A DNA stretch of 63,142 nucleotides from a virus: positions 1 to 63,142 of IMG/VR virus record IMGVR_UViG_3300021085_000001; one strand, 5' to 3'. A program made the translations under genes and the position numbers. This document shows positions 1 to 63,142 of the stretch, in pieces. Positions within the stretch are counted from its first letter, which is position 1. Each line of letters begins with the position of its first letter. The notes under the pieces are model-generated. The model had not been told where the DNA came from. It did not search any database and saw only the letters and a list, made by a program, of their open reading frames with translations.

Positions 1-127
1 AGGTTTGGTAATCAGACTTCTATAATACGTTGATAATCAGATAGTTATATGCAACACATTACTTCTATATATGACATATCATTTAATTAGTTCGGTTGCA
101 TTATATTAGATGTTTATTGTGTTTAAC
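1..127. repeat. Left copy of 127-bp contig-end direct repeat
   Basis: Bases 1-127 are identical to 63016-63142. This shows that the sequence is circular or terminally redundant, with a unique unit of 63,015 bp. A length of exactly 127 is a common assembler k-mer, so an assembly overlap of a circular map is more likely than a biological terminal repeat. Inside it TAATCAGA occurs twice (9-16 and 34-41), 25 bp apart. No gene is seen in it. Confidence 0.95.
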
Positions 128-404
128 TGCGTTATTATTGGTATTATACATGCAAATAATAGGTACCCGCATAGTTTATATATGCGTTTATGATATTTCG
201 CTACCTTATGGACACGTAAGACTATCAATCTTATGTTAGGGCTGCTCATCAGGCAGGTGTCATAGTCGCATTGCCTAGTTCCTTTCAGATACCACCTAGG
301 AAGTGGTTGAGACAGTGAACGTACAGGTCGTTGCATCATTCGTAAGATAGATCGGCTCCCTGTAACCAATAAGGACGGGGAGTCCTCTATAATACATCGA
401 CATT
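128..404 (+). other. Non-coding leader with foldable G+C-rich segment
   Basis: No convincing gene lies here. From about 240 the composition changes: 60 of the 120 bases at 241-360 are G or C, against 18 of the 60 bases at 1-60. Several short perfect stems can be drawn: 251-255 with 272-276, 291-295 with 303-307 (loop of 7), 322-327 with 359-364, and 372-376 with 382-386. An alternative pairing, 356-360 with 378-382, would exclude the last two. The segment sits just before the first plus-strand gene, so a structured 5' leader or small RNA is plausible. This is inference from hand folding only. Confidence 0.45.
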
Positions 405-545
405 ATGAAAAAGAGTAAAAGACCAACAGCAACATCACCTTTATTTAAAAAGGACGCGTGTTATCACAAAGTAAAGAAACAATATAAAGTATTTCCAAGT
501 GCATACGCATCTGGAGCTATTGCTAAATGCAGAAAAAACAAATAA
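405..545 (+). CDS. Small basic phage protein (KVFPSAYASGAIAKC motif)
   Basis: A 46-residue basic protein beginning MKKSKRPTA and ending AKCRKNK. It carries the cysteine-flanked motif CYHKVKKQYKVFPSAYASG, which I recognise from short basic proteins of many marine phages and some large eukaryotic viruses. The function is unknown; binding to DNA in the virion is a guess from charge. It is the first gene of the plus arm, directly after the foldable leader, and the next gene begins three bases after its stop. Confidence 0.7.
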   Translation: MKKSKRPTATSPLFKKDACYHKVKKQYKVFPSAYASGAIAKCRKNK

Positions 546-548
546 AAG

Positions 549-965
549 ATGAAATTACCCAAGAACGGAGTAGCTAAAGAAATTCGCCACTATGTTGGCA
601 GTTTGTTTATATTTTTATTAGTGATGTCAATTATATTTATTCTAATGAAATACCCAGTTCTAGATACTAATAAAGAGGTGGTCATGATGTTGATTGGTAC
701 AATCAGTGCATCGATAGGACTTGTAGTAAGTACTATTACAGGATCTAAACCAGACGATATAAACGCATTGAAAGCGGCATTAGAAAAGAAAGACTTTCAG
801 ATTGATCAGTTGGTTGTTGCTAAAGATAACCTAGAGCATATGATCATAAACTTACAAAAGCAAATCTTGGAAAACCAAGACGATGTTATGGATAAAATTA
901 TCCTTAAAGCAGCATTGGACTTTGATGATAGAGATGCAGCTTTGAAAGCATTAAAAGATAAATAG
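549..965 (+). CDS. Membrane protein with C-terminal coiled coil, holin-like
   Basis: A 138-residue protein. Two hydrophobic segments (about residues 17-34 and 45-63) are followed by a short GSKPDD turn and a long charged helix with heptad-like spacing (about 72-135). Small phage membrane proteins with a glycine/serine turn and charged tail are often holins or holin-like. Here the gene lies away from the lysis cassette at 15838-16764, among fibre-associated genes, so a role as second holin or in membrane signalling is only a guess. Confidence 0.6.
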   Translation: MKLPKNGVAKEIRHYVGSLFIFLLVMSIIFILMKYPVLDTNKEVVMMLIGTISASIGLVVSTITGSKPDDINALKAALEKKDFQIDQLVVAKDNLEHMIINLQKQILENQDDVMDKIILKAALDFDDRDAALKALKDK

Positions 966-967
966 AT

Positions 968-1126
968 ATGGCATTAACAAAGATAACAGGTGATATACTT
1001 GAAGCAGCTACCATTACGCATTCGCACACTGATAGCTCTATAGCTAAAGTAGTTACACTTACGCAAGCGGCATATGATGCCCTATCAAGTTATGATGCAT
1101 CGACATTATATATAACAACAGAATAA
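968..1126 (+). CDS. Short tail-fibre-associated peptide
   Basis: A 52-residue protein starting MALTKITGDIL and ending with TQAAYDALSSYDASTLY plus four residues. The ending matches the end of the 1549-residue fibre (TQAEYDALSAYDSTKLY), and the start matches the protein at 11435. It is thus a minimal version of a module used at fibre tips or in small fibre partners. It is joined to the next gene by TAATATG. The structural role is inferred from these internal similarities. Confidence 0.65.
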   Translation: MALTKITGDILEAATITHSHTDSSIAKVVTLTQAAYDALSSYDASTLYITTE

Positions 1127-1127
1127 T

Positions 1128-2087
1128 ATGGGAATTTACTTAGGAGCAAACGCATTAGGAGGTGCAGGCGGTGGTGCCGGTGGAGGTTATGTACCAGGCG
1201 TAGTTGGATTTGAGTTTTTAGCCCTCAGCGGAGGCGGTGCTGGCGCTCTAGGCGGAAGTTATGGCGGCGGCGCGGGCGGTGGCGGAACACTTATGAATTC
1301 ATTTGCATACACATACTTAGACCAAGTCATACCTATTACCGTAGGAGCGGGTGGGGCTCAAGCTGGCTATGCACAATCAAGCGGAGGATCCTCAGTTTTA
1401 GGAGACGGACTATTTGTAACTACTATTTTAGGAGGTGGCGGAGGTACTTATAGTTCTGACCTTACCGACGACTTTGGCACTTGCCCAGGTGGTAGAGGCG
1501 CTATTAACAGCACCGTGACCGGCAAAAGATACGGCAATGGATTTAATAATAAAGGAAAAATTATTGGTGTTTTAGAAACCGCGGAGATTAACAGTAGTGC
1601 TAAAAATATAAACGACACAACAACGCCTTTCACGAACGGTAAAACGAACGGTTTTAGTGGCCCAGGTGGCGCAGGATTAGGAGGTAGTGCTCCAGACGCC
1701 GCTTATAATACAGGAAGCATAGGCGGTATTGGCTTAGACCCGACTACCATAACAGATAGATTCTTAACACAAGCTGAGTTTATATCAGAAGGAATTGGTG
1801 AAGTTACTAGTTCGGTAGCATACATAGGCGGTGGTGGAAGTGGTCACAGAGCTTCAGGTAGAGCAAACCCTCCAGGAGGAGGTGGTGCAGTTAATGTTGC
1901 TGGTTTAGCTAACACCGGAGGAGGTGGAGGATCTGGAGCGTCTGGAAACGGTGGTTCAGGCTTTGTTATGCTTAGGCTACCAACATCACAAAGTGTTACC
2001 ACGACAGGTACAGTTTCTACTTATACAAAAGATAATGATACAGTATATGTGTGGAAGAGCACAGGATCAATCACATTAAATTCTTAA
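1128..2087 (+). CDS. Glycine-rich tail fibre / adhesin protein
   Basis: A 319-residue protein dominated by poly-glycine runs in an N-terminal block (about residues 9-57) and a C-terminal block (about 230-275), with less repetitive sequence between. It closes with GSGFVMLRLPTS and a short beta-rich tail. This layout, glycine-rich motifs followed by GSG-hydrophobic-R-hydrophobic, is known from phage glycine-rich domain proteins, including gp38-like adhesins that recognise receptors from fibre tips. The neighbours are fibre adjuncts. Receptor binding is inferred, not shown. Confidence 0.7.
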   Translation: MGIYLGANALGGAGGGAGGGYVPGVVGFEFLALSGGGAGALGGSYGGGAGGGGTLMNSFAYTYLDQVIPITVGAGGAQAGYAQSSGGSSVLGDGLFVTTILGGGGGTYSSDLTDDFGTCPGGRGAINSTVTGKRYGNGFNNKGKIIGVLETAEINSSAKNINDTTTPFTNGKTNGFSGPGGAGLGGSAPDAAYNTGSIGGIGLDPTTITDRFLTQAEFISEGIGEVTSSVAYIGGGGSGHRASGRANPPGGGGAVNVAGLANTGGGGGSGASGNGGSGFVMLRLPTSQSVTTTGTVSTYTKDNDTVYVWKSTGSITLNS

Positions 2088-2091
2088 AACT

Positions 2092-2457
2092 ATGGCACAC
2101 TTTGCTCAATTAAACGAAAGCAACGAAGTTGTAAACGTTATTGTTGTAGATAATTCAGATATAACAATTGATGGAATGTCTGAAGAAGAAGCTGGTATTC
2201 AATTCTTAAATTCAATACTACCAAATAAAATTTGGAAACAAACTTCTTATAGTTCAGCATTTAGAAAAAACTTTGCGGGTGTAGGGTATAAATATATGTC
2301 AGACATTGATGCTTTTGTTCCTGCCAAGCCTTATGAAAGCTGGGTACTCAACGAAGCTATAGGTGTCTGGGAGGCTCCCTCTGTTAAACCCGAAGGTAAT
2401 TATGAATGGGATGAATCAACCACATCGTGGATTCAAGGTGAAACACCTGCAGAATAA
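2092..2457 (+). CDS. Conserved phage tail-region protein (MAHFAQL family)
   Basis: A 121-residue protein. The start MAHFAQLNE, the block WKQTSYSSAFRKNFAGVGY and the closing YESWVLNEA are those of a conserved hypothetical family common in cyanophages and other marine phages, usually beside fibre genes. No enzymatic motif is visible. Two aromatic-rich repeats near the end (ESWVLNE..WEAP and YEWDESTTSW) suggest a small beta domain. The exact virion role is unknown. Its stop overlaps the next start. Confidence 0.7.
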   Translation: MAHFAQLNESNEVVNVIVVDNSDITIDGMSEEEAGIQFLNSILPNKIWKQTSYSSAFRKNFAGVGYKYMSDIDAFVPAKPYESWVLNEAIGVWEAPSVKPEGNYEWDESTTSWIQGETPAE

Positions 2458-2717
2458 TGGCAGTGCGCAAAACAAAATCTGGTGCTAATCTTAAACGTTG
2501 GTTTAAAGAGAAGTGGACAGACGAAAAAGGTAATCCTTGCGGATCAACAAAGAATAAAAAGATAAAGAAGTGCAGACCCTCGATAAGAAAGTCGAGTGCC
2601 ACACCTGTAACATGGAAAGAAATGAGTTCTTCTCAAAAGAAAAAAGCAATAGCAGAGAAGAAACGTACAGGTATGGGCAAGCGCACTTCATCTATAAAGA
2701 AAAAGAAAAAGAAATAA
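2457..2717 (+). CDS. Small Lys-rich protein, DUF5872-like
   Basis: An 86-residue, very basic protein. The opening GANLKRWFKEKWTDEKG, a CGSTKNKKIKKCRPS segment with two cysteines and a lysine-only tail match a family seen in phages and giant viruses, which I believe is the DUF5872 type. Function is unknown; nucleic-acid compaction or packaging is suggested by charge. It is the second of five short basic proteins on this arm, and its start ATG overlaps the upstream TAA. Confidence 0.65.
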   Translation: MAVRKTKSGANLKRWFKEKWTDEKGNPCGSTKNKKIKKCRPSIRKSSATPVTWKEMSSSQKKKAIAEKKRTGMGKRTSSIKKKKKK

Positions 2718-2718
2718 T

Positions 2719-2856
2719 ATGGGAAAGAAAGGACCAAAAGCGGTACCTAATGCAATCAAAAGCATTTTAGGTCGTAAAGAAAAAGGTATATCAACTACAC
2801 GTAAAGGCCACGGGATTAGTCCTGTTAAGCGCAACAACTACGGTAAAAAAATGTAA
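2719..2856 (+). CDS. Small basic protein
   Basis: A 45-residue basic protein, MGKKGPKAVPNAIKSILG followed by a Lys/Arg/His-rich tail ending NNYGKKM. It sits in a tight run of lysine-rich genes with a TAATATG junction on the left and two bases to the next start. I do not recognise a family. Supported by its place, compatible composition and lack of competing frames. Confidence 0.6.
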   Translation: MGKKGPKAVPNAIKSILGRKEKGISTTRKGHGISPVKRNNYGKKM

Positions 2857-2858
2857 CA

Positions 2859-3101
2859 ATGGATAGATCAGCAAACGAATTACCAGTAACAGCATTGCAC
2901 CGTTTTAATTATGCGCAACCAGCTACCAAACGTTATAATGACGCTGCACAATCTGGGGCTGCTCCAACTAAAAAACTAAAAGATCTTTCTGGTGACGGAA
3001 AAGTAACTCAAAAAGATGTTTTAATAGGAAGAGGCGTTATTGATTCACCTACTAAAAGATTAAAGTTTTGTGGTGGATCTTCTAAGAGCTACAAAAAGTA
3101 A
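2859..3101 (+). CDS. Small basic protein with EF-hand-like loop
   Basis: An 80-residue basic protein. Its centre holds DLSGDGKVTQKDVLIGRGVI, a D-x-S-G-D-G-x-V-x-x-x-D calcium loop as in EF-hands and dockerins, followed by a short helix. The C-terminus is CGGSSKSYKK. A single loop would need a partner, a dimer or a dockerin-like context. It lies within the basic-protein cluster and overlaps the next gene by one base. Calcium binding is inferred from the motif only. Confidence 0.65.
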   Translation: MDRSANELPVTALHRFNYAQPATKRYNDAAQSGAAPTKKLKDLSGDGKVTQKDVLIGRGVIDSPTKRLKFCGGSSKSYKK

Positions 3102-3340
3102 TGCCCCAAAAATTAAGTCCAACAGCAAGGAGAGCTAAAGCAGCTCGTGACCTAGCATACGCGAAAACCCCGAGACGTCGTAAGATGAAAGCGGAGAATC
3201 AAAAAAAACGCCGTGATGCTATTAAGAAAGGTCGAAATGTAAAAGGACTTGATTATGACCACAACGCTAAGAAGTTTATATCTGTAAAAATAAATAGAGG
3301 CGGTCATGGCAAAGGAACTAAAAAATACAACACTAAATGA
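3101..3340 (+). CDS. Small Arg/Lys-rich protein (LSPTARRAKAARDLAYA family)
   Basis: A 79-residue strongly basic protein. The N-terminal helix LSPTARRAKAARDLAYAKTP, the middle ENQKKRR and the end LDYDH...NRGGHGKGTKKYN are shared with short conserved proteins of many marine phages. The DYDH..K..N.NRG stretch is somewhat reminiscent of the end of an HNH motif, but cysteines and a full ββα pattern are not evident. DNA binding is plausible; function is unknown. Confidence 0.65.
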   Translation: MPQKLSPTARRAKAARDLAYAKTPRRRKMKAENQKKRRDAIKKGRNVKGLDYDHNAKKFISVKINRGGHGKGTKKYNTK

Positions 3341-3684
3341 AACCATTCACAGCTAAGCGCTCTACATGCACTTGTAGTGCGGATTCGCCTTTAGATCGTA
3401 AAAAATCTAAGGCTCCGTCACGTAAGAAGTCAAAAGGGTATTATGCTAAGGTTAAATCTGGAAGTGGTACAGGTAAAAAAGCTGGAGGCGGTATGACTGC
3501 TAAAGGCGTTGCTAAGTATCGTAAAGATAACCCTGGCAGTAAATTAAAAACCGCAGTAACTACACCACCTTCTAAATTAAAGAAGGGTAGCAAAGCAGCT
3601 AAAAGACGCAAATCATTTTGCGCACGTTCTAAAGGTTGGACTTCAGAAAGAGGTAGAGCAGCTAGACGTAAATGGAATTGTTAA
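3337..3684 (+). CDS. Small basic protein, DUF6321-like
   Basis: A 115-residue basic protein. Its second half has the order GGMTAKGVAKYRKDNPGSKL, VTTPPSKLKKGSKAAKRRKS, FCARSKGW and RKWNC, which is the DUF6321 layout of phage proteins. The variable insert between FCAR and RKWNC is short here. The N-terminus adds a cysteine-containing CTCSADSP segment. Function is unknown, possibly a virion nucleic-acid-associated protein. It overlaps the previous gene by four bases (ATGA) and is followed by a 30-bp gap before groEL. Confidence 0.75.
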   Translation: MKPFTAKRSTCTCSADSPLDRKKSKAPSRKKSKGYYAKVKSGSGTGKKAGGGMTAKGVAKYRKDNPGSKLKTAVTTPPSKLKKGSKAAKRRKSFCARSKGWTSERGRAARRKWNC

Positions 3685-3714
3685 TATAATACTACTATAA
3701 TATAATCTAATCAA

Positions 3715-5310
3715 ATGGCAATACAATTCGGATCTCCACAGATCGTAAAAAATTTAAGCTTCAAGAAAGAAGCAAAAGACAAGTTAATTAGTGGCATAGA
3801 CAAACTAACAGAAGCAGTAGCAAGCACGCTAGGTGCTTCCGGTAGGACTGTCGTTCTTGAAGATGATTTTGGTAATCCTCACGTTACAAAAGATGGGGTG
3901 ACTGTAGCGAACTACATTAACTTAGAAGACCCAGTAGAAAACCTAGGGGTTACTATGCTTAAGCAAGCGTCTCGTAATACTGCTTCAAAAGCAGGAGACG
4001 GAACAACCACCTCAACAGTACTTGCTCAAAGTATCATTAAGAATTACTTTAAGTTAAAAGGCGAAGATTACTCATTCCGAGATATTAAAACAGGGATGGA
4101 CAAATTTATAAAACTAGCTGTTAAAAACTTAAACAAAAAAGCTTTACCTGTCGATGACAAAAGACTTAATCAAGTTTCTGTCATTTCGTGTAATAACGAT
4201 AACGAACTAGGTAATTTTATTGCTGAAGCTTTCCGAGCTGCGGGCGACAATGGAGTCGTTACGATGGAAACTTCACCAACTAACGAAACGTATATTGAAA
4301 CTGTAGACGGAACTCATATTAAGTCTACTAGTAAAAGTATGCATTTCTACACTAATAAAGAGAAAGAAGTGTCGGAACTTGAGAAACCACTAGTATTTCT
4401 ATGTGCCTCAGAAGTAAGTAATATCCGACGTATTCAGAACATATTAGAGTACGCGATTAAGTCCAACAGGTCGCTACTACTCATTGCCCCTTGCGAACAA
4501 CAAATCGTGTCTGCGCTAGCTATGAACCACGTAAAGGGCAATATTAAGTGCAATGTTATTGATCCTCCGTCATTCGGACTAAGACGAAAGGACATTCTCG
4601 ACGACATTGCCCTTCTAACGGGTGCTACAGTTATTGATGAAAGCTTAGGTGATTCATTAGATAATGTCACCCCAGAAGTGTTAGGGTCGGCCTCTAAGGC
4701 TATCATAGATACAGATGGAACTACTATAGCAATTGAAGAAGTTCCTGAAGGAGTAACCGAACGAGTTGAATATCTTCAGTCTCAATTAGATGAAGAAGAT
4801 CATATCGTAATGCGCCCACATTTAGAACAAAGGTTAGCTCTTCTAAACGGAGGAGTATCCATTGTGTATGTAGGCGGGGATACCGAAGTTGAAGTTTCTG
4901 AAAAGAAAGATAGAGTTGATGATGCTATACACGCAGTTCGCGCCGCAAAGAAAGAAGGTATTTTACCTGGAGGTGGTGCAGCGTTAAGTTATGTATCTGC
5001 ATTAACAAAGTTAACGGGCTCTAACGAAGGTGAAGAAGTTGGCATTAATATTATTAGAAATGCTTTGCATTCTCCATTTATGCGTATACTTCAAAATGCT
5101 GGATTGAATCCAGGCGATTATGAAGTAGAAGGATGGGGATACGGTGTTGACGTTATTGACGGAAAAGTTAAAGATATGCGTAGAGCAGGGATTATTGATC
5201 CACTGCTAGTTACCAAGTCTGCATTATTAAACGCTTCTTCGGTAGCTACAACTATTCTTTCAACTGATTGTGTAATCTCAAATATCCGCGACTATGAAAG
5301 CAATAGGTAA
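3715..5310 (+). CDS. groEL: Phage-encoded chaperonin GroEL
   Basis: A 531-residue 60-kDa chaperonin, close to the usual length of about 540. The nucleotide site is intact: LGASGRTVVLEDDFG (39-53), TKDGVTVA (58-65) and GDGTTT (94-99), with VDDAIHAVRAAKKEGILPGGG in the second equatorial part. The GGM-rich tail of bacterial GroEL is absent. It probably helps fold capsid or fibre proteins with the GroES-like protein just downstream, with which it overlaps by 17 bases in the reverse of the usual bacterial order. A promoter is possible in the AT-rich 30-bp gap upstream, but nothing is clear. Confidence 0.95.
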   Translation: MAIQFGSPQIVKNLSFKKEAKDKLISGIDKLTEAVASTLGASGRTVVLEDDFGNPHVTKDGVTVANYINLEDPVENLGVTMLKQASRNTASKAGDGTTTSTVLAQSIIKNYFKLKGEDYSFRDIKTGMDKFIKLAVKNLNKKALPVDDKRLNQVSVISCNNDNELGNFIAEAFRAAGDNGVVTMETSPTNETYIETVDGTHIKSTSKSMHFYTNKEKEVSELEKPLVFLCASEVSNIRRIQNILEYAIKSNRSLLLIAPCEQQIVSALAMNHVKGNIKCNVIDPPSFGLRRKDILDDIALLTGATVIDESLGDSLDNVTPEVLGSASKAIIDTDGTTIAIEEVPEGVTERVEYLQSQLDEEDHIVMRPHLEQRLALLNGGVSIVYVGGDTEVEVSEKKDRVDDAIHAVRAAKKEGILPGGGAALSYVSALTKLTGSNEGEEVGINIIRNALHSPFMRILQNAGLNPGDYEVEGWGYGVDVIDGKVKDMRRAGIIDPLLVTKSALLNASSVATTILSTDCVISNIRDYESNR

Positions 5311-5554
5311 GTACATCGTAATAACAGAAATTAAAGAAGATTTAAAAAAGACAGAAGGAGGCTTATTATTAGCCGAAAGTCATAGAGAAGATATAAGATA
5401 TAGGACAGCAGTAGTTAACTCCATAGGGACCTCCGTAGAGGGTATACAAGAGGGTGACACTGTTTGGTACGATAGGCATGCGGGACATTCTATAGAAATT
5501 GAAAACAATTTGTTTTCAGTTATACAAGAAAGGGATGTGGTAATAGTTTTATAA
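5294..5554 (+). CDS. groES: GroES-like co-chaperonin
   Basis: An 86-residue protein, slightly shorter than bacterial GroES (about 95). The mobile-loop motif GGLLLAE (equivalent to GGIVL) is at about residues 22-28, followed by VNSIG and EGDTVWYDRHAG, which match the VLAVG and VGDIVIF strands, and a final VIQERDVVIVL strand. It caps the GroEL ring and is likely co-translated with groEL. Divergence of the mobile loop suggests specificity for the phage GroEL, which is inference. Confidence 0.85.
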   Translation: MKAIGKYIVITEIKEDLKKTEGGLLLAESHREDIRYRTAVVNSIGTSVEGIQEGDTVWYDRHAGHSIEIENNLFSVIQERDVVIVL

Positions 5555-6009
5555 TGGATCGTTCAGATTTTTTAGAGCGGGGCGAAGTGAAAGTTGATTT
5601 TTTAAAATACTACAGACTCGTATCAAGATGGGCATGCAAAGAAAATGATTTAACTATATCTGATCTTGAACTATTGTTTTATCTAGATCCTATTAAATAT
5701 TTTACAATACAAGATTTTAAAGACGGGACGTTTTATTATCACTGGGATAAAATGCGATTTTATAGATTGCAAAAAGAAGGTTGGATAAATAAAATACATA
5801 AAGGTAACGGAAGACTTGGAGACCACAATAAATACACTGTGAGCTCCAAGGGTCACCGTTTAATTAAACGTATATATAAAATACTTATAGGACAAGAAAC
5901 ATTACCAGAATCAGCTAGGCGAAGTAAAATAATGCAAAGAAAAACCTACGTTGATAAAGTGTATTCCCAAGCAATTAAAAAATTTAACAAAGAGAACTTA
6001 AATGGCTAG
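5554..6009 (+). CDS. Winged-helix (MarR-like) DNA-binding protein
   Basis: A 151-residue protein. Helices up to ISDLELLFYLD, a recognition-like stretch WDKMRFYRLQKEGWINKI and a wing plus final helix YTVSSKGHRLIKRIYKIL follow the MarR-type winged-helix order. Similar proteins occur beside structural genes in other Bacteroidota phages. It may regulate plus-arm transcription; its target is unknown. It begins at the last base of groES and overlaps the long fibre gene by eight bases. Confidence 0.65.
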   Translation: MDRSDFLERGEVKVDFLKYYRLVSRWACKENDLTISDLELLFYLDPIKYFTIQDFKDGTFYYHWDKMRFYRLQKEGWINKIHKGNGRLGDHNKYTVSSKGHRLIKRIYKILIGQETLPESARRSKIMQRKTYVDKVYSQAIKKFNKENLNG

Positions 6010-9000
6010 AATAAGCACATACGAACAAGATTCCACGCTAAACAAGCAAGACAAAGTATTAGGTACTGATTCAAGTACCGGTAGTACTAAGAATTTTACG
6101 TTAGATTCTATATTAGGACTTGTAAACGAAGAAAACCTTGTTGAGGTATTTGATGGCGCAGCGTTTGAGTTTCAAGACTACGTTGACCCGGCAAACGATC
6201 CAGAAGGTGTAGTTAATTTAAATGCAGGATCAGCAGCAACAGCTGCTTTTAGTGCTATTAATACTCTATACATTAGTGTTAAAGATAGGTCTGGTAATTC
6301 ATTAGCAGAGTACCTTGAAAACGCTGACAACGATTTTATAAAAATTAGCAAAACTGATAACTTAAACCAGTTTGGTATCTATGAAGTTACCGCTATAACT
6401 GATTTTGGAAACTCAAAATATAAAAAATTAACCCTAACACCACGTGGTACTAACGGCACTTTTAATGTAGGGGATAAGTACTTCGTAGCAAATTACTCTG
6501 CTTTATACGATCAAGACTTTTCAGATGATTCTATAACAGAGTTTGGGGATGTAAGTGATAACTTCTTTACAGGCACAGGCATATCTCAATTGACGAGCGC
6601 AGGTTCTGGGGCTATTATAACACAAGCAGAAAGAAATTCTTTAGCTGGTATAGCGGACGCATTGCTGCACAGTGATGTGGTAAACAACCTAGCTAGCACA
6701 GCCGTAGACGTACCTTTATCCGCAGCGCAGGGTAAAGCGCTAAAAGATTTGATAGACGCTATTAATACTCTTTTAACAAGCGATGAGGTTACTTTAGATA
6801 CTCTACAAGAAGTTGTTGATTACATAGAAACAAATAGAACAACGCTGGATAATTTAGCTATATCTAATATAACTGGTTTACAAAATGCTTTAAACTCTAA
6901 GGAGGATTCTGTAGTGGGCAAAGGTTTATCTGCTAATGACTTTACAGATGCTCTTTTGTCGAAGTTAAACGGTATTGCAACAGAAGCTGAAGTAAACGTT
7001 CAATCTAATTGGGCAGCTGTTTCTGGTGATGCTTTTATTCAAAACAAGCCAACTGATTTAACTAATTTATCTTTATATAATGTTACAGGATTAGCTGACG
7101 TTACTAGCGCTGGGTCTGGTCAGATAATAACTGGCGATGAAAGAACTAAGTTAGGCGGTATTGCTACCGGTGCTCAAGTAAATGTAAAGCCAAACTGGAC
7201 AGCCGCTGCGGGTACAGATGCAGAAATATTAAATAAGCCGACACTAGCGCCGTCCAATGCCGAACAAAACGTTCAGTCGGATTGGGGTGAAGATGATACT
7301 AATTCAGATGCACACATATTAAATAAGCCATCTATAGCGTCAAGCACAACAACAATACAAGTTGCTGGTACGGCTAATGAAATAGAAGTCTCTCCAGCAG
7401 GAGCTCAAGACTTATCTGCGAATAGAGTGTTTACGGTAGGGCTACCTAATGACGTAACCGTAACAAGTGATTTAACGGTAGGCGAAACAATAGAGTTAAG
7501 TAACTCTCAGTCAATCACACCTTCATTTGATAACGGTTTGTACTATTCCACTGAAGACGGGCATGATACATTGCACTTCAGATACCATGGGCAAGACCTA
7601 AGCATAGATCACTTAACTGAAAACATTCCTACTGGTATACTTAATGGGGGTGTGTTATCAACAAACACCTCAACTACTTTTGATATAGGAGCAGGTGACG
7701 GTATAATAAACGTATTAAATAAAAACAATTCAGATCCTCACCCGGAAATAAAGAAAATTGAGTGGGCAGCTACTACGGTTACCCACACACTAGGTGACGC
7801 TGGAAATGCAGATCAGTTAAACACCTGGATATATATTGATCAAACAGGAGCCGTTCAACAAACTTTGTCTAATCTCACCCCTGGTATTTGGAGAAACAAT
7901 ATAGTGATTGGGTCTGTTATACATTCTTCTAACACTATTAGATTTGTTAGAACATTCCCAAGAACAGCATATTCAAGTGGTAACACATATGCTGAATTTG
8001 TAGAAATATTTGGACCTCTTAAAAAGTCTGGTCACTTATTAACAGTGCACCCTACTAATTTAATGCGACTAAATAGAGCGAGCGGTGAATCTTTTGCGTT
8101 GGGTAGAAACTACGTGGTGGATCCATTGAATCCTTCTTTAATATCTGATGGAGCAAGTACTCCGGTATTTCACAGATACTCAAGCACGTCTACCGGATTT
8201 ACTAAAGACAACGGTGTTGGTGGTGCAGGTTTTACTGCTATAGACCCCACTAAATATGATAACAACGGTACATTAACGAGCATGTCCTCTGGTCAGTATA
8301 GTGTGCAAAGATTATATCACTTCCCTAATAACACAAATGTTATTGTTGCTTATTATGGAAAAGCAGAGTACTCTAGTATTGACGAGGCTGAAAAGAATTA
8401 CTTATTAGAAAATTTTCAAGAAGCAAACAACACTTCTACTCAGGCAATTTATTTAGGAGCGCTGATTGTTAAAGGAAATGCAACTGACTTGTCTAATTCA
8501 GGGCAAGCAAAAATATTAACAGGAGGTATATTCAGAAGCTTAACAGCAGCTAACCTAGGAGGAGTAGCGGCTGACTCATCCTTGAGTGACCTAACTGATG
8601 TTAATGTAACAGGACCATCCAATGGTCAAGTTTTAAAATACAACTCTACAACAGGCTTGTTTGAAAACCAAGCGGATGCTGGAGGTATACAGCTAACAGA
8701 TTTATCTGTAGGAACCGAGGGGACGCCATCAGGAAATGGCAGCGTGGAATACAATAACACAACAGGTGTATTCACTTACACTCCCCCAGACGCTAGTGGT
8801 TCTGTTGCAGGTACTACAGGTAAAATAGCTAAATTTACAGGGGCAAACGCTGTTGGAGATTCTTTAATTTCCGAAACAGAAAGCGTATCAGCTGTATCTT
8901 TAACTAAAGTAACTGGGTTTAGTGGAACAGGATTTGCTACATTTCATTCGCAAAGTTTAGGAGGAGGAAGTGCTACGGCAACTGTAGATTGTTCAAGTGA

Positions 9001-10651
9001 TCCGTTTGGCGAATCCCCAGGAGATGTTACTTTTATAAATTTAATATTTGCATCTACAAGCGACGCTGACTCTTTTAGAAATAAATATAGTATTCCTGCT
9101 CCTTCATCAGGAGTGGATGCTACATCGCTAGCTACTCAAACAACCTTTAGTTTTACTTTTACCAACGGAGCTTCTTTGGTTTTTACACAACCAGCAGGTG
9201 GTATATTTCAAAATGACGCCCAGCAGATTCAGTTAGGTAAAAGATATCAAGCCTTGCCTGGGGTAACCGGGGGCGATACACTGTCTTACGTTAGTGGTAG
9301 TGGTAGTATTACAACTGGAGACGTATTAACGGCTGTAGCCGCTTCAACTGGCAGTGTAGAAATAGATACCCAGTTGGACATGGCTACAAATAAAATAGTA
9401 AATGTAGTCGACCCAACTGCTGATCAAGATGTAGCAACAAAAGCATATGTTGACGCTAACTCAAGTACCCCAGGTGGAACTGTAGTAAAGAAAACTTTTT
9501 CAGGTGACGGGTCTAACAGGGATTTTCTTTTAGACGATGCTATAGCTGCTAAATCTAATGTTGATGTGTATGTTAATGGTGTATACCAATTCCCCTCTAA
9601 TTACGAGGTAAGCGGATCAACTGTTACGTTTGACACAGACGCAATACCAGCTTTAGGGACAGACAATGTGAGTATTACACATGTAGTTGGAACAATCGCT
9701 ACAGAAGGCTCTTCAATGCAGAAGACATCTTTTATAGGAGATGGAACAACAACTACTTTCTCCTTAAGTGATACGCCTCAAGCGAAGTCGTTTACAATAG
9801 TACATGTCCAAGGTATTTATCAGGAGTCTAGTACTTACAGTATATCAGGCAGTAGCATAGTGTTTACAACAGCTCCATCTAATGGACATACAGTGGAGGT
9901 TACCTTTATAGCTGGTACAATAAGCGTTGCTAGTTTAGATGTTGGTTCTCAAACTGTAAATAGTTTTACAGGTACAGGTTCAACTACATCATTTGATTTA
10001 GGTGCTAACGCTGTTTCAGATAAGAATTACACAGACGTATATATAAATGGTGTTTACCAAGCTAAAGACCAGTATGAGTTAAGCGGTACAAATATAGTGT
10101 TTGACACTGCACCTCAAAATGGTTATAGTATAGAAGTAAAATGTCATTCAGCATCTGCTTCTAATGTTACTAACTCTACAACAATGGCTAGCGATGTATT
10201 CACAGCCGACGGAGCAACCTCAACTTTTACTTTAGTTAACGGTTCTCCTGTTAGTGAAGACTTCACAATGGTTTTTGTGAGTGGTATTTACCAGCAAAAG
10301 TCAGCTTATAATTTAATAGGAAGCGATATTGTTTTTCAAGGGGAAAATCCTGCGGAAGATGATACAATAGAAGTTATATCATTATCTTCATTAAATAATA
10401 TGAGCTCTCCTGTTTCTAGCGTTAATGGCCAAACAGGAGCTGTTGTTATTGATAGTGGCGTAACAAGCGTAAACGGGCGTATAGGCGCGGTAGTAACGAC
10501 CGTTTCTGATTTATCACTAACCTCAGCAGATATACCAGGAGTGATAGACACAAGCGATGGCACAACCGGCTTAACATTTTGGACAGGCACACAAGCTGAG
10601 TACGATGCTTTATCCGCGTATGATTCAACTAAATTATATTTTATAACATAA
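6002..10651 (+). CDS. Long tail fibre protein
   Basis: A 1549-residue modular fibre. The N-terminus, ARISTYEQDSTLNKQDKVLGTDSSTG, is of the type that attaches fibres to the tail. Then come shaft motifs (ITGLQNALNSK; GIATEAEVNV and GIATGAQVNV each followed by a Trp and NKP), a long middle, the phrase DPTADQDVATKAYVDAN, four repeats of about 70 residues near 1160-1460, and SSVNGQTGAVV / SVNGRIGAVV just before the tip module TQAEYDALSAYDSTKLYFIT. It is probably the main host-recognition fibre. Confidence 0.85.
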   Translation: MARISTYEQDSTLNKQDKVLGTDSSTGSTKNFTLDSILGLVNEENLVEVFDGAAFEFQDYVDPANDPEGVVNLNAGSAATAAFSAINTLYISVKDRSGNSLAEYLENADNDFIKISKTDNLNQFGIYEVTAITDFGNSKYKKLTLTPRGTNGTFNVGDKYFVANYSALYDQDFSDDSITEFGDVSDNFFTGTGISQLTSAGSGAIITQAERNSLAGIADALLHSDVVNNLASTAVDVPLSAAQGKALKDLIDAINTLLTSDEVTLDTLQEVVDYIETNRTTLDNLAISNITGLQNALNSKEDSVVGKGLSANDFTDALLSKLNGIATEAEVNVQSNWAAVSGDAFIQNKPTDLTNLSLYNVTGLADVTSAGSGQIITGDERTKLGGIATGAQVNVKPNWTAAAGTDAEILNKPTLAPSNAEQNVQSDWGEDDTNSDAHILNKPSIASSTTTIQVAGTANEIEVSPAGAQDLSANRVFTVGLPNDVTVTSDLTVGETIELSNSQSITPSFDNGLYYSTEDGHDTLHFRYHGQDLSIDHLTENIPTGILNGGVLSTNTSTTFDIGAGDGIINVLNKNNSDPHPEIKKIEWAATTVTHTLGDAGNADQLNTWIYIDQTGAVQQTLSNLTPGIWRNNIVIGSVIHSSNTIRFVRTFPRTAYSSGNTYAEFVEIFGPLKKSGHLLTVHPTNLMRLNRASGESFALGRNYVVDPLNPSLISDGASTPVFHRYSSTSTGFTKDNGVGGAGFTAIDPTKYDNNGTLTSMSSGQYSVQRLYHFPNNTNVIVAYYGKAEYSSIDEAEKNYLLENFQEANNTSTQAIYLGALIVKGNATDLSNSGQAKILTGGIFRSLTAANLGGVAADSSLSDLTDVNVTGPSNGQVLKYNSTTGLFENQADAGGIQLTDLSVGTEGTPSGNGSVEYNNTTGVFTYTPPDASGSVAGTTGKIAKFTGANAVGDSLISETESVSAVSLTKVTGFSGTGFATFHSQSLGGGSATATVDCSSDPFGESPGDVTFINLIFASTSDADSFRNKYSIPAPSSGVDATSLATQTTFSFTFTNGASLVFTQPAGGIFQNDAQQIQLGKRYQALPGVTGGDTLSYVSGSGSITTGDVLTAVAASTGSVEIDTQLDMATNKIVNVVDPTADQDVATKAYVDANSSTPGGTVVKKTFSGDGSNRDFLLDDAIAAKSNVDVYVNGVYQFPSNYEVSGSTVTFDTDAIPALGTDNVSITHVVGTIATEGSSMQKTSFIGDGTTTTFSLSDTPQAKSFTIVHVQGIYQESSTYSISGSSIVFTTAPSNGHTVEVTFIAGTISVASLDVGSQTVNSFTGTGSTTSFDLGANAVSDKNYTDVYINGVYQAKDQYELSGTNIVFDTAPQNGYSIEVKCHSASASNVTNSTTMASDVFTADGATSTFTLVNGSPVSEDFTMVFVSGIYQQKSAYNLIGSDIVFQGENPAEDDTIEVISLSSLNNMSSPVSSVNGQTGAVVIDSGVTSVNGRIGAVVTTVSDLSLTSADIPGVIDTSDGTTGLTFWTGTQAEYDALSAYDSTKLYFIT
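9482..10390 (+). repeat. Four tandem ~70-residue domains in the fibre
   Basis: Four consecutive protein repeats share the pattern F-x-x-D/T-G-x-x-T-x-F-x-L, then V-x-V/I-x-G-V/I-Y-Q, then Y-x-x-x-G-x-x-I/V-x-F and a closing hydrophobic strand. The cores are VYVNGVYQFPSNYEVSG, VHVQGIYQESSTYSISG, VYINGVYQAKDQYELSG and VFVSGIYQQKSAYNLIG. The DNA has diverged, so these are old domain duplications rather than recent copies. Confidence 0.85.
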
Positions 10652-11433
10652 TGGGATTTAAAATTGGCAGTACAGATTTTACAAAAGCATATTTAGGAGC
10701 AACAGAAATAGATAATATTCAGCTTGGTCAGAGTGAAATATATTCATCTTCATCTATAGTTACGGATGGCCTTGTGCTAAACCTACAGTCCGATCAATTT
10801 AGTGGCTCTGGAACAAATTGGCCCGATTTAAGTGGCTCCAATGCAACAGCGACACTAAGTACAAGCGGTTTTGCTAGTAGCTATTTTGGCACATACGGAG
10901 GTGTTGATAATGTTTTATTTTTTCCAGGTAATGCTAGTTATTATGCAACTGTAACAAACAACGCTGCTTTTAACTTTTCTTCAGCACAGTCAATCTACAT
11001 ATTGTCATATCCGTTAAGCAATACGAATAGGCAAAATTATTGGGATCAAGCATATGGCGGGGAAGGTACCTGGACTAGAGAAGGTAATGGTGGAATTAAT
11101 TGTTATTTTGGTACCAGCGGTGCAAATGCGAATAATTACGAGGGATATGGCAGCGGAACAAGTATAACTTTAAATGCTTGGCAAAGCTGGTGTTTTACAA
11201 GAAATTCTAGCACCACGCACTGGTATAAGAACGGGGCTCAAACAGCATCAAAAAATGTTGTTTATGGACCACCTCCTAATACAGATCAAAATATTCGGAT
11301 TGGGCGTGGTTATACAAATCAAGGCTTGGACGCTTATGTGTTTGCGGTATTAGCCTACACAAAAAAACTAAGCCAAGCTGAAGTGCAGGCAAATGACGAC
11401 TTTTTTAATAATAAATTAAGCTTATCTTTATAA
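10651..11433 (+). CDS. Fibre-associated protein with LamG-like domain
   Basis: A 260-residue protein. A short start, MGFKIGSTDFTKAYLGATEI, typical of phage fibre partners is followed by a concanavalin A/LamG-like jelly roll: GLVLNLQSDQF, WPDLSGSNATATL, WQSWCFTRNSSTTHWYKNGA and a final FAVLAYTKKLSQAEVQAN. Such domains bind carbohydrate, here probably host surface glycans. The gene follows the long fibre with a one-base overlap and precedes more small fibre genes. Confidence 0.75.
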   Translation: MGFKIGSTDFTKAYLGATEIDNIQLGQSEIYSSSSIVTDGLVLNLQSDQFSGSGTNWPDLSGSNATATLSTSGFASSYFGTYGGVDNVLFFPGNASYYATVTNNAAFNFSSAQSIYILSYPLSNTNRQNYWDQAYGGEGTWTREGNGGINCYFGTSGANANNYEGYGSGTSITLNAWQSWCFTRNSSTTHWYKNGAQTASKNVVYGPPPNTDQNIRIGRGYTNQGLDAYVFAVLAYTKKLSQAEVQANDDFFNNKLSLSL

Positions 11434-11434
11434 T

Positions 11435-11788
11435 ATGGCATTAACAAAAATAACATCAGGAGTCGTAAGTGGAGAGTTTTCTTCATCAACTCCCTTAACA
11501 TCAGCAGCAACTGTTGATATAGATTGGAATAGCTCTAAGGTGTTTACTTTAACGCCTAACGAAGCAATAACATTAACCTTTAGTGATTATAAAGTAGGTA
11601 TGGTAAAAGTACTAGTAGCTACCGGAGCGGCGGGCTCAGGAGCACTAACTTTCCCATCAGAAGCTATTGATTTAGCAGGCACTGCTTTCGATAACACTAG
11701 TGGTGTAAAAAACTTTATTCAAATGATCTGCACGTCAGATTCAGGTAATGGGGAATTCTTTTACACTATAACTCAACCGTCAACATAA
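11435..11788 (+). CDS. Small fibre-associated protein (MALTKI family)
   Basis: A 117-residue protein beginning MALTKITSGVVSGEF. The start is like the one at 968, and a beta-rich body VFTLTPNEAITLTFSDYK follows, similar to the body of the 12509 protein (FNITITEATTLTFTNPQL). No catalytic motif is seen. Small beta-proteins of this kind sit between fibre genes in many marine phages; decoration of the fibre is the likely role, by position. Confidence 0.6.
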   Translation: MALTKITSGVVSGEFSSSTPLTSAATVDIDWNSSKVFTLTPNEAITLTFSDYKVGMVKVLVATGAAGSGALTFPSEAIDLAGTAFDNTSGVKNFIQMICTSDSGNGEFFYTITQPST

Positions 11789-11789
11789 T

Positions 11790-12503
11790 ATGTTAGGCGC
11801 AAGTTTATTATCCGGACCTTTAGCTGGCCAAGCGGGAAGTGATACAGACCCATTTGGGGACAATTCATTGCTTACTTTATATGAGTTTAACGGCGACACT
11901 GTTGATGCTACCGGAGGCGTGAACGCTTCTGGTGGGGGCAATTATGTTAGCGGCTTGTTCGATCAAGCTGTCTCATTAGGGCCGTCTGCTAATAAGGTTG
12001 TTGGGCATCGTGGTATATCTTACGGTCACACTGTAAGCATGTGGTTTAAACCAGACGTTAGTAATTGGTCAAGCGACAGACTATTTAGAATATTTACTCA
12101 ACATCAGAATCAATATTATTATTGGAGCTACTTTGGCGTTGACTATAGTGCAAGTGATGACGCTTTTAGAGTTACTATGAATGTTAGGATACCTACTACC
12201 TATAGATATTGCAATACCGGCTATACTGTTCAATTCAACAAAACAGACTGGAATCTCATTACTTTTTCATTTGTTTCAGCCACAGATTATCAATATTCTA
12301 TAAACGGACAACCTATGGCTGTTTGCCCCTTCGCAGTAGGTAACGGAACGCCCGCTGCTCTTGTAAGTAACGTTAATTGGATTGGTGGGATTTGGAGTAA
12401 TAATGTCGCTTATTATGGTGAAAGCTTTTCAGCAGACAGATATAGACATTTTAACAGGCAATTAACATCAGGAGAAATTTCAACGCTATATAACGAAAAA
12501 TAA
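11790..12503 (+). CDS. LamG-like carbohydrate-binding fibre protein
   Basis: A 237-residue protein with a full LamG-like jelly roll: LLTLYEFNGDTVDATGGVNA, HTVSMWFKPDVSNWSSDRLF, WNLITFSFVSATDYQYSING and the ending YRHFNRQLTSGEISTLYNEK. The N-terminal MLGASLLSGPLAGQAGSD is a short linker or attachment piece; it is not a clear signal peptide, and none would be expected on a fibre. It probably binds host polysaccharide. Confidence 0.75.
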   Translation: MLGASLLSGPLAGQAGSDTDPFGDNSLLTLYEFNGDTVDATGGVNASGGGNYVSGLFDQAVSLGPSANKVVGHRGISYGHTVSMWFKPDVSNWSSDRLFRIFTQHQNQYYYWSYFGVDYSASDDAFRVTMNVRIPTTYRYCNTGYTVQFNKTDWNLITFSFVSATDYQYSINGQPMAVCPFAVGNGTPAALVSNVNWIGGIWSNNVAYYGESFSADRYRHFNRQLTSGEISTLYNEK

Positions 12504-12508
12504 ACAAC

Positions 12509-12838
12509 ATGGCACAAACAAAAGTAAAAAGCGGTTTACTCGAAGGAGTCGCTACTACAGTAACACCTGCATCTGGAGCCGCTACTTGCGATTTTAGTGC
12601 AGCGGATATATTTAATATAACTATAACTGAAGCAACAACATTAACCTTTACAAACCCTCAATTAGCAGCGGTTAAGGATATTGTTGTGACAGGTGAGTTT
12701 GCGGTTACATTGCCATCATCGGTTAGAGAGGTAACGGGAAATACAGTTGACGCAGCTGGAGTAACTTTAATACAAGTTCTCTGCGTTGACGCGACTACAC
12801 CTGTATATTACGCATCAATAGGAACAGCAGCAGTATAA
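12509..12838 (+). CDS. Small fibre-associated protein (MAQTKV family)
   Basis: A 109-residue beta-rich protein beginning MAQTKVKSGLLEG. It has the strand FNITITEATTLTFTNPQ, also seen in altered form at 11435, so the two are paralogues flanking a LamG gene. It ends one base into the next gene. Function is by analogy: a fibre decoration or trimer partner. Confidence 0.6.
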   Translation: MAQTKVKSGLLEGVATTVTPASGAATCDFSAADIFNITITEATTLTFTNPQLAAVKDIVVTGEFAVTLPSSVREVTGNTVDAAGVTLIQVLCVDATTPVYYASIGTAAV

Positions 12839-13350
12839 TGAAAGCAAGATTAGAAAGTGGTAAGGTTGTAAAGTACAATACTATACCAAAAACATTAAAG
12901 AGTACATCAGGAGAAACTACTTTAAAGGCAAATACTTTGTCTGATTCTAAACTTAAAGAATTAGGGTTCTATCCTGTAATTACTCCAAGTTATAATAACG
13001 TAACTCAAAGTATAACTAATTTACACTTTGATAGCGCTTACGAACATCCTGGTTTTGATTCTGAAACAGAAATACCAGTAGAGTGTTTTGTTTACGACGT
13101 TGTGGATAAAGATTTAGGTGATATAGCTGATTTAAAAGCTGATAAAATATCACAGTTAAAAGCAAGTGCTAATGTTGAGTTTGCAAAAACTGACTGGGTA
13201 GTTGTTAGGAATGCGGAGAAAGGCACTGCAATACCAGCTGAAATAACTACTAGACGTGATGCAATTAGATCAGCAGTAGACACAAAAGAAACAGCTATTA
13301 ATGCTTTAACAGATAAAGAAGCTGTAATTACATTCGATATATCTTTATAA
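12838..13350 (+). CDS. Tail fibre assembly-like protein
   Basis: A 170-residue protein. The C-terminal half, TDWVVVRNAEKGTAIPAEIT followed by TRRDAIRSAVDTKETAINAL, is the pattern of tail-fibre assembly chaperones and related tail proteins (R..lL..tDW..vR..E.g..iP..i...R..lR). The N-terminal half starts from a Gly/Lys strand region and includes a helix-forming DIADLKADKISQLKA. It may help trimerise the neighbouring fibres. Confidence 0.65.
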   Translation: MKARLESGKVVKYNTIPKTLKSTSGETTLKANTLSDSKLKELGFYPVITPSYNNVTQSITNLHFDSAYEHPGFDSETEIPVECFVYDVVDKDLGDIADLKADKISQLKASANVEFAKTDWVVVRNAEKGTAIPAEITTRRDAIRSAVDTKETAINALTDKEAVITFDISL

Positions 13351-13351
13351 T

Positions 13352-15838
13352 ATGATTAATAAACAACTCATAAATCTATCATCACCTGCTACTAGCGGAG
13401 GCGGGAGTGGTAATCAAGAAGAAGGATTAATCTTACACTTAGATGCTAATGATGTAGATAGCTACGATGGAGATGGTACAGAATGGGTTGATATAACTAA
13501 CCACGAATATACGCCTACTACCAATGTATCGGAACATTTTAATACTGTTACTTATACTGGAACAGGTACAACGAACCCAATTACGGTCGGGTTTCAGCCA
13601 GATTTAATTTGGATAAAAAATAGAGACCAAACTGATTCTTACGCTATTGTTGATTCGGTAAGAGGTATTACATCTCCTGCACCTTACCTTGCATCAAACG
13701 AAACCAATGCAGAAGCAACATCTACTAATATGCCTACGTCTGTTCAGTCAGATGGTTTTACAATAACTGGAAGCGGCGGTAGAACTAACACAAGTGGAGA
13801 GGATTATGTTGCTTGGTGTTTTAAAGCAGGGGGTGCTCCTAGTGGTTCTGATAAAGTAAGTATAGATGGAACGTCTTATGCCACTATAAGCACAGCTGAA
13901 TTAACAGATGGAACTATACCTATTGATAAATTAAGCGTTAATACTAATCTAGGCTTTAGCATAGTTTCTTACAATGGTAATCAAGTTTCAAATGCAACAG
14001 TTGCTCACGGATTAGGTGTAAAGCCTGAATTGATTATTGTAAAGAATTTACAGTCGGCTGTATCTTGGGGTGTTTGGACTACTGGAATATCAGATAGTGA
14101 AGTTCTTAGACTTGACCAAATAGCAGCAAAAACAACCCCTGCAACTGCTTATTTTGAACCTCAAAACAATACCAGTAATTTTTTCAGTCTTGGAACAAAT
14201 GATGAAACTAATCACAATGACGATTACATAGCTTACTGCTTCGCTTCTAAAAGAGGTGTAAGTAAAGTAGGTAGTTACGTAGGAATAAGCGGAAGTCAAA
14301 AAATATACACGGGATTTGAGCCATCTTTTATTTTAATAAAAAAAACAAATACTTCAACTAATGGAGATTGGGCTGTTTTTGATAATGCTAGAGTTAATGG
14401 AACTGTAAAAGGACAATTATATCCCAGTGTAAATTATGCTGAAGAAAACAGAGATGGCTTAATATCTTTTAACAGAGATGGTTTCACACTAGAGAATAAT
14501 ACAGTTGGTCAAGTACATACAAGCGGACATAGATACATCTACTACGCAATAGCTAAAAACACTAACGAAACATCTCTTATACCAGATACTGATTTAGAGT
14601 TACATTTAGATGCAGCTAGTTTCCCAGAAAAAGGGGAAAGCGGATATAGTAATACTCCATCTACTTGGACTGACTCTAGTGGAAATAGCAATAATGGTAC
14701 TATCACAGGAGCTACGTTTGATTCCGAATTAGGCAACTATTTAGATTTAGACGGCTCTAGCGATAAGATAACTTTTGGTTCATCTGCTATAACTGCATTC
14801 AATTCAAATAATAGAACGGTAGAATTTTGGTTTAAATCTGATGACCTTTCAGCTACAAAAGTGATTTTTATTGCAGATGGAAGTGGTTATAGTTATGGAA
14901 GAACAACAATAATAACAACATCATCGGGTAACATTCAAGTGATGATTGGTAACAACGGGTCTTATCCGAATGTGTCTATAAGTGCAAATACTTGGTATCA
15001 TTTTGCAGTTTCTAAAAGTGGAACTAGCTATGAAGCGTTCTTAGATGGAGAATCAATAGGTACTGCTATCGCAAATACTTGGAACGATACAGTTGCTAGT
15101 CAGCTTAAAATAAGCGGAAATTTAAGCTCAACTTATCCTTTCGATGGGCAGGTAGGGCAGTTAAGATTATACTCTTCAGCACTTACACAAGACCAAATAA
15201 GACAAAACTATAACTTTACTAAGCCTAACTATCCTAATGGGTTTGATGGAGATATAAGCGGTGCTACCTGGAATTCCGCAGGTTACTTTCAGTTTGATGG
15301 TAGTAACGATGAAATAGAATTAACTTCATCACACCCTTATAGTAGCAACGCTGTACAAACTAATAGCGTAAAGTCAATAACGGGTTGGGTTAAGTTAGAC
15401 TCTGGAACTAGAGCAATGCTTTATTCAATATCTTCAACTGCAAACTCAAACTATTATTTTACCTGTCAAGTTAGAAATGATAGTAATGGAGTTTTTATGC
15501 AATGTAGAGATGGAGGCACTACTAATTCATTTATAGACAAAGCAACAAACTCAGCTCCAGATTCTAATTGGCATCACTATGTATTTCAAATAGACGGAGA
15601 TGAAAGACAGATATATATTGACGGAGTAAAAAGAACACTCACAAAAGATAATAGAGGTACAGCAACAGATAGTAGTTGGATTTCTTATCCTACTTATTCA
15701 TCATCTGCAAAACATAAGATACAAAAAGGTAGGGAGATTTCAGCTTATTATGGTACTGGAAAAGTTAGTAAAGTTAAACACTATACCAAACCGTTAACAC
15801 AAGCGGAAATAACAGCTTTATATAACGAAGGAGAATAA
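13352..15838 (+). CDS. Multi-domain fibre protein: DUF7483-like and two LamG-like domains
   Basis: An 828-residue protein. Two DUF7483-like blocks come first: VTYTGTGTTNPITVGFQPDL..IWIKNR with DGFTITG and YVAWCFKAGG, then a second block with VKPELIIVKN and YIAYCFASKRG, plus another half copy with FEPSFILIKK. Two LamG-like jelly rolls follow, near residues 408-620 (LELHLDAASFP, VEFWFKSDDL) and 630-828 (YFQFDGSNDEIEL, HHYVFQIDGDERQIYIDGVK). It is probably a surface-binding fibre or spike, and the last fibre gene before the lysis cassette. Confidence 0.75.
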   Translation: MINKQLINLSSPATSGGGSGNQEEGLILHLDANDVDSYDGDGTEWVDITNHEYTPTTNVSEHFNTVTYTGTGTTNPITVGFQPDLIWIKNRDQTDSYAIVDSVRGITSPAPYLASNETNAEATSTNMPTSVQSDGFTITGSGGRTNTSGEDYVAWCFKAGGAPSGSDKVSIDGTSYATISTAELTDGTIPIDKLSVNTNLGFSIVSYNGNQVSNATVAHGLGVKPELIIVKNLQSAVSWGVWTTGISDSEVLRLDQIAAKTTPATAYFEPQNNTSNFFSLGTNDETNHNDDYIAYCFASKRGVSKVGSYVGISGSQKIYTGFEPSFILIKKTNTSTNGDWAVFDNARVNGTVKGQLYPSVNYAEENRDGLISFNRDGFTLENNTVGQVHTSGHRYIYYAIAKNTNETSLIPDTDLELHLDAASFPEKGESGYSNTPSTWTDSSGNSNNGTITGATFDSELGNYLDLDGSSDKITFGSSAITAFNSNNRTVEFWFKSDDLSATKVIFIADGSGYSYGRTTIITTSSGNIQVMIGNNGSYPNVSISANTWYHFAVSKSGTSYEAFLDGESIGTAIANTWNDTVASQLKISGNLSSTYPFDGQVGQLRLYSSALTQDQIRQNYNFTKPNYPNGFDGDISGATWNSAGYFQFDGSNDEIELTSSHPYSSNAVQTNSVKSITGWVKLDSGTRAMLYSISSTANSNYYFTCQVRNDSNGVFMQCRDGGTTNSFIDKATNSAPDSNWHHYVFQIDGDERQIYIDGVKRTLTKDNRGTATDSSWISYPTYSSSAKHKIQKGREISAYYGTGKVSKVKHYTKPLTQAEITALYNEGE

Positions 15839-16254
15839 TGGCTAAAAAAAAATTTAAGGATACAGACGTTGGGAAATTTTTACTACAGAAAATTCCTGGC
15901 GTTGTAGGTGCCATAGCGGGAGATACTCCAGTGGGTAGTGTGATCAAAGCTATTATAGGCGGATCTGATATGCCACCGGAAGATAAAGATATTGCTCTTA
16001 GAAAATTAGAAAAAGAAATACACGAATTTGATGGTATAACTAGAAGATGGGTTGCGGACGCAAGAAGTGGATCGTGGCTTTCATCTAATGTACGTCCATT
16101 AACATTAGCGTTCCTTACGATCGCTTTTGTAATTGGATGGTGGTATCAATTAGAAGGACTTGACACAGTAAAATCACTTTTACAAATAGTTTTCATGGGA
16201 TACTTCGGTTCTCGTGGTTTTGAGAAAGTGATGGGAAATAATAAACACAAATGA
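15838..16254 (+). CDS. Holin, 3TM (GTA holin) type
   Basis: A 138-residue protein. A soluble N-terminal helix region is followed by RRWVADARSGSWLSSNVRPL, the signature preceding the membrane part of 3TM/GTA-type holins, then hydrophobic segments around residues 87-101 and 108-124. It forms inner-membrane lesions for lysis. It overlaps the next small membrane gene at ATGA and is followed by an M15 endopeptidase, so lysis function is well supported by context. Confidence 0.75.
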   Translation: MAKKKFKDTDVGKFLLQKIPGVVGAIAGDTPVGSVIKAIIGGSDMPPEDKDIALRKLEKEIHEFDGITRRWVADARSGSWLSSNVRPLTLAFLTIAFVIGWWYQLEGLDTVKSLLQIVFMGYFGSRGFEKVMGNNKHK

Positions 16255-16406
16255 CATTACCAGACCTAAAGATTTACGGATTGAATATTACGGCATTAGT
16301 AGCTAGCTCAAGCGTTGCAGAAGGGGTAAACCCAACTCTACAAACAGCGGTACTTTTATTAACTATACTATATACATCAATAAACATTTATAAAAAACTT
16401 AAATAA
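16251..16406 (+). CDS. Small membrane protein of the lysis cassette
   Basis: A 51-residue protein. LNITALVASSSVAEGVNP leads into one clear membrane helix, LQTAVLLLTILYTSINIYKK, at residues 30-49. It lies between holin and endolysin genes, with an ATGA overlap on the left and a TAATATG junction on the right. It could be an antiholin or a spanin-like part; there is no lipobox, so it is not an obvious o-spanin. Confidence 0.65.
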   Translation: MTLPDLKIYGLNITALVASSSVAEGVNPTLQTAVLLLTILYTSINIYKKLK

Positions 16407-16407
16407 T

Positions 16408-16764
16408 ATGAAATTGAAATACTTTAACGATCAAGATGATTTTAAAGGTAATATGGATAAAATGGATCCAAAGCTTTTAGGCATGCTTGATGCTCTTAGA
16501 AAAGAGTATGGCTACCCTATAGTGCTTAATTCATCTTATAGATCACCAGATCATCCTATTGAAGCTAAAAAAGATAAGCCAGGGGAGCACGCATATGGTG
16601 CTGCTGTGGATATCAAATGTATAGGTGGTGAAGCAACGTTTAAACTAGTTGCCGCTGCTATTAAATGCGGGTTTAGACGTATAGGTATTTCAAGAAAAAG
16701 TAATTTTGTTCACGTAGGCATTGGTTATCCAGGGGCACCTGAAACCACTATTTGGACTTACTAA
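16408..16764 (+). CDS. Endolysin, M15-family peptidase
   Basis: A 118-residue enzyme with the M15 (D-Ala-D-Ala carboxypeptidase / L-Ala-D-Glu endopeptidase) zinc pattern: SSYRSPDHP at 42-50, H61-A-Y-G-A-A-V-D68 and H102 in FVHVGIG. It cuts peptidoglycan stem peptides during lysis after holin opening. There is no signal peptide, as expected for a holin-dependent endolysin. The length suits a single-domain M15 enzyme. Confidence 0.85.
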   Translation: MKLKYFNDQDDFKGNMDKMDPKLLGMLDALRKEYGYPIVLNSSYRSPDHPIEAKKDKPGEHAYGAAVDIKCIGGEATFKLVAAAIKCGFRRIGISRKSNFVHVGIGYPGAPETTIWTY

Positions 16765-16774
16765 AATAAATACA

Positions 16775-16993
16775 ATGAAATTAATTAGAAAAATAAGCAT
16801 AGGTCAAGATTATAAAAACGAAGCTATGCATTACTCTGTAGGCCAAGACGTTTATGGAGGCCATACCATCTGTGATATAATGGACAAAGAAGATGGCTAT
16901 CATATATACATACAAAAAGATGGAGCTCAATTACCGTGGAAACACTTTAATAAGAATATGGCTGTGTCAATTGAATATAACTTAGATTATTAA
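16775..16993 (+). CDS. Conserved small phage protein (MKLIRKISIG family)
   Basis: A 72-residue protein. The start was set at ATG 16775 because MKLIRKISIGQDYKNEAMHY is the usual opening of this small family in Bacteroidota phages; an upstream in-frame extension would run into the endolysin gene. The pattern YSVGQDVYGGHTI, WKHFNKNMAVSIEYNL suggests a small beta domain. Function is unknown. Confidence 0.7.
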   Translation: MKLIRKISIGQDYKNEAMHYSVGQDVYGGHTICDIMDKEDGYHIYIQKDGAQLPWKHFNKNMAVSIEYNLDY

Positions 16994-17590
16994 ATGAGAT
17001 CCTTATACAATTATATTATATCTACTGAAAGTCGCTATAACAACAAAACAGATATTGGCGACAAAGAACTCATATTAAACACTGAGATAACTGAGCGCGA
17101 TTATCATTTTGTAAATAGAATAGGCAGGGTAGAAAGCACACCTATAAATTTCAATCTACCTATTAAAAAAGGAGATGAAGTTATAGTGCATCACAATATC
17201 TTTAGAAGATGGTTTGATGTTAGAGGGGTTGAACGTAATTCATCTGCTTTTATAGATGACAACAAGTACTCCGTTTATTACGATCAAATATTTGCATATA
17301 AAAGAAATGGAAAATGGGAAGCATTGCCGGATTATTGTTTCGTAAAGCCTTTACCAAACGAAGACAAATGGAGCGTTTTAAGCGAGCGAAAATTAGCAGG
17401 CGAGTTAACTTATACTAATGACTATTTAAAGTCTTTAGGGTTATCCCAAGGAGATATAGTGGGGTTTACTCCATCCTCAGAATATGAGTTTAACATAGAT
17501 GGTGACAAATTATATAGAATTTTATCAACAGACTTAACTATCAACTATGGACATAAAGAAAAAACGACAACAACTACTAAAAGCTTCTGA
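16994..17590 (+). CDS. Double GroES-like barrel protein
   Basis: A 198-residue protein with two similar beta-rich halves. In the first, RIGRVESTPINFNLPIKKGDEVIVHHN follows GroES spacing (G-x-V ... K-x-G-D-x-V). In the second, ELTYTNDYLKSLGLSQGDIVGFTPSSEYEFNIDGDKLYRI repeats it. I read it as a tandem GroES-like co-chaperonin, perhaps analogous to phage head-assembly co-chaperonins such as T4 gp31. It stands just before the terminase and capsid genes. Family assignment is by pattern only. Confidence 0.45.
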   Translation: MRSLYNYIISTESRYNNKTDIGDKELILNTEITERDYHFVNRIGRVESTPINFNLPIKKGDEVIVHHNIFRRWFDVRGVERNSSAFIDDNKYSVYYDQIFAYKRNGKWEALPDYCFVKPLPNEDKWSVLSERKLAGELTYTNDYLKSLGLSQGDIVGFTPSSEYEFNIDGDKLYRILSTDLTINYGHKEKTTTTTKSF

Positions 17591-17804
17591 GAATGCAATT
17601 AACGAACTTATCAAAGTAATGGATAAGAAAATGGATATAGACGAAGTAGATCCAGAAAAAGTTAAAATCTCAGCATCAGCCTATAGATTAGCTATGGAAG
17701 ATGCCATGGCTATGATGGCTAAAGTAGAAGAGTTAGAGGCTTTGAACAAAGATAATAAAAAAGAAAAGCGAGAGTTTTTTGGTGTGGAGGGCCGCGCTAA
17801 ATAA
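17547..17804 (+). CDS. terS: Putative small terminase subunit
   Basis: An 85-residue, largely helical charged protein (MDIKKKRQQLLKASENAINE...). It overlaps the preceding gene by 44 bases and shares one base with the large terminase start. Position and size fit a small terminase subunit, which recognises phage DNA, but no diagnostic helix-turn-helix is clear. A later start would reduce the overlap. Confidence 0.5.
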   Translation: MDIKKKRQQLLKASENAINELIKVMDKKMDIDEVDPEKVKISASAYRLAMEDAMAMMAKVEELEALNKDNKKEKREFFGVEGRAK

Positions 17805-20032
17805 TGTACAAGCAGACACTATATGCTATACACACGGATCATCTTAATAAAAAAAATGTTAAGAGCGATAACAGGTATAAGAAGTTTAAATACGGATATA
17901 ATTTAGATCTAGACTGTGTTATTATTAGCAAAGACGGAACTTTAGGCGATATATACGAAGTGCAAGGTTTAAGAATTGGATTACCAGCAGCTCCTAAAGA
18001 TGTAGAAGGTTACAAGTTAAAAACTAAAGATCAAGTCTTTACTAAAACAATAAGGCCTGCATCTTTAGATAAAATAAAAACAGTATATGATTTTAAATTA
18101 CTTCCAGAAGATACTAGAGAAAAGTATTACGACTATATTGATAATGAGTATAATCGTCGCAGCGACGGGTACTGGTTCATGTGCAATGGCACCCCGTGTT
18201 ACATTACAGGGTCACACTATATGTACCTCAACTGGACAAAAATCGACGTGGGATCACCGGATTTTAGACAAGCAAACAGAATTTTTTATTACTTCTGGGA
18301 GGCATGCAAGGCTGATTCAAGAAGCTATGGCATGTGCTACCTCAAGAATAGAAGGTCGGGCTTCTCATTTATGGGAAGTTCAGAGACTGTTGACCAGGCT
18401 ACGGTTACGAGAGATTCAAGATTCGGAATTCTCTCTAAGTCTGGAAGCGATGCTAAGAAGATGTTCACAGATAAGGTTGTACCAATATCAGCAAACTACC
18501 CCTTCTTCTTCAAGCCGATCCAGGACGGTATGGAAAGACCAAAAACGGAATTATCCTATAAGACTCCGTCCAGAAGACTTACAAGAAGCACCGTTAACGA
18601 GGCCTCTGGAGAAACTCAAAAAGGTCTCGACACCACGATCGACTGGAAGAATACAGGAGACAACTCGTATGACGGTGAAAAATTAAGATTACTAATACAC
18701 GATGAGTCCGGTAAGTGGGAAAAACCTGATAATATACTTAACAATTGGCGTGTAACAAAAACCTGCTTAAGGCTAGGTGCTAAAATTGTAGGTAAGTGCA
18801 TGATGGGGTCTACTTCAAACGCTTTGGATAAAGGAGGTAGTAATTTTAAAAAACTATATAATGACTCAAACGTTAAGAAGCGAAATCGCAATGGGCAGAC
18901 TACTAGTGGATTATATTCTTTGTTCATACCAATGGAATGGAACTACGAGGGATTCATTGATAAATATGGATATCCTGTTTTCGATAGTCCAGAAAAGCCT
19001 ATTGAAGGAATCGATGGAGAACTTATCTATATCGGAGTTATCGAGCATTGGGAGAATGAAGCAGATGGGCTTAAAGGAAATGATGATGCTTTAAATGAAT
19101 TTTATCGTCAGTTCCCAAGATATGAAAAGCACGCTTTTCGCGATAAGACTACTGATTCTATATTTAATTTAACAAAAATATACCAACAAATAGATTTCAA
19201 TGAAGAGATGATAATGAGCGGGTATGTAACTAGAGGCTCGTTTCAATGGCGAAATGGTGTTAAAGATACACAAGTTGAATGGCATCCAAATAAAGACGGC
19301 AGGTTTAGGTTGTCATGGATACCTCCGGTTGAAATGCAAAATAATGTAGTAATTGAAAACGGTATTAAGTATCCTGGTAATAAAGACCTAGGCGCTTTTG
19401 GGTGTGATAGTTACGATATTAGCGGTACAGTAGGAGGGGGTGGCTCTAATGGAGCACTACACGGTTTAACAACTTTTTCTATGCACCCTGACGTACCTTC
19501 TTCTCAATTTATATTGGAATACGTTGCAAGGCCTCAAACAGCAGAAATATTTTTTGAGGACGTGCTTATGGCTATTGTTTTTTACGGTATGCCAATACTA
19601 GCAGAGAATAACAAACCTAGACTTTTATATCATTTAAAAAGAAGAGGTTATAGAGGTTACTCTATGAACCGGCCAGATAAATCCAGAAATAAACTTTCTA
19701 TATCGGAAAAAGAATTAGGAGGTATACCTAACTCCTCAGAAGATATTAAACAAGCACATGCTGCTGCAATAGAATCTTATATAGAAAACCACGTAGGTTT
19801 AAAGGATGACGAAGATTATGGGGCAATGTATTTTCAAAGAACGCTCGAAGATTGGTCTAAATTTAATATTAACGCTCGAACAAAATACGACGCTTCTATT
19901 AGTAGCGGACTAGCTATAATGGCTTGTCAACGACATCTATATGCTCCACGTTCAGCAAGAGAAGTAAAAAAAATAAACTTTGGATTTTCAAAGTACAACA
20001 ATAAAGGATCAAACAGTAAATTAATACAATAA
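17804..20032 (+). CDS. terL: Terminase large subunit
   Basis: A 742-residue packaging motor. An ATPase Walker A of the degenerate NRRSGFS type lies at 182-188 and a Walker B with catalytic Glu, LLIHDE, at 296-301. A C-terminal nuclease region begins near the FGCDSYD acidic motif. The Walker A form resembles those of crAss-like and related Bacteroidota phages. The stretch at about 18150-18660 has visibly different, G+C-richer codon use than the rest. Next comes portal after two bases. Confidence 0.9.
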   Translation: MYKQTLYAIHTDHLNKKNVKSDNRYKKFKYGYNLDLDCVIISKDGTLGDIYEVQGLRIGLPAAPKDVEGYKLKTKDQVFTKTIRPASLDKIKTVYDFKLLPEDTREKYYDYIDNEYNRRSDGYWFMCNGTPCYITGSHYMYLNWTKIDVGSPDFRQANRIFYYFWEACKADSRSYGMCYLKNRRSGFSFMGSSETVDQATVTRDSRFGILSKSGSDAKKMFTDKVVPISANYPFFFKPIQDGMERPKTELSYKTPSRRLTRSTVNEASGETQKGLDTTIDWKNTGDNSYDGEKLRLLIHDESGKWEKPDNILNNWRVTKTCLRLGAKIVGKCMMGSTSNALDKGGSNFKKLYNDSNVKKRNRNGQTTSGLYSLFIPMEWNYEGFIDKYGYPVFDSPEKPIEGIDGELIYIGVIEHWENEADGLKGNDDALNEFYRQFPRYEKHAFRDKTTDSIFNLTKIYQQIDFNEEMIMSGYVTRGSFQWRNGVKDTQVEWHPNKDGRFRLSWIPPVEMQNNVVIENGIKYPGNKDLGAFGCDSYDISGTVGGGGSNGALHGLTTFSMHPDVPSSQFILEYVARPQTAEIFFEDVLMAIVFYGMPILAENNKPRLLYHLKRRGYRGYSMNRPDKSRNKLSISEKELGGIPNSSEDIKQAHAAAIESYIENHVGLKDDEDYGAMYFQRTLEDWSKFNINARTKYDASISSGLAIMACQRHLYAPRSAREVKKINFGFSKYNNKGSNSKLIQ

Positions 20033-20034
20033 AG

Positions 20035-22395
20035 ATGGCAGAATCTACAGGATATGTAACTCAGTTTCCCAGCCAATCAGTTAGTGATGCTAAAAAATCA
20101 AGCATGGACTACGGAAAGGAAGTGGCTCTGGGTATCCAAAATGAATGGTTTAGAAAAAATTCCGGAACAGGGAGGTTTATTCAAAACCAACGCGATTTTC
20201 ATAAATTACGTTTATACGCTCGCGGCGAACAGTCTATACAAAAGTATAAAGATGAGTTTTCAGTAAACGGGGACTTGTCGTATTTAAACTTAGATTGGAA
20301 ACCGGTGCCTATTATACCTAAATTTGTAGATATCGTAGTTAACGGAATGCAAGATCGTTTATTCACGGTCAAAGCGTTTGCTCAAGACCCTACCTCGGTT
20401 AAAGAAAGAACTGATTTTGTAGAAGGCGTACAAGAAGATATAATAACTAAAGATTTTATTGAAGAGGTTGACAGTACTTTAGGCATCGATGTCAGGAATG
20501 TAGCCAGAGAGGGAGCTCCCGGCAGCGAGGATGAGTTAGAGCTTTATATGCAAATTGCGTATAAACCCTCCTTAGAAATTGCTCACGAGATGGCTATTGA
20601 CAATATTTTTAGACGTAATAATTATCACGAGATTAAAAAAAGAGTTGATTACGACCAAACTGTATTAGGAATTGGAGCGGCTAAACACTCTTTTAATAAT
20701 ACTGATGGAATAAAAATAGATTATGTAGATCCCGCTAATTTAATTTATTCTTACACAGAGGATCCTAACTTTGATGATGTGTATTATTTTGGAGAAATAA
20801 AACAAATAAAAGTAAATGAACTTAAAAAACAGTTTCCTGGTTTATCAAATGAAGAGTTTGAGGAGGCTACTAAAAGTTCTACTAATTATAATAATTACGA
20901 TTACACCAATAATGATTCTGCTGATGCTGTAGACTCTAACACACTAACAGTTATGTATTTCAACTGGAAGAGTTGGGAGAAGAGCGTTTATAAAATAAAA
21001 GAAACATCTACAGGCGCTAAAAAAGCAATTAAAAAAGATGATACTTTTAATCCACCTAAAGATGCTAGAACACGTTTTGAAAAAGTGGCTCAAGCAAGAG
21101 AGGTTATATATGAAGGTGTTATGGTGCTCGGTGCTGATAAGCTTTTGAAATGGGAGAAAGCATCAAACATGGTTCGTCCTGATTCAAACACTAATAAAGT
21201 AATGATGAATTACGTTGTTAGTGCGCCTAGAATGTACAAGGGTAGAATTGAAAGCTTAGTGAGTAGAATGGTAACATATGCTGATTTGATTCAGTTAACG
21301 CATTTAAAGTTACAACAAGTTATACAAAGAATGACGCCATCAGGTGTTTATCTTGACGCAGATGGTTTAGCTGAAATTGACTTAGGTAATGGGACTAATT
21401 ATAACCCCCAAGAGGCCTTAAATATGTATTTTCAAACAGGTTCTGTAATAGGTAGGTCTATGACAGTAGACGGAGATATGAATCCTGGTAAAATACCTAT
21501 TCAAGAATTACCAGGTGGTGGTGGACAGCAAAGTTCCTTACTAATACAGTCGTATAATTATTATCTTAATATGATACGCGATGTAACCGGTTTAAATGAA
21601 GCACGTGACGGATCTGATCCTGATCCTAACGCTTTAGTAGGAGTACAAAAGCTTGCAGCCGCCAACTCTAATACAGCAACAAGACACATATTATATAGTT
21701 CATCTTATATAACAACAACTTTAGCTGAAGCTATTTCAATGCGTATTAAAGATGTTCTAGAATTTCATCCACAAAAAGAAGCTTTTATATCTTCTATTGG
21801 TAGATTTTCAGTAGGAGCATTGGAGGAGCTGGAAAGAATGCATCTTCACGACTTTGGTATATTTTTAGAACTTGACCCAGATGAGGATGAAAAACAACTA
21901 GTTGAAAATAATATACAGATAGCATTATCTAGAGATCAAATACATCTTGAAGATGTAATTGATATTAGACAAGTAAAAAACATAAAATTAGCAAACCAAC
22001 TTTTAAAGCACAGAAGAGCTAAGAAAGAAGCTATGGACCAAGAAAAAGCAGAAAGAAATATTGCTGCTCAAAGTCAAGCTAATGCTCAAGCAGCTCAAGC
22101 AGCTGAAATGGCTAAAGCTCAAGCCGAACAAATCAAAGTGCAAGCTAAAAGCCAGCTTGCGGAAATACAAACCCAGCTTGATATTAAAAAGCTAGATAGA
22201 GAAGTAGAACAAAAAAGACAACTAATGTTCTACGAGTATGAATTAAACGCAAAGCTAAAACAAATGGAATTAGACAGCCAAAAAGAAACATCTTTAAATA
22301 AAGCGCCGTCCAATCCTGAGCCTAAAAAAGCTTTTGAGTCTAGCGGTAATGATGTACTAGGGGGTATTGATCTAAGTGGATTTGAACCACGATAA
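20035..22395 (+). CDS. Portal protein
   Basis: A 786-residue portal. The N-terminal part contains DFHKLRLYARGEQSIQKYK and LNLDWKPVPIIPKFVDIVV, typical of portals in Bacteroidota podoviruses including crAss-like ones. A central core follows, then an Ala/Gln-rich coiled-coil tail (about residues 660-750, repeated AQAQAAQAAEMAKAQAEQ-like heptads). It forms the dodecameric DNA gate at one capsid vertex. Order terL-portal-scaffold-capsid supports the call. Confidence 0.88.
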   Translation: MAESTGYVTQFPSQSVSDAKKSSMDYGKEVALGIQNEWFRKNSGTGRFIQNQRDFHKLRLYARGEQSIQKYKDEFSVNGDLSYLNLDWKPVPIIPKFVDIVVNGMQDRLFTVKAFAQDPTSVKERTDFVEGVQEDIITKDFIEEVDSTLGIDVRNVAREGAPGSEDELELYMQIAYKPSLEIAHEMAIDNIFRRNNYHEIKKRVDYDQTVLGIGAAKHSFNNTDGIKIDYVDPANLIYSYTEDPNFDDVYYFGEIKQIKVNELKKQFPGLSNEEFEEATKSSTNYNNYDYTNNDSADAVDSNTLTVMYFNWKSWEKSVYKIKETSTGAKKAIKKDDTFNPPKDARTRFEKVAQAREVIYEGVMVLGADKLLKWEKASNMVRPDSNTNKVMMNYVVSAPRMYKGRIESLVSRMVTYADLIQLTHLKLQQVIQRMTPSGVYLDADGLAEIDLGNGTNYNPQEALNMYFQTGSVIGRSMTVDGDMNPGKIPIQELPGGGGQQSSLLIQSYNYYLNMIRDVTGLNEARDGSDPDPNALVGVQKLAAANSNTATRHILYSSSYITTTLAEAISMRIKDVLEFHPQKEAFISSIGRFSVGALEELERMHLHDFGIFLELDPDEDEKQLVENNIQIALSRDQIHLEDVIDIRQVKNIKLANQLLKHRRAKKEAMDQEKAERNIAAQSQANAQAAQAAEMAKAQAEQIKVQAKSQLAEIQTQLDIKKLDREVEQKRQLMFYEYELNAKLKQMELDSQKETSLNKAPSNPEPKKAFESSGNDVLGGIDLSGFEPR

Positions 22396-22426
22396 AAAAC
22401 TATTAATTATTTTATATTATTAAATC

Positions 22427-23611
22427 ATGGCAAAATGGACAGTAAAAGGGATTGTAGATGACAACCCAAAAACAAAACAAGAAACAGAACAAGCTGTTTT
22501 AGATAATGCGGTAGAGGCTGGGGAAATTGAACCAGCTTCTGCAGGCGTTGAAGAAGACGTAATTAAAGTTAATTTAGACAAATTAAATGAACCTGAAAAA
22601 GAAATCGTAAAAGAGGAAGTGCCTACCCCTGTTGAAGAAACAGAGGAACCGGTTGTCCTTGAACAAGATCAGGAAGAGTCTAACAACAGCCCTATAGAGT
22701 TAATACAAGAAGAACCAGTAGAAGATTCTACAGGTGACACAAAAGTAGACGAAAGAGCTGCTGAGGTTAATAAGCAACCAAAGCAAGTACAAACACCGGA
22801 ATTACCAGAAAATATTAACAAGCTTGTTAAATTTATGGAAGATACTGGAGGCTCTTTAGAGGATTATGTTAAAATGAATAAAGATGTTTCCGAATTAAAA
22901 GACGGAGATGTATTAAGAGAGTATTACTCTCAATCAAAACCTTGGGATTCAACGGATATTAATGAATACATGGAAGACCAGTTTTCGTTTGATGAAGATG
23001 ATGACCCAAGAGAAATACGCTCAAAGAAAAGAGCGTTCAAAGAAGAACTTTATAATGCTCGTAAGTTTTTTGAAACCAACAAGGAAAAGTATTACGCGGA
23101 CCTTAAGTTAAGCCGCAACCAGGAAATTCCAGAAGAGTATCAAGAAGCCTACGGTGCTTATAATGATTATAAAAAAGAACAAGAAACAAATGAAAAATTA
23201 ACGCAAGTTTTCTTAAATAAGACAGAGCAAGTTTTTTCAGACAACTTTAAAGGATTTGATTTTCAAGTTGGAGATAATAAATTCCGATATAAAGTAAACA
23301 ATAAGTCTGAAGTAAAACAAGCTCAATCTAATATTGCTAATATTATTAAACCTTATTTAGGGGAAGACGGATCAATTTCAGATGCTAAAGGGTACCACAA
23401 AGCTATGTTTGCTGCACAAAACGCAGATAAATTAGCTCAGCATTTTTACGAGCAAGGCCGTGCCGATGCCATACGACAAAATGCAAAAGAAGCTAAGAAC
23501 ATTAATATGGACCCCCGACAAACCGGTGAGATTAAAACATCATCTGGGCAGAAATTCAAAGTTATTTCAGGAGATTCAAGTTCTAAACTAAAAATTAAAC
23601 TTAAACAATAA
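22427..23611 (+). CDS. Scaffolding protein
   Basis: A 394-residue acidic, helix-rich, low-complexity protein; many Glu/Val/Pro-rich segments lie in residues 40-130. It ends with KVISGDSSSKLKIKLKQ, a basic tip as in scaffolds that bind capsid shells. It lies directly before the capsid gene, the usual scaffold place. No protease motif is seen, so it probably leaves the procapsid intact or is cut by another enzyme. Confidence 0.7.
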   Translation: MAKWTVKGIVDDNPKTKQETEQAVLDNAVEAGEIEPASAGVEEDVIKVNLDKLNEPEKEIVKEEVPTPVEETEEPVVLEQDQEESNNSPIELIQEEPVEDSTGDTKVDERAAEVNKQPKQVQTPELPENINKLVKFMEDTGGSLEDYVKMNKDVSELKDGDVLREYYSQSKPWDSTDINEYMEDQFSFDEDDDPREIRSKKRAFKEELYNARKFFETNKEKYYADLKLSRNQEIPEEYQEAYGAYNDYKKEQETNEKLTQVFLNKTEQVFSDNFKGFDFQVGDNKFRYKVNNKSEVKQAQSNIANIIKPYLGEDGSISDAKGYHKAMFAAQNADKLAQHFYEQGRADAIRQNAKEAKNINMDPRQTGEIKTSSGQKFKVISGDSSSKLKIKLKQ

Positions 23612-23623
23612 AAAAATTAAGCA

Positions 23624-25048
23624 ATGGCTTTAACTACAGGAATTGAACATTTAACACCAGCACCTTCAAAAGGACAATTATTTGCTGGAAACTACATTAG
23701 CGACTTTAACTTCGCAAACCAATTTTTACCAGACGTATACGAAAAACAAGCAGAGATCTACGGAAATCGTTCTATCTCTTCTTTCTTGCGTTTAGTATCA
23801 GCTGAAATGCCTTCTGCATCTGACGAAATCCGTTGGGTGGAGCAAGGACGTTTACACATCACTTATGATAATGTTGCTCTTAACGCTGCAACTGGAGTGT
23901 TTACAGTTACTTTCGCTAACCTACCTGACGGAACATCTGCGGGAACAGGACAAGTACCTGCTGTACGTGCAGGACAAACCATCATGGTTCAAGAAAAAGA
24001 CGGAACAGGACCAGTATTAAAAGGAGTGGTAACTGTGGCAGGAGCAAACGCGTCTGCAACTACAGGAACATTTACTGCACACTGTTACGAAGCTGCAACT
24101 TGGGCTAAAACAGGATTTACTGCTGCTACAGGAGTACGTGTGTTAGTTTACGGATCTGAATTCGCAAAAGGAACTGCTGGGATGCAAGATTCTATTGAAT
24201 CTGACTACATGAGCTACACTAACAAGCCAATTATCCTAAAAGATAATTACGCTGTTAACGGTTCAGACACTGCTCAAATTGGATGGATTGAAGTTACTTC
24301 TGAAAACGGTGCATCTGGATACTTATGGTATTTACAATCAGAGCACGAAACTCGCCAACGTTTTGAGGATTACTTAGAAATGTCTATGGTTGAAGCAGTT
24401 AAGAAAGCTGGTACCGTACACGCTTCTTTCCCAAGTAATGTAACTGGATCTGAAGGTTTATTCGCAGCTCTTGAAGCTCGTGGTAATGTATTTGAAAATC
24501 TTTCAGGTGACGCTGATCTTTCTGACTTTGACGTTATCTTAAAGCAATTAGACAAGAACGGGGCTATCGAAGAAAACATGATTTATGCAAATAGAGCATT
24601 GTCTCTATCTATTGATGACGGTTTAGCTTCAAAAAATTCTTACGGAGCAAGCGGTACTTCTTACGGAGTATTTAACAACTCTGAGGATATGGCTTTGAAC
24701 TTAGGCTTTGCAGGTTTCCGCAGAGGTTCTTACGACTTCTACAAAACTGACTGGAAATACTTAAACGACGTATCTACTCGTGGAGGATTTACTGATATTG
24801 AAGGAACTATTATTCCAGCTGGTACATCTACAGTTTATGACCAAGATTTAGGTAAAAACATTAAGCGACCATTCTTACACGTGCGTTACCGCGCATCTGA
24901 AGCTGATGATCGCAAAATGAAAACTTGGATTACAGGTTCTGTAGGAGGAGCTTATACTTCTGATGTTGATGAAATGAGAGTTAACTTCTTATCTGAAAGA
25001 TGTTTAATTACTCAAGGAGCTAACAACTTCTTCTTATTGAAAAAATAA
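23624..25048 (+). CDS. Major capsid protein
   Basis: A 474-residue protein beginning MALTTGIEHLTPAPSKGQLF. Codon use is markedly biased to a small set (CGT, TAC, TTC, GGA, GTA) unlike its neighbours, as expected for the most abundant virion protein. Beta-rich and glycine-rich segments with an HK97-like length, its place after the scaffold and a strong hairpin terminator just behind it make it the capsid subunit. HK97 fold is inferred. Confidence 0.85.
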   Translation: MALTTGIEHLTPAPSKGQLFAGNYISDFNFANQFLPDVYEKQAEIYGNRSISSFLRLVSAEMPSASDEIRWVEQGRLHITYDNVALNAATGVFTVTFANLPDGTSAGTGQVPAVRAGQTIMVQEKDGTGPVLKGVVTVAGANASATTGTFTAHCYEAATWAKTGFTAATGVRVLVYGSEFAKGTAGMQDSIESDYMSYTNKPIILKDNYAVNGSDTAQIGWIEVTSENGASGYLWYLQSEHETRQRFEDYLEMSMVEAVKKAGTVHASFPSNVTGSEGLFAALEARGNVFENLSGDADLSDFDVILKQLDKNGAIEENMIYANRALSLSIDDGLASKNSYGASGTSYGVFNNSEDMALNLGFAGFRRGSYDFYKTDWKYLNDVSTRGGFTDIEGTIIPAGTSTVYDQDLGKNIKRPFLHVRYRASEADDRKMKTWITGSVGGAYTSDVDEMRVNFLSERCLITQGANNFFLLKK

Positions 25049-25063
25049 GAAATAACAATTAGG

Positions 25064-25095
25064 ATATTCCCTCTGCTCCGGCAGGGGGATATTTT
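25064..25095 (+). terminator. Terminator after the capsid gene
   Basis: A strong hairpin, ATATTCCCTCTGC with GCAGGGGGATAT around a four-base TCCG loop, has one bulged T and one G-T pair and is followed by TTTT. It sits 16 bases after the capsid stop. It probably caps capsid mRNA, or partly terminates, making capsid mRNA more abundant than downstream messages. Confidence 0.75.
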
Positions 25096-25113
25096 ATTAT
25101 TAAATTATATATT

Positions 25114-25839
25114 ATGAAAAACTGGGAAATTAAAGATAGAACTTATATGTTGACCGGAGGATTATCTCCTTTAACATATATTATTAAATCAAAGGGAATA
25201 CTTTGGTTTGATGAAAAACAAGGTTTACAGCGTGAAATTAGATATGCAGCTAACCAAAAGTCTCTTTTTAGAGATGAACAGGACGACTACGCTCGTATGG
25301 AGCACGTTGTTTTTGAAAATGGAGTGTTAACAGTTCCTAGAAGTAAAACATTACTTCAGCAGTTGTTATCAAAATATCATCCAGAAGCAGGTAAAAAATG
25401 GCAAGAACTTGATCCTCAAAAAGACGCTATCGATGATGTAGAAATGATTGAAATTGAACTTGAAGCTATGCGTTTAGTTCAAGAGCTTGAAATCGAACAT
25501 TTAGAAGCTATTCTTAGAACAGAGGTCGGCTCTGATATTAACTCAATGTCTTCTAAAGAAATTAAAAGAGATTGTTATTTATTCGCTAAAAATGAACCTC
25601 AATTGTTTATTGAAATAGCTAATGACGAAGATATAAAACTTAGAAACTTAGCTAATAGAGCAGTTGAAACAAGTATAGTTAATTTAACTGACGACAATAC
25701 TGTTTTCAAATGGGCGTCTAATGGTAAAAAAATTATGACTGTTCCGTTTGATGAACACCCATATACAGCGTTTGCACGATTCTTAAAAACAGATGAAGGA
25801 GTAGACGTTATGAAAGCTATCACAAAAAAGCTTTCATAA
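25114..25839 (+). CDS. Conserved protein after capsid gene, unknown function
   Basis: A 241-residue protein. A short N-terminal beta region (MKNWEIKDRTYMLTGGLSPL) is followed by an acidic helical centre and a C-terminal part ending GVDVMKAITKKLS. No catalytic motif is visible. It lies between the capsid gene and adaptor genes; similar genes of this size and place are seen in related phages but I cannot assign a role. It lies between two hairpins, so it may be separately controlled. Confidence 0.6.
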   Translation: MKNWEIKDRTYMLTGGLSPLTYIIKSKGILWFDEKQGLQREIRYAANQKSLFRDEQDDYARMEHVVFENGVLTVPRSKTLLQQLLSKYHPEAGKKWQELDPQKDAIDDVEMIEIELEAMRLVQELEIEHLEAILRTEVGSDINSMSSKEIKRDCYLFAKNEPQLFIEIANDEDIKLRNLANRAVETSIVNLTDDNTVFKWASNGKKIMTVPFDEHPYTAFARFLKTDEGVDVMKAITKKLS

Positions 25840-25846
25840 AACACCA

Positions 25847-25874
25847 GGCTACAGCTATTGATTTAGCTGTGGTC
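25847..25874 (+). terminator. Hairpin between post-capsid genes
   Basis: GGCTACAGCTA pairs with TAGCTGTGGTC (two G-U pairs) across a six-base loop. It lies eight bases after the preceding stop. No T-run follows, so it may be an RNA-stability or processing element rather than a true intrinsic terminator. Confidence 0.45.
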
Positions 25875-25896
25875 ATCTAATAAATAAATAAAACCA

Positions 25897-26601
25897 ATGG
25901 TAAGTATAGACAAAGTTTATAAAACAGTGTTAAACATCCTTAATAAAGAGAATAGAGGGTATATTGTTCCTAGGGAATTCAATACGCTAGCTAACCAAGC
26001 CCAGAATGAAATTTTTGAAGCTTATTTTTCAAAAAGAAATTATGCGGTAACAAACAATTCAGACTATTCTGACATTAGACAGAACATTGAAGAAAAAATT
26101 GCTTTGTTTGAGAATGAAGAAACTGTTGATCAAGCTACTTTTTCAAACGCTGAAGGTAACACTACTAATAGTTATTTTTCTTTTCCTAGCAACTTTTATA
26201 GATTAGGCAACGTATCTTCTAGTGGTATATTAGTTGAAGAAGTTTCTAATAAGAAAATAAACTTTATAAATAGAGCCCCGCTAACCAAACCTACTATTAA
26301 TAGCCCTGTTTACGTTAGACACGAAGGAGGGTTTGTTTTATACCCGACTACAGGTATAACAAGCACTTTAGTTAGCTATATAAGAAAACCCGCCGAACCA
26401 AATTGGATAGGAGGAACATCTGGAGGCCAGGTAGTAGCTAATGAAAGTGCTACAGGTTATCAAAACTTTGAGTTGCATGATTCCGAATTTCATAATTTAG
26501 TAATTAAAGTTTTAGCATATGCAGGAGTTATAATAAGAGCAGCTGACATAACACAAGTAGCGGCAGCAAAAGATCAACAAATACAACAAGCTGAAAAATA
26601 A
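25897..26601 (+). CDS. Head-tail connector / adaptor-like protein
   Basis: A 234-residue protein. An N-terminal helical part, VYKTVLNILNKENRGYIVPR and FNTLANQAQNEIFEAYFSKR, resembles adaptor proteins below portals. A beta-rich middle (FYRLGNVSSSGILVEEVSN; VYVRHEGGFVLYPTTG) and a C-terminal helix follow. It overlaps the next structural gene by one base. Position after capsid suggests a ring between portal and tail tube. Confidence 0.6.
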   Translation: MVSIDKVYKTVLNILNKENRGYIVPREFNTLANQAQNEIFEAYFSKRNYAVTNNSDYSDIRQNIEEKIALFENEETVDQATFSNAEGNTTNSYFSFPSNFYRLGNVSSSGILVEEVSNKKINFINRAPLTKPTINSPVYVRHEGGFVLYPTTGITSTLVSYIRKPAEPNWIGGTSGGQVVANESATGYQNFELHDSEFHNLVIKVLAYAGVIIRAADITQVAAAKDQQIQQAEK

Positions 26602-27533
26602 TGGCAGAATCAAGAAAACTATACAACGAAAGAGGATATTACGCTAAACACCAAGGTGACACAGCTAATGTGCCTACAGATTTTGAAGGATTAGGGTACT
26701 ACAGAAGAACAAACTTGGAAGATGCAGTAAACAACTTTATTGTTGCCTACGTGGGTGACGATAAAGCTTTAGCTAAGGTGCCTAGGTATGAAGTTGAGTT
26801 TTGGGCACAAAGAGGGGTGCAAGAGTTTAGCTATGATATTCTTAATAGTGATAAAAGCATTGAGCTTGAACTTAGTGACGCTCTAACGTTTGCTATTCCG
26901 CAAGACTACGTAGACTATGTAGCAATTTCACGAGTAGAAAAAGACGGTAGTAAGACTAGGCTTATAAATAGCAGAAAAGCAAACAACCCTAAAGCACCTA
27001 TACAAAACTCTGATTACGAAATAACATTTGACTCTGACGACGACATATTAGCTAGTTCTGCTTCTGAGACTGTAGGTAGATTTAAAAATACTAGTAATTA
27101 TATAGAGACCGCTGAGCAGGAGAATAATAGGTATAATGATGATGATTACCCTTATTCTAATAAAAGATATGGAGGTAATCCCGAGGACATGAACTCAGAA
27201 AGCACATTTTTTGTAGATAAAGTTAACGGTATAATCTATTTTGACGGGACGGTTAAAAAAGACAGTTTAATCATTTTAGACTATATTTCTGATGGCTTAG
27301 CAGACAACGGGGATCTAACTAAGGTTTACATACCAAAGCTCGCTGAGGATGCTCTATATGCTTATATATTATATAATTTATCTAAAGTTAGACCTACACT
27401 CGCGGGTATAGTGCCTTTATATAAAAAAGAAGCTAGCTCTAAGATGAGAAATGCTAAAATAAGGTTGTCTAATTACAATCTTCCAGAACTAGCTCAAGTT
27501 TTAAGAGGCAAGTCAAAATGGATAAAACACTAA
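26601..27533 (+). CDS. Tail/neck structural protein
   Basis: A 310-residue protein with a helix-rich N-terminus (LEDAVNNFIVAYVGDDK, EFWAQRGVQEFSYDILNSDK), a beta middle and the helical ending DALYAYILYNLSKVRPTLAG. This order is like that of tail tubular A-type neck proteins of podoviruses and related crAss-like ring proteins. It is followed by an 88-bp gap with a P2 motif before the large tail genes. Confidence 0.6.
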   Translation: MAESRKLYNERGYYAKHQGDTANVPTDFEGLGYYRRTNLEDAVNNFIVAYVGDDKALAKVPRYEVEFWAQRGVQEFSYDILNSDKSIELELSDALTFAIPQDYVDYVAISRVEKDGSKTRLINSRKANNPKAPIQNSDYEITFDSDDDILASSASETVGRFKNTSNYIETAEQENNRYNDDDYPYSNKRYGGNPEDMNSESTFFVDKVNGIIYFDGTVKKDSLIILDYISDGLADNGDLTKVYIPKLAEDALYAYILYNLSKVRPTLAGIVPLYKKEASSKMRNAKIRLSNYNLPELAQVLRGKSKWIKH

Positions 27534-27536
27534 ACA

Positions 27537-27574
27537 TATACCTTTTGCTATATTTATGCAATATATATTATATA
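27537..27574 (+). promoter_or_regulatory. P2 promoter-like motif, copy A
   Basis: TATACCTTTTGC followed by ATTTATGCAATATATATTA lies in the only sizeable gap of the structural region, 48 bp before the next start. The same arrangement recurs at 62786-62822 (plus) and 57206-57241 (minus). It is likely a promoter for the large tail and internal virion genes. The TTTTGC box is reminiscent of the Bacteroidota -33 element, but no TAnnTTTG box is evident. Confidence 0.6.
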
Positions 27575-27621
27575 AATATAATATATGCAGTTAAATGTAG
27601 TTTTTAATAAAAATAATTCAA

Positions 27622-29658
27622 ATGGCACAAAGTAAAAGAACTTTTCAAGCTGCTCAAATGAATAAGGATCTTGATGATAGATTAGTCTCTCAAGGAACTT
27701 ATAGAGACGCTTTAAATGTCAGTGTTGCTTTCTCTGAAGACGGTAATGTAGGCGCTTTAGAAAACCTAAAGGGAAACGAACTGATAGCTAATCAAAATAT
27801 AACAGGGCTTAGCGCTGTGTCTAATCCAAATGCTGAGGTTGTTGGTAGTATAGCTCACCCGGAAGAAAATAAAATTTATTATTTTGTATCAGGTGATAAT
27901 TCAGACGGTATATTTGAATACGATGTTGAAGCAAATACCATATCTACCATAATAATCGACAGCTCTTCGCCGCCGCCAGCACCTGTACAGTTAAAATTTA
28001 CATTTGCCAACTCCTTAGCACAGGCTTCTGTAGCTATTAATGGAGCAATTACCGTATCTTCTAGTTTAGGCGAAATAGAAAGTATTACACAAGACTTTAA
28101 CGAAACGGTTACCACTGATACATTAAGAACTATCTCAGTTAGAGTTAAGGTTCCTAATGGATATAGTAATAAAAATAGCTACGTTAGTGGTACTCTAACA
28201 GCTACCCAGCAAGCTATTGCGGCACCAATTGTATCGTCAATTACTATTTTAGAGCCGACCAATATAACAAGCACCTCTGTTACTTTAAACGGAAAATATA
28301 CACAGGACGCGGCTTCGCTCACAGATGTAGGCTTTTACTATGCTCCCAATACAGGCGGTTCTAGTCCCGCTAGTTTGTATTCTAATAAATTTGTTATATT
28401 AGATTTAATTGGTAGCAGTGCTAATATATCCAGTGGAGCTCCTAATTGGACAGACCCATTCGATACAGTTGAGCCAGGCGATATAACCGTTACAGATGGA
28501 AACGGAGACATAATAGCTTCTAGCAATTATGTATACGAACGTTTCTATGGTGCACAACCTTCTGTAATAACCTTTAATGACGATTATTTAGCTATACTCC
28601 CGGTTACGGTTGCGCAGACTAGCACGTTAACTACAGTATCTGATGCTTTAACAAGTACTCAAATAGTTTCTACAGGAACCCAAGTTTCGTTATCAAGTGC
28701 TATAACATCGCCCTTTAAAGCTGATATAACAAGTTTATCATCAAGCACTGAGTATACCGCAGTTGCTTATGTTACTAATGCGCTAGGCACAACTTATAGT
28801 GATATCGTAACATTTAGTACTGAAGCAGTAGCCGTCCCCACATACAACGCTCTACCAGACGATAGAATTTTTATTTTTCCAACAGCTGACGACACTCAGT
28901 ACGGAGCTAACCTTTATCCTGGGTATAGAGAATTTGAAAAAAACGGAGGAGACTTTTATTTTGCTGCAGTAGCTTCAAAAGCCTCAGGATTATATAATGA
29001 TTATAATGATTTAACCTCAGGGGTAACATGGTCAAATTTAGGAGTTAATTTTACTTACAACGATACAGAAACCCAAAACTATGCAAAAACTAGTTCCGTT
29101 AATGTTTCAACTTCTTCAGCGGGAGTATACACTATCACTGCCGCTAAAAGCGGTTTAACATCGGGGACTACACAAATAGTTGTTGGCAGCCCCGCAGGAA
29201 CGCGTTATAAATCAACATTTACATTAAACTTTGCAAAAACAGGCACAGGCACAGTTCCGTTTGTTGCTGAATTTGACCACAATGTTAGCACCGCTCTCCA
29301 TTGGAACGCAGCGCCTGCTGAATTGGCTGAATTTTCTATCGGACCATTTAATCAAGGCCAAGATGGCGCTATAATGATACCTTTATCCACTGACAATAGT
29401 GTTGCAATCGCTCCAACCGGAACTACTACTGCTAAGTTTAACAACAATACGTTTAATCCAGAAAATTTAGATGTTTCTATTTCAGGAAAAACTGAAGGGG
29501 TTGATTTTGAATACTATATAGCTACTGAAGCGATGAGTATATGGGGAGGGACTGGTATAGGACCTGTGCCTGCAGTTATAATAGAAGCCGACCCTTATGT
29601 GTTAAACGGAGGGACTGCTAACGTTACTCACACTTTAAATATAACTTATAATTATTAA
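27622..29658 (+). CDS. Tail stabilisation/hub protein, N-terminal part with Ig/Fn3-like extension
   Basis: A 678-residue protein. Residues 1-125 (FQAAQMNKDLDDRLVSQGTY, GNVGALENLKGNELI, GSIAHPEENKIYYFV, IFEYD) match the start of the large stabilisation/hub protein of Bacteroidota podoviruses. Instead of the expected continuation, the rest is Fn3/Ig-like beta sequence (NITSTSVTLNGKYTQ, VGFYYAPN). The missing continuation appears at the start of the 29884 ORF. A short gene separates them. It probably forms a tail hub with surface-exposed domains. Confidence 0.65.
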   Translation: MAQSKRTFQAAQMNKDLDDRLVSQGTYRDALNVSVAFSEDGNVGALENLKGNELIANQNITGLSAVSNPNAEVVGSIAHPEENKIYYFVSGDNSDGIFEYDVEANTISTIIIDSSSPPPAPVQLKFTFANSLAQASVAINGAITVSSSLGEIESITQDFNETVTTDTLRTISVRVKVPNGYSNKNSYVSGTLTATQQAIAAPIVSSITILEPTNITSTSVTLNGKYTQDAASLTDVGFYYAPNTGGSSPASLYSNKFVILDLIGSSANISSGAPNWTDPFDTVEPGDITVTDGNGDIIASSNYVYERFYGAQPSVITFNDDYLAILPVTVAQTSTLTTVSDALTSTQIVSTGTQVSLSSAITSPFKADITSLSSSTEYTAVAYVTNALGTTYSDIVTFSTEAVAVPTYNALPDDRIFIFPTADDTQYGANLYPGYREFEKNGGDFYFAAVASKASGLYNDYNDLTSGVTWSNLGVNFTYNDTETQNYAKTSSVNVSTSSAGVYTITAAKSGLTSGTTQIVVGSPAGTRYKSTFTLNFAKTGTGTVPFVAEFDHNVSTALHWNAAPAELAEFSIGPFNQGQDGAIMIPLSTDNSVAIAPTGTTTAKFNNNTFNPENLDVSISGKTEGVDFEYYIATEAMSIWGGTGIGPVPAVIIEADPYVLNGGTANVTHTLNITYNY

Positions 29659-29660
29659 CT

Positions 29661-29882
29661 ATGCCTCAATTTACAATAAGCCCGCAAACTGCTATTATAG
29701 CGGAAGTATCTTTTATACCAAATGTTGATATACAAGTTAATTCTATTCAGAATATACATGCTTTAGAACTTACTTTTGGTGTTAATGATATAATAAGTGC
29801 TAACACTAAGGTTAATATACTAGAGGGATACGCTTCTATGGGTTTTACCCCAAAAGTTGTTGTTGATTACACAGAAATATAA
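29661..29882 (+). CDS. Small beta protein between split tail genes
   Basis: A 73-residue protein, MPQFTISPQTAIIAEVSF..., beta-rich with no known motif. It lies two bases after the 27622 gene and one base before the 29884 gene, so it is part of the same tail module. It may be a remnant linker domain or a separate small tail component. I do not recognise it. Confidence 0.55.
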   Translation: MPQFTISPQTAIIAEVSFIPNVDIQVNSIQNIHALELTFGVNDIISANTKVNILEGYASMGFTPKVVVDYTEI

Positions 29883-29883
29883 T

Positions 29884-32800
29884 ATGGGAAGTTTTATACT
29901 AAATTTTGATAAGAATAGGCTTATAACAGGAGCCAATATCGTTGATAACATACTTTACTTTACAGACAACGAAACAGAACCTAAAAGAATAAACCTTGAA
30001 GTCTTTAAGGCCGCAGACCATTCAAACGGTACTACATCTGTATATGGTAGACAATTTTTAGAAAGAGATATAACCGTTATAAGGCCTCATCCTCAAGCCG
30101 TAATTAACTCTAACCTATCACAGGAAGTTGATATTCCTATTGATGCTGTTGAGCCTTTGGTTTTAACTGGCGCTGCAGATGTTTTTAACGACTTCGTAAA
30201 ACTAAATGGTTCAGCAATTAATGCAGGAACCGTTTTTGTAAAAAGAGGATTTTATTATCGCGAATATATAAATGGGGCAACACCTTCTTTAGAAACAGTT
30301 ATATCAGAGGGCACTAAAGTAGAATCTGATTTAAATGGCTTTGGTTTTTCTTCAGAAGTGTCTTTGTCTGTTAATAAAAAATATCATTACGTAGCATACG
30401 CTAAGTCGCAAGTAGGCTCTGCTATTTACGGTGATGTTGTTGCATTTAAAACCAATGCCATCACTGTAGATTTCCCCTCCGTAACCACGGTCGGTCATGA
30501 AAAAATAAGCAATCTTTCGTATAGGTTGAAAGGAAAAGTAACTGATGAAGGTGGTTCACAAGTAACTGAAGTCGGTATATATTACTATTTTTTAGATTTT
30601 TTAAACAGTTCAACTCCTCCAAGCACACTTGTAGGAAATTCGAACAACGCGATAACGGGTGCAAATAAACAAACAGCTTCATATAATATTGATACTGGTG
30701 AATTTTTTATAGATATAGCTATACCTCCCGCTTCAATATTTTATTATCAAGCTTATGCTGTTAATGTCGAGTCTGGACAAGATGAAGGCTTAGTCAAAAA
30801 TCAGTTAGTTGCTGTAACGGAAGCTCCGGAAGTGCAGTTAGAAGATTGCGAAATTTTTAATAATAAAGCAATACTTAGAGCTAAAGTCACAAGAGCTAAC
30901 GGTAATCTAACAGAAAGGGGGTTTTATTTTAGCAAGACGTCGAACAATCTATTTACCATGGTAGCCACTCACGCTACCGACTCTAACATATTTAAAGTTA
31001 GTGTACCAATGACCCCAAACACGTCTTTAGATGCTTATTTGTATGACACTATAGCTGAGTCTGGGTTATCATTAACCAAAGGAGATACTTTATATATAGC
31101 CGCATACGCTTCTAATGGAGCTGAGCGACAAACAGGAATATTGCCCTTAACTATAAGAGATGCTGAAATTGACCCTCCTTCTGTTTCCACAAACAATGTA
31201 GAGATAGTTGACAACAACGGCAATTCTAGGTTGAGGTGTACTGGCTACAACAACGCACCTGACTATCAAAGTGTTCAAAGCTTAGGTTTCTATATAACTA
31301 GAAACGAATCTGGGGAAGAATTAGGTGTAGATCAAGCTGCAAAAAAAGCAGAAATGATTAGACGTTTCAACACGTTTCCTAGAACGGCTACGGAAATAAT
31401 TGCTCAAAAAACAATAGGATTTATAACACAACCGAATACCGATATAGGTCTTTTTGTTGATTCGTTTGATGGTAATAATGAAGTGCCTTTGGAGCCAGGA
31501 TACGATTATTATGTTATGGCTATAGCATTTAACGGTGGCGTTCTTGGCACTGGAGATGTTGTAAATACACCTACAAAAACAGAAGCTGAAGCACCACCAG
31601 TATACACCCGGCAAACAAACCCTGCGACTTTAACTAGCGGAACAATGCGTGGTACTGTAGAATTTGACGACGACCCCACTGTTAAAGTAGCTTTAGACGA
31701 TGCTGGTTTCACATACGCTGCAGGGGAAAGTGGCACTTTAAAAGTTGCCCATATTTCAATATCCAGTGGGGATTTAGCTACTTTAAACACGTTTATAACA
31801 ACAGGTGTTGGTAGTGGAAATTTTAACGTTTTAAAAAGTGGGCTGCAACAAGATACATTATACAAAGTGCAAGCTTACGTAACGCCTTCAGGCGGATCAA
31901 AGGTATATGCTAAATTTGATCATGACGAACAAGGCACATATGGCGACGGAATAACTCGTTTTAGAACGTTAAAACCAACAACCACACTTCCTAAGCTTAC
32001 CGCAACATTAAAAACTACACAAAGGACTACTGCAAAAGTTAGAGGTAATCTAACTAACGACGGAGGCTCAGGTATGTCGCTACAAGCTATGCAACCTGTT
32101 TTTTATTATGCTACTAAAGCGATTACGGTAGGATCTACTGATGCGCAAAAAATAGCCAATATAATAACCCAAGTTGGAACAAACCAGCCAACCGCAACGT
32201 TGGGCAAACTAGGAGCAGATTTTGATTATAATCAAGATCCTCCAAATCCATCTTTAGCAAATGAAGCTTTTGTTACAATAGGAGGTGCACAAGAGCATAT
32301 AGCTAGTTCAACATCAACACCTTTACTCAACAACACAGAGTATTACTTCTTCATGTCAACTACCGTTTCAAATGGAGCGGGCACAACTAGTAGTAATCTA
32401 AATGAGTTTAAAACGTTAGCGCCGGTAGCAACAACACCTATAATAAATCCCGTAGTAGTTTCTAACATAGCTGAAACAAATGTATGGGTAGGAGCTACAG
32501 TAATATCTAGCGGAGGAAATGCGGATTATCACAATAGAACCGTAGGGTTTTATTATATAAAAAAATCAGATTTACCCGCTTCTTATGACCCTAATAATGG
32601 CTTAACTGCAGCAACATCATTAATAGCTGATGCTGACAAAGCTTTTGCGGCTCAAGCTAGATTTGGAGGTACTTATTTAGGCTCTAAAAACTTAACATCC
32701 TTAGAGCCTAATACAGAATACTATGTTATTGCGGCTGTAGAAAATAGTGTAGGTGTTGGATACAGTACTAAAGCCACGTTATTCAAAACAAAAGGAGTAT

Positions 32801-33180
32801 CTGTTCCTGATTCTATATCAATAAATGGACTAAACACATTTTGGTTTGATAAAAACGGTAGAGCTATAGACGAAAATGCTGTTTCTTTTACAACTACACC
32901 GTCTACTGCATCTGTAGTTGCAATAGTACAATCATATTGGTCGCCTTCAACAGGGGGAGCGCGTGTGCCTTCTGTGCTTTTAGAAAGATCATCTAACGGT
33001 AGCACGTTGCTAACCATAGATTGTCCGGAAAATAACAGTAATTCTGCTAGGGAAATATACATAACTTTAGCACACTCACTAACACCCGGGGTGACTAGGA
33101 GAATAAAAATAATTCAGCAAGCTGGATCCGGAAGTGGCTTTGACGATGGTGACGGCCCAGATATAGCCGCACAACTATAA
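29884..33180 (+). CDS. Tail stabilisation/hub protein, central part with Fn3-like array and BACON-like end
   Basis: A 1098-residue protein; the start at ATG 29884 follows the TAATATG junction. Residues 1-70 (SFILNFDKNRLITGANIVDN, LYFTDNETEPKRINLEV, ERDITVIRPHP) are the second block of the classical hub protein. About seven Fn3-like units of roughly 95-130 residues follow, each with a ...VKxGFYY-like strand (KRGFYYRE, TEVGIYYYF, TERGFYFSK, QSLGFYITR, DDAGFTYAAG, VFYYATKA, TVGFYYIKK). The end (SFTTTPSTASVVAIVQSYW to RRIKIIQQAG) resembles a BACON domain. Confidence 0.65.
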   Translation: MGSFILNFDKNRLITGANIVDNILYFTDNETEPKRINLEVFKAADHSNGTTSVYGRQFLERDITVIRPHPQAVINSNLSQEVDIPIDAVEPLVLTGAADVFNDFVKLNGSAINAGTVFVKRGFYYREYINGATPSLETVISEGTKVESDLNGFGFSSEVSLSVNKKYHYVAYAKSQVGSAIYGDVVAFKTNAITVDFPSVTTVGHEKISNLSYRLKGKVTDEGGSQVTEVGIYYYFLDFLNSSTPPSTLVGNSNNAITGANKQTASYNIDTGEFFIDIAIPPASIFYYQAYAVNVESGQDEGLVKNQLVAVTEAPEVQLEDCEIFNNKAILRAKVTRANGNLTERGFYFSKTSNNLFTMVATHATDSNIFKVSVPMTPNTSLDAYLYDTIAESGLSLTKGDTLYIAAYASNGAERQTGILPLTIRDAEIDPPSVSTNNVEIVDNNGNSRLRCTGYNNAPDYQSVQSLGFYITRNESGEELGVDQAAKKAEMIRRFNTFPRTATEIIAQKTIGFITQPNTDIGLFVDSFDGNNEVPLEPGYDYYVMAIAFNGGVLGTGDVVNTPTKTEAEAPPVYTRQTNPATLTSGTMRGTVEFDDDPTVKVALDDAGFTYAAGESGTLKVAHISISSGDLATLNTFITTGVGSGNFNVLKSGLQQDTLYKVQAYVTPSGGSKVYAKFDHDEQGTYGDGITRFRTLKPTTTLPKLTATLKTTQRTTAKVRGNLTNDGGSGMSLQAMQPVFYYATKAITVGSTDAQKIANIITQVGTNQPTATLGKLGADFDYNQDPPNPSLANEAFVTIGGAQEHIASSTSTPLLNNTEYYFFMSTTVSNGAGTTSSNLNEFKTLAPVATTPIINPVVVSNIAETNVWVGATVISSGGNADYHNRTVGFYYIKKSDLPASYDPNNGLTAATSLIADADKAFAAQARFGGTYLGSKNLTSLEPNTEYYVIAAVENSVGVGYSTKATLFKTKGVSVPDSISINGLNTFWFDKNGRAIDENAVSFTTTPSTASVVAIVQSYWSPSTGGARVPSVLLERSSNGSTLLTIDCPENNSNSAREIYITLAHSLTPGVTRRIKIIQQAGSGSGFDDGDGPDIAAQL

Positions 33181-33191
33181 AAAAATAAATA

Positions 33192-36100
33192 ATGGCAGAT
33201 AAAAAACTACCTTTTGAAAAGATTTTTCCATACTTTAGTTATAGATGGAGGTATGAAGATGGGCAATATTCTCCATATGCTCCGTTTAGTAAGGTAAATT
33301 TTTTCCCTAAAGACCCAGATGTAGAGGAATACTTTAAGAAGGGTCATAATACATCAATATCAAATACCGTTGAGTCTATAAACCTTGGCGGTATTGATAA
33401 AGGAGGGCCTGACGTTGTTGCTGTAGACGTGCTATACACAGAATCGCTGTCTAGCACTGTTTATATATTAAAAACAATAGAAATACCACAAGCAGAAAGA
33501 GGCAACGGAGCAGAATTAAAGATACAGGTTAATAAGCGATCGTTTGCATCTGCATTACCAGACTCACAACTATCTAGAGCATATGATAATGTTCCTTTAA
33601 AAGCAAAAGCTCAAGAGGTTACTGCTAATAGATTAATGTACGGTAATTATGTACACCAATTTGATCAACAACCTTTAAATATAGTTGTAGGCGTTAAGTC
33701 ACTTGGAGCTGACCCGTTAAATGGTCCTCATATTAAAGGCAATAGAACCTATAACGTTGGCGTTGTTTATATTGATAAATATGGTAGATATGGCAATGTA
33801 ACAACGCAAGAAGCTGCTACTGTTAGTGAACAAGGCTCTTCTATAAAAACAGAATTTACAACAAAATTTAGATCTACATTAACAGCTAAAATTTCCAGCG
33901 AAGCTCCAGAATGGGCGGTTTATTATAGGTACTTTGTTAAAGACGTGTCTGGTGAACACTTTAATTTGTCTGCATTTAATGTATATAACGATGGTGCTAC
34001 TGGTGATGGTGATTCTGATAACGTTTACCTTCAGTTCAATTCTTCCGATAGGAATAAAATCACAGATGATACTATTCTAATACCAAGGAGAATAAATGAT
34101 GCTACCGACCAGCAAATACTTACTTCTGAATCAAGACACCCTGTTTTAGATATAGAGAACGAAGCGCCGGATATTGTTAAGAGTCAAGTTAATGAAAGAA
34201 TTTTATCATCTGCTGGCATATCCATTACCGACGAATATGGTAACACTTATGATCCTCTTCTAGCTGTTGGCTCTGGAGGAAGTTTAGGTAGCTCTAATCA
34301 CCCTACGGTCGTTGGAGATACTCAAATAGCAATAGGAGATACATCTAATGGTTTTGGAAGTGTAATAGCTAATATAAACAAATACATATTATCTCAAGAC
34401 CCAGATGCAACTCAATTCGCAATAGAATCTGGATCTGCTAGCTCCAGCCTTCCTGATCAAATTATAGATATATCTGGCTATGCTGATCGTTTAGCTCTTA
34501 AGTTTAAAGCTAGATATAAACAAGATGACGCTCAGTACACTACGTCACCGTGTTTGGTTGACTCTATTAAATTCATAGCTACGAATGGTAATAAGAAAAA
34601 ACGTAACTTAATTGTATTTACTATATCTACTAGATTAGATGAAGGTGGTAGTCCTTTAGAAGGCACAGGTGCTGGAGACGGGTTAGACAAAGGCGGTCAT
34701 ACTATGGATGGCGGGCCAAAACGCGAAGACTTAAAGTTTTACAAACTAGGTTTATCTGAAGAAGGACAGGACAAACTAAAAGGTTCGTTTTTTGTAAAAG
34801 TACCGCGTGAAGTTGCTAATAACAGCGCTGTGCCTATATTACCAACTTTTCAAACTGAATTTGATGAAGATGGTAAAGTTTCTATAATAAAAGAATTAAA
34901 CTTTGAGACAGAACCCGTTCAGGACTCTAATATAGACTTGTATTGGGAATCTAGTAAAACATACTATATTGATAGGGACCATGGTTCTTTGAATAGCGTA
35001 GATTTTGCAAATTGCATTGGAACAGCAGAGCCATCTACTGGAAATATATATCTAGAATCAGTTAAACTTTTTGATAAATTTAATTCAATAGAAATTTCTA
35101 AGGGAGTACGTGTTAACACCCCTGCTAATAGATTTGCAGAAGAGAATAGAAAAGCTGGATTAATATTTTCGGGGCTATATAATTCAAAAACAGGTGTTAA
35201 TGAGCTTAACCAGTTTAATGCGTCTGTGGGCATAACTAAAGAGTTAGAACCTAATTATGGCGGAATACAAAAACTATTTGCTTTAGATACTAATCTTATT
35301 GCTTTTGCTGAAGACAAAGTATTTAGAATATTAGCTGATAAAGATGCTCTTTTCAACGCTGATGATGGCGTTAACGTTACAGCTACTAATTTAGTTTTAG
35401 GACAGTCTATGGTTTATCAAGGTAACCATGGTATGAGCAAGAACCCTGAGTCTTTTGCTTATTTTAGAAATAACATATACTTTACTGACGCTAAAAGAGG
35501 TAGCGTTCTACAGCTCACGCCTGCTAATGGTCAAATATTCCCGATAAGCACTAGGGGGATGAACAACTTTTATAGAGATCGCATAGGTACAGCTGATAAG
35601 CTTATAGGTATGTATGATGGAGCTAAAAACACTTATACTTTATCAATGCAAGGGTATGACAATACTGAAGCATCTATTGGCTCTGAAACGCTTCCTGGAG
35701 AAACAACAGATATTACAATAGGTTATAATATACGAACCGAAGGTTGGACATCACGATATAGCTTTATTCCTGAGTCAGGTGTTACAATGAACAATAAGTT
35801 TTACACATTTAAAAATGGCAACGTTTATTTACATAACTCCAACACGGCTAATAGAAACAATTTTTACGGTACAGACTACAGCTCTGAGGTGGAAATTATT
35901 TTTAATGACAACCCTACCAACGTTTCAGACTTTTTAACATTGAACTATGAAGGCGATTCAGGTTGGGAAGCGGTTAGTATTATTGGGGACCAAGACGGTA
36001 CGCATAACATAACAGATGTTAGGTTGCTTGATTCAGATGAAAGCGGTTTTTTAGGATGGTTTTTAAAAGAAGGCAAGTATCACGGAGCAATTGTAGGTTC

Positions 36101-36296
36101 GCAGCCGGTTTATATAATAGACCCGGCAGGAACTATTGGAGCAGACGGGTTTTGGCCGCTAATACAAGACGGGAACAACACACAAGATGTTTCTGGTACT
36201 AAAGGTTTCTTTGCTAAAGTAAGATTTAAAAACTCTGCAACCACAGCTAAAGAACTTTTTGCTATAACTACAGAATATTATATTAGTCAAAATTAA
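33192..36296 (+). CDS. Tail stabilisation/hub protein, C-terminal part
   Basis: A 1034-residue protein. LPFEKIFPYFSYRWRYEDGQ, YSPYAPFSKVNFFPKDPDVE and FKKGHNTSISNTVESINL are the third block of the hub protein of related phages. The C-terminal half includes a likely beta-propeller-like region (QKLFALDTNLIAFAEDKVFR, NPESFAYFRNNIYFTDAKRG, QIFPISTRGMNNFYRD). It probably caps the tail. It is encoded separately here rather than fused to the 29884 product. Confidence 0.7.
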   Translation: MADKKLPFEKIFPYFSYRWRYEDGQYSPYAPFSKVNFFPKDPDVEEYFKKGHNTSISNTVESINLGGIDKGGPDVVAVDVLYTESLSSTVYILKTIEIPQAERGNGAELKIQVNKRSFASALPDSQLSRAYDNVPLKAKAQEVTANRLMYGNYVHQFDQQPLNIVVGVKSLGADPLNGPHIKGNRTYNVGVVYIDKYGRYGNVTTQEAATVSEQGSSIKTEFTTKFRSTLTAKISSEAPEWAVYYRYFVKDVSGEHFNLSAFNVYNDGATGDGDSDNVYLQFNSSDRNKITDDTILIPRRINDATDQQILTSESRHPVLDIENEAPDIVKSQVNERILSSAGISITDEYGNTYDPLLAVGSGGSLGSSNHPTVVGDTQIAIGDTSNGFGSVIANINKYILSQDPDATQFAIESGSASSSLPDQIIDISGYADRLALKFKARYKQDDAQYTTSPCLVDSIKFIATNGNKKKRNLIVFTISTRLDEGGSPLEGTGAGDGLDKGGHTMDGGPKREDLKFYKLGLSEEGQDKLKGSFFVKVPREVANNSAVPILPTFQTEFDEDGKVSIIKELNFETEPVQDSNIDLYWESSKTYYIDRDHGSLNSVDFANCIGTAEPSTGNIYLESVKLFDKFNSIEISKGVRVNTPANRFAEENRKAGLIFSGLYNSKTGVNELNQFNASVGITKELEPNYGGIQKLFALDTNLIAFAEDKVFRILADKDALFNADDGVNVTATNLVLGQSMVYQGNHGMSKNPESFAYFRNNIYFTDAKRGSVLQLTPANGQIFPISTRGMNNFYRDRIGTADKLIGMYDGAKNTYTLSMQGYDNTEASIGSETLPGETTDITIGYNIRTEGWTSRYSFIPESGVTMNNKFYTFKNGNVYLHNSNTANRNNFYGTDYSSEVEIIFNDNPTNVSDFLTLNYEGDSGWEAVSIIGDQDGTHNITDVRLLDSDESGFLGWFLKEGKYHGAIVGSQPVYIIDPAGTIGADGFWPLIQDGNNTQDVSGTKGFFAKVRFKNSATTAKELFAITTEYYISQN

Positions 36297-36299
36297 TTT

Positions 36300-36785
36300 A
36301 TGAGTCTTATAAAATCAAATCAAAAAGTAACAAACGTATTTTCTAAAAAAAATATTTCAGAGCTATTAAAAAAAATATACTCTTCAAAATCGAACGAATC
36401 ACTTATTCATAACAACGGTAAAATATGCAGGGAGGGTGGTGATTTGTTTGACTTAGAGCATGAGCTAGTGGATGGACTATATTTAAGAAGAATGAGCTTA
36501 AACAAAGGAACGGGTATAATTAGTGGCATACATAAGAGAGACCATGTTTGGATACTATTACAAGGAAGCATTAAAGTTTCCTCTGAACTGGGAGAAGAAG
36601 AGTACTTAGCACCGTGGGTAGGTTACTCACCAGCAGGCACTCAGCGACTCATATACGCTAACGAACGTTCGGTGTTTCAGAACGTTTTTAAAAACCCAAA
36701 AAATCTAACTTATTTAGATGATTTAGAGGATTACAACTACTGTACTACTATAGAGGAGTACGAAAAATATAAAAAAAATAATTAA
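36300..36785 (+). CDS. Cupin-fold protein
   Basis: A 161-residue protein. Its middle, ISGIHKRDHVWILLQGSIKV, then APWVGYSPAGTQRLIYANER and VFQNVFKNP, follows the two cupin motifs of a single-domain jelly roll seen in short phage proteins. His539-type metal residues are only partly present (H at IHKRDH). It may be structural rather than enzymatic. It lies between tail and internal virion genes with three-base spacing. Confidence 0.65.
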   Translation: MSLIKSNQKVTNVFSKKNISELLKKIYSSKSNESLIHNNGKICREGGDLFDLEHELVDGLYLRRMSLNKGTGIISGIHKRDHVWILLQGSIKVSSELGEEEYLAPWVGYSPAGTQRLIYANERSVFQNVFKNPKNLTYLDDLEDYNYCTTIEEYEKYKKNN

Positions 36786-36787
36786 TT

Positions 36788-37387
36788 ATGGCGGGAATAA
36801 TGACAGCGGCTGCAATAGGAGCAGCGGTATCCGGAGGGTCTAAAATAATAGGGTCCTTAATTGGTAGCGGAAAAAGAAAAAGAGAACAAAAAGCAGCTGA
36901 GGCTGAGTTAGCTCAACAAAAACAAGCTTTTATGGACTTTCAATTTACTAATCCATATGCTGGACTAGAAAATGTAGCTGAAGATTTAACTGTTAACCAA
37001 GACGCCGCACAATTTCAAGCTCAGCAATCTGATGCTGCGTTAGCACAAGCTATGCAAGCAGCTGTAGCTTCTGGAGGTGCCGCTGGTGGTGCTCAAGCAA
37101 TTGCTCAAGCGGCATTACAATCTAAAAGAGGCATAGCTGCAGATATTGCAAGACAGGAACAGGCAAATCAAGCAGCGCAAGTTAACCAAGCAGCTAAATT
37201 ACAACAATTAGAGGCTCAAGGCGAAGAAGATTTACAATCACAACAATACATTCAACAAGGAGAACTACTTAACATGGCAAGTGGTAGAAAATTTGTAGCA
37301 GATCAAGCTAGAGCTCAAGCTAGTGAAATGTTAATGGGAGGTATTGGTGAAATTGGAGGTGCGGTAGGAAAAATGAATTTTAAGTAA
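36788..37387 (+). CDS. Internal virion protein, Ala/Gln-rich
   Basis: A 199-residue protein. A hydrophobic Gly/Ala N-terminus (MTAAAIGAAVSGGSKIIGSL) precedes long Ala/Gln-rich amphipathic helices (QQSDAALAQAMQAAVASGG). It resembles the small internal core proteins of podoviruses (T7 gp14-like in style) that are ejected into the envelope to form part of the DNA channel. The order small-medium-giant internal proteins supports this. Confidence 0.65.
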   Translation: MAGIMTAAAIGAAVSGGSKIIGSLIGSGKRKREQKAAEAELAQQKQAFMDFQFTNPYAGLENVAEDLTVNQDAAQFQAQQSDAALAQAMQAAVASGGAAGGAQAIAQAALQSKRGIAADIARQEQANQAAQVNQAAKLQQLEAQGEEDLQSQQYIQQGELLNMASGRKFVADQARAQASEMLMGGIGEIGGAVGKMNFK

Positions 37388-37402
37388 GAAATAAAGCAAA
37401 AA

Positions 37403-39592
37403 ATGGCAAGACAATTAGTAGATTCAGGAGTCAATATACAGCTTGTTTCACAAGCAGGTTCAACGCCTAATATAGTAGGAGAAGCTATAGCTGGAGCAGG
37501 GGCCGCAATAGGTGGGGCTCTTGAGGAGGCTTTAGGCAACAAGAAAAAAATAGATGATGCAGAGGCAAAAGCTTCTGGAACAAATAACAATGATGGTGGA
37601 GATTCTGGCGATGGATCTACAGAAAATAATAGTACGTCAGATAACGTAAATGCTACTATTAATGAGAACAGAAATAGGTTTGAAGGAATAGAGAAAAAAC
37701 AATCTAGTCAACCTTTAATAGGAGACACAGCTTCTACTGAAAGTGATCGGAAGTACACTGATAAAATGGCTTGGGGAAACTTAAGCGGATTTCAAAAAGC
37801 TGAGTACGCAAAAAGAGGTATTACCAACTTTAATGAGTTTTCGATTGCCGCAGAACAGTGGAGAACTAAAAATGTAGGATATACAAACATAGCTACCTCT
37901 GATAATAAAAGAGATGCTAATAAATCCACAAAATGGGGAGGGATTCCAGAAACTCCTTTAGACAGAAAACGAACGCGATCAAGAGCTAATGTGTTTACAC
38001 CATCAGGAAGTGCCTCTACAGATGCTTTATTAGGATCTAGTTCTGTTCAATCGAATGCTATTAACGCAGGCGAAGAATCGCAGTTTACTCCAGGTAGAAC
38101 TTATGTTCAAAAAAGACAAAAGCTTTCTGCTCCGTCTTGGATGGGTATTGGTTCAGCTGCGGTAGAAGGCTACAACATGAGCGTTGAAAAATCTAACTAC
38201 AAAAAACAAGTGCAAGCAGACTTGCAGGATTTCTATTCTCAAGAATATGCTGGTTTGGTAGCTGATACAACTGGTAACGCTACTTTTGATAATTCTGTTA
38301 GAGATCTAATGATGCAGGAGAAAAAAGGGCTAGCTGCTATGTTAGATGACAGAGAAGCTGCTTTTGCACGTGGTGAAGGAGCTGAGTGGACTGCTAAATA
38401 TGATGAAAAGAAAAGAGGCCCCCAACAAGTATTACAAACTGTTACAGCATTAAGAGATGTAAGAGACCAAGTTTTAAAAGCTGATGCTGCTGGAGAAATT
38501 GATTGGGAAGCTATGAGTGATGAGGCTAAAGACGAATTAATGAGTATAGTTAAGGGAGGCTCTAATTGGGGTATTGTTCCTACTGAAAATGGGTTAGCTT
38601 TAGCTGGAGCTACCAGAGGCGGTATGCCGTATGTAAAAAGAGTTCAATCTTTTTTAAATGAAGGCACAGGTCCTAAATATATTCAAAAGAAAAACGCTTT
38701 TGATTATGTTTCAAGTGTTGTTGATGATTTTAGAAAAAACCAAGACAAATACAGCAAAACTACAGTTGATCCCAAAACCGGTAATAAAATAACTGTTCCT
38801 ATGTCGTTTGAAGAAATCAAGCCTTATCTAATGAGAACATTTGATTCAGAATTAACAGACTCAAATGATGTTAGAGCTTACGCTTCAAAAAACAATTGGG
38901 ATGGGGATGGTATGGATTCAGACATGTTCGATCGTTCTGTAGCTAGTGGTATCAAAGGAAAGCAACCAAAAGATTTTGTAAAAGCTAAATTTTTAGAATC
39001 TGCAGAACAATTATTATCGCCATATTTATCTCAATATTCTGAAACTGGAACAACTGTTTCTGCTATTAGAGAAAGAGAAAGAGCGGCTGTTAACGAAGAA
39101 AGCAGAAAACAAACCATAAAAGCCAGTACGGAAGCTGCTAAAGAGTCCAAATATGACGATTTAATAGACACTATAATGACAGAAGCACAAGGTGACTTTA
39201 CTCCCGACAAAGTTGTTGATCCAAAAATTGGTTCAATTCCGGAGCTTACTATGAAGTCTGAAAAAGACTACCCTGGAGCTTCAATAATAGAAGGGGCTAA
39301 GGGTGTAAAAACATCAAAGTACAACCCTTCCACAGGGCTTTTAACAATAACGCCTACTAGTGCTATAACAGTTAAAGACGGTTCAACAACAATAAAAACA
39401 AAAGAACCTCAAACAATTGATTTTACTCAAGACCCAGCTTTAGTTAGGCAGAGTCTTAAGAATCTATTGGAACAACTTAAGATAACAGGAGATACTTCTA
39501 GTAGTAGTGGAGGCGCTCAATCTATAAGTATAACTAATGAAACTGCTAAAGCTAAATTAGCTGAAATACAAAACAGAATCTCAGGAAACTAA
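37403..39592 (+). CDS. Internal virion protein (729 aa)
   Basis: A 729-residue, mostly helical, hydrophilic protein with a short hydrophobic Gly/Ala segment (NIVGEAIAGAGAAIGGALEE) near residues 22-42. Low-complexity Asn/Asp/Ser follows (NNNDGGDSGDGSTENNSTS). The place between the Ala-rich protein and the 2257-residue protein matches the middle internal core protein of podoviruses. No enzyme motif is seen. Confidence 0.65.
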   Translation: MARQLVDSGVNIQLVSQAGSTPNIVGEAIAGAGAAIGGALEEALGNKKKIDDAEAKASGTNNNDGGDSGDGSTENNSTSDNVNATINENRNRFEGIEKKQSSQPLIGDTASTESDRKYTDKMAWGNLSGFQKAEYAKRGITNFNEFSIAAEQWRTKNVGYTNIATSDNKRDANKSTKWGGIPETPLDRKRTRSRANVFTPSGSASTDALLGSSSVQSNAINAGEESQFTPGRTYVQKRQKLSAPSWMGIGSAAVEGYNMSVEKSNYKKQVQADLQDFYSQEYAGLVADTTGNATFDNSVRDLMMQEKKGLAAMLDDREAAFARGEGAEWTAKYDEKKRGPQQVLQTVTALRDVRDQVLKADAAGEIDWEAMSDEAKDELMSIVKGGSNWGIVPTENGLALAGATRGGMPYVKRVQSFLNEGTGPKYIQKKNAFDYVSSVVDDFRKNQDKYSKTTVDPKTGNKITVPMSFEEIKPYLMRTFDSELTDSNDVRAYASKNNWDGDGMDSDMFDRSVASGIKGKQPKDFVKAKFLESAEQLLSPYLSQYSETGTTVSAIRERERAAVNEESRKQTIKASTEAAKESKYDDLIDTIMTEAQGDFTPDKVVDPKIGSIPELTMKSEKDYPGASIIEGAKGVKTSKYNPSTGLLTITPTSAITVKDGSTTIKTKEPQTIDFTQDPALVRQSLKNLLEQLKITGDTSSSSGGAQSISITNETAKAKLAEIQNRISGN

Positions 39593-39602
39593 ATAAAATT
39601 AT

Positions 39603-42600
39603 ATGAACGAGCTAGAATTAATAGTACAGCAAATGATGGCGGATGGCGAATCTGATGAAATGATTCAGTCCGTTGTTGCGGAATACAATAAAACTAAACC
39701 AGTTAGCGAGGGAAAGATAAATGCCGCTGCGGAAGAAGCTGCGAATGTAGTGGCCGAACCCGTAGATACGGAATTGCAGTTGGAAAATGGTTTATCGGAG
39801 CCCAAAAGTCAACTTAAAAAAAGCGACTTTTTACAAGAAAGTTTTATTGGAAATATCTTAGGTTATGGCGAAAACGAAACAAATGCTCAAGGTGAAAAAT
39901 TCACTTATGATGTTGTTGAAAAAGAAGCTGAAGACAGTACTCAAAAATCAAAAGAATATATTTGGAATAATGCTAGTGATGAAGATATTTTAAATCAGCC
40001 TTGGTACACTTTAATGGCACATCATCCGGATTTTGCTGATAAAACTTTAGTCGGAGGGTTGTTAGATATATATTCAAAAAGATCTGAAATAAAAGAAAAC
40101 AAAAGGCGAACAAGCTTAGGAGAAGATGAACTTTTTGAAGACAACGTTTTACAATTTGCTAGACAATACGGCATAAACAATTTAGATATTGCTAGAGAAA
40201 AGTTTAAAAGACAATATGATGTTGAGGTAGGTAACACTATCGAAGTAGATGTTGAGCTTGACAGTGACTCAGGTAAATTTAAACTTACCGAAAAAGACTA
40301 TGACGAAGCTGGTAAATTAAAAGCTGATTTAACGTTTTCTGAGTCTATGAATAACTCTAAAAAAAATATCCTTGTAGATTTAGAAAAAATGATACCAGAA
40401 GCAGGGCAAGCTTTAGCTGGTACTGTTTCAAAATATTTAGGTTCTAATGCTGTGCCAAAATCTGTAACAGAAGATTTAGCTGTGTACGCAACTGAGTTGG
40501 AACGAGAAAGATTATTTAATCCCACTTTTTCACTAGTTGAAGCGCTAGAAGGAAAAAGAGACAAAAATGGTGACTTAGTAGCAGGTGCTGCGGTGGTGGG
40601 TGCTGGCTTAAATTTAGCTACAACAATGATACCCGCTGTTTTAACAAAAGGGCGTAGCCTGGGGGTTCAAGTAGCTTTACCTATGATTTCTGAGTATAAC
40701 AAAGCCCAGGCAGAAGCTAGAGGTGTGGACATCGTTGAATACTACGAAGGTGGTAATGTTGATATATCAACGCCTTTAATGTACTCTCTTCCTGCAATTG
40801 GTTTAGAAAAATTAGGTTATAAAGGTATAACCAAGGCTATGCTTGCTGCCGCTGGTAAAAACAAAGCAGCAGCTACCACAGCTAAGGCTTTATCTAGTAT
40901 GGGTACAGAGGCTTGGACGGAGTGGCTGCAAACAGGTATTGAATCATTTAACAGTGCTAAAGGTTCTGACGCTTCTGATGAAGAAGCTGCCACTGTGGCT
41001 GCGCAAACAATGTTCTCCGAAGAAGGTTTAGAAAGCGCCCTACAAGGAGCGGTTGGTTCTGGCGTAACAATTGGTGTTGGGGGCGTTGGTAAAAAAACCT
41101 TAAAAGCTCTAAGAGCTTCTAGGGCTGGGATTGATGTGGATGGCATTGAAGAAGACGTAAATCTTATTGAAAGTCTTAGAATTAAAAAATCTGAAGCTAC
41201 AGATAAAGATGTTATAGATGGCATTGAACAACAGATACAAGAAGTTAAAGAACGTTTAAAGTATAGAGTAACTAAAGGTAATGGATTAATAGATTCTTTA
41301 GGTGAAAACGAAATTGACGAAATAGCGTCAATGAGTGACTTAGCTGCTTTACAACAAAAAAGAGTTCTTGAAATAAAAAACAAGCTTGATGCTAATGAAA
41401 TAACAGAAGAAGAGTATAACGCTGCTTACAAAGGTTTCAAAGCTTCTTATGTAAAAGCTAAAAACAGAATAAAGGGAATTGTTGAAGAGGCAGAACAAAG
41501 AACTCCTGAGGATGTAGCAGAAAGAACTGTTAAAAATGCAAACGCTATTAACAACGCATTCAACGGCGAAACAATGCAACGCGTAAACGAGAAGACTGGT
41601 AAGAAAGAGCTAACAGCGAAGGGCTTAGAGTTTTTTCATAATGTTCTTGTTCCGAACATGTCCGATCTTGCCACAAGCATCACTAATCGCAAGTTTAGAG
41701 AAAACAAAGAGTTTGGTGAATCAAAATACAAAAAAGAGGATTTTATTGCAGATTTACTTTATTCACCTGATAAAAACATAGCCTCTTCGCTTATTGGGCT
41801 ATTAACTAGTTTTAATCCTAAAAAAGATCAGCTTTTAACTACATATATAACAAAAAATTTAGAATTTAGGTCTGGTCGTATTTTAGAAGAGCGTGTTGGT
41901 TCGCAGGCTACAATTGGGGGGACTAGTATAGATACTCAAGAAGCTCGCGAATTAGTTGGAGAGGAAGCTGATGTTGAAGTATCCTCGACCAAGGGGCCAA
42001 GGTTTGCTAAAAAACTAGGCTTATCAGATGAGCTTGTTAATAAAGCACGTAATGCAGCTAAAAAAGCTTTATCTACCGCTAAAAAAGTTGATGACAAAAA
42101 GTTTTTAAGTGATCTAGTAAACACTATAAACAGTGAGATCTTCGATGACATCCGTAATTTAATACCTAAACCAAAAGAGCGTGAAGCTTTTATGGAGCAA
42201 TTTGCAGGAACTATATGGGATGCAATGCCTCAAAGCTCAATGGCTAAATCCACACGCAATGAAACTTTTAGAAGCTGGGGAATGGAAGCTCCGACTAAAG
42301 AAGCGTTTGTTGATTACTTTTTAGGTAGAGACCAAGAGGGGTTAGGCTTGAACACTATTAATGATCGTGTAAAAAAACAATTACCTCAGTACCTAGCTAA
42401 AGCTATTGGAGCAGAGTATGCTCAAGATTTGTTAGAGAATGATCCTGATACCCGTGAAAGGTTTGGCTTAACGCAAAAACAAGAAGTTGAAGCTGCTGCT
42501 GACGAAATACAGAGCAAAACAAAAGAAGAGCGTGAGCTACAAAATACAGCGCCTAAAGAATTAGAGGAATTAAGAAAATTAGCGGATGAGGGTAACGCTG

Positions 42601-45600
42601 GCACTATTAATGAAATACTAGGAGGAGAAAGGGTTTCAGTCGATAATGCCAATTCTAAAAATAATTATGAAAAACTAACAAAAAGACAAAAAGCTATACT
42701 TAATTTTGTTAAAGTAGCAAAAATACCAAGTATACTTTTACAAAAAGCTGGTTTTGCAAGCCCTGGGGCAGAATACACTACAAGAGACGGTGTAATATAT
42801 TACAAATTAAAGAACGGAAAAGAGGTTAAAAAAGGTACTCCAGAATTTAAAAAAGCTCAAGAGGAAAACTTAATTTTGCCGCGACAGGAAAAAGGGGGGT
42901 TATTTTCATCTACTAATGATGGTTTTCTTAAACAGGCTATGGAAATAGCTAAAGAAAACGATAAATTGTACCCTGAATTAAGCTTAAAAAGAGTAAAAAT
43001 ACCCAGGGGAACTAGACTTGACAAGGAATTCTTAAAAAAGCATGCTCAGAGGTCTAAGCAAAACATGGACGTCTTAATAACTTCGTTGAAAATTCTTACT
43101 GATGCTGTGCATAAGCACAATCTACCTATTGAAGATGCTTTTTTGTTTATTGCGTCAGGCTACCAAGCAACAGATGGTTTTATAAAAGCCGCTGCTCCTT
43201 TTAAGTACATTTCAAAAAGTTTTGCATACGGAAGAAGTGGAAAGCAACGAATTGGTGAACAGTACAGAGAAGAGCACCAACCACCAGCTTCTTATATAGG
43301 TAAAGTTATGATGTGGGCTATTAAAAACAATAGAGCTGATTTAATAGAACCTTTTATAAGAAAAAATTATTACCAAACTCAACTTTCAAAAGCCGATGAC
43401 CAAAAAATAGATGATGCAAAGCTTGATTCAGGAATGCCTAAAGGCTATCTTATTTTTGAAAACCCAATAATAAGGATGGCTGAATCCGGCGTAAACCTTA
43501 ATGACCAGCTTAACATAGAAACAGGACAAACAATGGCTCAGGAATTTGATGCAGAAAGTGCAGAAACACCTGACGCTATTGCAGCATCTAATGAAGTTGT
43601 AAAAGAAAAAGTAGAGGATAATATTGAAACTTTAATTGATAGAGCAATAGGTAAACTAGAGGATTACTTAGGTCCAAAAGGAGCTCTACAAGCCAACTTC
43701 GCTGCTGTACCTATAAATATATTAGTTGGAGGATTAAGAGCTACTAAACTAGCTTATAAAGGCTCTAAGAACCTTGCTAAAGCACTTGAAGCTGGGTATA
43801 AAAAAGTACAAGACTATATGTCTCAGCAAGAGTGGTTAGAATTTGCGAAACAAGCTGTAACTGAAGTTAAAAAAGAAAAAACAGGAGCTGGTGTTGCATT
43901 AGCAATTGCAAACGAAGATGCGATTAAAAACGAACAAAACCGCCAGAATAAGCTTAAAACTCTCAAGGATGCGGGTGTGTATAGCAAATCTGATGATAGT
44001 AAAACAAGTAAAGAACTTGATGAAAAACTAGCAGCAGAAGATTCTAAAATAAAAAAGTCTAACCGCACAGAGGGAATGGAGCGTAATTTCCGTAAAATTT
44101 TAAATAATAAAAAATCTACAGGAAAACGTCCATCTAAATGGTTTATACCGTCTAATGCTGAAGATATAAAAGGATTATTGTACGCTTTTTTACCTAGCGG
44201 GGAAGCTGGGGTTGCTGCTAAAAAGTTTTTTAATTCAACAATATTAAAGCCTTATTCAGATGCTGTAGCGGCTGCCGAAGCTGAAATACTGCAACTATCT
44301 AAAAAGTTTGTTGAATTAAAAGAAGCTGTAAATGTAAAACTAGATGCAAACATTGAAGGTACTCCTTATACATTAGGAGATGCTATAAAGGTTTACAACT
44401 GGAACAAAGCTGGAGTAGAAGTAGATATTTTAAAAGAAGAGTATCTTGACAAATTAATTGGAGCTGTTGAAGCAAATGCAGAAGCTAAACATTTAGCAGA
44501 TAAAATTGCAGAAAGCTATGATGTTAAATACGACAAAAACTGGAGAGGCGTTCATTTAAACAAATCTATTTACGACGCAATCCACTCTGGGTCTCGCACT
44601 AAGCATTTAGAAACTTTTTCGCAAAATGTAGATGCAATTTTTAATAAAGACAATCTGCAAGAAATAGAAAATGTTTTCGGAAAAAGCTATGTTCAAGCAT
44701 TACAGAATAGCTTGAAAAGAATGAAATCCGGTCGTAACAGAGTTTCAACAGATGCTCAATCTAATAAGTTTTTAAATTGGATTAATAAATCTGTGGCTAC
44801 CACTATGTTTTTTAATACAAGATCAGCAGCTTTGCAGCTTTTATCTTCATTAAATTTCGTTGGGCAACAAGATAACAGTTTGTTTAAAGCTACAGCTGCA
44901 TTTGCAAATCAAAAGCAATGGCAAGAGGATTATAACAAGCTTTGGAACAGTGATTATTTAACTAGTCGTAGAGACGGAGCTAAGTTTGACGTATTAGCCG
45001 ATGAGATCGCAGATGACCAAGAATCTTTTTTGAATAAACTTTTGCAAAAAGGTTTTTTACCTACAAGATATGCGGATAGTTTTGCTATTGCAATGGGAGG
45101 AGCTGCTTTTTATAGAAACAGAGTTAATGCTCTCGTGAAAAAAGGTGTGCCTGTTGAGAAAGCTGAAGCACAAGCCTTAAAAGACTGGCAAGCTTCTGCT
45201 GAAGAAACACAACAATCTTCTGACCCGTCTAAAATTTCCGAAATACAAGCTTCATCTATTGGTAAAATAATTTATGCTTTTGCTAATACGCCGTTTCAGT
45301 ACGCTCGTAAAAGTAAAAGACTACTACAAGATGTAGCTTCTGGACGATCTAAAGCAGAGGGTGGTATTAATAAGGTAAGAAAAGACTTACAGTCTGTTTT
45401 TTATTACACAGTTGGACAAGCAATGCTTTTTAACGCTTTGCAAACCGCTTTATTCGCGTCTATGTTTAGCGATGATGAAGAGGATAAGCTTGAAGAAAAA
45501 ACAATAACTGCTATTGAAAGATCTTTAACATCATTCGCTAAGTCTTTAGGTAATCCAGGCGCAATAATTGGATCTTTATATTCTATATTAGCTGAAGCTA

Positions 45601-46376
45601 ATGAGCAAATAGATAAAAGAGGTAGAATAGACAACGCTTATAAACTAGCTTTAGAAGCAACTGCTATTTCACCACCTTTAAACACTAAGCTTAAAGATAT
45701 AGTAGCTATAGGTAATATATACAAATATAACCATAAGCAAATTGAAAATGATCCATTTGAGGTAAAATTAGATAACCCTGTACTAGAGATTGCGGGAAAT
45801 GTTGCGTCATTCGCTGGGTATCCATTAGATAGAGTTATTAGGAAAGCTCAAAATTTAGAAGCAGTAATGAACGAGCAAACAGAAGCTTGGGAAAAAGTGT
45901 TTTTAACTTTAGGGTGGAGTAAATGGGAGTTAGGAATTGGTAAAGACAATTCTAAAGGAACTAATGAGTGGCTTGAAGGTTTAAAGAAAACAAACCCCAG
46001 TCTTTACAACACTATAAAAAGTGCAGAAAAAACAGCTAAAGAACTAGACTCCCCTGCTAAAAAACTAGCAAAAGGAGAAGCTGGTCAAGCACACCGAGAT
46101 GGTACTATAGAAATAGCCCCTGATTTATCACCTGTAGAACGTGAAAAAACAATCGCGCACGAGAAGCAGCATGTGGAAGACATAAAAGCTGGTCGATTAG
46201 ACTACGACGATAACTATGTTTATTGGAATGGAAAGAAGTACGAGCGTAAAAACGGTAAGATTAAATACAACGGTAAATGGTACAAAGAGGGCCACAAAAG
46301 CCTGCCTTGGGAAAAGAAAGCATATGATGCTGAGCCTACAACTCAAGAGATAAAGAAAAGAAAGAAACTTTATTAA
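39603..46376 (+). CDS. Giant internal virion protein with C-terminal HExxH
   Basis: A 2257-residue protein, the largest here. Most is helical and charged. Hydrophobic stretches occur near residues 325-345 (AVVGAGLNLATTMIPAVLTK) and 476-500 (GAVGSGVTIGVGGVG). Close to the C-terminus is IAHEKQHVEDI (H2186-E-x-x-H2190), a zinc-metallopeptidase-like motif, followed by a beta segment and LPWEKKAYDAE, an E-containing helix as in gluzincin-like domains. By place and size it is the ejected core protein that crosses the envelope. A muramidase motif was not seen. A terminator follows directly. Confidence 0.75.
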   Translation: MNELELIVQQMMADGESDEMIQSVVAEYNKTKPVSEGKINAAAEEAANVVAEPVDTELQLENGLSEPKSQLKKSDFLQESFIGNILGYGENETNAQGEKFTYDVVEKEAEDSTQKSKEYIWNNASDEDILNQPWYTLMAHHPDFADKTLVGGLLDIYSKRSEIKENKRRTSLGEDELFEDNVLQFARQYGINNLDIAREKFKRQYDVEVGNTIEVDVELDSDSGKFKLTEKDYDEAGKLKADLTFSESMNNSKKNILVDLEKMIPEAGQALAGTVSKYLGSNAVPKSVTEDLAVYATELERERLFNPTFSLVEALEGKRDKNGDLVAGAAVVGAGLNLATTMIPAVLTKGRSLGVQVALPMISEYNKAQAEARGVDIVEYYEGGNVDISTPLMYSLPAIGLEKLGYKGITKAMLAAAGKNKAAATTAKALSSMGTEAWTEWLQTGIESFNSAKGSDASDEEAATVAAQTMFSEEGLESALQGAVGSGVTIGVGGVGKKTLKALRASRAGIDVDGIEEDVNLIESLRIKKSEATDKDVIDGIEQQIQEVKERLKYRVTKGNGLIDSLGENEIDEIASMSDLAALQQKRVLEIKNKLDANEITEEEYNAAYKGFKASYVKAKNRIKGIVEEAEQRTPEDVAERTVKNANAINNAFNGETMQRVNEKTGKKELTAKGLEFFHNVLVPNMSDLATSITNRKFRENKEFGESKYKKEDFIADLLYSPDKNIASSLIGLLTSFNPKKDQLLTTYITKNLEFRSGRILEERVGSQATIGGTSIDTQEARELVGEEADVEVSSTKGPRFAKKLGLSDELVNKARNAAKKALSTAKKVDDKKFLSDLVNTINSEIFDDIRNLIPKPKEREAFMEQFAGTIWDAMPQSSMAKSTRNETFRSWGMEAPTKEAFVDYFLGRDQEGLGLNTINDRVKKQLPQYLAKAIGAEYAQDLLENDPDTRERFGLTQKQEVEAAADEIQSKTKEERELQNTAPKELEELRKLADEGNAGTINEILGGERVSVDNANSKNNYEKLTKRQKAILNFVKVAKIPSILLQKAGFASPGAEYTTRDGVIYYKLKNGKEVKKGTPEFKKAQEENLILPRQEKGGLFSSTNDGFLKQAMEIAKENDKLYPELSLKRVKIPRGTRLDKEFLKKHAQRSKQNMDVLITSLKILTDAVHKHNLPIEDAFLFIASGYQATDGFIKAAAPFKYISKSFAYGRSGKQRIGEQYREEHQPPASYIGKVMMWAIKNNRADLIEPFIRKNYYQTQLSKADDQKIDDAKLDSGMPKGYLIFENPIIRMAESGVNLNDQLNIETGQTMAQEFDAESAETPDAIAASNEVVKEKVEDNIETLIDRAIGKLEDYLGPKGALQANFAAVPINILVGGLRATKLAYKGSKNLAKALEAGYKKVQDYMSQQEWLEFAKQAVTEVKKEKTGAGVALAIANEDAIKNEQNRQNKLKTLKDAGVYSKSDDSKTSKELDEKLAAEDSKIKKSNRTEGMERNFRKILNNKKSTGKRPSKWFIPSNAEDIKGLLYAFLPSGEAGVAAKKFFNSTILKPYSDAVAAAEAEILQLSKKFVELKEAVNVKLDANIEGTPYTLGDAIKVYNWNKAGVEVDILKEEYLDKLIGAVEANAEAKHLADKIAESYDVKYDKNWRGVHLNKSIYDAIHSGSRTKHLETFSQNVDAIFNKDNLQEIENVFGKSYVQALQNSLKRMKSGRNRVSTDAQSNKFLNWINKSVATTMFFNTRSAALQLLSSLNFVGQQDNSLFKATAAFANQKQWQEDYNKLWNSDYLTSRRDGAKFDVLADEIADDQESFLNKLLQKGFLPTRYADSFAIAMGGAAFYRNRVNALVKKGVPVEKAEAQALKDWQASAEETQQSSDPSKISEIQASSIGKIIYAFANTPFQYARKSKRLLQDVASGRSKAEGGINKVRKDLQSVFYYTVGQAMLFNALQTALFASMFSDDEEDKLEEKTITAIERSLTSFAKSLGNPGAIIGSLYSILAEANEQIDKRGRIDNAYKLALEATAISPPLNTKLKDIVAIGNIYKYNHKQIENDPFEVKLDNPVLEIAGNVASFAGYPLDRVIRKAQNLEAVMNEQTEAWEKVFLTLGWSKWELGIGKDNSKGTNEWLEGLKKTNPSLYNTIKSAEKTAKELDSPAKKLAKGEAGQAHRDGTIEIAPDLSPVEREKTIAHEKQHVEDIKAGRLDYDDNYVYWNGKKYERKNGKIKYNGKWYKEGHKSLPWEKKAYDAEPTTQEIKKRKKLY

Positions 46377-46379
46377 ACA

Positions 46380-46420
46380 AAAAAGGGGATGATACCAATT
46401 ACGGCGTCATCCCCTTTATT
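46380..46420. terminator. Bidirectional terminator between the convergent arms
   Basis: AAAGGGGATGA (46382-46392) pairs perfectly with TCATCCCCTTT (46407-46417) over a 14-base loop. A-rich sequence on the left and T/A-rich sequence on the right give both strands a U-tract-like tail. It separates the plus-strand stop at 46376 from the minus-strand stop at 46424. Confidence 0.9.
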
Positions 46421-46423
46421 ATT

Positions 46424-46642
46424 TTATAATGCTAACTGCAAAATATTAGCTGCTAGTAAAATCCAAAACCCAAATTTATATATTTGAATTATTGTATTTT
46501 CACGAGAGTTATATACATTATCTGAATCGTCTAATGAAATATCATCAACCAATTCTTTAACTTCTAATGCTTTATCTTCTAAAGCATTTTCTAATTCTTT
46601 AATACGTAACTTTGCATCCGCAAATGTAAACCTTTTAGCCAT
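46424..46642 (-). CDS. Small coiled-coil membrane protein
   Basis: A 72-residue protein. A charged helix, FADAKLRIKELENALEDKAL, is followed by a C-terminal membrane segment, IYKFGFWILLAANILQLAL. It is the last gene of the minus arm, 21 bp after nrdA and just before the shared terminator. Function is unknown. Confidence 0.6.
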   Translation of the reverse strand: MAKRFTFADAKLRIKELENALEDKALEVKELVDDISLDDSDNVYNSRENTIIQIYKFGFWILLAANILQLAL

Positions 46643-46663
46643 AATAATATTTAATTAATTAAT

Positions 46664-48415
46664 TTATCCGTCGCAGCTTAAACAATCTGGATCCATTGCA
46701 GCTGCCGCAATATCACCTCTTAATACTGATTCTGTTCTTGTGTAGTACAGTGTTTTAACACCACGCTTCCAAGCTTCCATATGTACTGTGTTCATCCATT
46801 TAGGAGTTGCTTCTGATGGAAATGCTAAATTCAAACTAACAGACTGGTCTATGTAGTCCTGTCGTATACCTGCTTGCTTAACTAGTTCTAACTGATTTAT
46901 CTCTTTAAATGTTTTGAATACGTTCTTTACTTTTTCGTAATCTTCCGCATGCTCTTGGGTAAGTCTTCCTGAGTGATCGTAAAACCATCCATCGAGTTCT
47001 TTAATGTCCTGAACGGATCCACCATCTGACATAATCTTGTCCCAAGTTTCTTTATTATCGATTCCAACTTTTCTTAATACTTTTTTAAGTTCTTTATTTT
47101 TTCTAATAAACGTACCTTTAGCTGATTGTTCTGTGAACACATTAGCAGCCCAAGGCTCAATACCTGGTGAAACGTTACCAGAAAGTTTTGAGTTAGATAC
47201 GGTTGGCGCTACAGCTCTTAAATGAGTGTTACGCATACCAGTACCAACACACCATAAAGGTTCTCCATAAACTTCAGCTAATTTTCTAGAAGCTCTTTCA
47301 GTTTCTATTTTTATCTTTGAGAATATCTCTCGGGTTTTGAACTGTGCCATTAACCCTTCGAAAGCGATCCCGTTCTTCTGAAGTAAGCTGTGCCAGCCCA
47401 ACACTCCTAATCCTAGGGCCCTTCCCTTTACAGCTGATCTCACAGAATTCTCGAATCCCCTCAGACCCTTCGCTCTCTGAATGAATTCTTCCAGGACACC
47501 GTCCAGGAACCAAGTCGCATCGTACACTAGATTTGTATCCTTCCATTCGTCGTATTTTTCTAAGTTTAATGATGATAAACAACAAACAAAACTGTGAGAC
47601 TCATCAGTATGAAGAGTAATCTCAGAGCAAATGTTTGTCATATGTACTTTTAATCCGTTCGCTTTGTAAGCTTCTGGATTAGCTTTGTTCGTGTTGCCTT
47701 TAAAGAGGATATATGGCTCACCAGTTGCTTTACGCTTTTGGATAAGTTTACTCCATTTTTGCCTTGCTTCTTGGTCTCCCGTTTCAAGCTTTCGCATAAA
47801 CTTATCGCCAACGACAGCACACTGATGTAAGTTAAGAGATTGCCTGTTGACGTCTCCTTTAGGTTCCCTAATTTCAATCCAATCGAGGAAGTCAGGGTGT
47901 TCAATATTGATATTAACTGATGCAGCTCCTCTTCTAACTGCACCTTGGTTTGTTGCGAGTATAGTTGAGTCGTAGATTTTGCAAAAAGGGACAACTCCGT
48001 CTGAAGTTCCATTACCTGTTATTCTGGCACCTGCGGGTCTAATCATATTAATACCTACTCCTACACCGCCGCCATGTTTAGCTAGGAGCATCATTTCTAA
48101 ATTTTTAGTTCCAATATCTGCTATAGAATCCGCAACATCAATACCGAAACAACTAATAGGCAAGCCACGATCAGTACCAGTATTACTCAGCACTGGACTA
48201 GCCAAACACAACCATCCTTTCCATATATAGTTAAAGAATACCTCCGCAAGCTCTGGTTTATATAATCTTCTTGCAACAGATTTTGAAACTCTTTCATATG
48301 CGTCTCTTGGTGTTTCTCCATCAAGCAAATATGACCCTCCAATAGTTTTTTTATAAACTTCAGTGTCTCCCCACTCTGGGTAGTCTTCACCTTTTTTCCA
48401 TGCACTATTCCACAT
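46664..48415 (-). CDS. nrdA: Ribonucleoside-diphosphate reductase alpha subunit, short class I type
   Basis: A 583-residue catalytic subunit that makes deoxynucleotides. Seen: SCFG (C89), TNICSEI (N261, C263, E265), CCLSSLNL (C278/C279), the radical-transfer pair YYTRT (Y557, Y558) and the C-terminal CLSC redox pair (578, 581). The protein starts where the 10-stranded barrel begins: the N-terminal ATP cone is missing, so dATP feedback is probably lost. A segment at about 47330-47560 has unusually G+C-rich codons. It is co-encoded with nrdB. Confidence 0.93.
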   Translation of the reverse strand: MWNSAWKKGEDYPEWGDTEVYKKTIGGSYLLDGETPRDAYERVSKSVARRLYKPELAEVFFNYIWKGWLCLASPVLSNTGTDRGLPISCFGIDVADSIADIGTKNLEMMLLAKHGGGVGVGINMIRPAGARITGNGTSDGVVPFCKIYDSTILATNQGAVRRGAASVNINIEHPDFLDWIEIREPKGDVNRQSLNLHQCAVVGDKFMRKLETGDQEARQKWSKLIQKRKATGEPYILFKGNTNKANPEAYKANGLKVHMTNICSEITLHTDESHSFVCCLSSLNLEKYDEWKDTNLVYDATWFLDGVLEEFIQRAKGLRGFENSVRSAVKGRALGLGVLGWHSLLQKNGIAFEGLMAQFKTREIFSKIKIETERASRKLAEVYGEPLWCVGTGMRNTHLRAVAPTVSNSKLSGNVSPGIEPWAANVFTEQSAKGTFIRKNKELKKVLRKVGIDNKETWDKIMSDGGSVQDIKELDGWFYDHSGRLTQEHAEDYEKVKNVFKTFKEINQLELVKQAGIRQDYIDQSVSLNLAFPSEATPKWMNTVHMEAWKRGVKTLYYTRTESVLRGDIAAAAMDPDCLSCDG

Positions 48416-48578
48416 GCTCTAACTGCTTTTCGTTAAATATGTGTAACATACCATTATAATTCATTTCTCCAACTATACGTGTATCTCCGCCTGTTGTTTT
48501 AAAAATAGACACTATGGTAGCTGGAAATTTATACCCTTTAGGTTTATAAACTTTGTCTCCTATTTTAAATTTATCCAT
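48405..48578 (-). CDS. Small conserved phage protein (KVYKPKGYKFPATIVSIF family)
   Basis: A 57-residue protein, MDKFKIGDKVYKPKGYKF with a beta-rich remainder and ending MLHIFNEKQLEHVE. It looks like an SH3/KOW-like single domain found as a short gene in many phages. The function is unknown. It overlaps the nrdA start by 11 bases and the next upstream gene by eight, so it is translated within the nrd operon. Confidence 0.7.
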   Translation of the reverse strand: MDKFKIGDKVYKPKGYKFPATIVSIFKTTGGDTRIVGEMNYNGMLHIFNEKQLEHVE

Positions 48579-48927
48579 TTGTCATTAAATATATTATGTA
48601 ACCAATTGTTACGTTGAAATTAACCATTACTAGGTTCCATTGTTTTGCAACCCAAACTTGCGGTGTTGAAACAATACCACCTATTATATAAGTAATAGCA
48701 CCAATATTACCATAAGGCAAAAGATATGGAGATACCATTATAAAAGCTGTTCCCATATACCCTAACCTATTTGCAATACGTTCTTTAGCGCTAAGTCTTC
48801 TGTCTTGCACTAATAATCTTAAAAAGCTTTTCTTCCATCTAAATTCACACTTAGAGCAAGTTTTCTTTCCGTCATGTTTAAATTTAGAATTGCTTTTCTT
48901 TTTCTTACAAATATTACACTCTCTCAT
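48571..48927 (-). CDS. Zn-ribbon plus membrane protein
   Basis: A 118-residue protein. Start taken at the ATG of TAATG, overlapping nrdB's stop. CNICKKKKSNSKF and CSKCEFRWKK form a CxxC...CxxC zinc-ribbon; then three hydrophobic segments (LGYMGTAFIMVSPYLLPYG, IGAITYIIGGIVSTPQVWV, LVMVNFNVTIGYIIYLM). The membrane part resembles short conserved proteins of marine phages. Function is unknown. Confidence 0.6.
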   Translation of the reverse strand: MRECNICKKKKSNSKFKHDGKKTCSKCEFRWKKSFLRLLVQDRRLSAKERIANRLGYMGTAFIMVSPYLLPYGNIGAITYIIGGIVSTPQVWVAKQWNLVMVNFNVTIGYIIYLMTNG

Positions 48928-49895
48928 TACCACATATCTTCAAAATCTTCTCCTTCACCTGCTTTGGAATAATCAGTAGGACGAACAGCAAAAAAATCAG
49001 TATGGGTAACCCCACCAGTAAGATGGTAGAACCAGTCGAGGTTGTTTGCTCCTGCTTCATCAAATGCAAAGTATTGCCCGAGGTCGAGGTAACCGAGTTC
49101 TGATAGTTTTTCATTTAATCTTTTTCTAATAAACTGTTTTAAATCGTATGCTTTAATGCCTTCAATGTCTCCCATCTCAAACATCTTATCTATGTACTTT
49201 TCTTCAGCCGTGAGCATTGTTTTAGCGGCTTCTAAGACATCTTCTCTGCACCCCTCTAATAATGTATCATCTTCTTCGCACATATGTCTAAAAAGCTGAC
49301 AACCCATTTTAGAATGAAGAGACTCATCTCTCACAGACCACTTCATTTGTTGCCCAATACCTTTAAGTAAATTACGTAACTGAAAAGAATACAATACAGC
49401 AAAAGCACTATATAACGATACACCTTCAGCGAAAGCTGAGAAAATGGCCAAGGAGCGGCCAATAGACCTGGGGTTATTATCAGTAGTAGCAACAAGATTA
49501 TCAAATCTCTCAGATGTCGCAGGTTCGTGTAAAAACGCTTCATAATCTTCTAAGCCTAATGTTTCATTTAAATAACTATAAGCTACAGCATGAATAGTTT
49601 CTTGCGAGCCAAACATCATAGCCATCTGTTGTATCTCATGCTTAGGAAACCAACCAACAACTTTTTGCGTCCAATAATCAGAAACAGCACACTCTGTTTG
49701 CGCAAATCCTAATAATATATTACCTACTAAATGTTTTTCTTTTTCTGTTAGCTTTTCGTTCCAATCCTTTAGGTCACCTGACATAGGTATTTCGGTGTGT
49801 AACCAGAATGCTTGAGCCTGTTTAAGCCATCCCTCAGTATAGTACTCTGGGTATTCGAACGGCTTATATGCAATTCTTTCATCAAATAATCCCAT
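48927..49895 (-). CDS. nrdB: Ribonucleoside-diphosphate reductase beta subunit
   Basis: A 322-residue radical-generating subunit. The di-iron ligands can be traced: E68 (QTE), E99 and H102 (SQETIH), E157 (AFAEG), E191 and H194 (RDESLH). Tyrosine Y106 (HAVAYSYL) is at the radical site four residues after H102, so a class Ia/Ib-type stable tyrosyl radical is expected. It pairs with nrdA two small genes downstream. Confidence 0.93.
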   Translation of the reverse strand: MGLFDERIAYKPFEYPEYYTEGWLKQAQAFWLHTEIPMSGDLKDWNEKLTEKEKHLVGNILLGFAQTECAVSDYWTQKVVGWFPKHEIQQMAMMFGSQETIHAVAYSYLNETLGLEDYEAFLHEPATSERFDNLVATTDNNPRSIGRSLAIFSAFAEGVSLYSAFAVLYSFQLRNLLKGIGQQMKWSVRDESLHSKMGCQLFRHMCEEDDTLLEGCREDVLEAAKTMLTAEEKYIDKMFEMGDIEGIKAYDLKQFIRKRLNEKLSELGYLDLGQYFAFDEAGANNLDWFYHLTGGVTHTDFFAVRPTDYSKAGEGEDFEDMW

Positions 49896-50111
49896 TTATA
49901 AATCTAATTTAGTTTCTTCTTCTTTTTTATTTTCCATCGCTTTAGCTTTAAGTTTTTCCACTGTTTCTTCATACTCTGGAAGCATCTGTATGAAAGCAAA
50001 CAATCCGCCAACTCTATCGTCAAGCATTCTTAATTCTTTTATCAATTGCTCAGATATGACTTTTAATTGACCCACTCTTCCAGCTAATTCATTTCTTGTT
50101 GGTGTGCTCAT
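49896..50111 (-). CDS. Small coiled-coil protein upstream of nrdB
   Basis: A 71-residue helical protein (LAGRVGQLKVISEQLIKELR, LPEYEETVEKLKAKA). The stop TAA abuts the nrdB ATG, and its start overlaps the stop of the gene before it (ATGA). It may be a small accessory protein of the nucleotide-metabolism operon; no family recognised. Confidence 0.6.
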   Translation of the reverse strand: MSTPTRNELAGRVGQLKVISEQLIKELRMLDDRVGGLFAFIQMLPEYEETVEKLKAKAMENKKEEETKLDL

Positions 50112-50257
50112 TTTAATATATTTTTACTTAATATCAGAGGACTTTCATCCTTTTTTGTTTTTATTTGATAGTGAGACTCAAATTCTTCTATAATTAATTT
50201 TTTATCTCCAAATAACTTTTTGTAATTTTTTCTTACGTATTCTTCTATACTATTCAT
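50108..50257 (-). CDS. Short protein, unknown
   Basis: A 49-residue protein, MNSIEEYVRKNYKKLFGDKK then IIEEFESHYQIKTKK. An ATGA overlap with the next gene and an eight-base overlap with the previous one support translation by coupling. No function can be assigned. Confidence 0.6.
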   Translation of the reverse strand: MNSIEEYVRKNYKKLFGDKKLIIEEFESHYQIKTKKDESPLILSKNILK

Positions 50258-50390
50258 TTTCATAAACTGTTAAACACATTTCTATAAACGGTATGTATAG
50301 CACATGCTCTGTTTGCTTTTCGTTCATGTAAGTTCTAATTCCCAACAATACTCCCGGATATAAGCCTAGTTCTAGTTGCCACGATTTCAT
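50250..50390 (-). CDS. Short phage protein with doubtful start
   Basis: The reading frame MKSWQLELGLYPGVLLGIRT ... HVLYIPFIEMCLTVYENE gives 46 residues from the first ATG. Protein-like sequence (YENVELLLKGTEP) continues 15 codons upstream in the same frame up to TAA at 50436-50438, with no ATG. In another frame ATG 50451 opens MKSGLISI and stops at 50428. A one-base indel would fuse MKSGLIS to YENVELLLKGTEPMKSW, so this gene may carry a frameshift or use a non-ATG start. Confidence 0.55.
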   Translation of the reverse strand: MKSWQLELGLYPGVLLGIRTYMNEKQTEHVLYIPFIEMCLTVYENE

Positions 50391-50456
50391 TGGTTCTGTT
50401 CCTTTAAGTAGTAATTCAACATTTTCATATGGAAATTAATCCGCTCTTCATGATAA

Positions 50457-50684
50457 CTATCCAATGTAAAATCCATGTCGTCTTCCAATTTTTTCAAGTT
50501 CTCTTGAGCTGAGCTCTGCGTTTTCTCTAATGTATCTTTTAACATCTTTTTCTAATTTGCGTCTTTTGTAATGTAAGGAGGCTATTTTTTTCTTTTTTCT
50601 TTGATCATCTGTATCATCATATCCACGTCCTTCTGATTTTGCGGCTTGTAGCACGTCCTTCCATCCTTGTTTTTGTTCAGCCAT
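50457..50684 (-). CDS. Small basic helical protein overlapping the nuclease gene
   Basis: A 75-residue protein, MAEQKQGWKDVLQAAKSEGR, then IASLHYKRRKLEKDVKRYI. It overlaps the end of the 50582-51028 gene by 103 bases in another frame. Both proteins look natural, so this appears to be a genuine long overlap, or its start is further downstream. Function is unknown. Confidence 0.5.
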   Translation of the reverse strand: MAEQKQGWKDVLQAAKSEGRGYDDTDDQRKKKKIASLHYKRRKLEKDVKRYIRENAELSSRELEKIGRRHGFYIG

Positions 50685-51028
50685 AGTTTAAAAAGTTTCC
50701 ATCTTAAAGGGAAAGACTCATTAGCCCTTCCCTTACATTCTATTATATAGTCTTTGCCTGTGAAGTCAGGTGTATACTTAATTCCCAGTATTTTCTTTTG
50801 CCCTCGGTTAGTAAAATCACCTTTCCCGTTGGCTTGCTTTTCGTAAGCTTCATTCTCAAAACTAAATCCCTCGACCAACTGGAAAACTTCACCTTCATAT
50901 TCTTCAAATAATTTTTCTTTTTTAAGAGCTATATATGTATACTTTTCTAATCCTGATGCAAAATTAATACCGTCAAGTGTTGTTTTCTTAGCTACAACCG
51001 GGCCACGCTTTTTGCTTCTTCTTCTCAT
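50582..51028 (-). CDS. Endonuclease I-like / DUF1064 nuclease
   Basis: A 148-residue protein. FASGLEKYTYIALKKEKLF..Y and IKYTPDFTGKDYIIECKGR form a PD-(D/E)xK site (PD ... ExK), and the end KPQNQKDVDMMIQMIKE is typical of DUF1064/T7 endonuclease I-like proteins. It may resolve branched DNA in replication or packaging. It ends inside the neighbouring small gene. Confidence 0.75.
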   Translation of the reverse strand: MRRRSKKRGPVVAKKTTLDGINFASGLEKYTYIALKKEKLFEEYEGEVFQLVEGFSFENEAYEKQANGKGDFTNRGQKKILGIKYTPDFTGKDYIIECKGRANESFPLRWKLFKLWLNKNKDGRTCYKPQNQKDVDMMIQMIKEKRKK

Positions 51029-51372
51029 TATTTTACATTTGTATATGTTACATTAATATCTCCAGGGTACATAGTTGTTGTAGTTGTACCTAATGAATCA
51101 GGTGGACCAGGGTCTGGTGTAGACGCTATAGTATCTTCTTCAAGATAGTCTTTAAGTATCTTATCGGCTAATACGTCAGTGACTTCATTTTTTAGTTTTT
51201 CAATATAGTTAGCAGCATCAAGTAGTTCTTCTTGTAAATGATTAAGCCATTTGTGTAAACCAGGCTCATCATCGTGAAGCGTTACACCATATTTTTTGTA
51301 ACCTACAGAGCTACGCTCGTCTAATCTTTTGATTACTTGTTTTACTATTTGATCTTGTGTAGTTATCTTCAT
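51028..51372 (-). CDS. MazG-like all-alpha NTP pyrophosphohydrolase-like protein
   Basis: A 114-residue protein. The first 65 residues (RLDERSSVGYKKYGVTLHDD; WLNHLQEELLDAANYIEKL) follow the helical, acidic pattern of phage MazG-like proteins. The tail is Pro/Thr-rich and of different character. It lies directly after the GIY-YIG/MazG fusion, so the operon has two related folds. Substrate unknown. Confidence 0.6.
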   Translation of the reverse strand: MKITTQDQIVKQVIKRLDERSSVGYKKYGVTLHDDEPGLHKWLNHLQEELLDAANYIEKLKNEVTDVLADKILKDYLEEDTIASTPDPGPPDSLGTTTTTMYPGDINVTYTNVK

Positions 51373-52178
51373 TAATTATTTTTTACGAAAGTTCCGTTAA
51401 TCATTTTACCTTTACGTGTTGAAATCTCTCCATACGCAGACTCAATACAATCTTCTATAGTAAATCCTTCTAAGTGTGCTAAGTTAGTTAAAACAACTAT
51501 CATATCACCTATAGCGTCCTTTATTTCAGGTTTATCATCTTTAAGTAAAGCTTGAGCCAGTTCACCTGCTTCTTCTAGCAGTTTTATATATTGAACACGA
51601 CCATTACCTTTAGCATACAAACCTCTTTCTTCAGCCCAAGTTCTTATTAGATCAAACATAACATATTCATATGTTGTTCGATCTTTCATTAGAGTTCCCC
51701 TAGCTGGTTCTTTGAACTCTTTAGCTTCTGCCATTGCTTTGTTATAAATATAACAGGTTTTAGGACCAAACTGACTAGCATGTACATTAGATATAACCCA
51801 CTCAATTTTAGTCTCATTGTCCAAGACATATTCTCCATAACTATTTTTTATTACTATATCTTGCAGAAAGCTAGCATCTATATCTTTTTTAGATATTTTA
51901 AATGTGGTTGTAGCTTCAGAAGATGTACATTTGTTCATACTTTTTTGCTTTTTAAATAAATCTTTATATAACTGCCTATCTACTTTGTAACCCAAGTCTT
52001 TCTGTAGAACACGTTCAGCGTTTGAGGCTTCAACAATATCATTGCTTTGAAACAATATCTCATACTCTCCTTCTTTATAACCTTGCGTCTCAACAACTCT
52101 TTTTTGTATATCCGTTGTACACCCAACTTTTATGCCTGGTATATGATATACTTTGTATTTACCTGTTGGAATTTGCAT
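51372..52178 (-). CDS. GIY-YIG-like domain fused to MazG
   Basis: A 268-residue two-domain protein. Residues 1-75, YKVYHIPGIKVGCTTDIQKR with a later ASNAERVLQKDLGY Glu, follow the T5orf172/GIY-YIG-like nuclease pattern. Residues about 165-262 (VQYIKLLEEAGELAQALLKD; AIGDMIVVLTNLAHLEG) carry MazG's EExxE and xxxD helices and hydrolyse NTPs or dNTPs. It sits next to the ThyA homologue and may remove dCTP or signalling nucleotides; the fusion is unusual. Confidence 0.75.
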   Translation of the reverse strand: MQIPTGKYKVYHIPGIKVGCTTDIQKRVVETQGYKEGEYEILFQSNDIVEASNAERVLQKDLGYKVDRQLYKDLFKKQKSMNKCTSSEATTTFKISKKDIDASFLQDIVIKNSYGEYVLDNETKIEWVISNVHASQFGPKTCYIYNKAMAEAKEFKEPARGTLMKDRTTYEYVMFDLIRTWAEERGLYAKGNGRVQYIKLLEEAGELAQALLKDDKPEIKDAIGDMIVVLTNLAHLEGFTIEDCIESAYGEISTRKGKMINGTFVKNN

Positions 52179-52261
52179 ATCTTTTTTTTATTTTTTCTAT
52201 TATTTCTAGACTCTCCTTGTTTAAAAACTGACCCATATAGTTGTTTTTAGTAAACCATAGT

Positions 52262-53092
52262 TTAATTTCCGACGTTGAGGTCTGCTTTGATTGGTGGGTG
52301 TGGTTCATATCCTGCTATATTAATCATTTCATGCGTTGGTATTCTTAAAAATCTTCCGGCCCCCTCAACAATATCCAATCCCCAATCGACGCTAACATTA
52401 GGAAGTTTCCTAAAATCACGGGACAACTGTTCTTTAGCTTGATCGATATGATTGTTGTAGAGATGACAATCACCAAGAGACGCAATAAGTTGCCCAGGTA
52501 CATAACCAGTACCTTTTGCGAGCATAAGTAAAAGTAACCCATACATTGCAAAATCATAAGGAAGACCAAGAAATACATCGGCTGATCGCTGATTCCACAT
52601 AAGATCCATTTTTCCATCATTTATATATATTTGAAAACCATAATGGCATGGAGGCAAAGCCATATCATCAATATCAGATGCGTTCCAAGCGTTAACAATA
52701 AGGCGGCGACTGGACGGATTGTTTTTGATTTCACGAATAAGTTTTGTAATCTGGTCAACACCATTAAAGTTCCTCCACTGAACACCGTAAACAGGACCAA
52801 GAGTCCCATCTGTTCTACCGGACCGTTCATAATCCGCATTCCAGTAATTAAGCCCATTATCATTAAGATACCCAATATCAGATCGTCCTTGAAGTATCCA
52901 TAGTATTTCTGTAACTGCATGATTAAAATATATTTTTTTAGTTGTTAATAAAGGAAATCCTGCTGACATATCATGCCGTAGTATTCTTCCAAAGACTGAT
53001 CGCGTCCCAACGCCTGTTCTATCCTCTTTTTGTTTTCCTCCGTAGACAAGTGATGATAGTAATCCTCTATACTCTTCTTGTACATTATTCAT
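52262..53092 (-). CDS. Thymidylate synthase homologue, dCMP-type (possible dCMP hydroxymethylase)
   Basis: A 276-residue ThyA fold with catalytic C149 (LPPCHYGFQ), phosphate-binding R129-R130 (SRR), R169SADVFLGLP and H210-x-Y212 (DCHLYNNH). The base-reading residue that is Asn177 in E. coli ThyA (LPFN) is Asp here (LPYD, D180, codon GAT at 52553-52555). In T4 dCMP hydroxymethylase and dCMP-selective ThyA mutants this Asp selects cytosine. So it may make hydroxymethyl-dCMP rather than dTMP. Plain ThyA is the alternative. Confidence 0.8.
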   Translation of the reverse strand: MNNVQEEYRGLLSSLVYGGKQKEDRTGVGTRSVFGRILRHDMSAGFPLLTTKKIYFNHAVTEILWILQGRSDIGYLNDNGLNYWNADYERSGRTDGTLGPVYGVQWRNFNGVDQITKLIREIKNNPSSRRLIVNAWNASDIDDMALPPCHYGFQIYINDGKMDLMWNQRSADVFLGLPYDFAMYGLLLLMLAKGTGYVPGQLIASLGDCHLYNNHIDQAKEQLSRDFRKLPNVSVDWGLDIVEGAGRFLRIPTHEMINIAGYEPHPPIKADLNVGN

Positions 53093-53369
53093 TTTTTTTA
53101 TCGTAATAATATTTCATTGTGTTAAATACTTCTTGCCAAATGTTATCTTTAATATAAACACTTGGTGTCTTATAAACTTTACGGTAATTAGGCATAAAAG
53201 AAACAGCTATTCTCCACTCTTCAGGATACATTCCTTTAGAGGTAGGCTCTGGCGCAATTATTATACCGTTGTTTATACAAAATTTCTGCCACTTCAACTC
53301 TTCTTGATTAGCTACAAAGCCCGTGTTTAATCCTACGTAGTTTTTAGGCGGTTTTGATTTCCACGCCAT
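53085..53369 (-). CDS. Unknown protein before the ThyA homologue
   Basis: A 94-residue protein, WKSKPPKNYVGLNTGFVANQ ... YPEEWRIAVSFMPNYRKVYK. It shares an eight-base overlap with the ThyA homologue and a one-base overlap with the primase-helicase stop. It appears to be part of the replication operon. No recognised family. Confidence 0.6.
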   Translation of the reverse strand: MAWKSKPPKNYVGLNTGFVANQEELKWQKFCINNGIIIAPEPTSKGMYPEEWRIAVSFMPNYRKVYKTPSVYIKDNIWQEVFNTMKYYYDKKNE

Positions 53370-55072
53370 TATTCCCAGGGTAGATTATGATCAGTAGGAT
53401 CCGCTACAGGCATGTAATCACCTGATGCATGGTTCCATTTGAAATGAGCTTCAGCTTGATTCTCACCTAAGTTTTGAAACTTAACTTTGAGAACTTTAAC
53501 TTTAACTGTATTGTTAGCATAATTCCTGTGAACTAATAAACCGTGATAACTAGCATCATACCATTCACCACCACCTTTAATGTTATACATTGTAGGCTCG
53601 TCCATAGTACCGTCGTCTTTCTTATACATTTTAGTAGGGTGTGCTACTATAACAACAAGAACATCATATTTTTTAGCAAACGTTTCAATTCGTGCTAAAT
53701 ATTCCATTGTTGCATCTGTTATAGACATATCACCTGCACCTTTCATTTTAACTTTATTGAAAGGATCAATTACTAAACATTTAATACCTTTACGTTTAAC
53801 AAGCTCAGCACCTTTTTTAAGTACTGCATCAAGATCATAACGTTCAGACTCTATAAAATAAAAGTTATCGTTAACTATATCAAAACAATCATTCCACTTC
53901 TTACTGCCTAAATCTTCTGTCTTAGGCATCCAACCACCAATTTTACGTATTAACTTATGTGCGTGTAAGAATGTAGGTTTGTTTTCTGGAGAAGCAAATG
54001 CTGTTTTCCAACCATATTTCATTTGGTAACCGACAGCCATTCTATCAACAAAGTCAGACTTACCACTACTAGGTACTCCTGTGACAGTAATGAACTGCCC
54101 TGTGTAAGTACTAAATATGTTATCGAAGTTATCAAGACCGACTTGGTAACCTGGTTTAAAACCTTCGTGAATAAATTCTTCAAGTTCATCATTTATATCG
54201 TTTACAGTTACTACATTTTCAAGAGGTACAGCTTTGGCATTATGTATAGCATCAATAACAGCGTTCCGCCCGTCAGCCATAAGCATATCATTAGCATCTT
54301 TGTGAACACCGAAATCTGCCATCCAGCATACTTCCGCGCCAAACCTACGTATAAGCTCTTGTTGAAGGTTTTGACCAGCTTCATCAGAGTCTGTGGCGAG
54401 TATGATTTTTTGTTTATCCTCGAAATATTCAATACAGTTATCAAGATAATCAAGGTTGAGGCGATTAAGAGTAGCCCCGTTGGGTACAGATACCACATTA
54501 GTGATCCCAACATCATAAAGAGAGAGGGCATCCATTTCACCTTCCACAATAACACACCAATCATGGCCAACAATGTTATTGATGTTGTAAAATACTTTTT
54601 CTGCTCCTTTAACAAGTTTGAAATTTTTTCTACCATCTCTAAATTTTGTGTTTATTAATTGATCGTTAATGAAATAATTAAACTGAATTGTATTAACACT
54701 ACTGCTAGTTTGCGGCATCCACTCGGGACCCTCACTAACTTTTAAAGCAGTGAGAGTCTTTTGTGAAATACCACGATTTTCAAACCATTTGATTGCCGCA
54801 TCGCTAAGTTGAGTATTGTTTTTCCATTCAGGCAAAACATATTCTTTATTGCTACCTCCTTTGCGTTCAAATGTATGTAGTTGAAATACTTGGTCACAAT
54901 TCATACAAGTACCGAGACCACGATCCCAATCATACATAGCGCATTTCGCTTTTCTATTCTCGGGTTTCCTATCAGCTGAACATAAAGGACAAACTCCTTC
55001 TTTTTTTCCAGCTTGTAAGTCGTACTGATTGAAAGTTTCAATCTTGTAGCCATTGATCTCTGTTGTGTTCAT
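53369..55072 (-). CDS. Primase-helicase, T7 gp4-like
   Basis: A 567-residue replication protein. A zinc-binding domain has C28-x2-C31 and C56-x2-C59. A Toprim primase part follows: VEGEMDALSLYDVGI (E178) and LATDSDEAG (D228/D230). The C-terminal DnaB-like helicase has Walker A GVPSSGKS (332-339) and Walker B KCLVIDPFN. It unwinds and primes the fork. No DNA polymerase accompanies it, so the host enzyme must be recruited. Confidence 0.9.
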   Translation of the reverse strand: MNTTEINGYKIETFNQYDLQAGKKEGVCPLCSADRKPENRKAKCAMYDWDRGLGTCMNCDQVFQLHTFERKGGSNKEYVLPEWKNNTQLSDAAIKWFENRGISQKTLTALKVSEGPEWMPQTSSSVNTIQFNYFINDQLINTKFRDGRKNFKLVKGAEKVFYNINNIVGHDWCVIVEGEMDALSLYDVGITNVVSVPNGATLNRLNLDYLDNCIEYFEDKQKIILATDSDEAGQNLQQELIRRFGAEVCWMADFGVHKDANDMLMADGRNAVIDAIHNAKAVPLENVVTVNDINDELEEFIHEGFKPGYQVGLDNFDNIFSTYTGQFITVTGVPSSGKSDFVDRMAVGYQMKYGWKTAFASPENKPTFLHAHKLIRKIGGWMPKTEDLGSKKWNDCFDIVNDNFYFIESERYDLDAVLKKGAELVKRKGIKCLVIDPFNKVKMKGAGDMSITDATMEYLARIETFAKKYDVLVVIVAHPTKMYKKDDGTMDEPTMYNIKGGGEWYDASYHGLLVHRNYANNTVKVKVLKVKFQNLGENQAEAHFKWNHASGDYMPVADPTDHNLPWE

Positions 55073-55073
55073 A

Positions 55074-55133
55074 CTAGTCTTCTAAAGTGTTACCGTCTCC
55101 ACTATCGGAGATCCAATCATCATAGTCTCTCAT
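55074..55133 (-). CDS. Possible 19-residue acidic peptide
   Basis: A short frame, MRDYDDWISDSGDGNTLED, fills the 62-bp space between SSB and primase-helicase, ending one base from the primase start. It is acidic, like SSB tails that attract partners. It may instead be untranslated leader; length makes it unsure. Confidence 0.3.
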   Translation of the reverse strand: MRDYDDWISDSGDGNTLED

Positions 55134-55134
55134 A

Positions 55135-55458
55135 TTAAAATGGTAGGTCTGGTTCAGATGCTGCAGCTTGTGCAGGAGAGTAACCTTGTTGAGGTTGACC
55201 TCCACCTTCACGTGGTGCTGGTTCAACATTTTGGCCGTTACTCCATACTACTTTTACATTACCTAAATAAGACTTCGGCAATTTTGCGTCTCGTTCTTCT
55301 TTAGTTTGTTCCGTTTGTATATAACCTGAGTCGCCATATTGGCCGAGTTCATCGTTAAGTACAATAGTAATTGGATAATACTTACCTTTTTTACCTTCAT
55401 AGATTTTACCTTTTTCAATCTTTGTTAGGTCAATGTTTGCTGAAATAATACTAGCCAT
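55135..55458 (-). CDS. Single-stranded DNA-binding-like protein
   Basis: A 107-residue protein with a beta-rich N-terminal body (NIDLTKIEKGKIYEGKKGKY; YLGNVKVVWSNGQN), a Gly/Gln/Pro-rich linker and the end EPDLPF, which matches the acidic-Pro-Phe tip of SSB proteins used for protein recruitment. An OB fold is inferred. Context between recombination and primase genes fits. Confidence 0.65.
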   Translation of the reverse strand: MASIISANIDLTKIEKGKIYEGKKGKYYPITIVLNDELGQYGDSGYIQTEQTKEERDAKLPKSYLGNVKVVWSNGQNVEPAPREGGGQPQQGYSPAQAAASEPDLPF

Positions 55459-55461
55459 AAT

Positions 55462-55629
55462 TTAATAAGTAGATAATTGATTAAACATTCTGCGTAATTG
55501 TTCTTTGTTAGCTCCTGTAGATCTTCTCAAGTTATCTACTGCTTTTGTGTGTGATTGTTTTGAATAAAAATTCTTTTCACTTGTTGTTACTCCTGTAACG
55601 TCGCACGTTCTTTTTCGTGTTCTTGCCAT
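55462..55629 (-). CDS. Small basic protein in replication operon
   Basis: A 55-residue protein. The start at ATG 55629 (MARTRKRTCDVTGVTTSEK) was chosen over a longer in-frame start because the longer form would run through the exonuclease gene. Ends with a basic helix, VDNLRRSTGANKEQLRRMF. Unknown function; DNA binding possible. Confidence 0.55.
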   Translation of the reverse strand: MARTRKRTCDVTGVTTSEKNFYSKQSHTKAVDNLRRSTGANKEQLRRMFNQLSTY

Positions 55630-55639
55630 AATATAAAAT

Positions 55640-56371
55640 TTAAAGGGTTTTCGAAATATAATGTTGGCTAAAATCGCCATCGCCATTGACAAAGTATTCT
55701 TCATAGACTTGTACTGCATTTGAAACTTTATTCATTCCAGACTGAATAAATCTATCACTGCAATCAAACAAACCTAATTGATGAGTTTTCTTATCAACGA
55801 CTATAAATACTAAATCATATCCAAACATTTGTGAATATATATAAGCTTGACTGTCATAGTTAAATCTATATGCTGAATTAGTAAACTTTGTAATGTCACC
55901 TGTTGTTTTTAAATCTATAACCAGTTGGTGAGTATGGTTAACGATATCAGCTTTACCTTTCCACGTCATGCCCTCGAGCTCTACTAAGCCAGGTACTTCG
56001 TATTCAACATTGCCTTCTTGTATTAAGTCCCTGAATAATTCATTACCTAACACAGCCTCACGCATTAATTCAATTTCATCTGCTTCTTTTTCTAGAAGAC
56101 AAATATCACTGCCACTTACTTCTTTGTAAGCTTTAGTGTTCCGTGTAGACGCTTTAACAATTTTGTACTTTTCAAGCTTATGAGGCTCAAGGATGCATGT
56201 GTGAAAATATCCGCCTATAACCATCGCTGTAGTAGGTGGGGACTGCTTCTTGAAATCAAGAGGATTATTTAAAAGTGCCATGATGTCACTATTACTTAAA
56301 TACGTTTTACCAAAATCTCCGTAATAGTTTTCGTCATCACGCAACTTTTCTAATATCTCTTGTTTATCCAT
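55640..56371 (-). CDS. RecE-like PD-(D/E)xK exonuclease
   Basis: A 243-residue protein. The motif series YLSNSDIMALLNNPLDFKK, GKADIV ... LVIDLKTT and FNYDSQAYIY corresponds to PDDEXK exonucleases of the DUF3799/RecE type, with the D and E/D-x-K residues in place. Together with the ERF protein it overlaps, it would form a two-component recombinase that resects and anneals phage DNA ends. Confidence 0.8.
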   Translation of the reverse strand: MDKQEILEKLRDDENYYGDFGKTYLSNSDIMALLNNPLDFKKQSPPTTAMVIGGYFHTCILEPHKLEKYKIVKASTRNTKAYKEVSGSDICLLEKEADEIELMREAVLGNELFRDLIQEGNVEYEVPGLVELEGMTWKGKADIVNHTHQLVIDLKTTGDITKFTNSAYRFNYDSQAYIYSQMFGYDLVFIVVDKKTHQLGLFDCSDRFIQSGMNKVSNAVQVYEEYFVNGDGDFSQHYISKTL

Positions 56372-56948
56372 TCTTTAGTTTATTTAAAATATCTGTGCTC
56401 ATTAAATATGTTTGTTGTAGCGTTTCAATCTTTCCACCATTAGATAAAAACTTTTTAGCTTTATCAATGTTAGCTTCTGTTATCTCTGGTTTAACTTTTG
56501 CATTTGCATTATTAGCACCAGGTATTGTTCGATTGATAGCACCTTTACCGTGATTATTAGTTGCGTCAGCGTCAGCTGTGTCATCAATGAGTAATAAATT
56601 ACCTAATGCATACTTTTTACCATAACTCGATGCTGAGCCAAATTGCTGTGGTGTTTGCATACCTTTTTGATTAAGATCTACACCAACAACCGCTGTTGCT
56701 TCAATTGATGTTTCGCCGTCGTGTATAGCAGCTTTTGATACGATCATAGGAGGATGTTTTTCTCCATTAAACATATCCGATGGCTGCTCACTGATTGTGA
56801 AATATACACCGTACTTTTTGTTAAAGGGTTTTAAACCTTCAAGTATATCTTCAGCAGAGCGGAAGTTATACTTACCAAAAGAATTAAAACGAGACTTCTT
56901 CGCTTTAAATTCTTGTTGAATTAAACTTAATTTTTCATGAATTGTCAT
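56364..56948 (-). CDS. erf: ERF-family single-strand annealing protein
   Basis: A 194-residue protein with the ERF core: FNSFGKYNFRSAEDILEGLK, FTISEQP, VVGVDLNQKGMQTPQQFGSA and SYGKKYALGNLLLIDDTADA. It anneals complementary single strands during recombination and genome circularisation or replication. It overlaps the exonuclease start by eight bases; the C-terminal helix region is short, as common in phages. Confidence 0.85.
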   Translation of the reverse strand: MTIHEKLSLIQQEFKAKKSRFNSFGKYNFRSAEDILEGLKPFNKKYGVYFTISEQPSDMFNGEKHPPMIVSKAAIHDGETSIEATAVVGVDLNQKGMQTPQQFGSASSYGKKYALGNLLLIDDTADADATNNHGKGAINRTIPGANNANAKVKPEITEANIDKAKKFLSNGGKIETLQQTYLMSTDILNKLKNG

Positions 56949-57202
56949 ACTTTATTTAATTTGTGCCAATCCTTATTGGCGAGTTTAATTGTTCGTGTAC
57001 CATAAGATCTTGCATTTGTCTTATAGTATGTATTATGATAATCTTGTTCAATTTTTTGATTAAGTTGTTCTTCTTTATCATAATTAAGTTTATCTGTTTG
57101 ATAAACATTATCAATGTTATAATAGTCTAATGCTTCAGATAAGTTTGTCGCATCGCCTCTATCAATTATATCGTCTTCGACGTCATATATTTTATTATTC
57201 AT
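56945..57202 (-). CDS. Unknown protein, first gene of the recombination operon
   Basis: An 85-residue hydrophilic protein, MNNKIYDVEDDIIDRGDATN ... TIKLANKDWHKLNKV. Only one Met is present, so the start is fixed. It begins four bases downstream of P2 copy C, leaving almost no leader. Function is unknown. Confidence 0.55.
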   Translation of the reverse strand: MNNKIYDVEDDIIDRGDATNLSEALDYYNIDNVYQTDKLNYDKEEQLNQKIEQDYHNTYYKTNARSYGTRTIKLANKDWHKLNKV

Positions 57203-57205
57203 TAC

Positions 57206-57241
57206 TATAGTATATATTACATAAAAATAGCAAAAAGTGTA
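57206..57241 (-). promoter_or_regulatory. P2 promoter-like motif, copy C
   Basis: Read on the minus strand: TACACTTTTTGC, then TATTTTTATGTAATATATAC. It fills the short gap between the sigma gene stop and the start of the 57202 gene. It matches the copies at 27537 and 62786 almost throughout. It would start a leaderless or very short-leader message into the recombination-replication operon. Confidence 0.65.
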
Positions 57242-57973
57242 CTATTTTTCTAAAAATTTTGTTAATATTTCCTTAATTTTTTCTGACTGCATCTTACTCA
57301 ATGCTTTAGCTTTTGTTTTCTTTATCCATATAATAGACTTATGAAACCAATTAGCTATTTCAGATACTGGAACCTTTTTGTCATAAGGTTCATCAATACC
57401 ATAATATTTCCTAAGAACATCAGCTTCAAAAGGAGAAAGTATTTCGCTCATTACATGATTAAGTACTGTATTTAAGCGGTCGTTTTCATACCCAGAAATT
57501 TCATCGACAATATCTAAATATTCATGATTGAAGAATGAAGAAAATGTTCTTGTTAAAAATATATCAGTTTGATAGTTGGCATCGTATTTACCGTTGTAAG
57601 CATCTCCGTGTGGTTTTAATTGATAATAAGCTTCAGGTATACGTATTGTGTCTCTATCTCTAGCAATAGCTCTTCTTATGCCGTTTTTTATATTAAGCTT
57701 TAAATAGTTAACTATTATAGCTGGTTTTTCAACCTCAGGAGCACTATTTATAAGCTCCCAGTCAAGATTATTCCAAGCTCTATAAAAAGATACATAACCT
57801 TCTTGTAAAAGGTCGTTTAAGTCCAATACGCCAACACGTGCATAAGATCTTTCAAATGAGTTAGCTATTGATTTAGGCCATTCAATGTATTTCGATCGAA
57901 TAGGGTCTTTATCAGCAAAACTTTTCATTTGGCTTAAGTGTGATTTATATGTAGGGTGGCTGTACCATTTCAT
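57242..57973 (-). CDS. Sigma-70-like RNA polymerase sigma factor
   Basis: A 243-residue protein. DLNDLLQEGYVSFYRAWNNL (51-70) is a sigma region 2-type core-binding helix pair; RDRDTIRIPEAYYQL lies before a variable middle, and SPFEADVLRKYYGID, VPVSEIANWFHKSIIWIKKT and KALSKMQSEKI form a region 4 helix-turn-helix. It probably redirects host polymerase to phage promoters. It is preceded by a small basic gene at ATGA and followed by a P2 motif. Confidence 0.8.
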   Translation of the reverse strand: MKWYSHPTYKSHLSQMKSFADKDPIRSKYIEWPKSIANSFERSYARVGVLDLNDLLQEGYVSFYRAWNNLDWELINSAPEVEKPAIIVNYLKLNIKNGIRRAIARDRDTIRIPEAYYQLKPHGDAYNGKYDANYQTDIFLTRTFSSFFNHEYLDIVDEISGYENDRLNTVLNHVMSEILSPFEADVLRKYYGIDEPYDKKVPVSEIANWFHKSIIWIKKTKAKALSKMQSEKIKEILTKFLEK

Positions 57974-58200
57974 ATTCTTAATAATTTTAGTCTTCTACTG
58001 TATTTTCTAATTAATCCAGCTTTATGTTTAAGCTTTTTAATAGGTATACGACCTTTTATGGTGCCTTCTAAGACATCATCTACTATCTCGTTACGCAATA
58101 TCCTAATTGATAACCAAAGATGCTCAGCGTGGTCTTTTTTCCGTGCGTTTCTTCTTAGTAGATTTCCGAGCCTCTTTAAGTTTTTCAGTAATTTTTGCAT
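57970..58200 (-). CDS. Small basic protein coupled to sigma factor
   Basis: A 76-residue basic helical protein, ending IKKLKHKAGLIRKYSRRLKL. The ATGA overlap suggests coupled translation with the sigma gene. The N-terminal 20 residues are low-complexity Leu/Arg/Lys and may start later. Unknown function; a nucleic acid or polymerase-binding role is possible. Confidence 0.6.
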   Translation of the reverse strand: MQKLLKNLKRLGNLLRRNARKKDHAEHLWLSIRILRNEIVDDVLEGTIKGRIPIKKLKHKAGLIRKYSRRLKLLRI

Positions 58201-58312
58201 AATTTATTGTTGTTAAGTGCTTGTAAATTTTAATACTCATATATTTTTTTTATTTATTAGTTATGGGTCTGACAAAGTATCGTTTGAAATATCGGTTTGT
58301 GTATAGCATGAT

Positions 58313-58417
58313 TTATGATAATGATATTAAAAGCCTAATGCCTTGGTTAACGTTTCCTTTGAAAGTAATTGGTGTTTCATATTTATCTTTATATTTTATT
58401 TCTATTTCTTTATTCAT
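58313..58417 (-). CDS. Possible short protein downstream of ligase
   Basis: A 34-residue frame, MNKEIEIKYKDKYETPITFK then GNVNQGIRLLISLS, overlaps the ligase stop by eight bases. The sequence is protein-like and has a coupled start, but is very short and without known family. Confidence 0.4.
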   Translation of the reverse strand: MNKEIEIKYKDKYETPITFKGNVNQGIRLLISLS

Positions 58418-59252
58418 AATTACGAAATGCTTTAGCTCGAGGAAAACGATAAGCACCAGCTGGTGTACGCTCGAAGTACTCGAAGGTTAGTTTTTTATTA
58501 ATGAAGTAGCCACGTGCAGCCCAGATATCTTTACGTTTTTGTATTGTAAGCGTAGGCCATGGCACTTCAACTACTCGATTGTCTGAATCAACACCGAGGA
58601 ATTTACCAAGACCGCCTTCGAACTTTCCTTTACCTTCGACGAAGCCAGTAATCGTAATCTCAGTGTCTGACCAGTCTTTGACTTTTTGTAAGTTGTTTGA
58701 TCGTCGTTGGTCATATGCGCCGTTTGTTCGTAAGATAGATCCTTCATAGCCGTTGTTTTTATTTATTGTGTGAAATGATTGTAATTTTTTATCAGATGAT
58801 ACAAGCTTTGTATCTACTTCTTGAATAGAACGCCAGCCGTATTTGGATTTGAATGATGCAATGTTAAGTGTTCTGTTTATAAAATCAGATGACGCATTGT
58901 CGCTATCAAACATATCGTAGCAATGAAACTGCAAGTGACTAGCAGATTCAAATTTGTCAGCTTGCGTTGGTTTTTGTTTACGTACTAACGAGATGATCTT
59001 ATTAAAATTATCGCGATAATTATGATTATAAAGCTCCCCATCCAAAGTAATGGTAGGATTATCGATGAAGAATTGTTTAAGCTCTGTAGTAATGTGTTTT
59101 GCATTGTAAAATGGTTTATGGTTGCGAGAAAATGCACCGTGTTTATTAATGTAACAACGTACACCATCTAGTTTAGGTTGTACGAAGTGTATGTTTGGCC
59201 ATGCAATTTTAGGTGCAATTGGTTTAGCTAGCATTACTTTAAAGTCTGTCAT
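58410..59252 (-). CDS. ATP-dependent DNA ligase
   Basis: A 280-residue T7-like ligase. The start at ATG 59252 (MTDFKVMLAKP) was chosen; an ATG seven codons upstream is also possible. Motif I KLDGVR with adenylated K27, motif III LDGEL (E73), motif IV YEGSIL (E170) and motif V K190VK are present. It seals nicks in replication and recombination. A short C-terminal OB domain (about 195-280) is seen. Confidence 0.88.
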   Translation of the reverse strand: MTDFKVMLAKPIAPKIAWPNIHFVQPKLDGVRCYINKHGAFSRNHKPFYNAKHITTELKQFFIDNPTITLDGELYNHNYRDNFNKIISLVRKQKPTQADKFESASHLQFHCYDMFDSDNASSDFINRTLNIASFKSKYGWRSIQEVDTKLVSSDKKLQSFHTINKNNGYEGSILRTNGAYDQRRSNNLQKVKDWSDTEITITGFVEGKGKFEGGLGKFLGVDSDNRVVEVPWPTLTIQKRKDIWAARGYFINKKLTFEYFERTPAGAYRFPRAKAFRNYE

Positions 59253-59571
59253 ATTCTTGTTTGTATTTTTCATATATTTCTTTTAATTCTGCAAATAATT
59301 CGTATTTTTCTTGTTCTAATAGTTTTCTACCCTGATCTTCAATAGAATCCATTTTTTGTTTTATTAAATCTTTAGGTGTTAGGTTTTTTATATTACCAAA
59401 CCCATCGACTTGATATGTATGAAATTCTTCAGGACTCATAGGCTCGAATGTTTCTACAGTTTCAGATGCTTTTTGTATTAATATTCTTTCAGCATTTATA
59501 TATGCGGATGTCATTTTAGTTATATCCCATTGTGCTTTTATTCTATCAAATGTTATTTTATTTGCTTTCAT
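59239..59571 (-). CDS. Unknown helical protein upstream of ligase
   Basis: A 110-residue protein starting MKANKITFDRIKAQWDITKM and ending with a coiled-coil-like helix, LKEIYEKYKQEYDRL. It overlaps both the ligase start and the end of the 59558 gene, so it is part of one coupled operon. No family recognised. Confidence 0.6.
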   Translation of the reverse strand: MKANKITFDRIKAQWDITKMTSAYINAERILIQKASETVETFEPMSPEEFHTYQVDGFGNIKNLTPKDLIKQKMDSIEDQGRKLLEQEKYELFAELKEIYEKYKQEYDRL

Positions 59572-59761
59572 TATCACTATTAATTATATCTTGTAACGTA
59601 TTTATTTTTATATTAGCTTTATCGCTCCACTCAATTACAGCATCTTTAGGATAGTATTTAAGTATATCTTCAATAGCTTTGTCCATTACAAAATCCGAAA
59701 CTTGTGTGTTTATTATATATTCATACCATTTGTCTTTATATAATACTTTAAGTGTGCCCAT
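59558..59761 (-). CDS. Small unknown protein after P1-6
   Basis: A 67-residue protein, MGTLKVLYKDKWYEYIINTQ ... DAVIEWSDKANIKI. It is the first gene after P1 copy 6, with an expected leader of about 44 bases. It heads the ligase-sigma operon. Function is unknown. Confidence 0.6.
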   Translation of the reverse strand: MGTLKVLYKDKWYEYIINTQVSDFVMDKAIEDILKYYPKDAVIEWSDKANIKINTLQDIINSDNESK

Positions 59762-59809
59762 TTAATTCGTAGTTATAAAAATCGTTAAACATTTCGTTAA
59801 TTTCTTCGG

Positions 59810-59846
59810 TTATATTATCACTTGTGTATACCATTTGTAACGTATT
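59810..59846 (-). promoter_or_regulatory. P1 promoter, copy 6
   Basis: Minus strand AATACGTTACAA (59846-59835) and GTGATAATATAA (59821-59810), with 17 bp between TTACAA and TAATAT. It directly follows the stop of the 59847-60005 gene and should serve 59761 and onward, including ligase and sigma. Confidence 0.85.
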
Positions 59847-60005
59847 TTATTCTTTTATATTAGATTTAAAGTATTCTCTTACTTCATTCATGCGAGATAA
59901 TCCCATATCAAAAGCATTGTATACATAATTAACTTTAGCATCAATAGTTTTTAATGCTTTAATATTGTTTACTCTATCTAGTTGTGCAGTTTCTAATTCA
60001 GTCAT
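59847..60005 (-). CDS. Small unknown early protein
   Basis: A 52-residue helical protein, MTELETAQLDRVNNIKALKT ... VREYFKSNIKE. It follows the 60007 gene stop by one base and ends at the edge of P1 copy 6. Unknown function. Confidence 0.6.
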   Translation of the reverse strand: MTELETAQLDRVNNIKALKTIDAKVNYVYNAFDMGLSRMNEVREYFKSNIKE

Positions 60006-60006
60006 A

Positions 60007-60294
60007 TTATTGTGCGTTTAAGTCAGCTAGCGATTGTAATAATTCAACGCCAGTTGGTTTGTTATATTTTTCTTCTTTTATCATTCTTTGTATTTCTACT
60101 ATCTTAACACAGTCTAGTATGTAACGCCATGTGTCAATTTCTTTACATTTGAATGCTTGTTGTGCTTCGATCATTTCTGTAGTATAACTCATATATGGAG
60201 TTTCACGTTCAAGTGCGTTCATTTCAATTTGAATAAAACTTATTTTAGATTCAGCTTTGTGTATAGCACGTTCGTGTATTTGTTTATCGTTCAT
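60007..60294 (-). CDS. Small unknown early protein
   Basis: A 95-residue helical protein. The start at ATG 60294 (MNDKQIHERAIHKAESK) was chosen since it follows the previous stop directly; a start nine codons upstream would overlap that gene. Ends TGVELLQSLADLNAQ. Unknown function. Confidence 0.6.
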   Translation of the reverse strand: MNDKQIHERAIHKAESKISFIQIEMNALERETPYMSYTTEMIEAQQAFKCKEIDTWRYILDCVKIVEIQRMIKEEKYNKPTGVELLQSLADLNAQ

Positions 60295-60295
60295 A

Positions 60296-60487
60296 TTATA
60301 ATCTTTTGTAAATGTTTTCAATTATTGTTTTGATTGCCAGGCTTTTAGCCAATTCAAAGTCGTCGCCAGATAAATCAGCATCATCCATTTGCCAAGCTAC
60401 AATTTCGTCAAGCTCGTGGAGTACAAAGTCTGTGGTGCGTTCGGCACATTTCATTGCTACTTTAGTAATAGTTGTATTTAATTCCAT
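60296..60487 (-). CDS. Small acidic early protein
   Basis: A 63-residue helical acidic protein, MELNTTITKVAMKCAERTTD ... ELDEIVAWQMDDADLSGDDF. It lies about 16 bases after the expected start site of P1 copy 5. Unknown function, probably early host takeover by position. Confidence 0.6.
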   Translation of the reverse strand: MELNTTITKVAMKCAERTTDFVLHELDEIVAWQMDDADLSGDDFELAKSLAIKTIIENIYKRL

Positions 60488-60507
60488 ATTGTTTATTTTA
60501 TATTCAA

Positions 60508-60544
60508 TTATATTATCACGTTAGCAATTAGTTTGTAACGTATT
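60508..60544 (-). promoter_or_regulatory. P1 promoter, copy 5
   Basis: Minus strand AATACGTTACAA (60544-60533) and GTGATAATATAA (60519-60508), 17-bp core spacer. It overlaps the stop codon of the 60543 gene by two bases and serves the gene at 60487. Confidence 0.85.
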
Positions 60545-60938
60545 ATTCATTAGTAAATTCATCAAATTCGTCTTCATCCATATTAGATTCTAAGTAGTCG
60601 AGCATATAGTACTCGTCAAAGTAATCATCAACATCATAACAGGCAACAGTTACCGTCTCGCTAGAAGGTTTGAAGCAACGCAAGTCGTCAATCGCACTCA
60701 TAATTGCATCAAAGTCTGGTTGATAATAAAATACTTCGTTTTCAAAGTTTAAATTTTGTACGTCTGCTGTTATATAATGTAAATCGTAGCCATCAGCCGT
60801 GTTTATTGTACCGATCTCGATATCTCCATTGCCGTCTACGAAATTAATTTTAGCTTCTTCTTGAAATTTTTGTAGTGTTGTCATGTTATTTTTTCTTTGA
60901 TTTAATTGATTTATTTGTTCTAATTGATATGCATCCAT
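60543..60938 (-). CDS. Acidic early protein
   Basis: A 131-residue protein from ATG 60938 (MDAYQLEQINQLNQR); a start at 60884 (MTTLQKFQEEAK) is possible. The C-terminal third is strongly acidic (VDDYFDEYYMLDYLESNMDE, then DEFDEFTNE), as in DNA-mimic or anti-host proteins, but no known family is recognised. The upstream frame would run through the tRNA-like element and is not used. Confidence 0.65.
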   Translation of the reverse strand: MDAYQLEQINQLNQRKNNMTTLQKFQEEAKINFVDGNGDIEIGTINTADGYDLHYITADVQNLNFENEVFYYQPDFDAIMSAIDDLRCFKPSSETVTVACYDVDDYFDEYYMLDYLESNMDEDEFDEFTNE

Positions 60939-60955
60939 AATTTTCTTTTTTTTAG

Positions 60956-61030
60956 TGGACGAGGCGGGAGTTGCACCCGCGTTTCCGATAGTGTACTTTC
61001 GAACTTTGTCGGTCAATCTACTTCTCGCCC
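60956..61030 (-). tRNA. tRNA-like element, isotype unresolved
   Basis: On the minus strand the acceptor halves GGGCGAG and CTCGTCC pair (one G-U) with discriminator A, and GCGGG-TGCAACT-CCCGC is a full T arm. Total length is 75. The 43 bases between do not form a standard D arm with GG or a 7-base anticodon loop; CCGA pairs with TCGG across an unusually large loop. It may be a degenerate tRNA or tRNA-like regulatory RNA. CCA is partly encoded. Confidence 0.5.
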
Positions 61031-61040
61031 GGTTTTTTAT

Positions 61041-61364
61041 TTAGCTTGCTTCGTTTAATACTTCTTCTAGTTGTGACCACACAACCGTGTCGTCGTTTTC
61101 GGTTAGATAATCATATAAGCAAGCGTAAGCTGCTTGTTCTAAGCTATTTGGTCGGCCAAATAAATCGTGCTCGTTGTAATGGTAGTCACTATTGTTTTCA
61201 AGTATAGCTTCACAATTTGCATAATAGATAACTGAATTGTCAATGTATACATGCATGTACTCGTAGAAATCATCGTGGTCGTTTATTTCGGCACCGTGAA
61301 AAGCATTCCATACTTCTTCGTTAAAATCTTGTTGTAATTCGTTTAGTTTGTTATTGTATTGCAT
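61041..61364 (-). CDS. Acidic early protein
   Basis: A 107-residue acidic protein. The start at ATG 61364 (MQYNNKLNELQQDFNEEVW) was set because the longer start at 61385 would precede the expected P1-4 transcript start. Contains NDHDDFYEYMHVYIDNSVIY and a helix PNSLEQAAYACLYDYLTEND. It resembles short acidic phage proteins of unknown function; DNA mimicry is possible. Confidence 0.65.
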   Translation of the reverse strand: MQYNNKLNELQQDFNEEVWNAFHGAEINDHDDFYEYMHVYIDNSVIYYANCEAILENNSDYHYNEHDLFGRPNSLEQAAYACLYDYLTENDDTVVWSQLEEVLNEAS

Positions 61365-61385
61365 GTTATTTATTTTTATATTCAA

Positions 61386-61422
61386 TTATATTATCACCTG
61401 TTTATTTAGTTTGTAACGTATT
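61386..61422 (-). promoter_or_regulatory. P1 promoter, copy 4
   Basis: Minus strand AATACGTTACAA (61422-61411) and GTGATAATATAA (61397-61386), 17-bp core spacer. Its upstream box lies inside the end of the 61402 gene, encoding NTLQ. It serves the gene at 61364 and the tRNA-like element beyond. Confidence 0.85.
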
Positions 61423-61542
61423 ATATAGTTTTAATAGTTCATTTCTTTTATTTGGGCTTAAATTTGTTTTAAGTTGGCCTAGTATTAAAGTCTTAGTAAG
61501 CTTCTTGTTGCCATTGCGGTATGCCTGAATTATATCTTTCAT
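61402..61542 (-). CDS. Small basic early protein
   Basis: A 46-residue protein, MKDIIQAYRNGNKKLTKTLI then LGQLKTNLSPNKRNELLKLY, ending NTLQTK. Its last codons contain a P1 box. It overlaps the end of the previous small gene by 50 bases in another frame. Unknown function. Confidence 0.5.
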   Translation of the reverse strand: MKDIIQAYRNGNKKLTKTLILGQLKTNLSPNKRNELLKLYNTLQTK

Positions 61543-61630
61543 AGTATTCTTGTTCAATTATTTGTATTCTTTCTTTAGTTAACTTTGCTATAGTTACTCT
61601 ATTTGTTTTCTTTTTCTTTATATTCCCCAT
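61493..61630 (-). CDS. Small basic early protein
   Basis: A 45-residue protein, MGNIKKKKTNRVTIAKLTKE then RIQIIEQEYYERYNSGIPQW. It overlaps the 61618 gene by 13 bases and the 61402 gene by 50. Natural-looking helix, unknown function. Confidence 0.55.
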   Translation of the reverse strand: MGNIKKKKTNRVTIAKLTKERIQIIEQEYYERYNSGIPQWQQEAY

Positions 61631-61914
61631 CTTCCTTCGTCGCTTGTTAAGTATTCGCTAACTCTTCTTCTGTCTTCTTGTATTTTTTTGTAGTTAGCTA
61701 CGTTGTTTTTGCAAGTTTCTAACGCTTCGTCATAATTTTGAAGGTGTACCCAGGTTTTACCCATGTTGTTACTTAAGATAACAGTATAGCCAACAAAACC
61801 TCTTTCGGTTTCAGAATACATACTTTTGCGTCCGTTTATTAGTTCGGTAAAGACCGCACCATTTATTAGCCATTGTATATCTCCGTGTTTGTTTTGTTGT
61901 ACTATTTTACTCAT
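61618..61914 (-). CDS. Early protein, unknown
   Basis: A 98-residue protein, MSKIVQQNKHGDIQWLINGA ... VGYTVILSNNMGKTWVHLQN. A beta-strand half with conserved-looking Trp is followed by a helix. It starts about 16 bases after the expected start site of P1 copy 3. Unknown function. Confidence 0.65.
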   Translation of the reverse strand: MSKIVQQNKHGDIQWLINGAVFTELINGRKSMYSETERGFVGYTVILSNNMGKTWVHLQNYDEALETCKNNVANYKKIQEDRRRVSEYLTSDEGRWGI

Positions 61915-61934
61915 ATCTTTTATTTTTTATTCAT

Positions 61935-61971
61935 TTATATTATCACTTGTTGATTTGTTTTGCAACGTATT
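61935..61971 (-). promoter_or_regulatory. P1 promoter, copy 3
   Basis: Minus strand AATACGTTGCAA (61971-61960; one substitution from the others) and GTGATAATATAA (61946-61935), 17-bp core spacer. It serves the 61914 gene. Confidence 0.85.
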
Positions 61972-61981
61972 TGTATAGCAT

Positions 61982-62209
61982 TTACAAAATATCTTGTTTG
62001 ATTCGAGGTAAATTATTATGGTTCCATAAATTGCCTTTAGAGTGACTTCTTCTTGTCGTTGAGGTCTTACGCTTAATTTGTTTCATAGACTCATTAAACT
62101 CGCCCTGTGTGAATCCTTGGATAGTATCGAAGCCATCTTCTTTCATCCACTTTGTCGCTTTTTCTTTTTTCATTCTTGCGTTGTATGCTAATAAGTCTTT
62201 CATGTTCAT
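61982..62209 (-). CDS. Early protein, unknown
   Basis: A 75-residue protein from ATG 62209 (MNMKDLLAYNARMKKEKATK), chosen for the AT-rich leader before it; an ATG nine codons upstream at 62236 also lies downstream of P1-2. The C-terminal part is basic (MKQIKRKTSTTRRSHSKGN). Unknown function. Confidence 0.55.
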   Translation of the reverse strand: MNMKDLLAYNARMKKEKATKWMKEDGFDTIQGFTQGEFNESMKQIKRKTSTTRRSHSKGNLWNHNNLPRIKQDIL

Positions 62210-62284
62210 AATATATAATTTTAAGTTGTGCTTCATTAGTTAATATTGTTTTAAGAGAGGCAACCAATTTTATAAAACTCTCAT

Positions 62285-62321
62285 TTATATTATCACTTTT
62301 GTTTTAATCTTGTAACGTATT
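62285..62321 (-). promoter_or_regulatory. P1 promoter, copy 2
   Basis: Minus strand AATACGTTACAA (62321-62310) and GTGATAATATAA (62296-62285), 17-bp core spacer. Its upstream box is the coding sequence for NTLQ at the end of the 62304 gene. It serves the 62209 gene. Confidence 0.85.
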
Positions 62322-62525
62322 ATATTTGTTTATCATTTCTTTTAGCATGTTAATATCTCGGTGTATTTCCATTGATTGAACAAGTCTATCGTTGTCGAAG
62401 CATAGTTCATATTCTTTATACAGGTGGTTTAACACATCTTGAAAACTTTTTTTAAGATTTCCATCATTCATTAACACTCTTTCTTGTACTTCTTTTTGAA
62501 GTCTTTTCATTCTTAATTCTTTCAT
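62304..62525 (-). CDS. Coiled-coil early protein
   Basis: A 73-residue helical protein, MKELRMKRLQKEVQERVLMN ... LYKEYELCFDNDRLVQSMEI, ending NTLQD. Adjacent to the first minus-arm gene after one base (TAATATG). Unknown function. Confidence 0.6.
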   Translation of the reverse strand: MKELRMKRLQKEVQERVLMNDGNLKKSFQDVLNHLYKEYELCFDNDRLVQSMEIHRDINMLKEMINKYNTLQD

Positions 62526-62526
62526 A

Positions 62527-62703
62527 TTATTTATTTAAGTTTAATAATTCTTTTTCACAAATCTTTATCTCTTCATTTATTTTATTAGATAACTCTTCTT
62601 TACTTTCATTCATAGATTTTATAAATCTCTTTTCCATTTCTCTTTTTCTTTGTGTGTAAAAAGTTATTTTGTTTTCTTTAGTAAATGTTTGTGGAAATCT
62701 CAT
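62527..62703 (-). CDS. First minus-arm protein, charged helix
   Basis: A 58-residue helical protein, MRFPQTFTKENKITFYTQRK ... EEIKICEKELLNLNK. It lies about 19 bases after the expected start of P1 copy 1. Likely expressed first after infection by place. Unknown function. Confidence 0.6.
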   Translation of the reverse strand: MRFPQTFTKENKITFYTQRKREMEKRFIKSMNESKEELSNKINEEIKICEKELLNLNK

Positions 62704-62726
62704 ATTATATTATTTTTTAATTACAC

Positions 62727-62763
62727 TTATATTATCACATTGTATATAAGTTTGTAACGTATT
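62727..62763 (-). promoter_or_regulatory. P1 promoter, copy 1
   Basis: Minus strand AATACGTTACAA (62763-62752) and GTGATAATATAA (62738-62727), 17-bp core spacer. It is the leading promoter of the minus arm at the edge of the divergent region. Confidence 0.85.
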
Positions 62764-62785
62764 TTTATACAAATAAATTAAAAAG

Positions 62786-62822
62786 TATACCTTTTGCATT
62801 ATTTATGTAATATATACTATAT
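62786..62822 (+). promoter_or_regulatory. P2 promoter-like motif, copy B
   Basis: TATACCTTTTGC followed by ATTTATGTAATATATACTA on the plus strand. It would drive the plus arm through the 600-odd bases around the circle junction before the first gene at 405. It matches 27537 (plus) and 57206 (minus). Confidence 0.6.
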
Positions 62823-63015
62823 ACTAATAATAATTCAGTATAATGTATTAATGTTTATTAATGTGACAATAAGTTAGTAACATATGTAGCTCAATCATCA
62901 TATATGCAACAATACACAGAAATAAGCACATATAATTAAGCAATACATACAAAACACTGAATAATACTCATATAAATCATATATACATTGATAATAATGC
63001 AATATACACCCGCAT
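62823..63015. other. AT-rich non-coding divergent region, possible origin
   Basis: No gene seen. The sequence is very AT-rich with short recurrent words: TATATGCAACA occurs here and at about 46-56, and ACCCGCATAG occurs across the circle junction and at 165-174. Divergent transcription starts here, so a replication origin or packaging site is plausible. No iteron array or DnaA box set is clear. Confidence 0.4.
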
Positions 63016-63142
63016 AGGTTTGGTAATCAGACTTCTATAATACGTTGATAATCAGATAGTTATATGCAACACATTACTTCTATATATGACATATCATTTA
63101 ATTAGTTCGGTTGCATTATATTAGATGTTTATTGTGTTTAAC
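63016..63142. repeat. Right copy of 127-bp contig-end direct repeat
   Basis: Identical to bases 1-127. Shows that the contig is closed. See the left copy for interpretation. Confidence 0.95.

What the first reader, a model, noticed from the sequence alone, without database searches (positions are those of the whole stretch)
27622..36296. Tail hub protein split into three ORFs with large Fn3-like insertions
Three consecutive blocks that form one polypeptide in related Bacteroidota phages (MNKDLDDRLV...GNVGALEN; ILNFDKNRLITGANIVDN; FPYFSYRWRYEDGQYSPYAPF) begin three separate genes here. The first two ORFs then run into Fn3/Ig-like domains (about seven in the second) and a BACON-like end. The gene seems cut exactly where surface domains were added, giving a hub whose parts carry separate decorative arms.
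Basis: partly seen in the sequence, partly recalled or inferred. Interest (0 to 1): 0.75.

Follow-up and report, generated by a model that had tools for sequence, protein, structure and literature searches.

The report
Phage tail muzzle split into pieces
In a group of uncultured viruses of Bacteroidota bacteria, the protein that forms the tip of the tail, one chain in nearly all relatives, is made from three or four consecutive genes, and two of the pieces carry long chains of antibody-like domains that probably reach out to grip the host.

Summary
ORFs A (27622-29658), B (ATG 29884-33180) and C (33192-36296) begin with three blocks that lie consecutively in one polypeptide in most relatives, including Cellulophaga phi38:1 gp97 and the solved muzzle gp44 of crAss001. 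A fourth ORF, S (29661-29882), sits between A and B. The protein is better called the tail muzzle (nozzle) than a hub: Pfam crAss_MUZ and crAss_MUZ_C match A and C, and the model of C best matches the crAss001 muzzle structures. The cuts fall between propeller blades 1 and 2 and between blade 2 and IG1. A and B continue as arms; B has seven Fn3-like repeats and a terminal beta-sandwich.

Of 109 non-redundant relatives, 83 are one ORF and 21 share the A|B|C split. Those form one clade whose sister is cut only at the first site. Fused relatives carry smaller inserts at the same two sites. The severed cores are under strong purifying selection (dN/dS 0.03-0.10), while the arms diverge fast.

Most likely the chains are made by coupled translation and assemble as one muzzle protomer with two adhesive arms, each tethered at one end. 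Assembly and arm function are inferred. New variant of a known kind.

The parts
27622..27960 (+). Chain A, muzzle core (propeller blade 1 region, N-terminus of the muzzle)
   Evidence: PF25731 crAss_MUZ positions 7-61 at 27.0 bits, equal to the curated cut-off; phrog_14478 positions 2-105 of 1474; aligns with crAss001 gp44 residues 8-97
27961..28245 (+). Chain A arm, first domain (about 95 aa, conserved in all 21 split relatives, BACON-like by eye)
   Evidence: alignment; no Pfam match
28237..28827 (+). Chain A arm, one Fn3-like repeat with a long insertion
   Evidence: profile of the B repeats, 68.6 bits
28828..29658 (+). Chain A arm, distal part, then stop TAA 29656-29658
   Evidence: ORF; arm only 24% identical (median) within the split clade against 69% for the core
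29661..29882 (+). ORF S, 73 aa, small beta-rich protein with conserved C-terminus (V/I)xYTEI
   Evidence: ATG 2 nt after the A stop; homologues in the same place in 16 of 21 split members
29884..30099 (+). Chain B, muzzle core (propeller blade 2)
   Evidence: aligns with crAss001 gp44 112-160; 46-87% identical to other clade members; dN/dS 0.03
30151..32793 (+). Chain B arm: seven Fn3-like repeats (B residues 90-192, 196-304, 313-414, 429-565, 569-677, 702-846, 850-970)
   Evidence: profile hits of 42-69 bits; AlphaFold2 chain of beta-sandwiches; Foldseek to Ig/FnIII chains
32800..33153 (+). Chain B arm, terminal beta-sandwich (BACON-like by eye, ending IKIIQQAG)
   Evidence: AlphaFold2 strands 977-1078; no Pfam match
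33192..36296 (+). Chain C, rest of the muzzle (IG1, IG2/crass region, remaining blades)
   Evidence: PF25729 crAss_MUZ_C 30.6 bits against cut-off 27; Foldseek best hits 7qol and 7qok, phicrAss001 muzzle, E 1e-22
29656..29663 (+). A/S junction: TAA CT ATG (TAATG overlap in several relatives)
29880..29886 (+). S/B junction: TAA T ATG
33178..33194 (+). B/C junction: stop and start 11 nt apart
25897..27533 (+). Two virion genes upstream; the first matches a phage adaptor profile, as expected next to a muzzle
   Evidence: PF24175 SU10_adaptor, E 1.4e-5 but just under cut-off; phrog_14543 and phrog_13977

Best explanation
This is a naturally split tail muzzle. An ancestral single-chain muzzle gained long beta-sandwich insertions at two exposed sites of its beta-propeller: between blades 1 and 2, and between blade 2 and IG1. 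The gene was then cut at the C-terminal side of each insertion, first at the blade 1/2 site, later at the blade 2/IG1 site. The result is consecutive genes A-S-B-C translated by stop-start coupling. A (blade 1) and B (blade 2) most likely dock non-covalently onto C (IG1, IG2, crass region, remaining blades) to rebuild the usual muzzle protomer, six per tail. Because each arm is tethered at one end only, the virion shows up to twelve long arms at the tail tip, which probably act as fast-evolving adhesins for the Bacteroidota surface and may help signal opening of the muzzle gate. Shown by sequence: homology, cut sites, order of events, coupling geometry, purifying selection on the cores, rapid arm divergence. 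Inferred: co-assembly, stoichiometry, and arm function.
For: Fused relatives: 83 of 109 non-redundant loci carry all blocks in one ORF. Homology to the muzzle: crAss_MUZ on A and crAss_MUZ_C on C; A, B and C-terminal blocks map in order on gp44 8-97, 112-160 and 1049-1293; the C model's top PDB hits are the phicrAss001 muzzle, then tail chains of SU10 and cyanophage A4 and, lower down, T7 and P22. [quoted passage not shown] Stepwise history: the split loci in the tree form one clade (support 1.0); its sister L022 is A | arm ORF | BC-fused (0.99); the next outgroup (1.0) is fused, without inserts at the two sites. Chain pieces are functional: dN/dS 0.10 (A core), 0.03 (B core), 0.12 (C) for window against L086; median identities 69, 58 and 54-67% against 24% (A arm) and 13% (B arm). 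Coupling: stop-to-start distances 0-37 nt, often TAATG. Arms: 5-7 Fn3-like repeats in every B arm of the clade and one (two in L018) in nearly every A arm.
Against: No virion of the split clade has been isolated, so no proteomics exists. The isolated B core is predicted with low confidence (block pLDDT about 31-60), which fits a fragment needing partners but proves nothing. No multi-chain model could be run, and the arms' receptor is unknown. The SU10 nozzle carries four Ig-like domains at the same blade 2/3 site that straighten to lengthen the tail (PMC9509320), so the B arm could be mechanical rather than adhesive. The window has other tail-fibre-like genes.
Confidence: 0.75

Rival explanations
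1. The chains assemble as above, but the arms are structural: like the Ig-like nozzle domains of phage SU10 they reorganise on attachment to extend the tail or guide ejection, rather than bind a receptor.
For: [quoted passage not shown]
Against: C still matches the crAss001 muzzle with its own IG and crass parts. B arms are only 13% identical within the clade, more like a host-facing variable surface. Unlike in SU10, the arm is free at one end.
Confidence: 0.2
2. The split is a relaxed, nearly neutral fission: the cuts have no function and persist because fragments reassemble well enough; the arms are incidental.
For: Cuts arose more than once at different places, one of them (L138/L139) without a long arm; fission at flexible loops is a plausible neutral outcome.
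Against: B arms of 1000 aa or more have been kept by all 21 members, and arm reading frames show dN/dS well below 1 (0.16-0.17 window against L086). The clade's two cuts sit exactly at the arm ends.
Confidence: 0.15
3. The pieces are joined after all, by recoding (stop readthrough or frameshifting), RNA splicing or protein splicing, giving one giant muzzle chain.
For: Overlapping TAATG junctions could in principle allow a -1 shift; some crAss-like phages recode stops (PMC12386605).
Against: B has its own ATG 1 nt after the S stop; S is in another frame; the junction stops seen are TAA; no evident slippery heptamer in the junctions printed; no Rfam intron in the window; B and C begin directly with muzzle sequence, so there is no split-intein half.
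Confidence: 0.04
4. Assembly or sequencing artefact breaking one gene.
For: Frameshift errors do split phage genes; Maribacter phage Panino's muzzle is broken inside a conserved motif.
Against: Same layout in 21 non-redundant loci from different samples and in a separately assembled MAG, with clean stop-start junctions.
Confidence: 0.01

Closest known systems
Crassvirus tail muzzle gp44 of phicrAss001 (PDB 7qok, 7qol; Pfam PF25731 and PF25729)
   Same: Core blocks A, B and C map in order; same fold for C (Foldseek E 1e-22); Ig-like insertion between blades 2 and 3
   Different: gp44 is one 1371-aa chain with no long arms; here it is three core chains plus S, with about 560- and 1030-aa arms
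Single-chain muzzle of Cellulophaga phi38:1 gp97 (Pervagoviridae) and Flavobacterium elemo phages
   Same: Same gene order (portal, major virion protein, adaptor-like genes, muzzle) and homologous blocks, annotated as a virion structural protein
   Different: One ORF of 1324 or 1470 aa with no arms at the two sites
Nozzle protein of Escherichia phage SU10
   Same: Propeller nozzle with a chain of Ig-like domains between blades 2 and 3 and an extension on blade 1
   Different: One chain; four domains; matched here by fold only
BACON/Ig tandem-repeat tail proteins of crAssphage (PMC6949934) and Ig-like phage adhesins (PMC13370021)
   Same: Tandem beta-sandwich domains near the tail, proposed or shown to mediate surface binding
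   Different: In the passages read these are separate ORFs located near tail or structural genes, not arms on severed muzzle blades

Membership tests
Crassvirus-type tail muzzle protein | Sequence match to the muzzle families crAss_MUZ and crAss_MUZ_C | tested here: met
   A 27.0 bits (cut-off 27) and C 30.6 bits (cut-off 27); fused relative L045 62.0 and 46.2 bits
Crassvirus-type tail muzzle protein | Muzzle fold (propeller with IG1, IG2 and crass domain) | tested here: met
   Model of C (pLDDT 74, pTM 0.58) best matches 7qol and 7qok, TM 0.44-0.45 of query; blades 1 and 2 assigned by sequence only
Crassvirus-type tail muzzle protein | Gene lies directly after ring/adaptor genes in the tail module | tested here: met
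   SU10_adaptor-like gene two genes upstream, synteny with phi38:1 and Panino
Crassvirus-type tail muzzle protein | Single polypeptide protomer | tested here: not met
   Three core ORFs (plus S in most) in the window and all 21 clade members; filed therefore as a split variant
Crassvirus-type tail muzzle protein | Homohexamer at the tail tip | not testable with these tools
   needs a virion or a multi-chain model
Order Crassvirales (the phage) | Belongs to the order by hallmark genes | not tested
   63-kb record; the named relative phi38:1 is listed under Pervagoviridae without that order
Fibronectin type III domain | Pfam fn3 (PF00041) above curated cut-off | tested here: not met
   Consensus 14.2 bits against 25; best Fn3-fold family 22.5 against 30; fold matches to Ig/FnIII chains, so 'Fn3-like' only
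BACON domain | Pfam BACON match | tested here: not met
   No BACON hit at E<=10 in A or B

The most novel reading that the evidence does not exclude
A viral beta-propeller gatekeeper built in nature from three separately translated chains, blade 1, blade 2 and the rest, giving a hetero-oligomeric muzzle (6A+6B+6C, perhaps with S) with twelve free-ended, exchangeable arms at the tail tip, reached through a visible series of insertion and fission steps.
Probability: 0.65. Interest if true: 0.72.

Novelty: new variant of a known kind. Interest (0 to 1): 0.62.

Why it matters
The muzzle is described as a highly conserved gatekeeper of crassviruses (PMC10172136). Here it tolerates cuts between propeller blades while gaining very long surface arms. 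The series fused, fused with inserts, cut once, cut twice, within one phage group, makes testable how a loop insertion becomes a separate subunit, and whether freeing one end of an arm helps host binding. It also warns annotators: A and B would be called hypothetical or generic adhesin genes although each holds a propeller blade.

Tried and rejected
Introns: no Rfam match in the whole window. Recoding or readthrough: rejected from the junction sequences. Split intein: B and C start directly with muzzle residues. PDB sequence search with profiles of C gave nothing significant; the match came from fold comparison and from a wider profile against gp44. Homology between fused-chain inserts and split-clade arms: nearly none (a few weak cross hits, for example window A arm with the L157 insert, E 2e-4), so the arms were replaced or acquired separately. 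The idea that a cut always follows a long insert was rejected: L138/L139 are cut without a long arm, and at the second site insert sizes overlap (352 aa cut in L162, 431 aa uncut in L144). Paper searches for a previously described split muzzle or nozzle found none in the held library; this does not prove absence elsewhere.

Full report
WHAT IS THERE. The window is a 63,142-base IMG/VR virus record. Between the adaptor-like genes and the genes for putative internal virion proteins lie four consecutive + strand ORFs: A 27622-29658 (678 aa), S 29661-29882 (73 aa), B 29884-33180 (1098 aa from its ATG) and C 33192-36296 (1034 aa).

IDENTITY. It is the tail muzzle (nozzle). Chain A hits Pfam crAss_MUZ at its cut-off and C hits crAss_MUZ_C. 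Profiles of the A, B and C-terminal blocks hit the solved crAss001 muzzle gp44 in order: residues 8-97, 112-160 and 1049-1293. The AlphaFold2 model of C (pLDDT 74) has the two phicrAss001 muzzle entries as best PDB matches (E 1e-22), followed by SU10 and cyanophage A4 tail chains, with T7 and P22 tail entries further down. In gp44, IG1 (from residue 163) sits between blades 2 and 3 (PMC10172136). So the first cut falls between blades 1 and 2, and the second between blade 2 and IG1.

FUSED RELATIVES. phi38:1 gp97 (1324 aa) and an elemo phage protein (1470 aa) are single chains. Viral contigs were gathered with the C and B alignments and scored with iterated profiles of the blocks. Of 109 non-redundant loci holding all blocks, 83 are one ORF, 21 (the window included) are A|B|C, one is A|BC (L022), two are AB|C (L122, L162) and two are cut later in C (L138, L139). 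These counts depend on the patterns used to search and are not population frequencies. In one-ORF members the A-to-B spacing is about 0-12 or about 90-150 aa (one, L107, has an insert inside the A block), and the B-to-C spacing is about 10, 100-140, or up to 431 aa. In the split clade the spacings are 545-830 and 1004-1343 aa. The same two sites therefore accept domains in intact chains.

HISTORY. In a tree of the C blocks (71 taxa) the split members form one clade (support 1.0). Its sister is L022 (0.99), which is cut only at the first site and has an extra arm ORF of about 505 aa between A and BC. The next outgroup (1.0) is fused with no insert at the two sites. The order read from this is insertion and cut at site 1, then at site 2. 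A second cut at site 2 arose independently in L122/L162, next to L144, which has a 431-aa insert in one chain. L107 shows a recent event: 93% DNA identity to L025 up to the site, then about 1465 extra in-frame bases in a blade 1 loop.

THE PIECES ARE FUNCTIONAL. Within the split clade, median identity is 69% (A core), 58% (B core) and 54-67% (conserved parts of C), against 24% (A arm), 13% (B arm) and 33% (S). Between the window and L086 (the same contig as L001), dN/dS is 0.10, 0.03 and 0.12 for A core, B core and C, and 0.16-0.17 for arms and S (synonymous sites are near saturation in some parts). A core and B core are thus held as tightly as the rest of the muzzle, as expected if they still form part of it. 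Junctions are tight in all 21: stop and start overlap (TAATG) or lie within 37 nt. S is present in 16 of 21, with a conserved end (V/I)xYTEI in most; in L012, L014, L015 and L102 the A chain is cut once more.

THE ARMS. A profile from the seven repeats of the window's B arm finds 5-7 copies in every B arm of the clade and one or two in nearly every A arm, and none in the fused-chain inserts. The consensus resembles Fn3-fold families below their cut-offs, and the B model, a string of beta-sandwiches, matches multi-domain Ig/FnIII proteins. Global TM-scores are low, so this supports domain type only. The terminal domain is a beta-sandwich; 'BACON-like' is by eye.

HOW IT MOST LIKELY WORKS. Coupled translation makes A, S, B and C side by side. 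A and B cores dock as blades 1 and 2 on C. Each arm, free at its far end, extends from the outer side of the muzzle (in SU10, blades 1-3 face away from the channel; PMC9509320). Fast arm divergence with conserved cores points to host contact. Adhesion is the favoured role; SU10-like tail extension is the main rival. Assembly, stoichiometry and function were not tested.

INDEPENDENT CHECK. A contig from a Bacteroidetes MAG in the genome collection (L167) has the same layout, including a 76-codon frame in the S position and seven plus one repeats. It supports the reality of the split and hints at a Bacteroidota host.

VERDICT. Observation confirmed; interpretation right in outline, with a better name, a fourth gene, exact cut sites and an evolutionary order. 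New variant of a known kind.

Noticed in passing
L107 8412-9877 compared with L025 9609-9649: Two phages 93% identical in DNA upstream differ by a recent in-frame insert of about 475 codons in a blade 1 loop of the muzzle; the chain stays intact.
   Followed up: partly
L138 14650-14668 and L139 14547-14558: Independent clean cut of the muzzle chain much further downstream, without a long arm.
   Followed up: partly
L162 10164-17885: AB|C muzzle whose C chain (2573 aa) ends in many GCxDxxAxNYxxxAxxDDGSC-like repeats; L022 chain A has two similar units.
   Followed up: no
L006 (Maribacter phage Panino) 12223-12286: The muzzle reading frame is broken inside a conserved motif, which looks like a frameshift or sequencing error rather than a clean split.
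   Followed up: no
window 36300-36785: The slot after the muzzle is variable: a short tail fibre-like protein (phrog_12032) in the window and a similar protein in L004, a different, acetyltransferase-like ORF (by eye) in L001, an annotated glycosidase in MW202828.
   Followed up: partly
window 6002-10651 and 13352-15838: Two further putative tail fibre genes; the second carries DUF7483 and Laminin_G_3 (lectin-like) domains.
   Followed up: partly
window 3715-5310: Phage-encoded GroEL-like chaperonin (Cpn60_TCP1, 210 bits).
   Followed up: no
window 46664-49895 and 51372-53092 (- strand): Nucleotide metabolism cluster: ribonucleotide reductase large and small subunits, thymidylate synthase, and a MazG domain joined to a T5orf172 domain.
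   Followed up: no
window 29661-29882 and relatives in 16 loci: Small ORF S has an unusually conserved C-terminal YTEI/YTEL in most members; its role is unknown.
   Followed up: partly

What the first reader, a model, noticed from the sequence alone, without database searches (positions are those of the whole stretch)
52262..53092. ThyA homologue carries the cytosine-selecting Asp: possible hydroxymethylcytosine DNA
Catalytic C149 and phosphate-binding residues are kept, but the residue equal to E. coli Asn177 is Asp180 (LPYD). In T4 dCMP hydroxymethylase the same place is Asp, and Asn-to-Asp changes in thymidylate synthase shift preference to dCMP. With two MazG-like proteins next door (one could destroy dCTP) and RNR in the operon, a modified cytosine in phage DNA is plausible.
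Basis: partly seen in the sequence, partly recalled or inferred. Interest (0 to 1): 0.75.

Follow-up and report, generated by a model that had tools for sequence, protein, structure and literature searches.

The report
Phage enzyme likely methylating cytosine precursors
A gene in this marine phage, annotated as a thymine-making enzyme, carries the one amino-acid change that redirects such enzymes to cytosine, and it sits beside a nucleotide-destroying partner, so the phage probably builds DNA with methylated cytosine, which would shield it from bacterial restriction enzymes; the chemistry is untested.

Summary
The minus-strand ThyA homologue (52262-53092, 276 aa) has Asp180 where E. coli ThyA has Asn177, and Cys149 is intact. 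Asp is invariant in the 80 closest viral homologues. It marks a supported clade next to Asn-type phage enzymes; a second, separate Asp clade also exists.

The cytosine part of the reading gains support. A MazG pyrophosphohydrolase adjoins Asp-type genes in about 95% of loci and Asn-type genes in none found. In the query's clade no locus avoids C-containing 4-bp palindromes (0/85), whereas TS-free terminase relatives often do (51/61).

The hydroxymethyl part is not supported by sequence. The published hydroxymethylase signature (Asp/Glu three residues before the catalytic Cys) is not met: the query has Leu146, as in methylating synthases. I favour a dCMP methylase giving 5-methylcytosine DNA, as in phage XP12, with 5hmC as main rival.

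Caveats: the site-avoidance contrast is one evolutionary event; the other Asp clade does avoid restriction sites (17/21); product and virion DNA are untested. The MazG partner is fused to a GIY-YIG-like domain, suggesting a compact counterpart of T4's dCTPase and host-DNA nuclease. New variant of a known kind.

The parts
52262..53092 (-). Asp177-type thymidylate synthase homologue, predicted dCMP methylase (276 aa)
52553..52555 (-). codon of Asp180 (= E. coli Asn177), predicted cytosine-selecting residue
52646..52648 (-). codon of catalytic Cys149
   Evidence: computed from residue number
52655..52657 (-). codon of Leu146, three before Cys: TS-type residue where hydroxymethylases have Asp/Glu
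   Evidence: PMC6400193
51372..52178 (-). GIY-YIG-like + MazG fusion (268 aa), predicted (d)NTP pyrophosphohydrolase, adjacent to the TS
51966..52157 (-). GIY-YIG-like (T5orf172) N-terminal domain; Y11, G19, R27 and E55 invariant in 163 long homologues
51411..51626 (-). MazG domain; E202, E203, E206 and D225 invariant
51028..51372 (-). small conserved protein following MazG (114 aa), function unknown; a MazG-like relation was not confirmed
48927..49895 (-). ribonucleotide reductase small subunit (context, not specific to base modification)
46664..48415 (-). ribonucleotide reductase large subunit (context)

Best explanation
The gene makes a dCMP methylase, not a thymidylate synthase. Asp180 selects and protonates cytosine; Cys149 attacks C6; methylene-THF supplies the carbon; the TS-type pocket (Leu146, Trp84, C-terminal tail) lets hydride transfer finish the reaction, giving 5-methyl-dCMP and dihydrofolate. 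The adjacent MazG enzyme removes dCTP by hydrolysing it to dCMP, which both feeds the methylase and keeps plain C out of phage DNA; its GIY-YIG-like domain may also cut unmodified host DNA. After phosphorylation by host kinases, 5-methyl-dCTP replaces dCTP, giving 5mC DNA that most restriction enzymes cannot cut. SHOWN here: residues, conservation, clade, linkage, lack of site avoidance. INFERRED: substrate, product, MazG specificity, nuclease role, incorporation.
For: Asp at 177 in 80/80 closest homologues, with two further co-changed pocket residues. N229D/N177D turns TS into a dCMP methylase, and Asp177 marks TS on contigs selected for modified cytosine (PMC8670742). Leu at -3 in 70/70 clade representatives, whereas T4 gp42, SPO1 gp29 and the L133 type have Asp there. 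AXL1, a close XP12 relative with restriction-resistant DNA, has the same GLPYD motif beside a pyrophosphohydrolase. MazG is adjacent at 80/80 close relatives and 102/111 pattern-found Asp loci versus 0/119 Asn-type viral and 0/76 Asn-type cellular loci; Pfam on 145 neighbours of Asn-type TS gives MazG in at most one. The linkage holds in two separate Asp clades. Only one TS and no Thy1 or dCMP deaminase in 29 clade records. No C-site avoidance: 0/85 clade loci versus 32/81 Asn-type virus loci and 51/61 TS-free-family loci. Fully 5mC XP12 DNA resists 90% of type II enzymes (PMC7653180).
Against: The second Asp177+MazG clade does avoid GATC/CATG/CTAG in 17/21 loci, so the gene pair does not always relax avoidance. 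TS+ phages form one clade in the terminase tree, so the avoidance contrast is one event and host differences could explain it. MetaGPA flagged 177 and 147, not 143, and its validated enzyme acts on 5hmC, so Leu143 may not exclude hydroxymethylation. His147 is unchanged here. No phage DHFR, although reductive methylation makes dihydrofolate. E. coli Trp83, which controls solvent access, is not conserved, though this is also common in Asn-type TS. One of 29 clade records has a carbamoyltransferase. No dedicated 5-methyl-dCMP kinase was identified.
Confidence: 0.5

Rival explanations
1. It is a dCMP hydroxymethylase: the methylene intermediate is hydrated and the phage DNA carries 5hmC, possibly further decorated.
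For: Asp180; altered solvent-gating region; MetaGPA's modified-cytosine contigs yielded a 5hmC carbamoyltransferase, and position 143 was not flagged there; one clade member (L038/G011) encodes a carbamoyltransferase.
Against: Published signature absent: Leu146 instead of Asp/Glu at -3, no Ser/Thr before the catalytic Tyr, C-terminal tail kept. The carbamoyltransferase occurs in 1 of 29 records, 16 kb from the TS among late genes, and not in the window.
Confidence: 0.2
2. It is an ordinary thymidylate synthase that tolerates Asp and makes dTMP.
For: Fold, catalytic and folate residues are canonical; it is the only TS in the phage; phage TS often sit with nucleotide genes.
Against: Asn177->Asp shifts preference to dCMP in two studied TS (PMC8670742); invariance across the clade, co-changed pocket residues, MazG linkage absent from Asn-type TS.
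Confidence: 0.13
3. It methylates dCMP, but 5-methyl-dCMP is deaminated to dTMP: a bypass to thymidylate, not a base modification.
For: A 'new thymidylate biosynthesis' was reported for XP12 infection (title of Kuo 1982, cited in PMC11946847); AXL1 has a dCMP deaminase in the cluster.
Against: No dCMP deaminase in 29 clade records including the window; does not explain the lack of site avoidance.
Confidence: 0.08
4. The lack of restriction-site avoidance is unrelated to the enzyme: these pelagic phages simply meet few restriction systems. (This rival concerns only the footprint and can be true together with any of the others.)
For: TS+ phages are one clade, giving one independent contrast; some TS-free phages also show no avoidance; the second Asp clade shows avoidance.
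Against: 0/85 loci in a diverse clade, while TS-free relatives show avoidance repeatedly (11/15 records).
Confidence: 0.3

Closest known systems
Xanthomonas phage XP12 / Stenotrophomonas phage AXL1 TS (XP12-type dCMP methylase)
   Same: TS homologue with Asp at 177 in the same GLPYD motif; adjacent nucleotide pyrophosphohydrolase; AXL1 DNA resists C-containing-site enzymes and XP12 DNA is 5mC.
   Different: Very distant sequence; AXL1 has DHFR and dCMP deaminase in the cluster and Asn/Pro at 143/147; the clade here has neither gene and keeps Leu/His. XP12's own sequence was not in the collection.
T4 gp42 dCMP hydroxymethylase (with gp56 dCTPase and EndoII)
   Same: Asp at 177; partner that may remove dCTP; GIY-YIG-type nuclease in the pathway (EndoII; PMC1564403).
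   Different: No Asp at -3, no Ser near Tyr, C-terminal tail present; far apart in the tree; no glucosyltransferase seen nearby.
Asp177 TS on modified-cytosine contigs of MetaGPA (eLife 2021, PMC8670742)
   Same: Asp177 and co-occurring PRA-PH/MazG domains.
   Different: Those also differ at 147; His is kept here. Their TS co-occur with carbamoyltransferase and dCMP deaminase, which are essentially absent here.
Canonical ThyA (E. coli)
   Same: Fold, nucleophile, folate and phosphate residues, Leu143, C-terminal tail.
   Different: Asn177 replaced by Asp; Ile79->Tyr and Ser180->Met.

Membership tests
Thymidylate synthase superfamily (PF00303) | significant profile match over full length with catalytic Cys | tested here: met
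Canonical dUMP thymidylate synthase | Asn at E. coli 177 | tested here: not met
   Asp180
dCMP hydroxymethylase (T4 gp42 type) | Asp at E. coli 177 | tested here: met
dCMP hydroxymethylase (T4 gp42 type) | Asp/Glu three residues before the catalytic Cys (PMC6400193) | tested here: not met
   Leu146; Leu in 70/70 clade representatives
dCMP hydroxymethylase (T4 gp42 type) | Ser/Thr near the catalytic Tyr (T4 Ser94/Tyr96) | tested here: not met
   Pro-Val-Tyr102 in the query
dCMP hydroxymethylase (T4 gp42 type) | lack of the TS C-terminal tail | tested here: not met
   tail present
dCMP hydroxymethylase (T4 gp42 type) | 5-hydroxymethyl product | not testable with these tools
   needs assay or LC-MS
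XP12-type dCMP methylase | Asp at 177 without the hydroxymethylase Asp at -3 | tested here: met
XP12-type dCMP methylase | adjacent nucleotide pyrophosphohydrolase | tested here: met
   (AXL1)
XP12-type dCMP methylase | DHFR and dCMP deaminase in the cluster (as in AXL1) | tested here: not met
   0 of 29 records; seen in AXL1, may not be a defining feature of the enzyme, so the query is called 'works like', not a member
XP12-type dCMP methylase | 5-methyl-dCMP product and 5mC virion DNA | not testable with these tools
   needs assay or LC-MS
MazG-type pyrophosphohydrolase (partner) | EExxE and downstream D motif | tested here: met
   E202, E203, E206, D225 invariant
dCTPase (partner) | dCTP as preferred substrate | not testable with these tools
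   inferred from linkage only
GIY-YIG nuclease (partner N-domain) | conserved Arg and Glu plus GIY-YIG core | tested here: inconclusive
   weak T5orf172 match just over its cut-off; candidate catalytic Arg27 and Glu55 invariant

The most novel reading that the evidence does not exclude
A large clade of marine Bacteroidota-type podoviruses replaces cytosine with 5-methylcytosine using a two-gene module: an independently evolved Asp177 TS (dCMP methylase) and a single fused protein joining a host-DNA nuclease domain (GIY-YIG) to a dCTPase (MazG). The pair would replace three separate T4 functions (gp42, gp56, EndoII) and would have released the clade from restriction-site avoidance.
Probability: 0.3. 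Interest if true: 0.75.

Novelty: new variant of a known kind. Interest (0 to 1): 0.57.

Why it matters
Wholesale 5mC replacement is known from very few phages (XP12 and kin). If true here, it is common in marine Bacteroidota-type phages. It would link a single residue plus a fused partner gene to the visible loss of restriction-site avoidance in genomes, giving a sequence-only way to predict modified DNA. Many such phages are annotated simply as encoding 'thymidylate synthase'.

Tried and rejected
Hydroxymethylase signature: looked for, not met. Second MazG-like gene (51028-51372): no Pfam support. Direct comparison with XP12: accession MT664984 not held; AXL1 used instead. Position 176 (Phe->Tyr) was not used as evidence because my search pattern selected it. 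Terminase relatives on short contigs cannot show TS absence, so only long records were used. TET/JBP search was negative but no control rang, so uninformative. DNA C5-methyltransferase PF00145: none in 29 records, controls rang. Carbamoyltransferase in one record: late region, no homologue in the window. The independent-pairs test had only one pair, so there is no phylogenetically corrected significance. The VIA-align list held TS entries only and says nothing about hydroxymethylases.

Full report
WHAT IS THERE. The window is a 63,142-base viral record, linear, apparently incomplete. Its terminase matches Flavobacterium elemo phages, Cellulophaga podoviruses and ctfjg026, so it is a marine Bacteroidota-type podovirus. 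The finding's gene is on the minus strand, 52262-53092, 276 aa, starting ATG and ending in a stop. It is a thymidylate synthase homologue (PF00303, E 9e-88), with AlphaFold pLDDT 85 and Z about 33 to ThyA structures.

THE RESIDUE. Alignment with E. coli ThyA, T4 gp42, SPO1 gp29 and AXL1 gp63 puts Asp180 at E. coli Asn177; the codon is 52553-52555. The nucleophile, phosphate-binding arginines, folate Asp and deoxyribose residues are kept. All 80 closest viral homologues have Asp there. In an expanded set (258 representatives, part of it selected by motif) the query's clade also has Tyr for Ile79 and Met for Ser180, which Asn-type enzymes lack.

FAMILY TREE. With positions 79, 143, 147, 176, 177 and 180 removed, the query's Asp clade has 100/98 support and sits beside Asn-type phage TS (98/90). 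A second Asp clade (100/99) branches elsewhere. T4 gp42, AXL1 and the L133 type are further, very long, uncertainly placed branches. The query's Asp is thus most simply an independent gain from an Asn-type phage TS; parsimony cannot prove the direction.

METHYL OR HYDROXYMETHYL. The ternary-structure paper on T4 dCMP hydroxymethylase (PMC6400193) gives signatures of hydroxymethylases: Asp/Glu three residues before the catalytic Cys, which activates the water; a Ser/Thr near the catalytic Tyr; and, for T4, no C-terminal tail. T4 gp42, SPO1 gp29, the Lucjan/WP2 TS and the L133 type all have Asp at that place. The query has Leu146, Pro-Val-Tyr and the tail, as TS does; Leu is universal in its clade (70/70). 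Asn->Asp in TS is reported to give a dCMP methylase (Liu & Santi 1992 and Hardy & Nalivaika 1992, cited in PMC8670742). I therefore predict 5-methyl-dCMP. A caution: MetaGPA found Asp177 in modified-cytosine contigs and flagged 177 and 147 but not 143, while its validated enzyme acts on 5hmC, so Leu at 143 may not exclude hydroxymethylation.

THE PARTNER. The next gene (51372-52178) is a MazG protein. It follows the TS in 148 of 150 loci of the query's clade and 34 of 38 of the second clade (some contigs are counted twice). Within 1 kb it is found at 80/80 close relatives, 102/111 motif-found Asp loci and 4/4 genome-collection Asp loci, versus 0/119 Asn-type viral and 0/76 Asn-type cellular loci. 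That profile was trained on the module itself, so I checked with Pfam: 145 direct neighbours of Asn-type TS give DHFR most often and MazG in at most one, while 140 neighbours of second-clade TS give 23 MazG. AXL1 has an adjacent PRA-PH enzyme. MetaGPA also reports co-occurring PRA-PH. MazG is by itself common in phages that are not known to be modified, so the linkage, not the gene, is the evidence. In long forms the protein has an N-terminal GIY-YIG-like domain with invariant Tyr11, Gly19, Arg27, Glu55, and a MazG motif with invariant Glu202, Glu203, Glu206, Asp225 (163 sequences). T4 EndoII, a GIY-YIG nuclease, degrades unmodified host DNA for reuse (PMC1564403). A similar role here is only a hypothesis.

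OTHER GENES. In 29 long records of the clade including the window there is one TS each and no DHFR, dCMP deaminase, Thy1, DNA polymerase A or C5 DNA methyltransferase (controls rang). The records may be fragments. One record has a carbamoyltransferase in its late region; the window has none.

A GENOMIC FOOTPRINT. Phages with plain cytosine often purge 4-bp palindromes. ctfjg026 has no GATC or CCGG; elemoF has no CATG, CCGG, CGCG or GGCC in the 42 kb examined. In the query's clade 0 of 85 loci show any strongly depleted C-containing palindrome, against 32 of 81 Asn-type virus loci. Among terminase relatives: 2 of 46 in the window's family, 51 of 61 in the ctfjg026 family, 24 of 48 in the elemo family; long ctfjg-family records have no TS. 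Full 5mC makes XP12 DNA resist 90% of type II enzymes (PMC7653180), so 5mC would suffice. Limits: all TS+ phages are one clade in the terminase tree, so this is one independent contrast; host differences could explain it; and the second Asp clade does avoid sites (17 of 21). This footprint is suggestive, not decisive.

VERDICT. Observation confirmed. Interpretation partly supported: cytosine as substrate is likely, hydroxymethylation is not indicated. Best single explanation, at about one in two: a dCMP methylase plus dCTP-removing partner giving 5mC DNA. Substrate, product, partner specificity and virion base are all inferred.

Noticed in passing
L133:3445-4254, L122, L113, L139, L091, L189: A distinct TS type with both Asp177 and Asp at -3 (true hydroxymethylase signature), beside an NMP-kinase-like gene and a PALP-like (PLP enzyme) gene, with a dCMP deaminase in the cluster: better 5hmC or hypermodification candidates than the query.
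   Followed up: partly
38 loci, e.g. L103, L106, L116, L146: A second, separately branching Asp177 TS clade (Trp79, Tyr/Phe147), also next to MazG, yet its phages strongly avoid GATC, CATG and CTAG. Unexplained.
   Followed up: partly
L504-L583 (ctfjg026-type terminase family): Near-total absence of GATC (0 observed of 40-90 expected) and other C-containing palindromes in most TS-free phages of this family.
   Followed up: partly
29 clade records incl. window: No DNA polymerase A detected; polymerase B was not tested, so which polymerase copies these genomes is open.
   Followed up: partly
L656 (G011:C1:63386-64870): A TobZ/NodU-like carbamoyltransferase (494 aa) in one clade member, next to late genes; role unknown.
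   Followed up: partly
L037:1870-2304 and relatives (21 loci): A CAP-domain secreted-type protein inserted directly downstream of the TS in some clade members.
   Followed up: no
L321, L322: Clade-type phage TS on contigs binned to a 'Rickettsiales' MAG (MED657), probably binning contamination.
   Followed up: no
window 3715-5310 and 13352-15838: Phage GroEL chaperonin, and a large laminin-G/DUF7483 protein.
   Followed up: no
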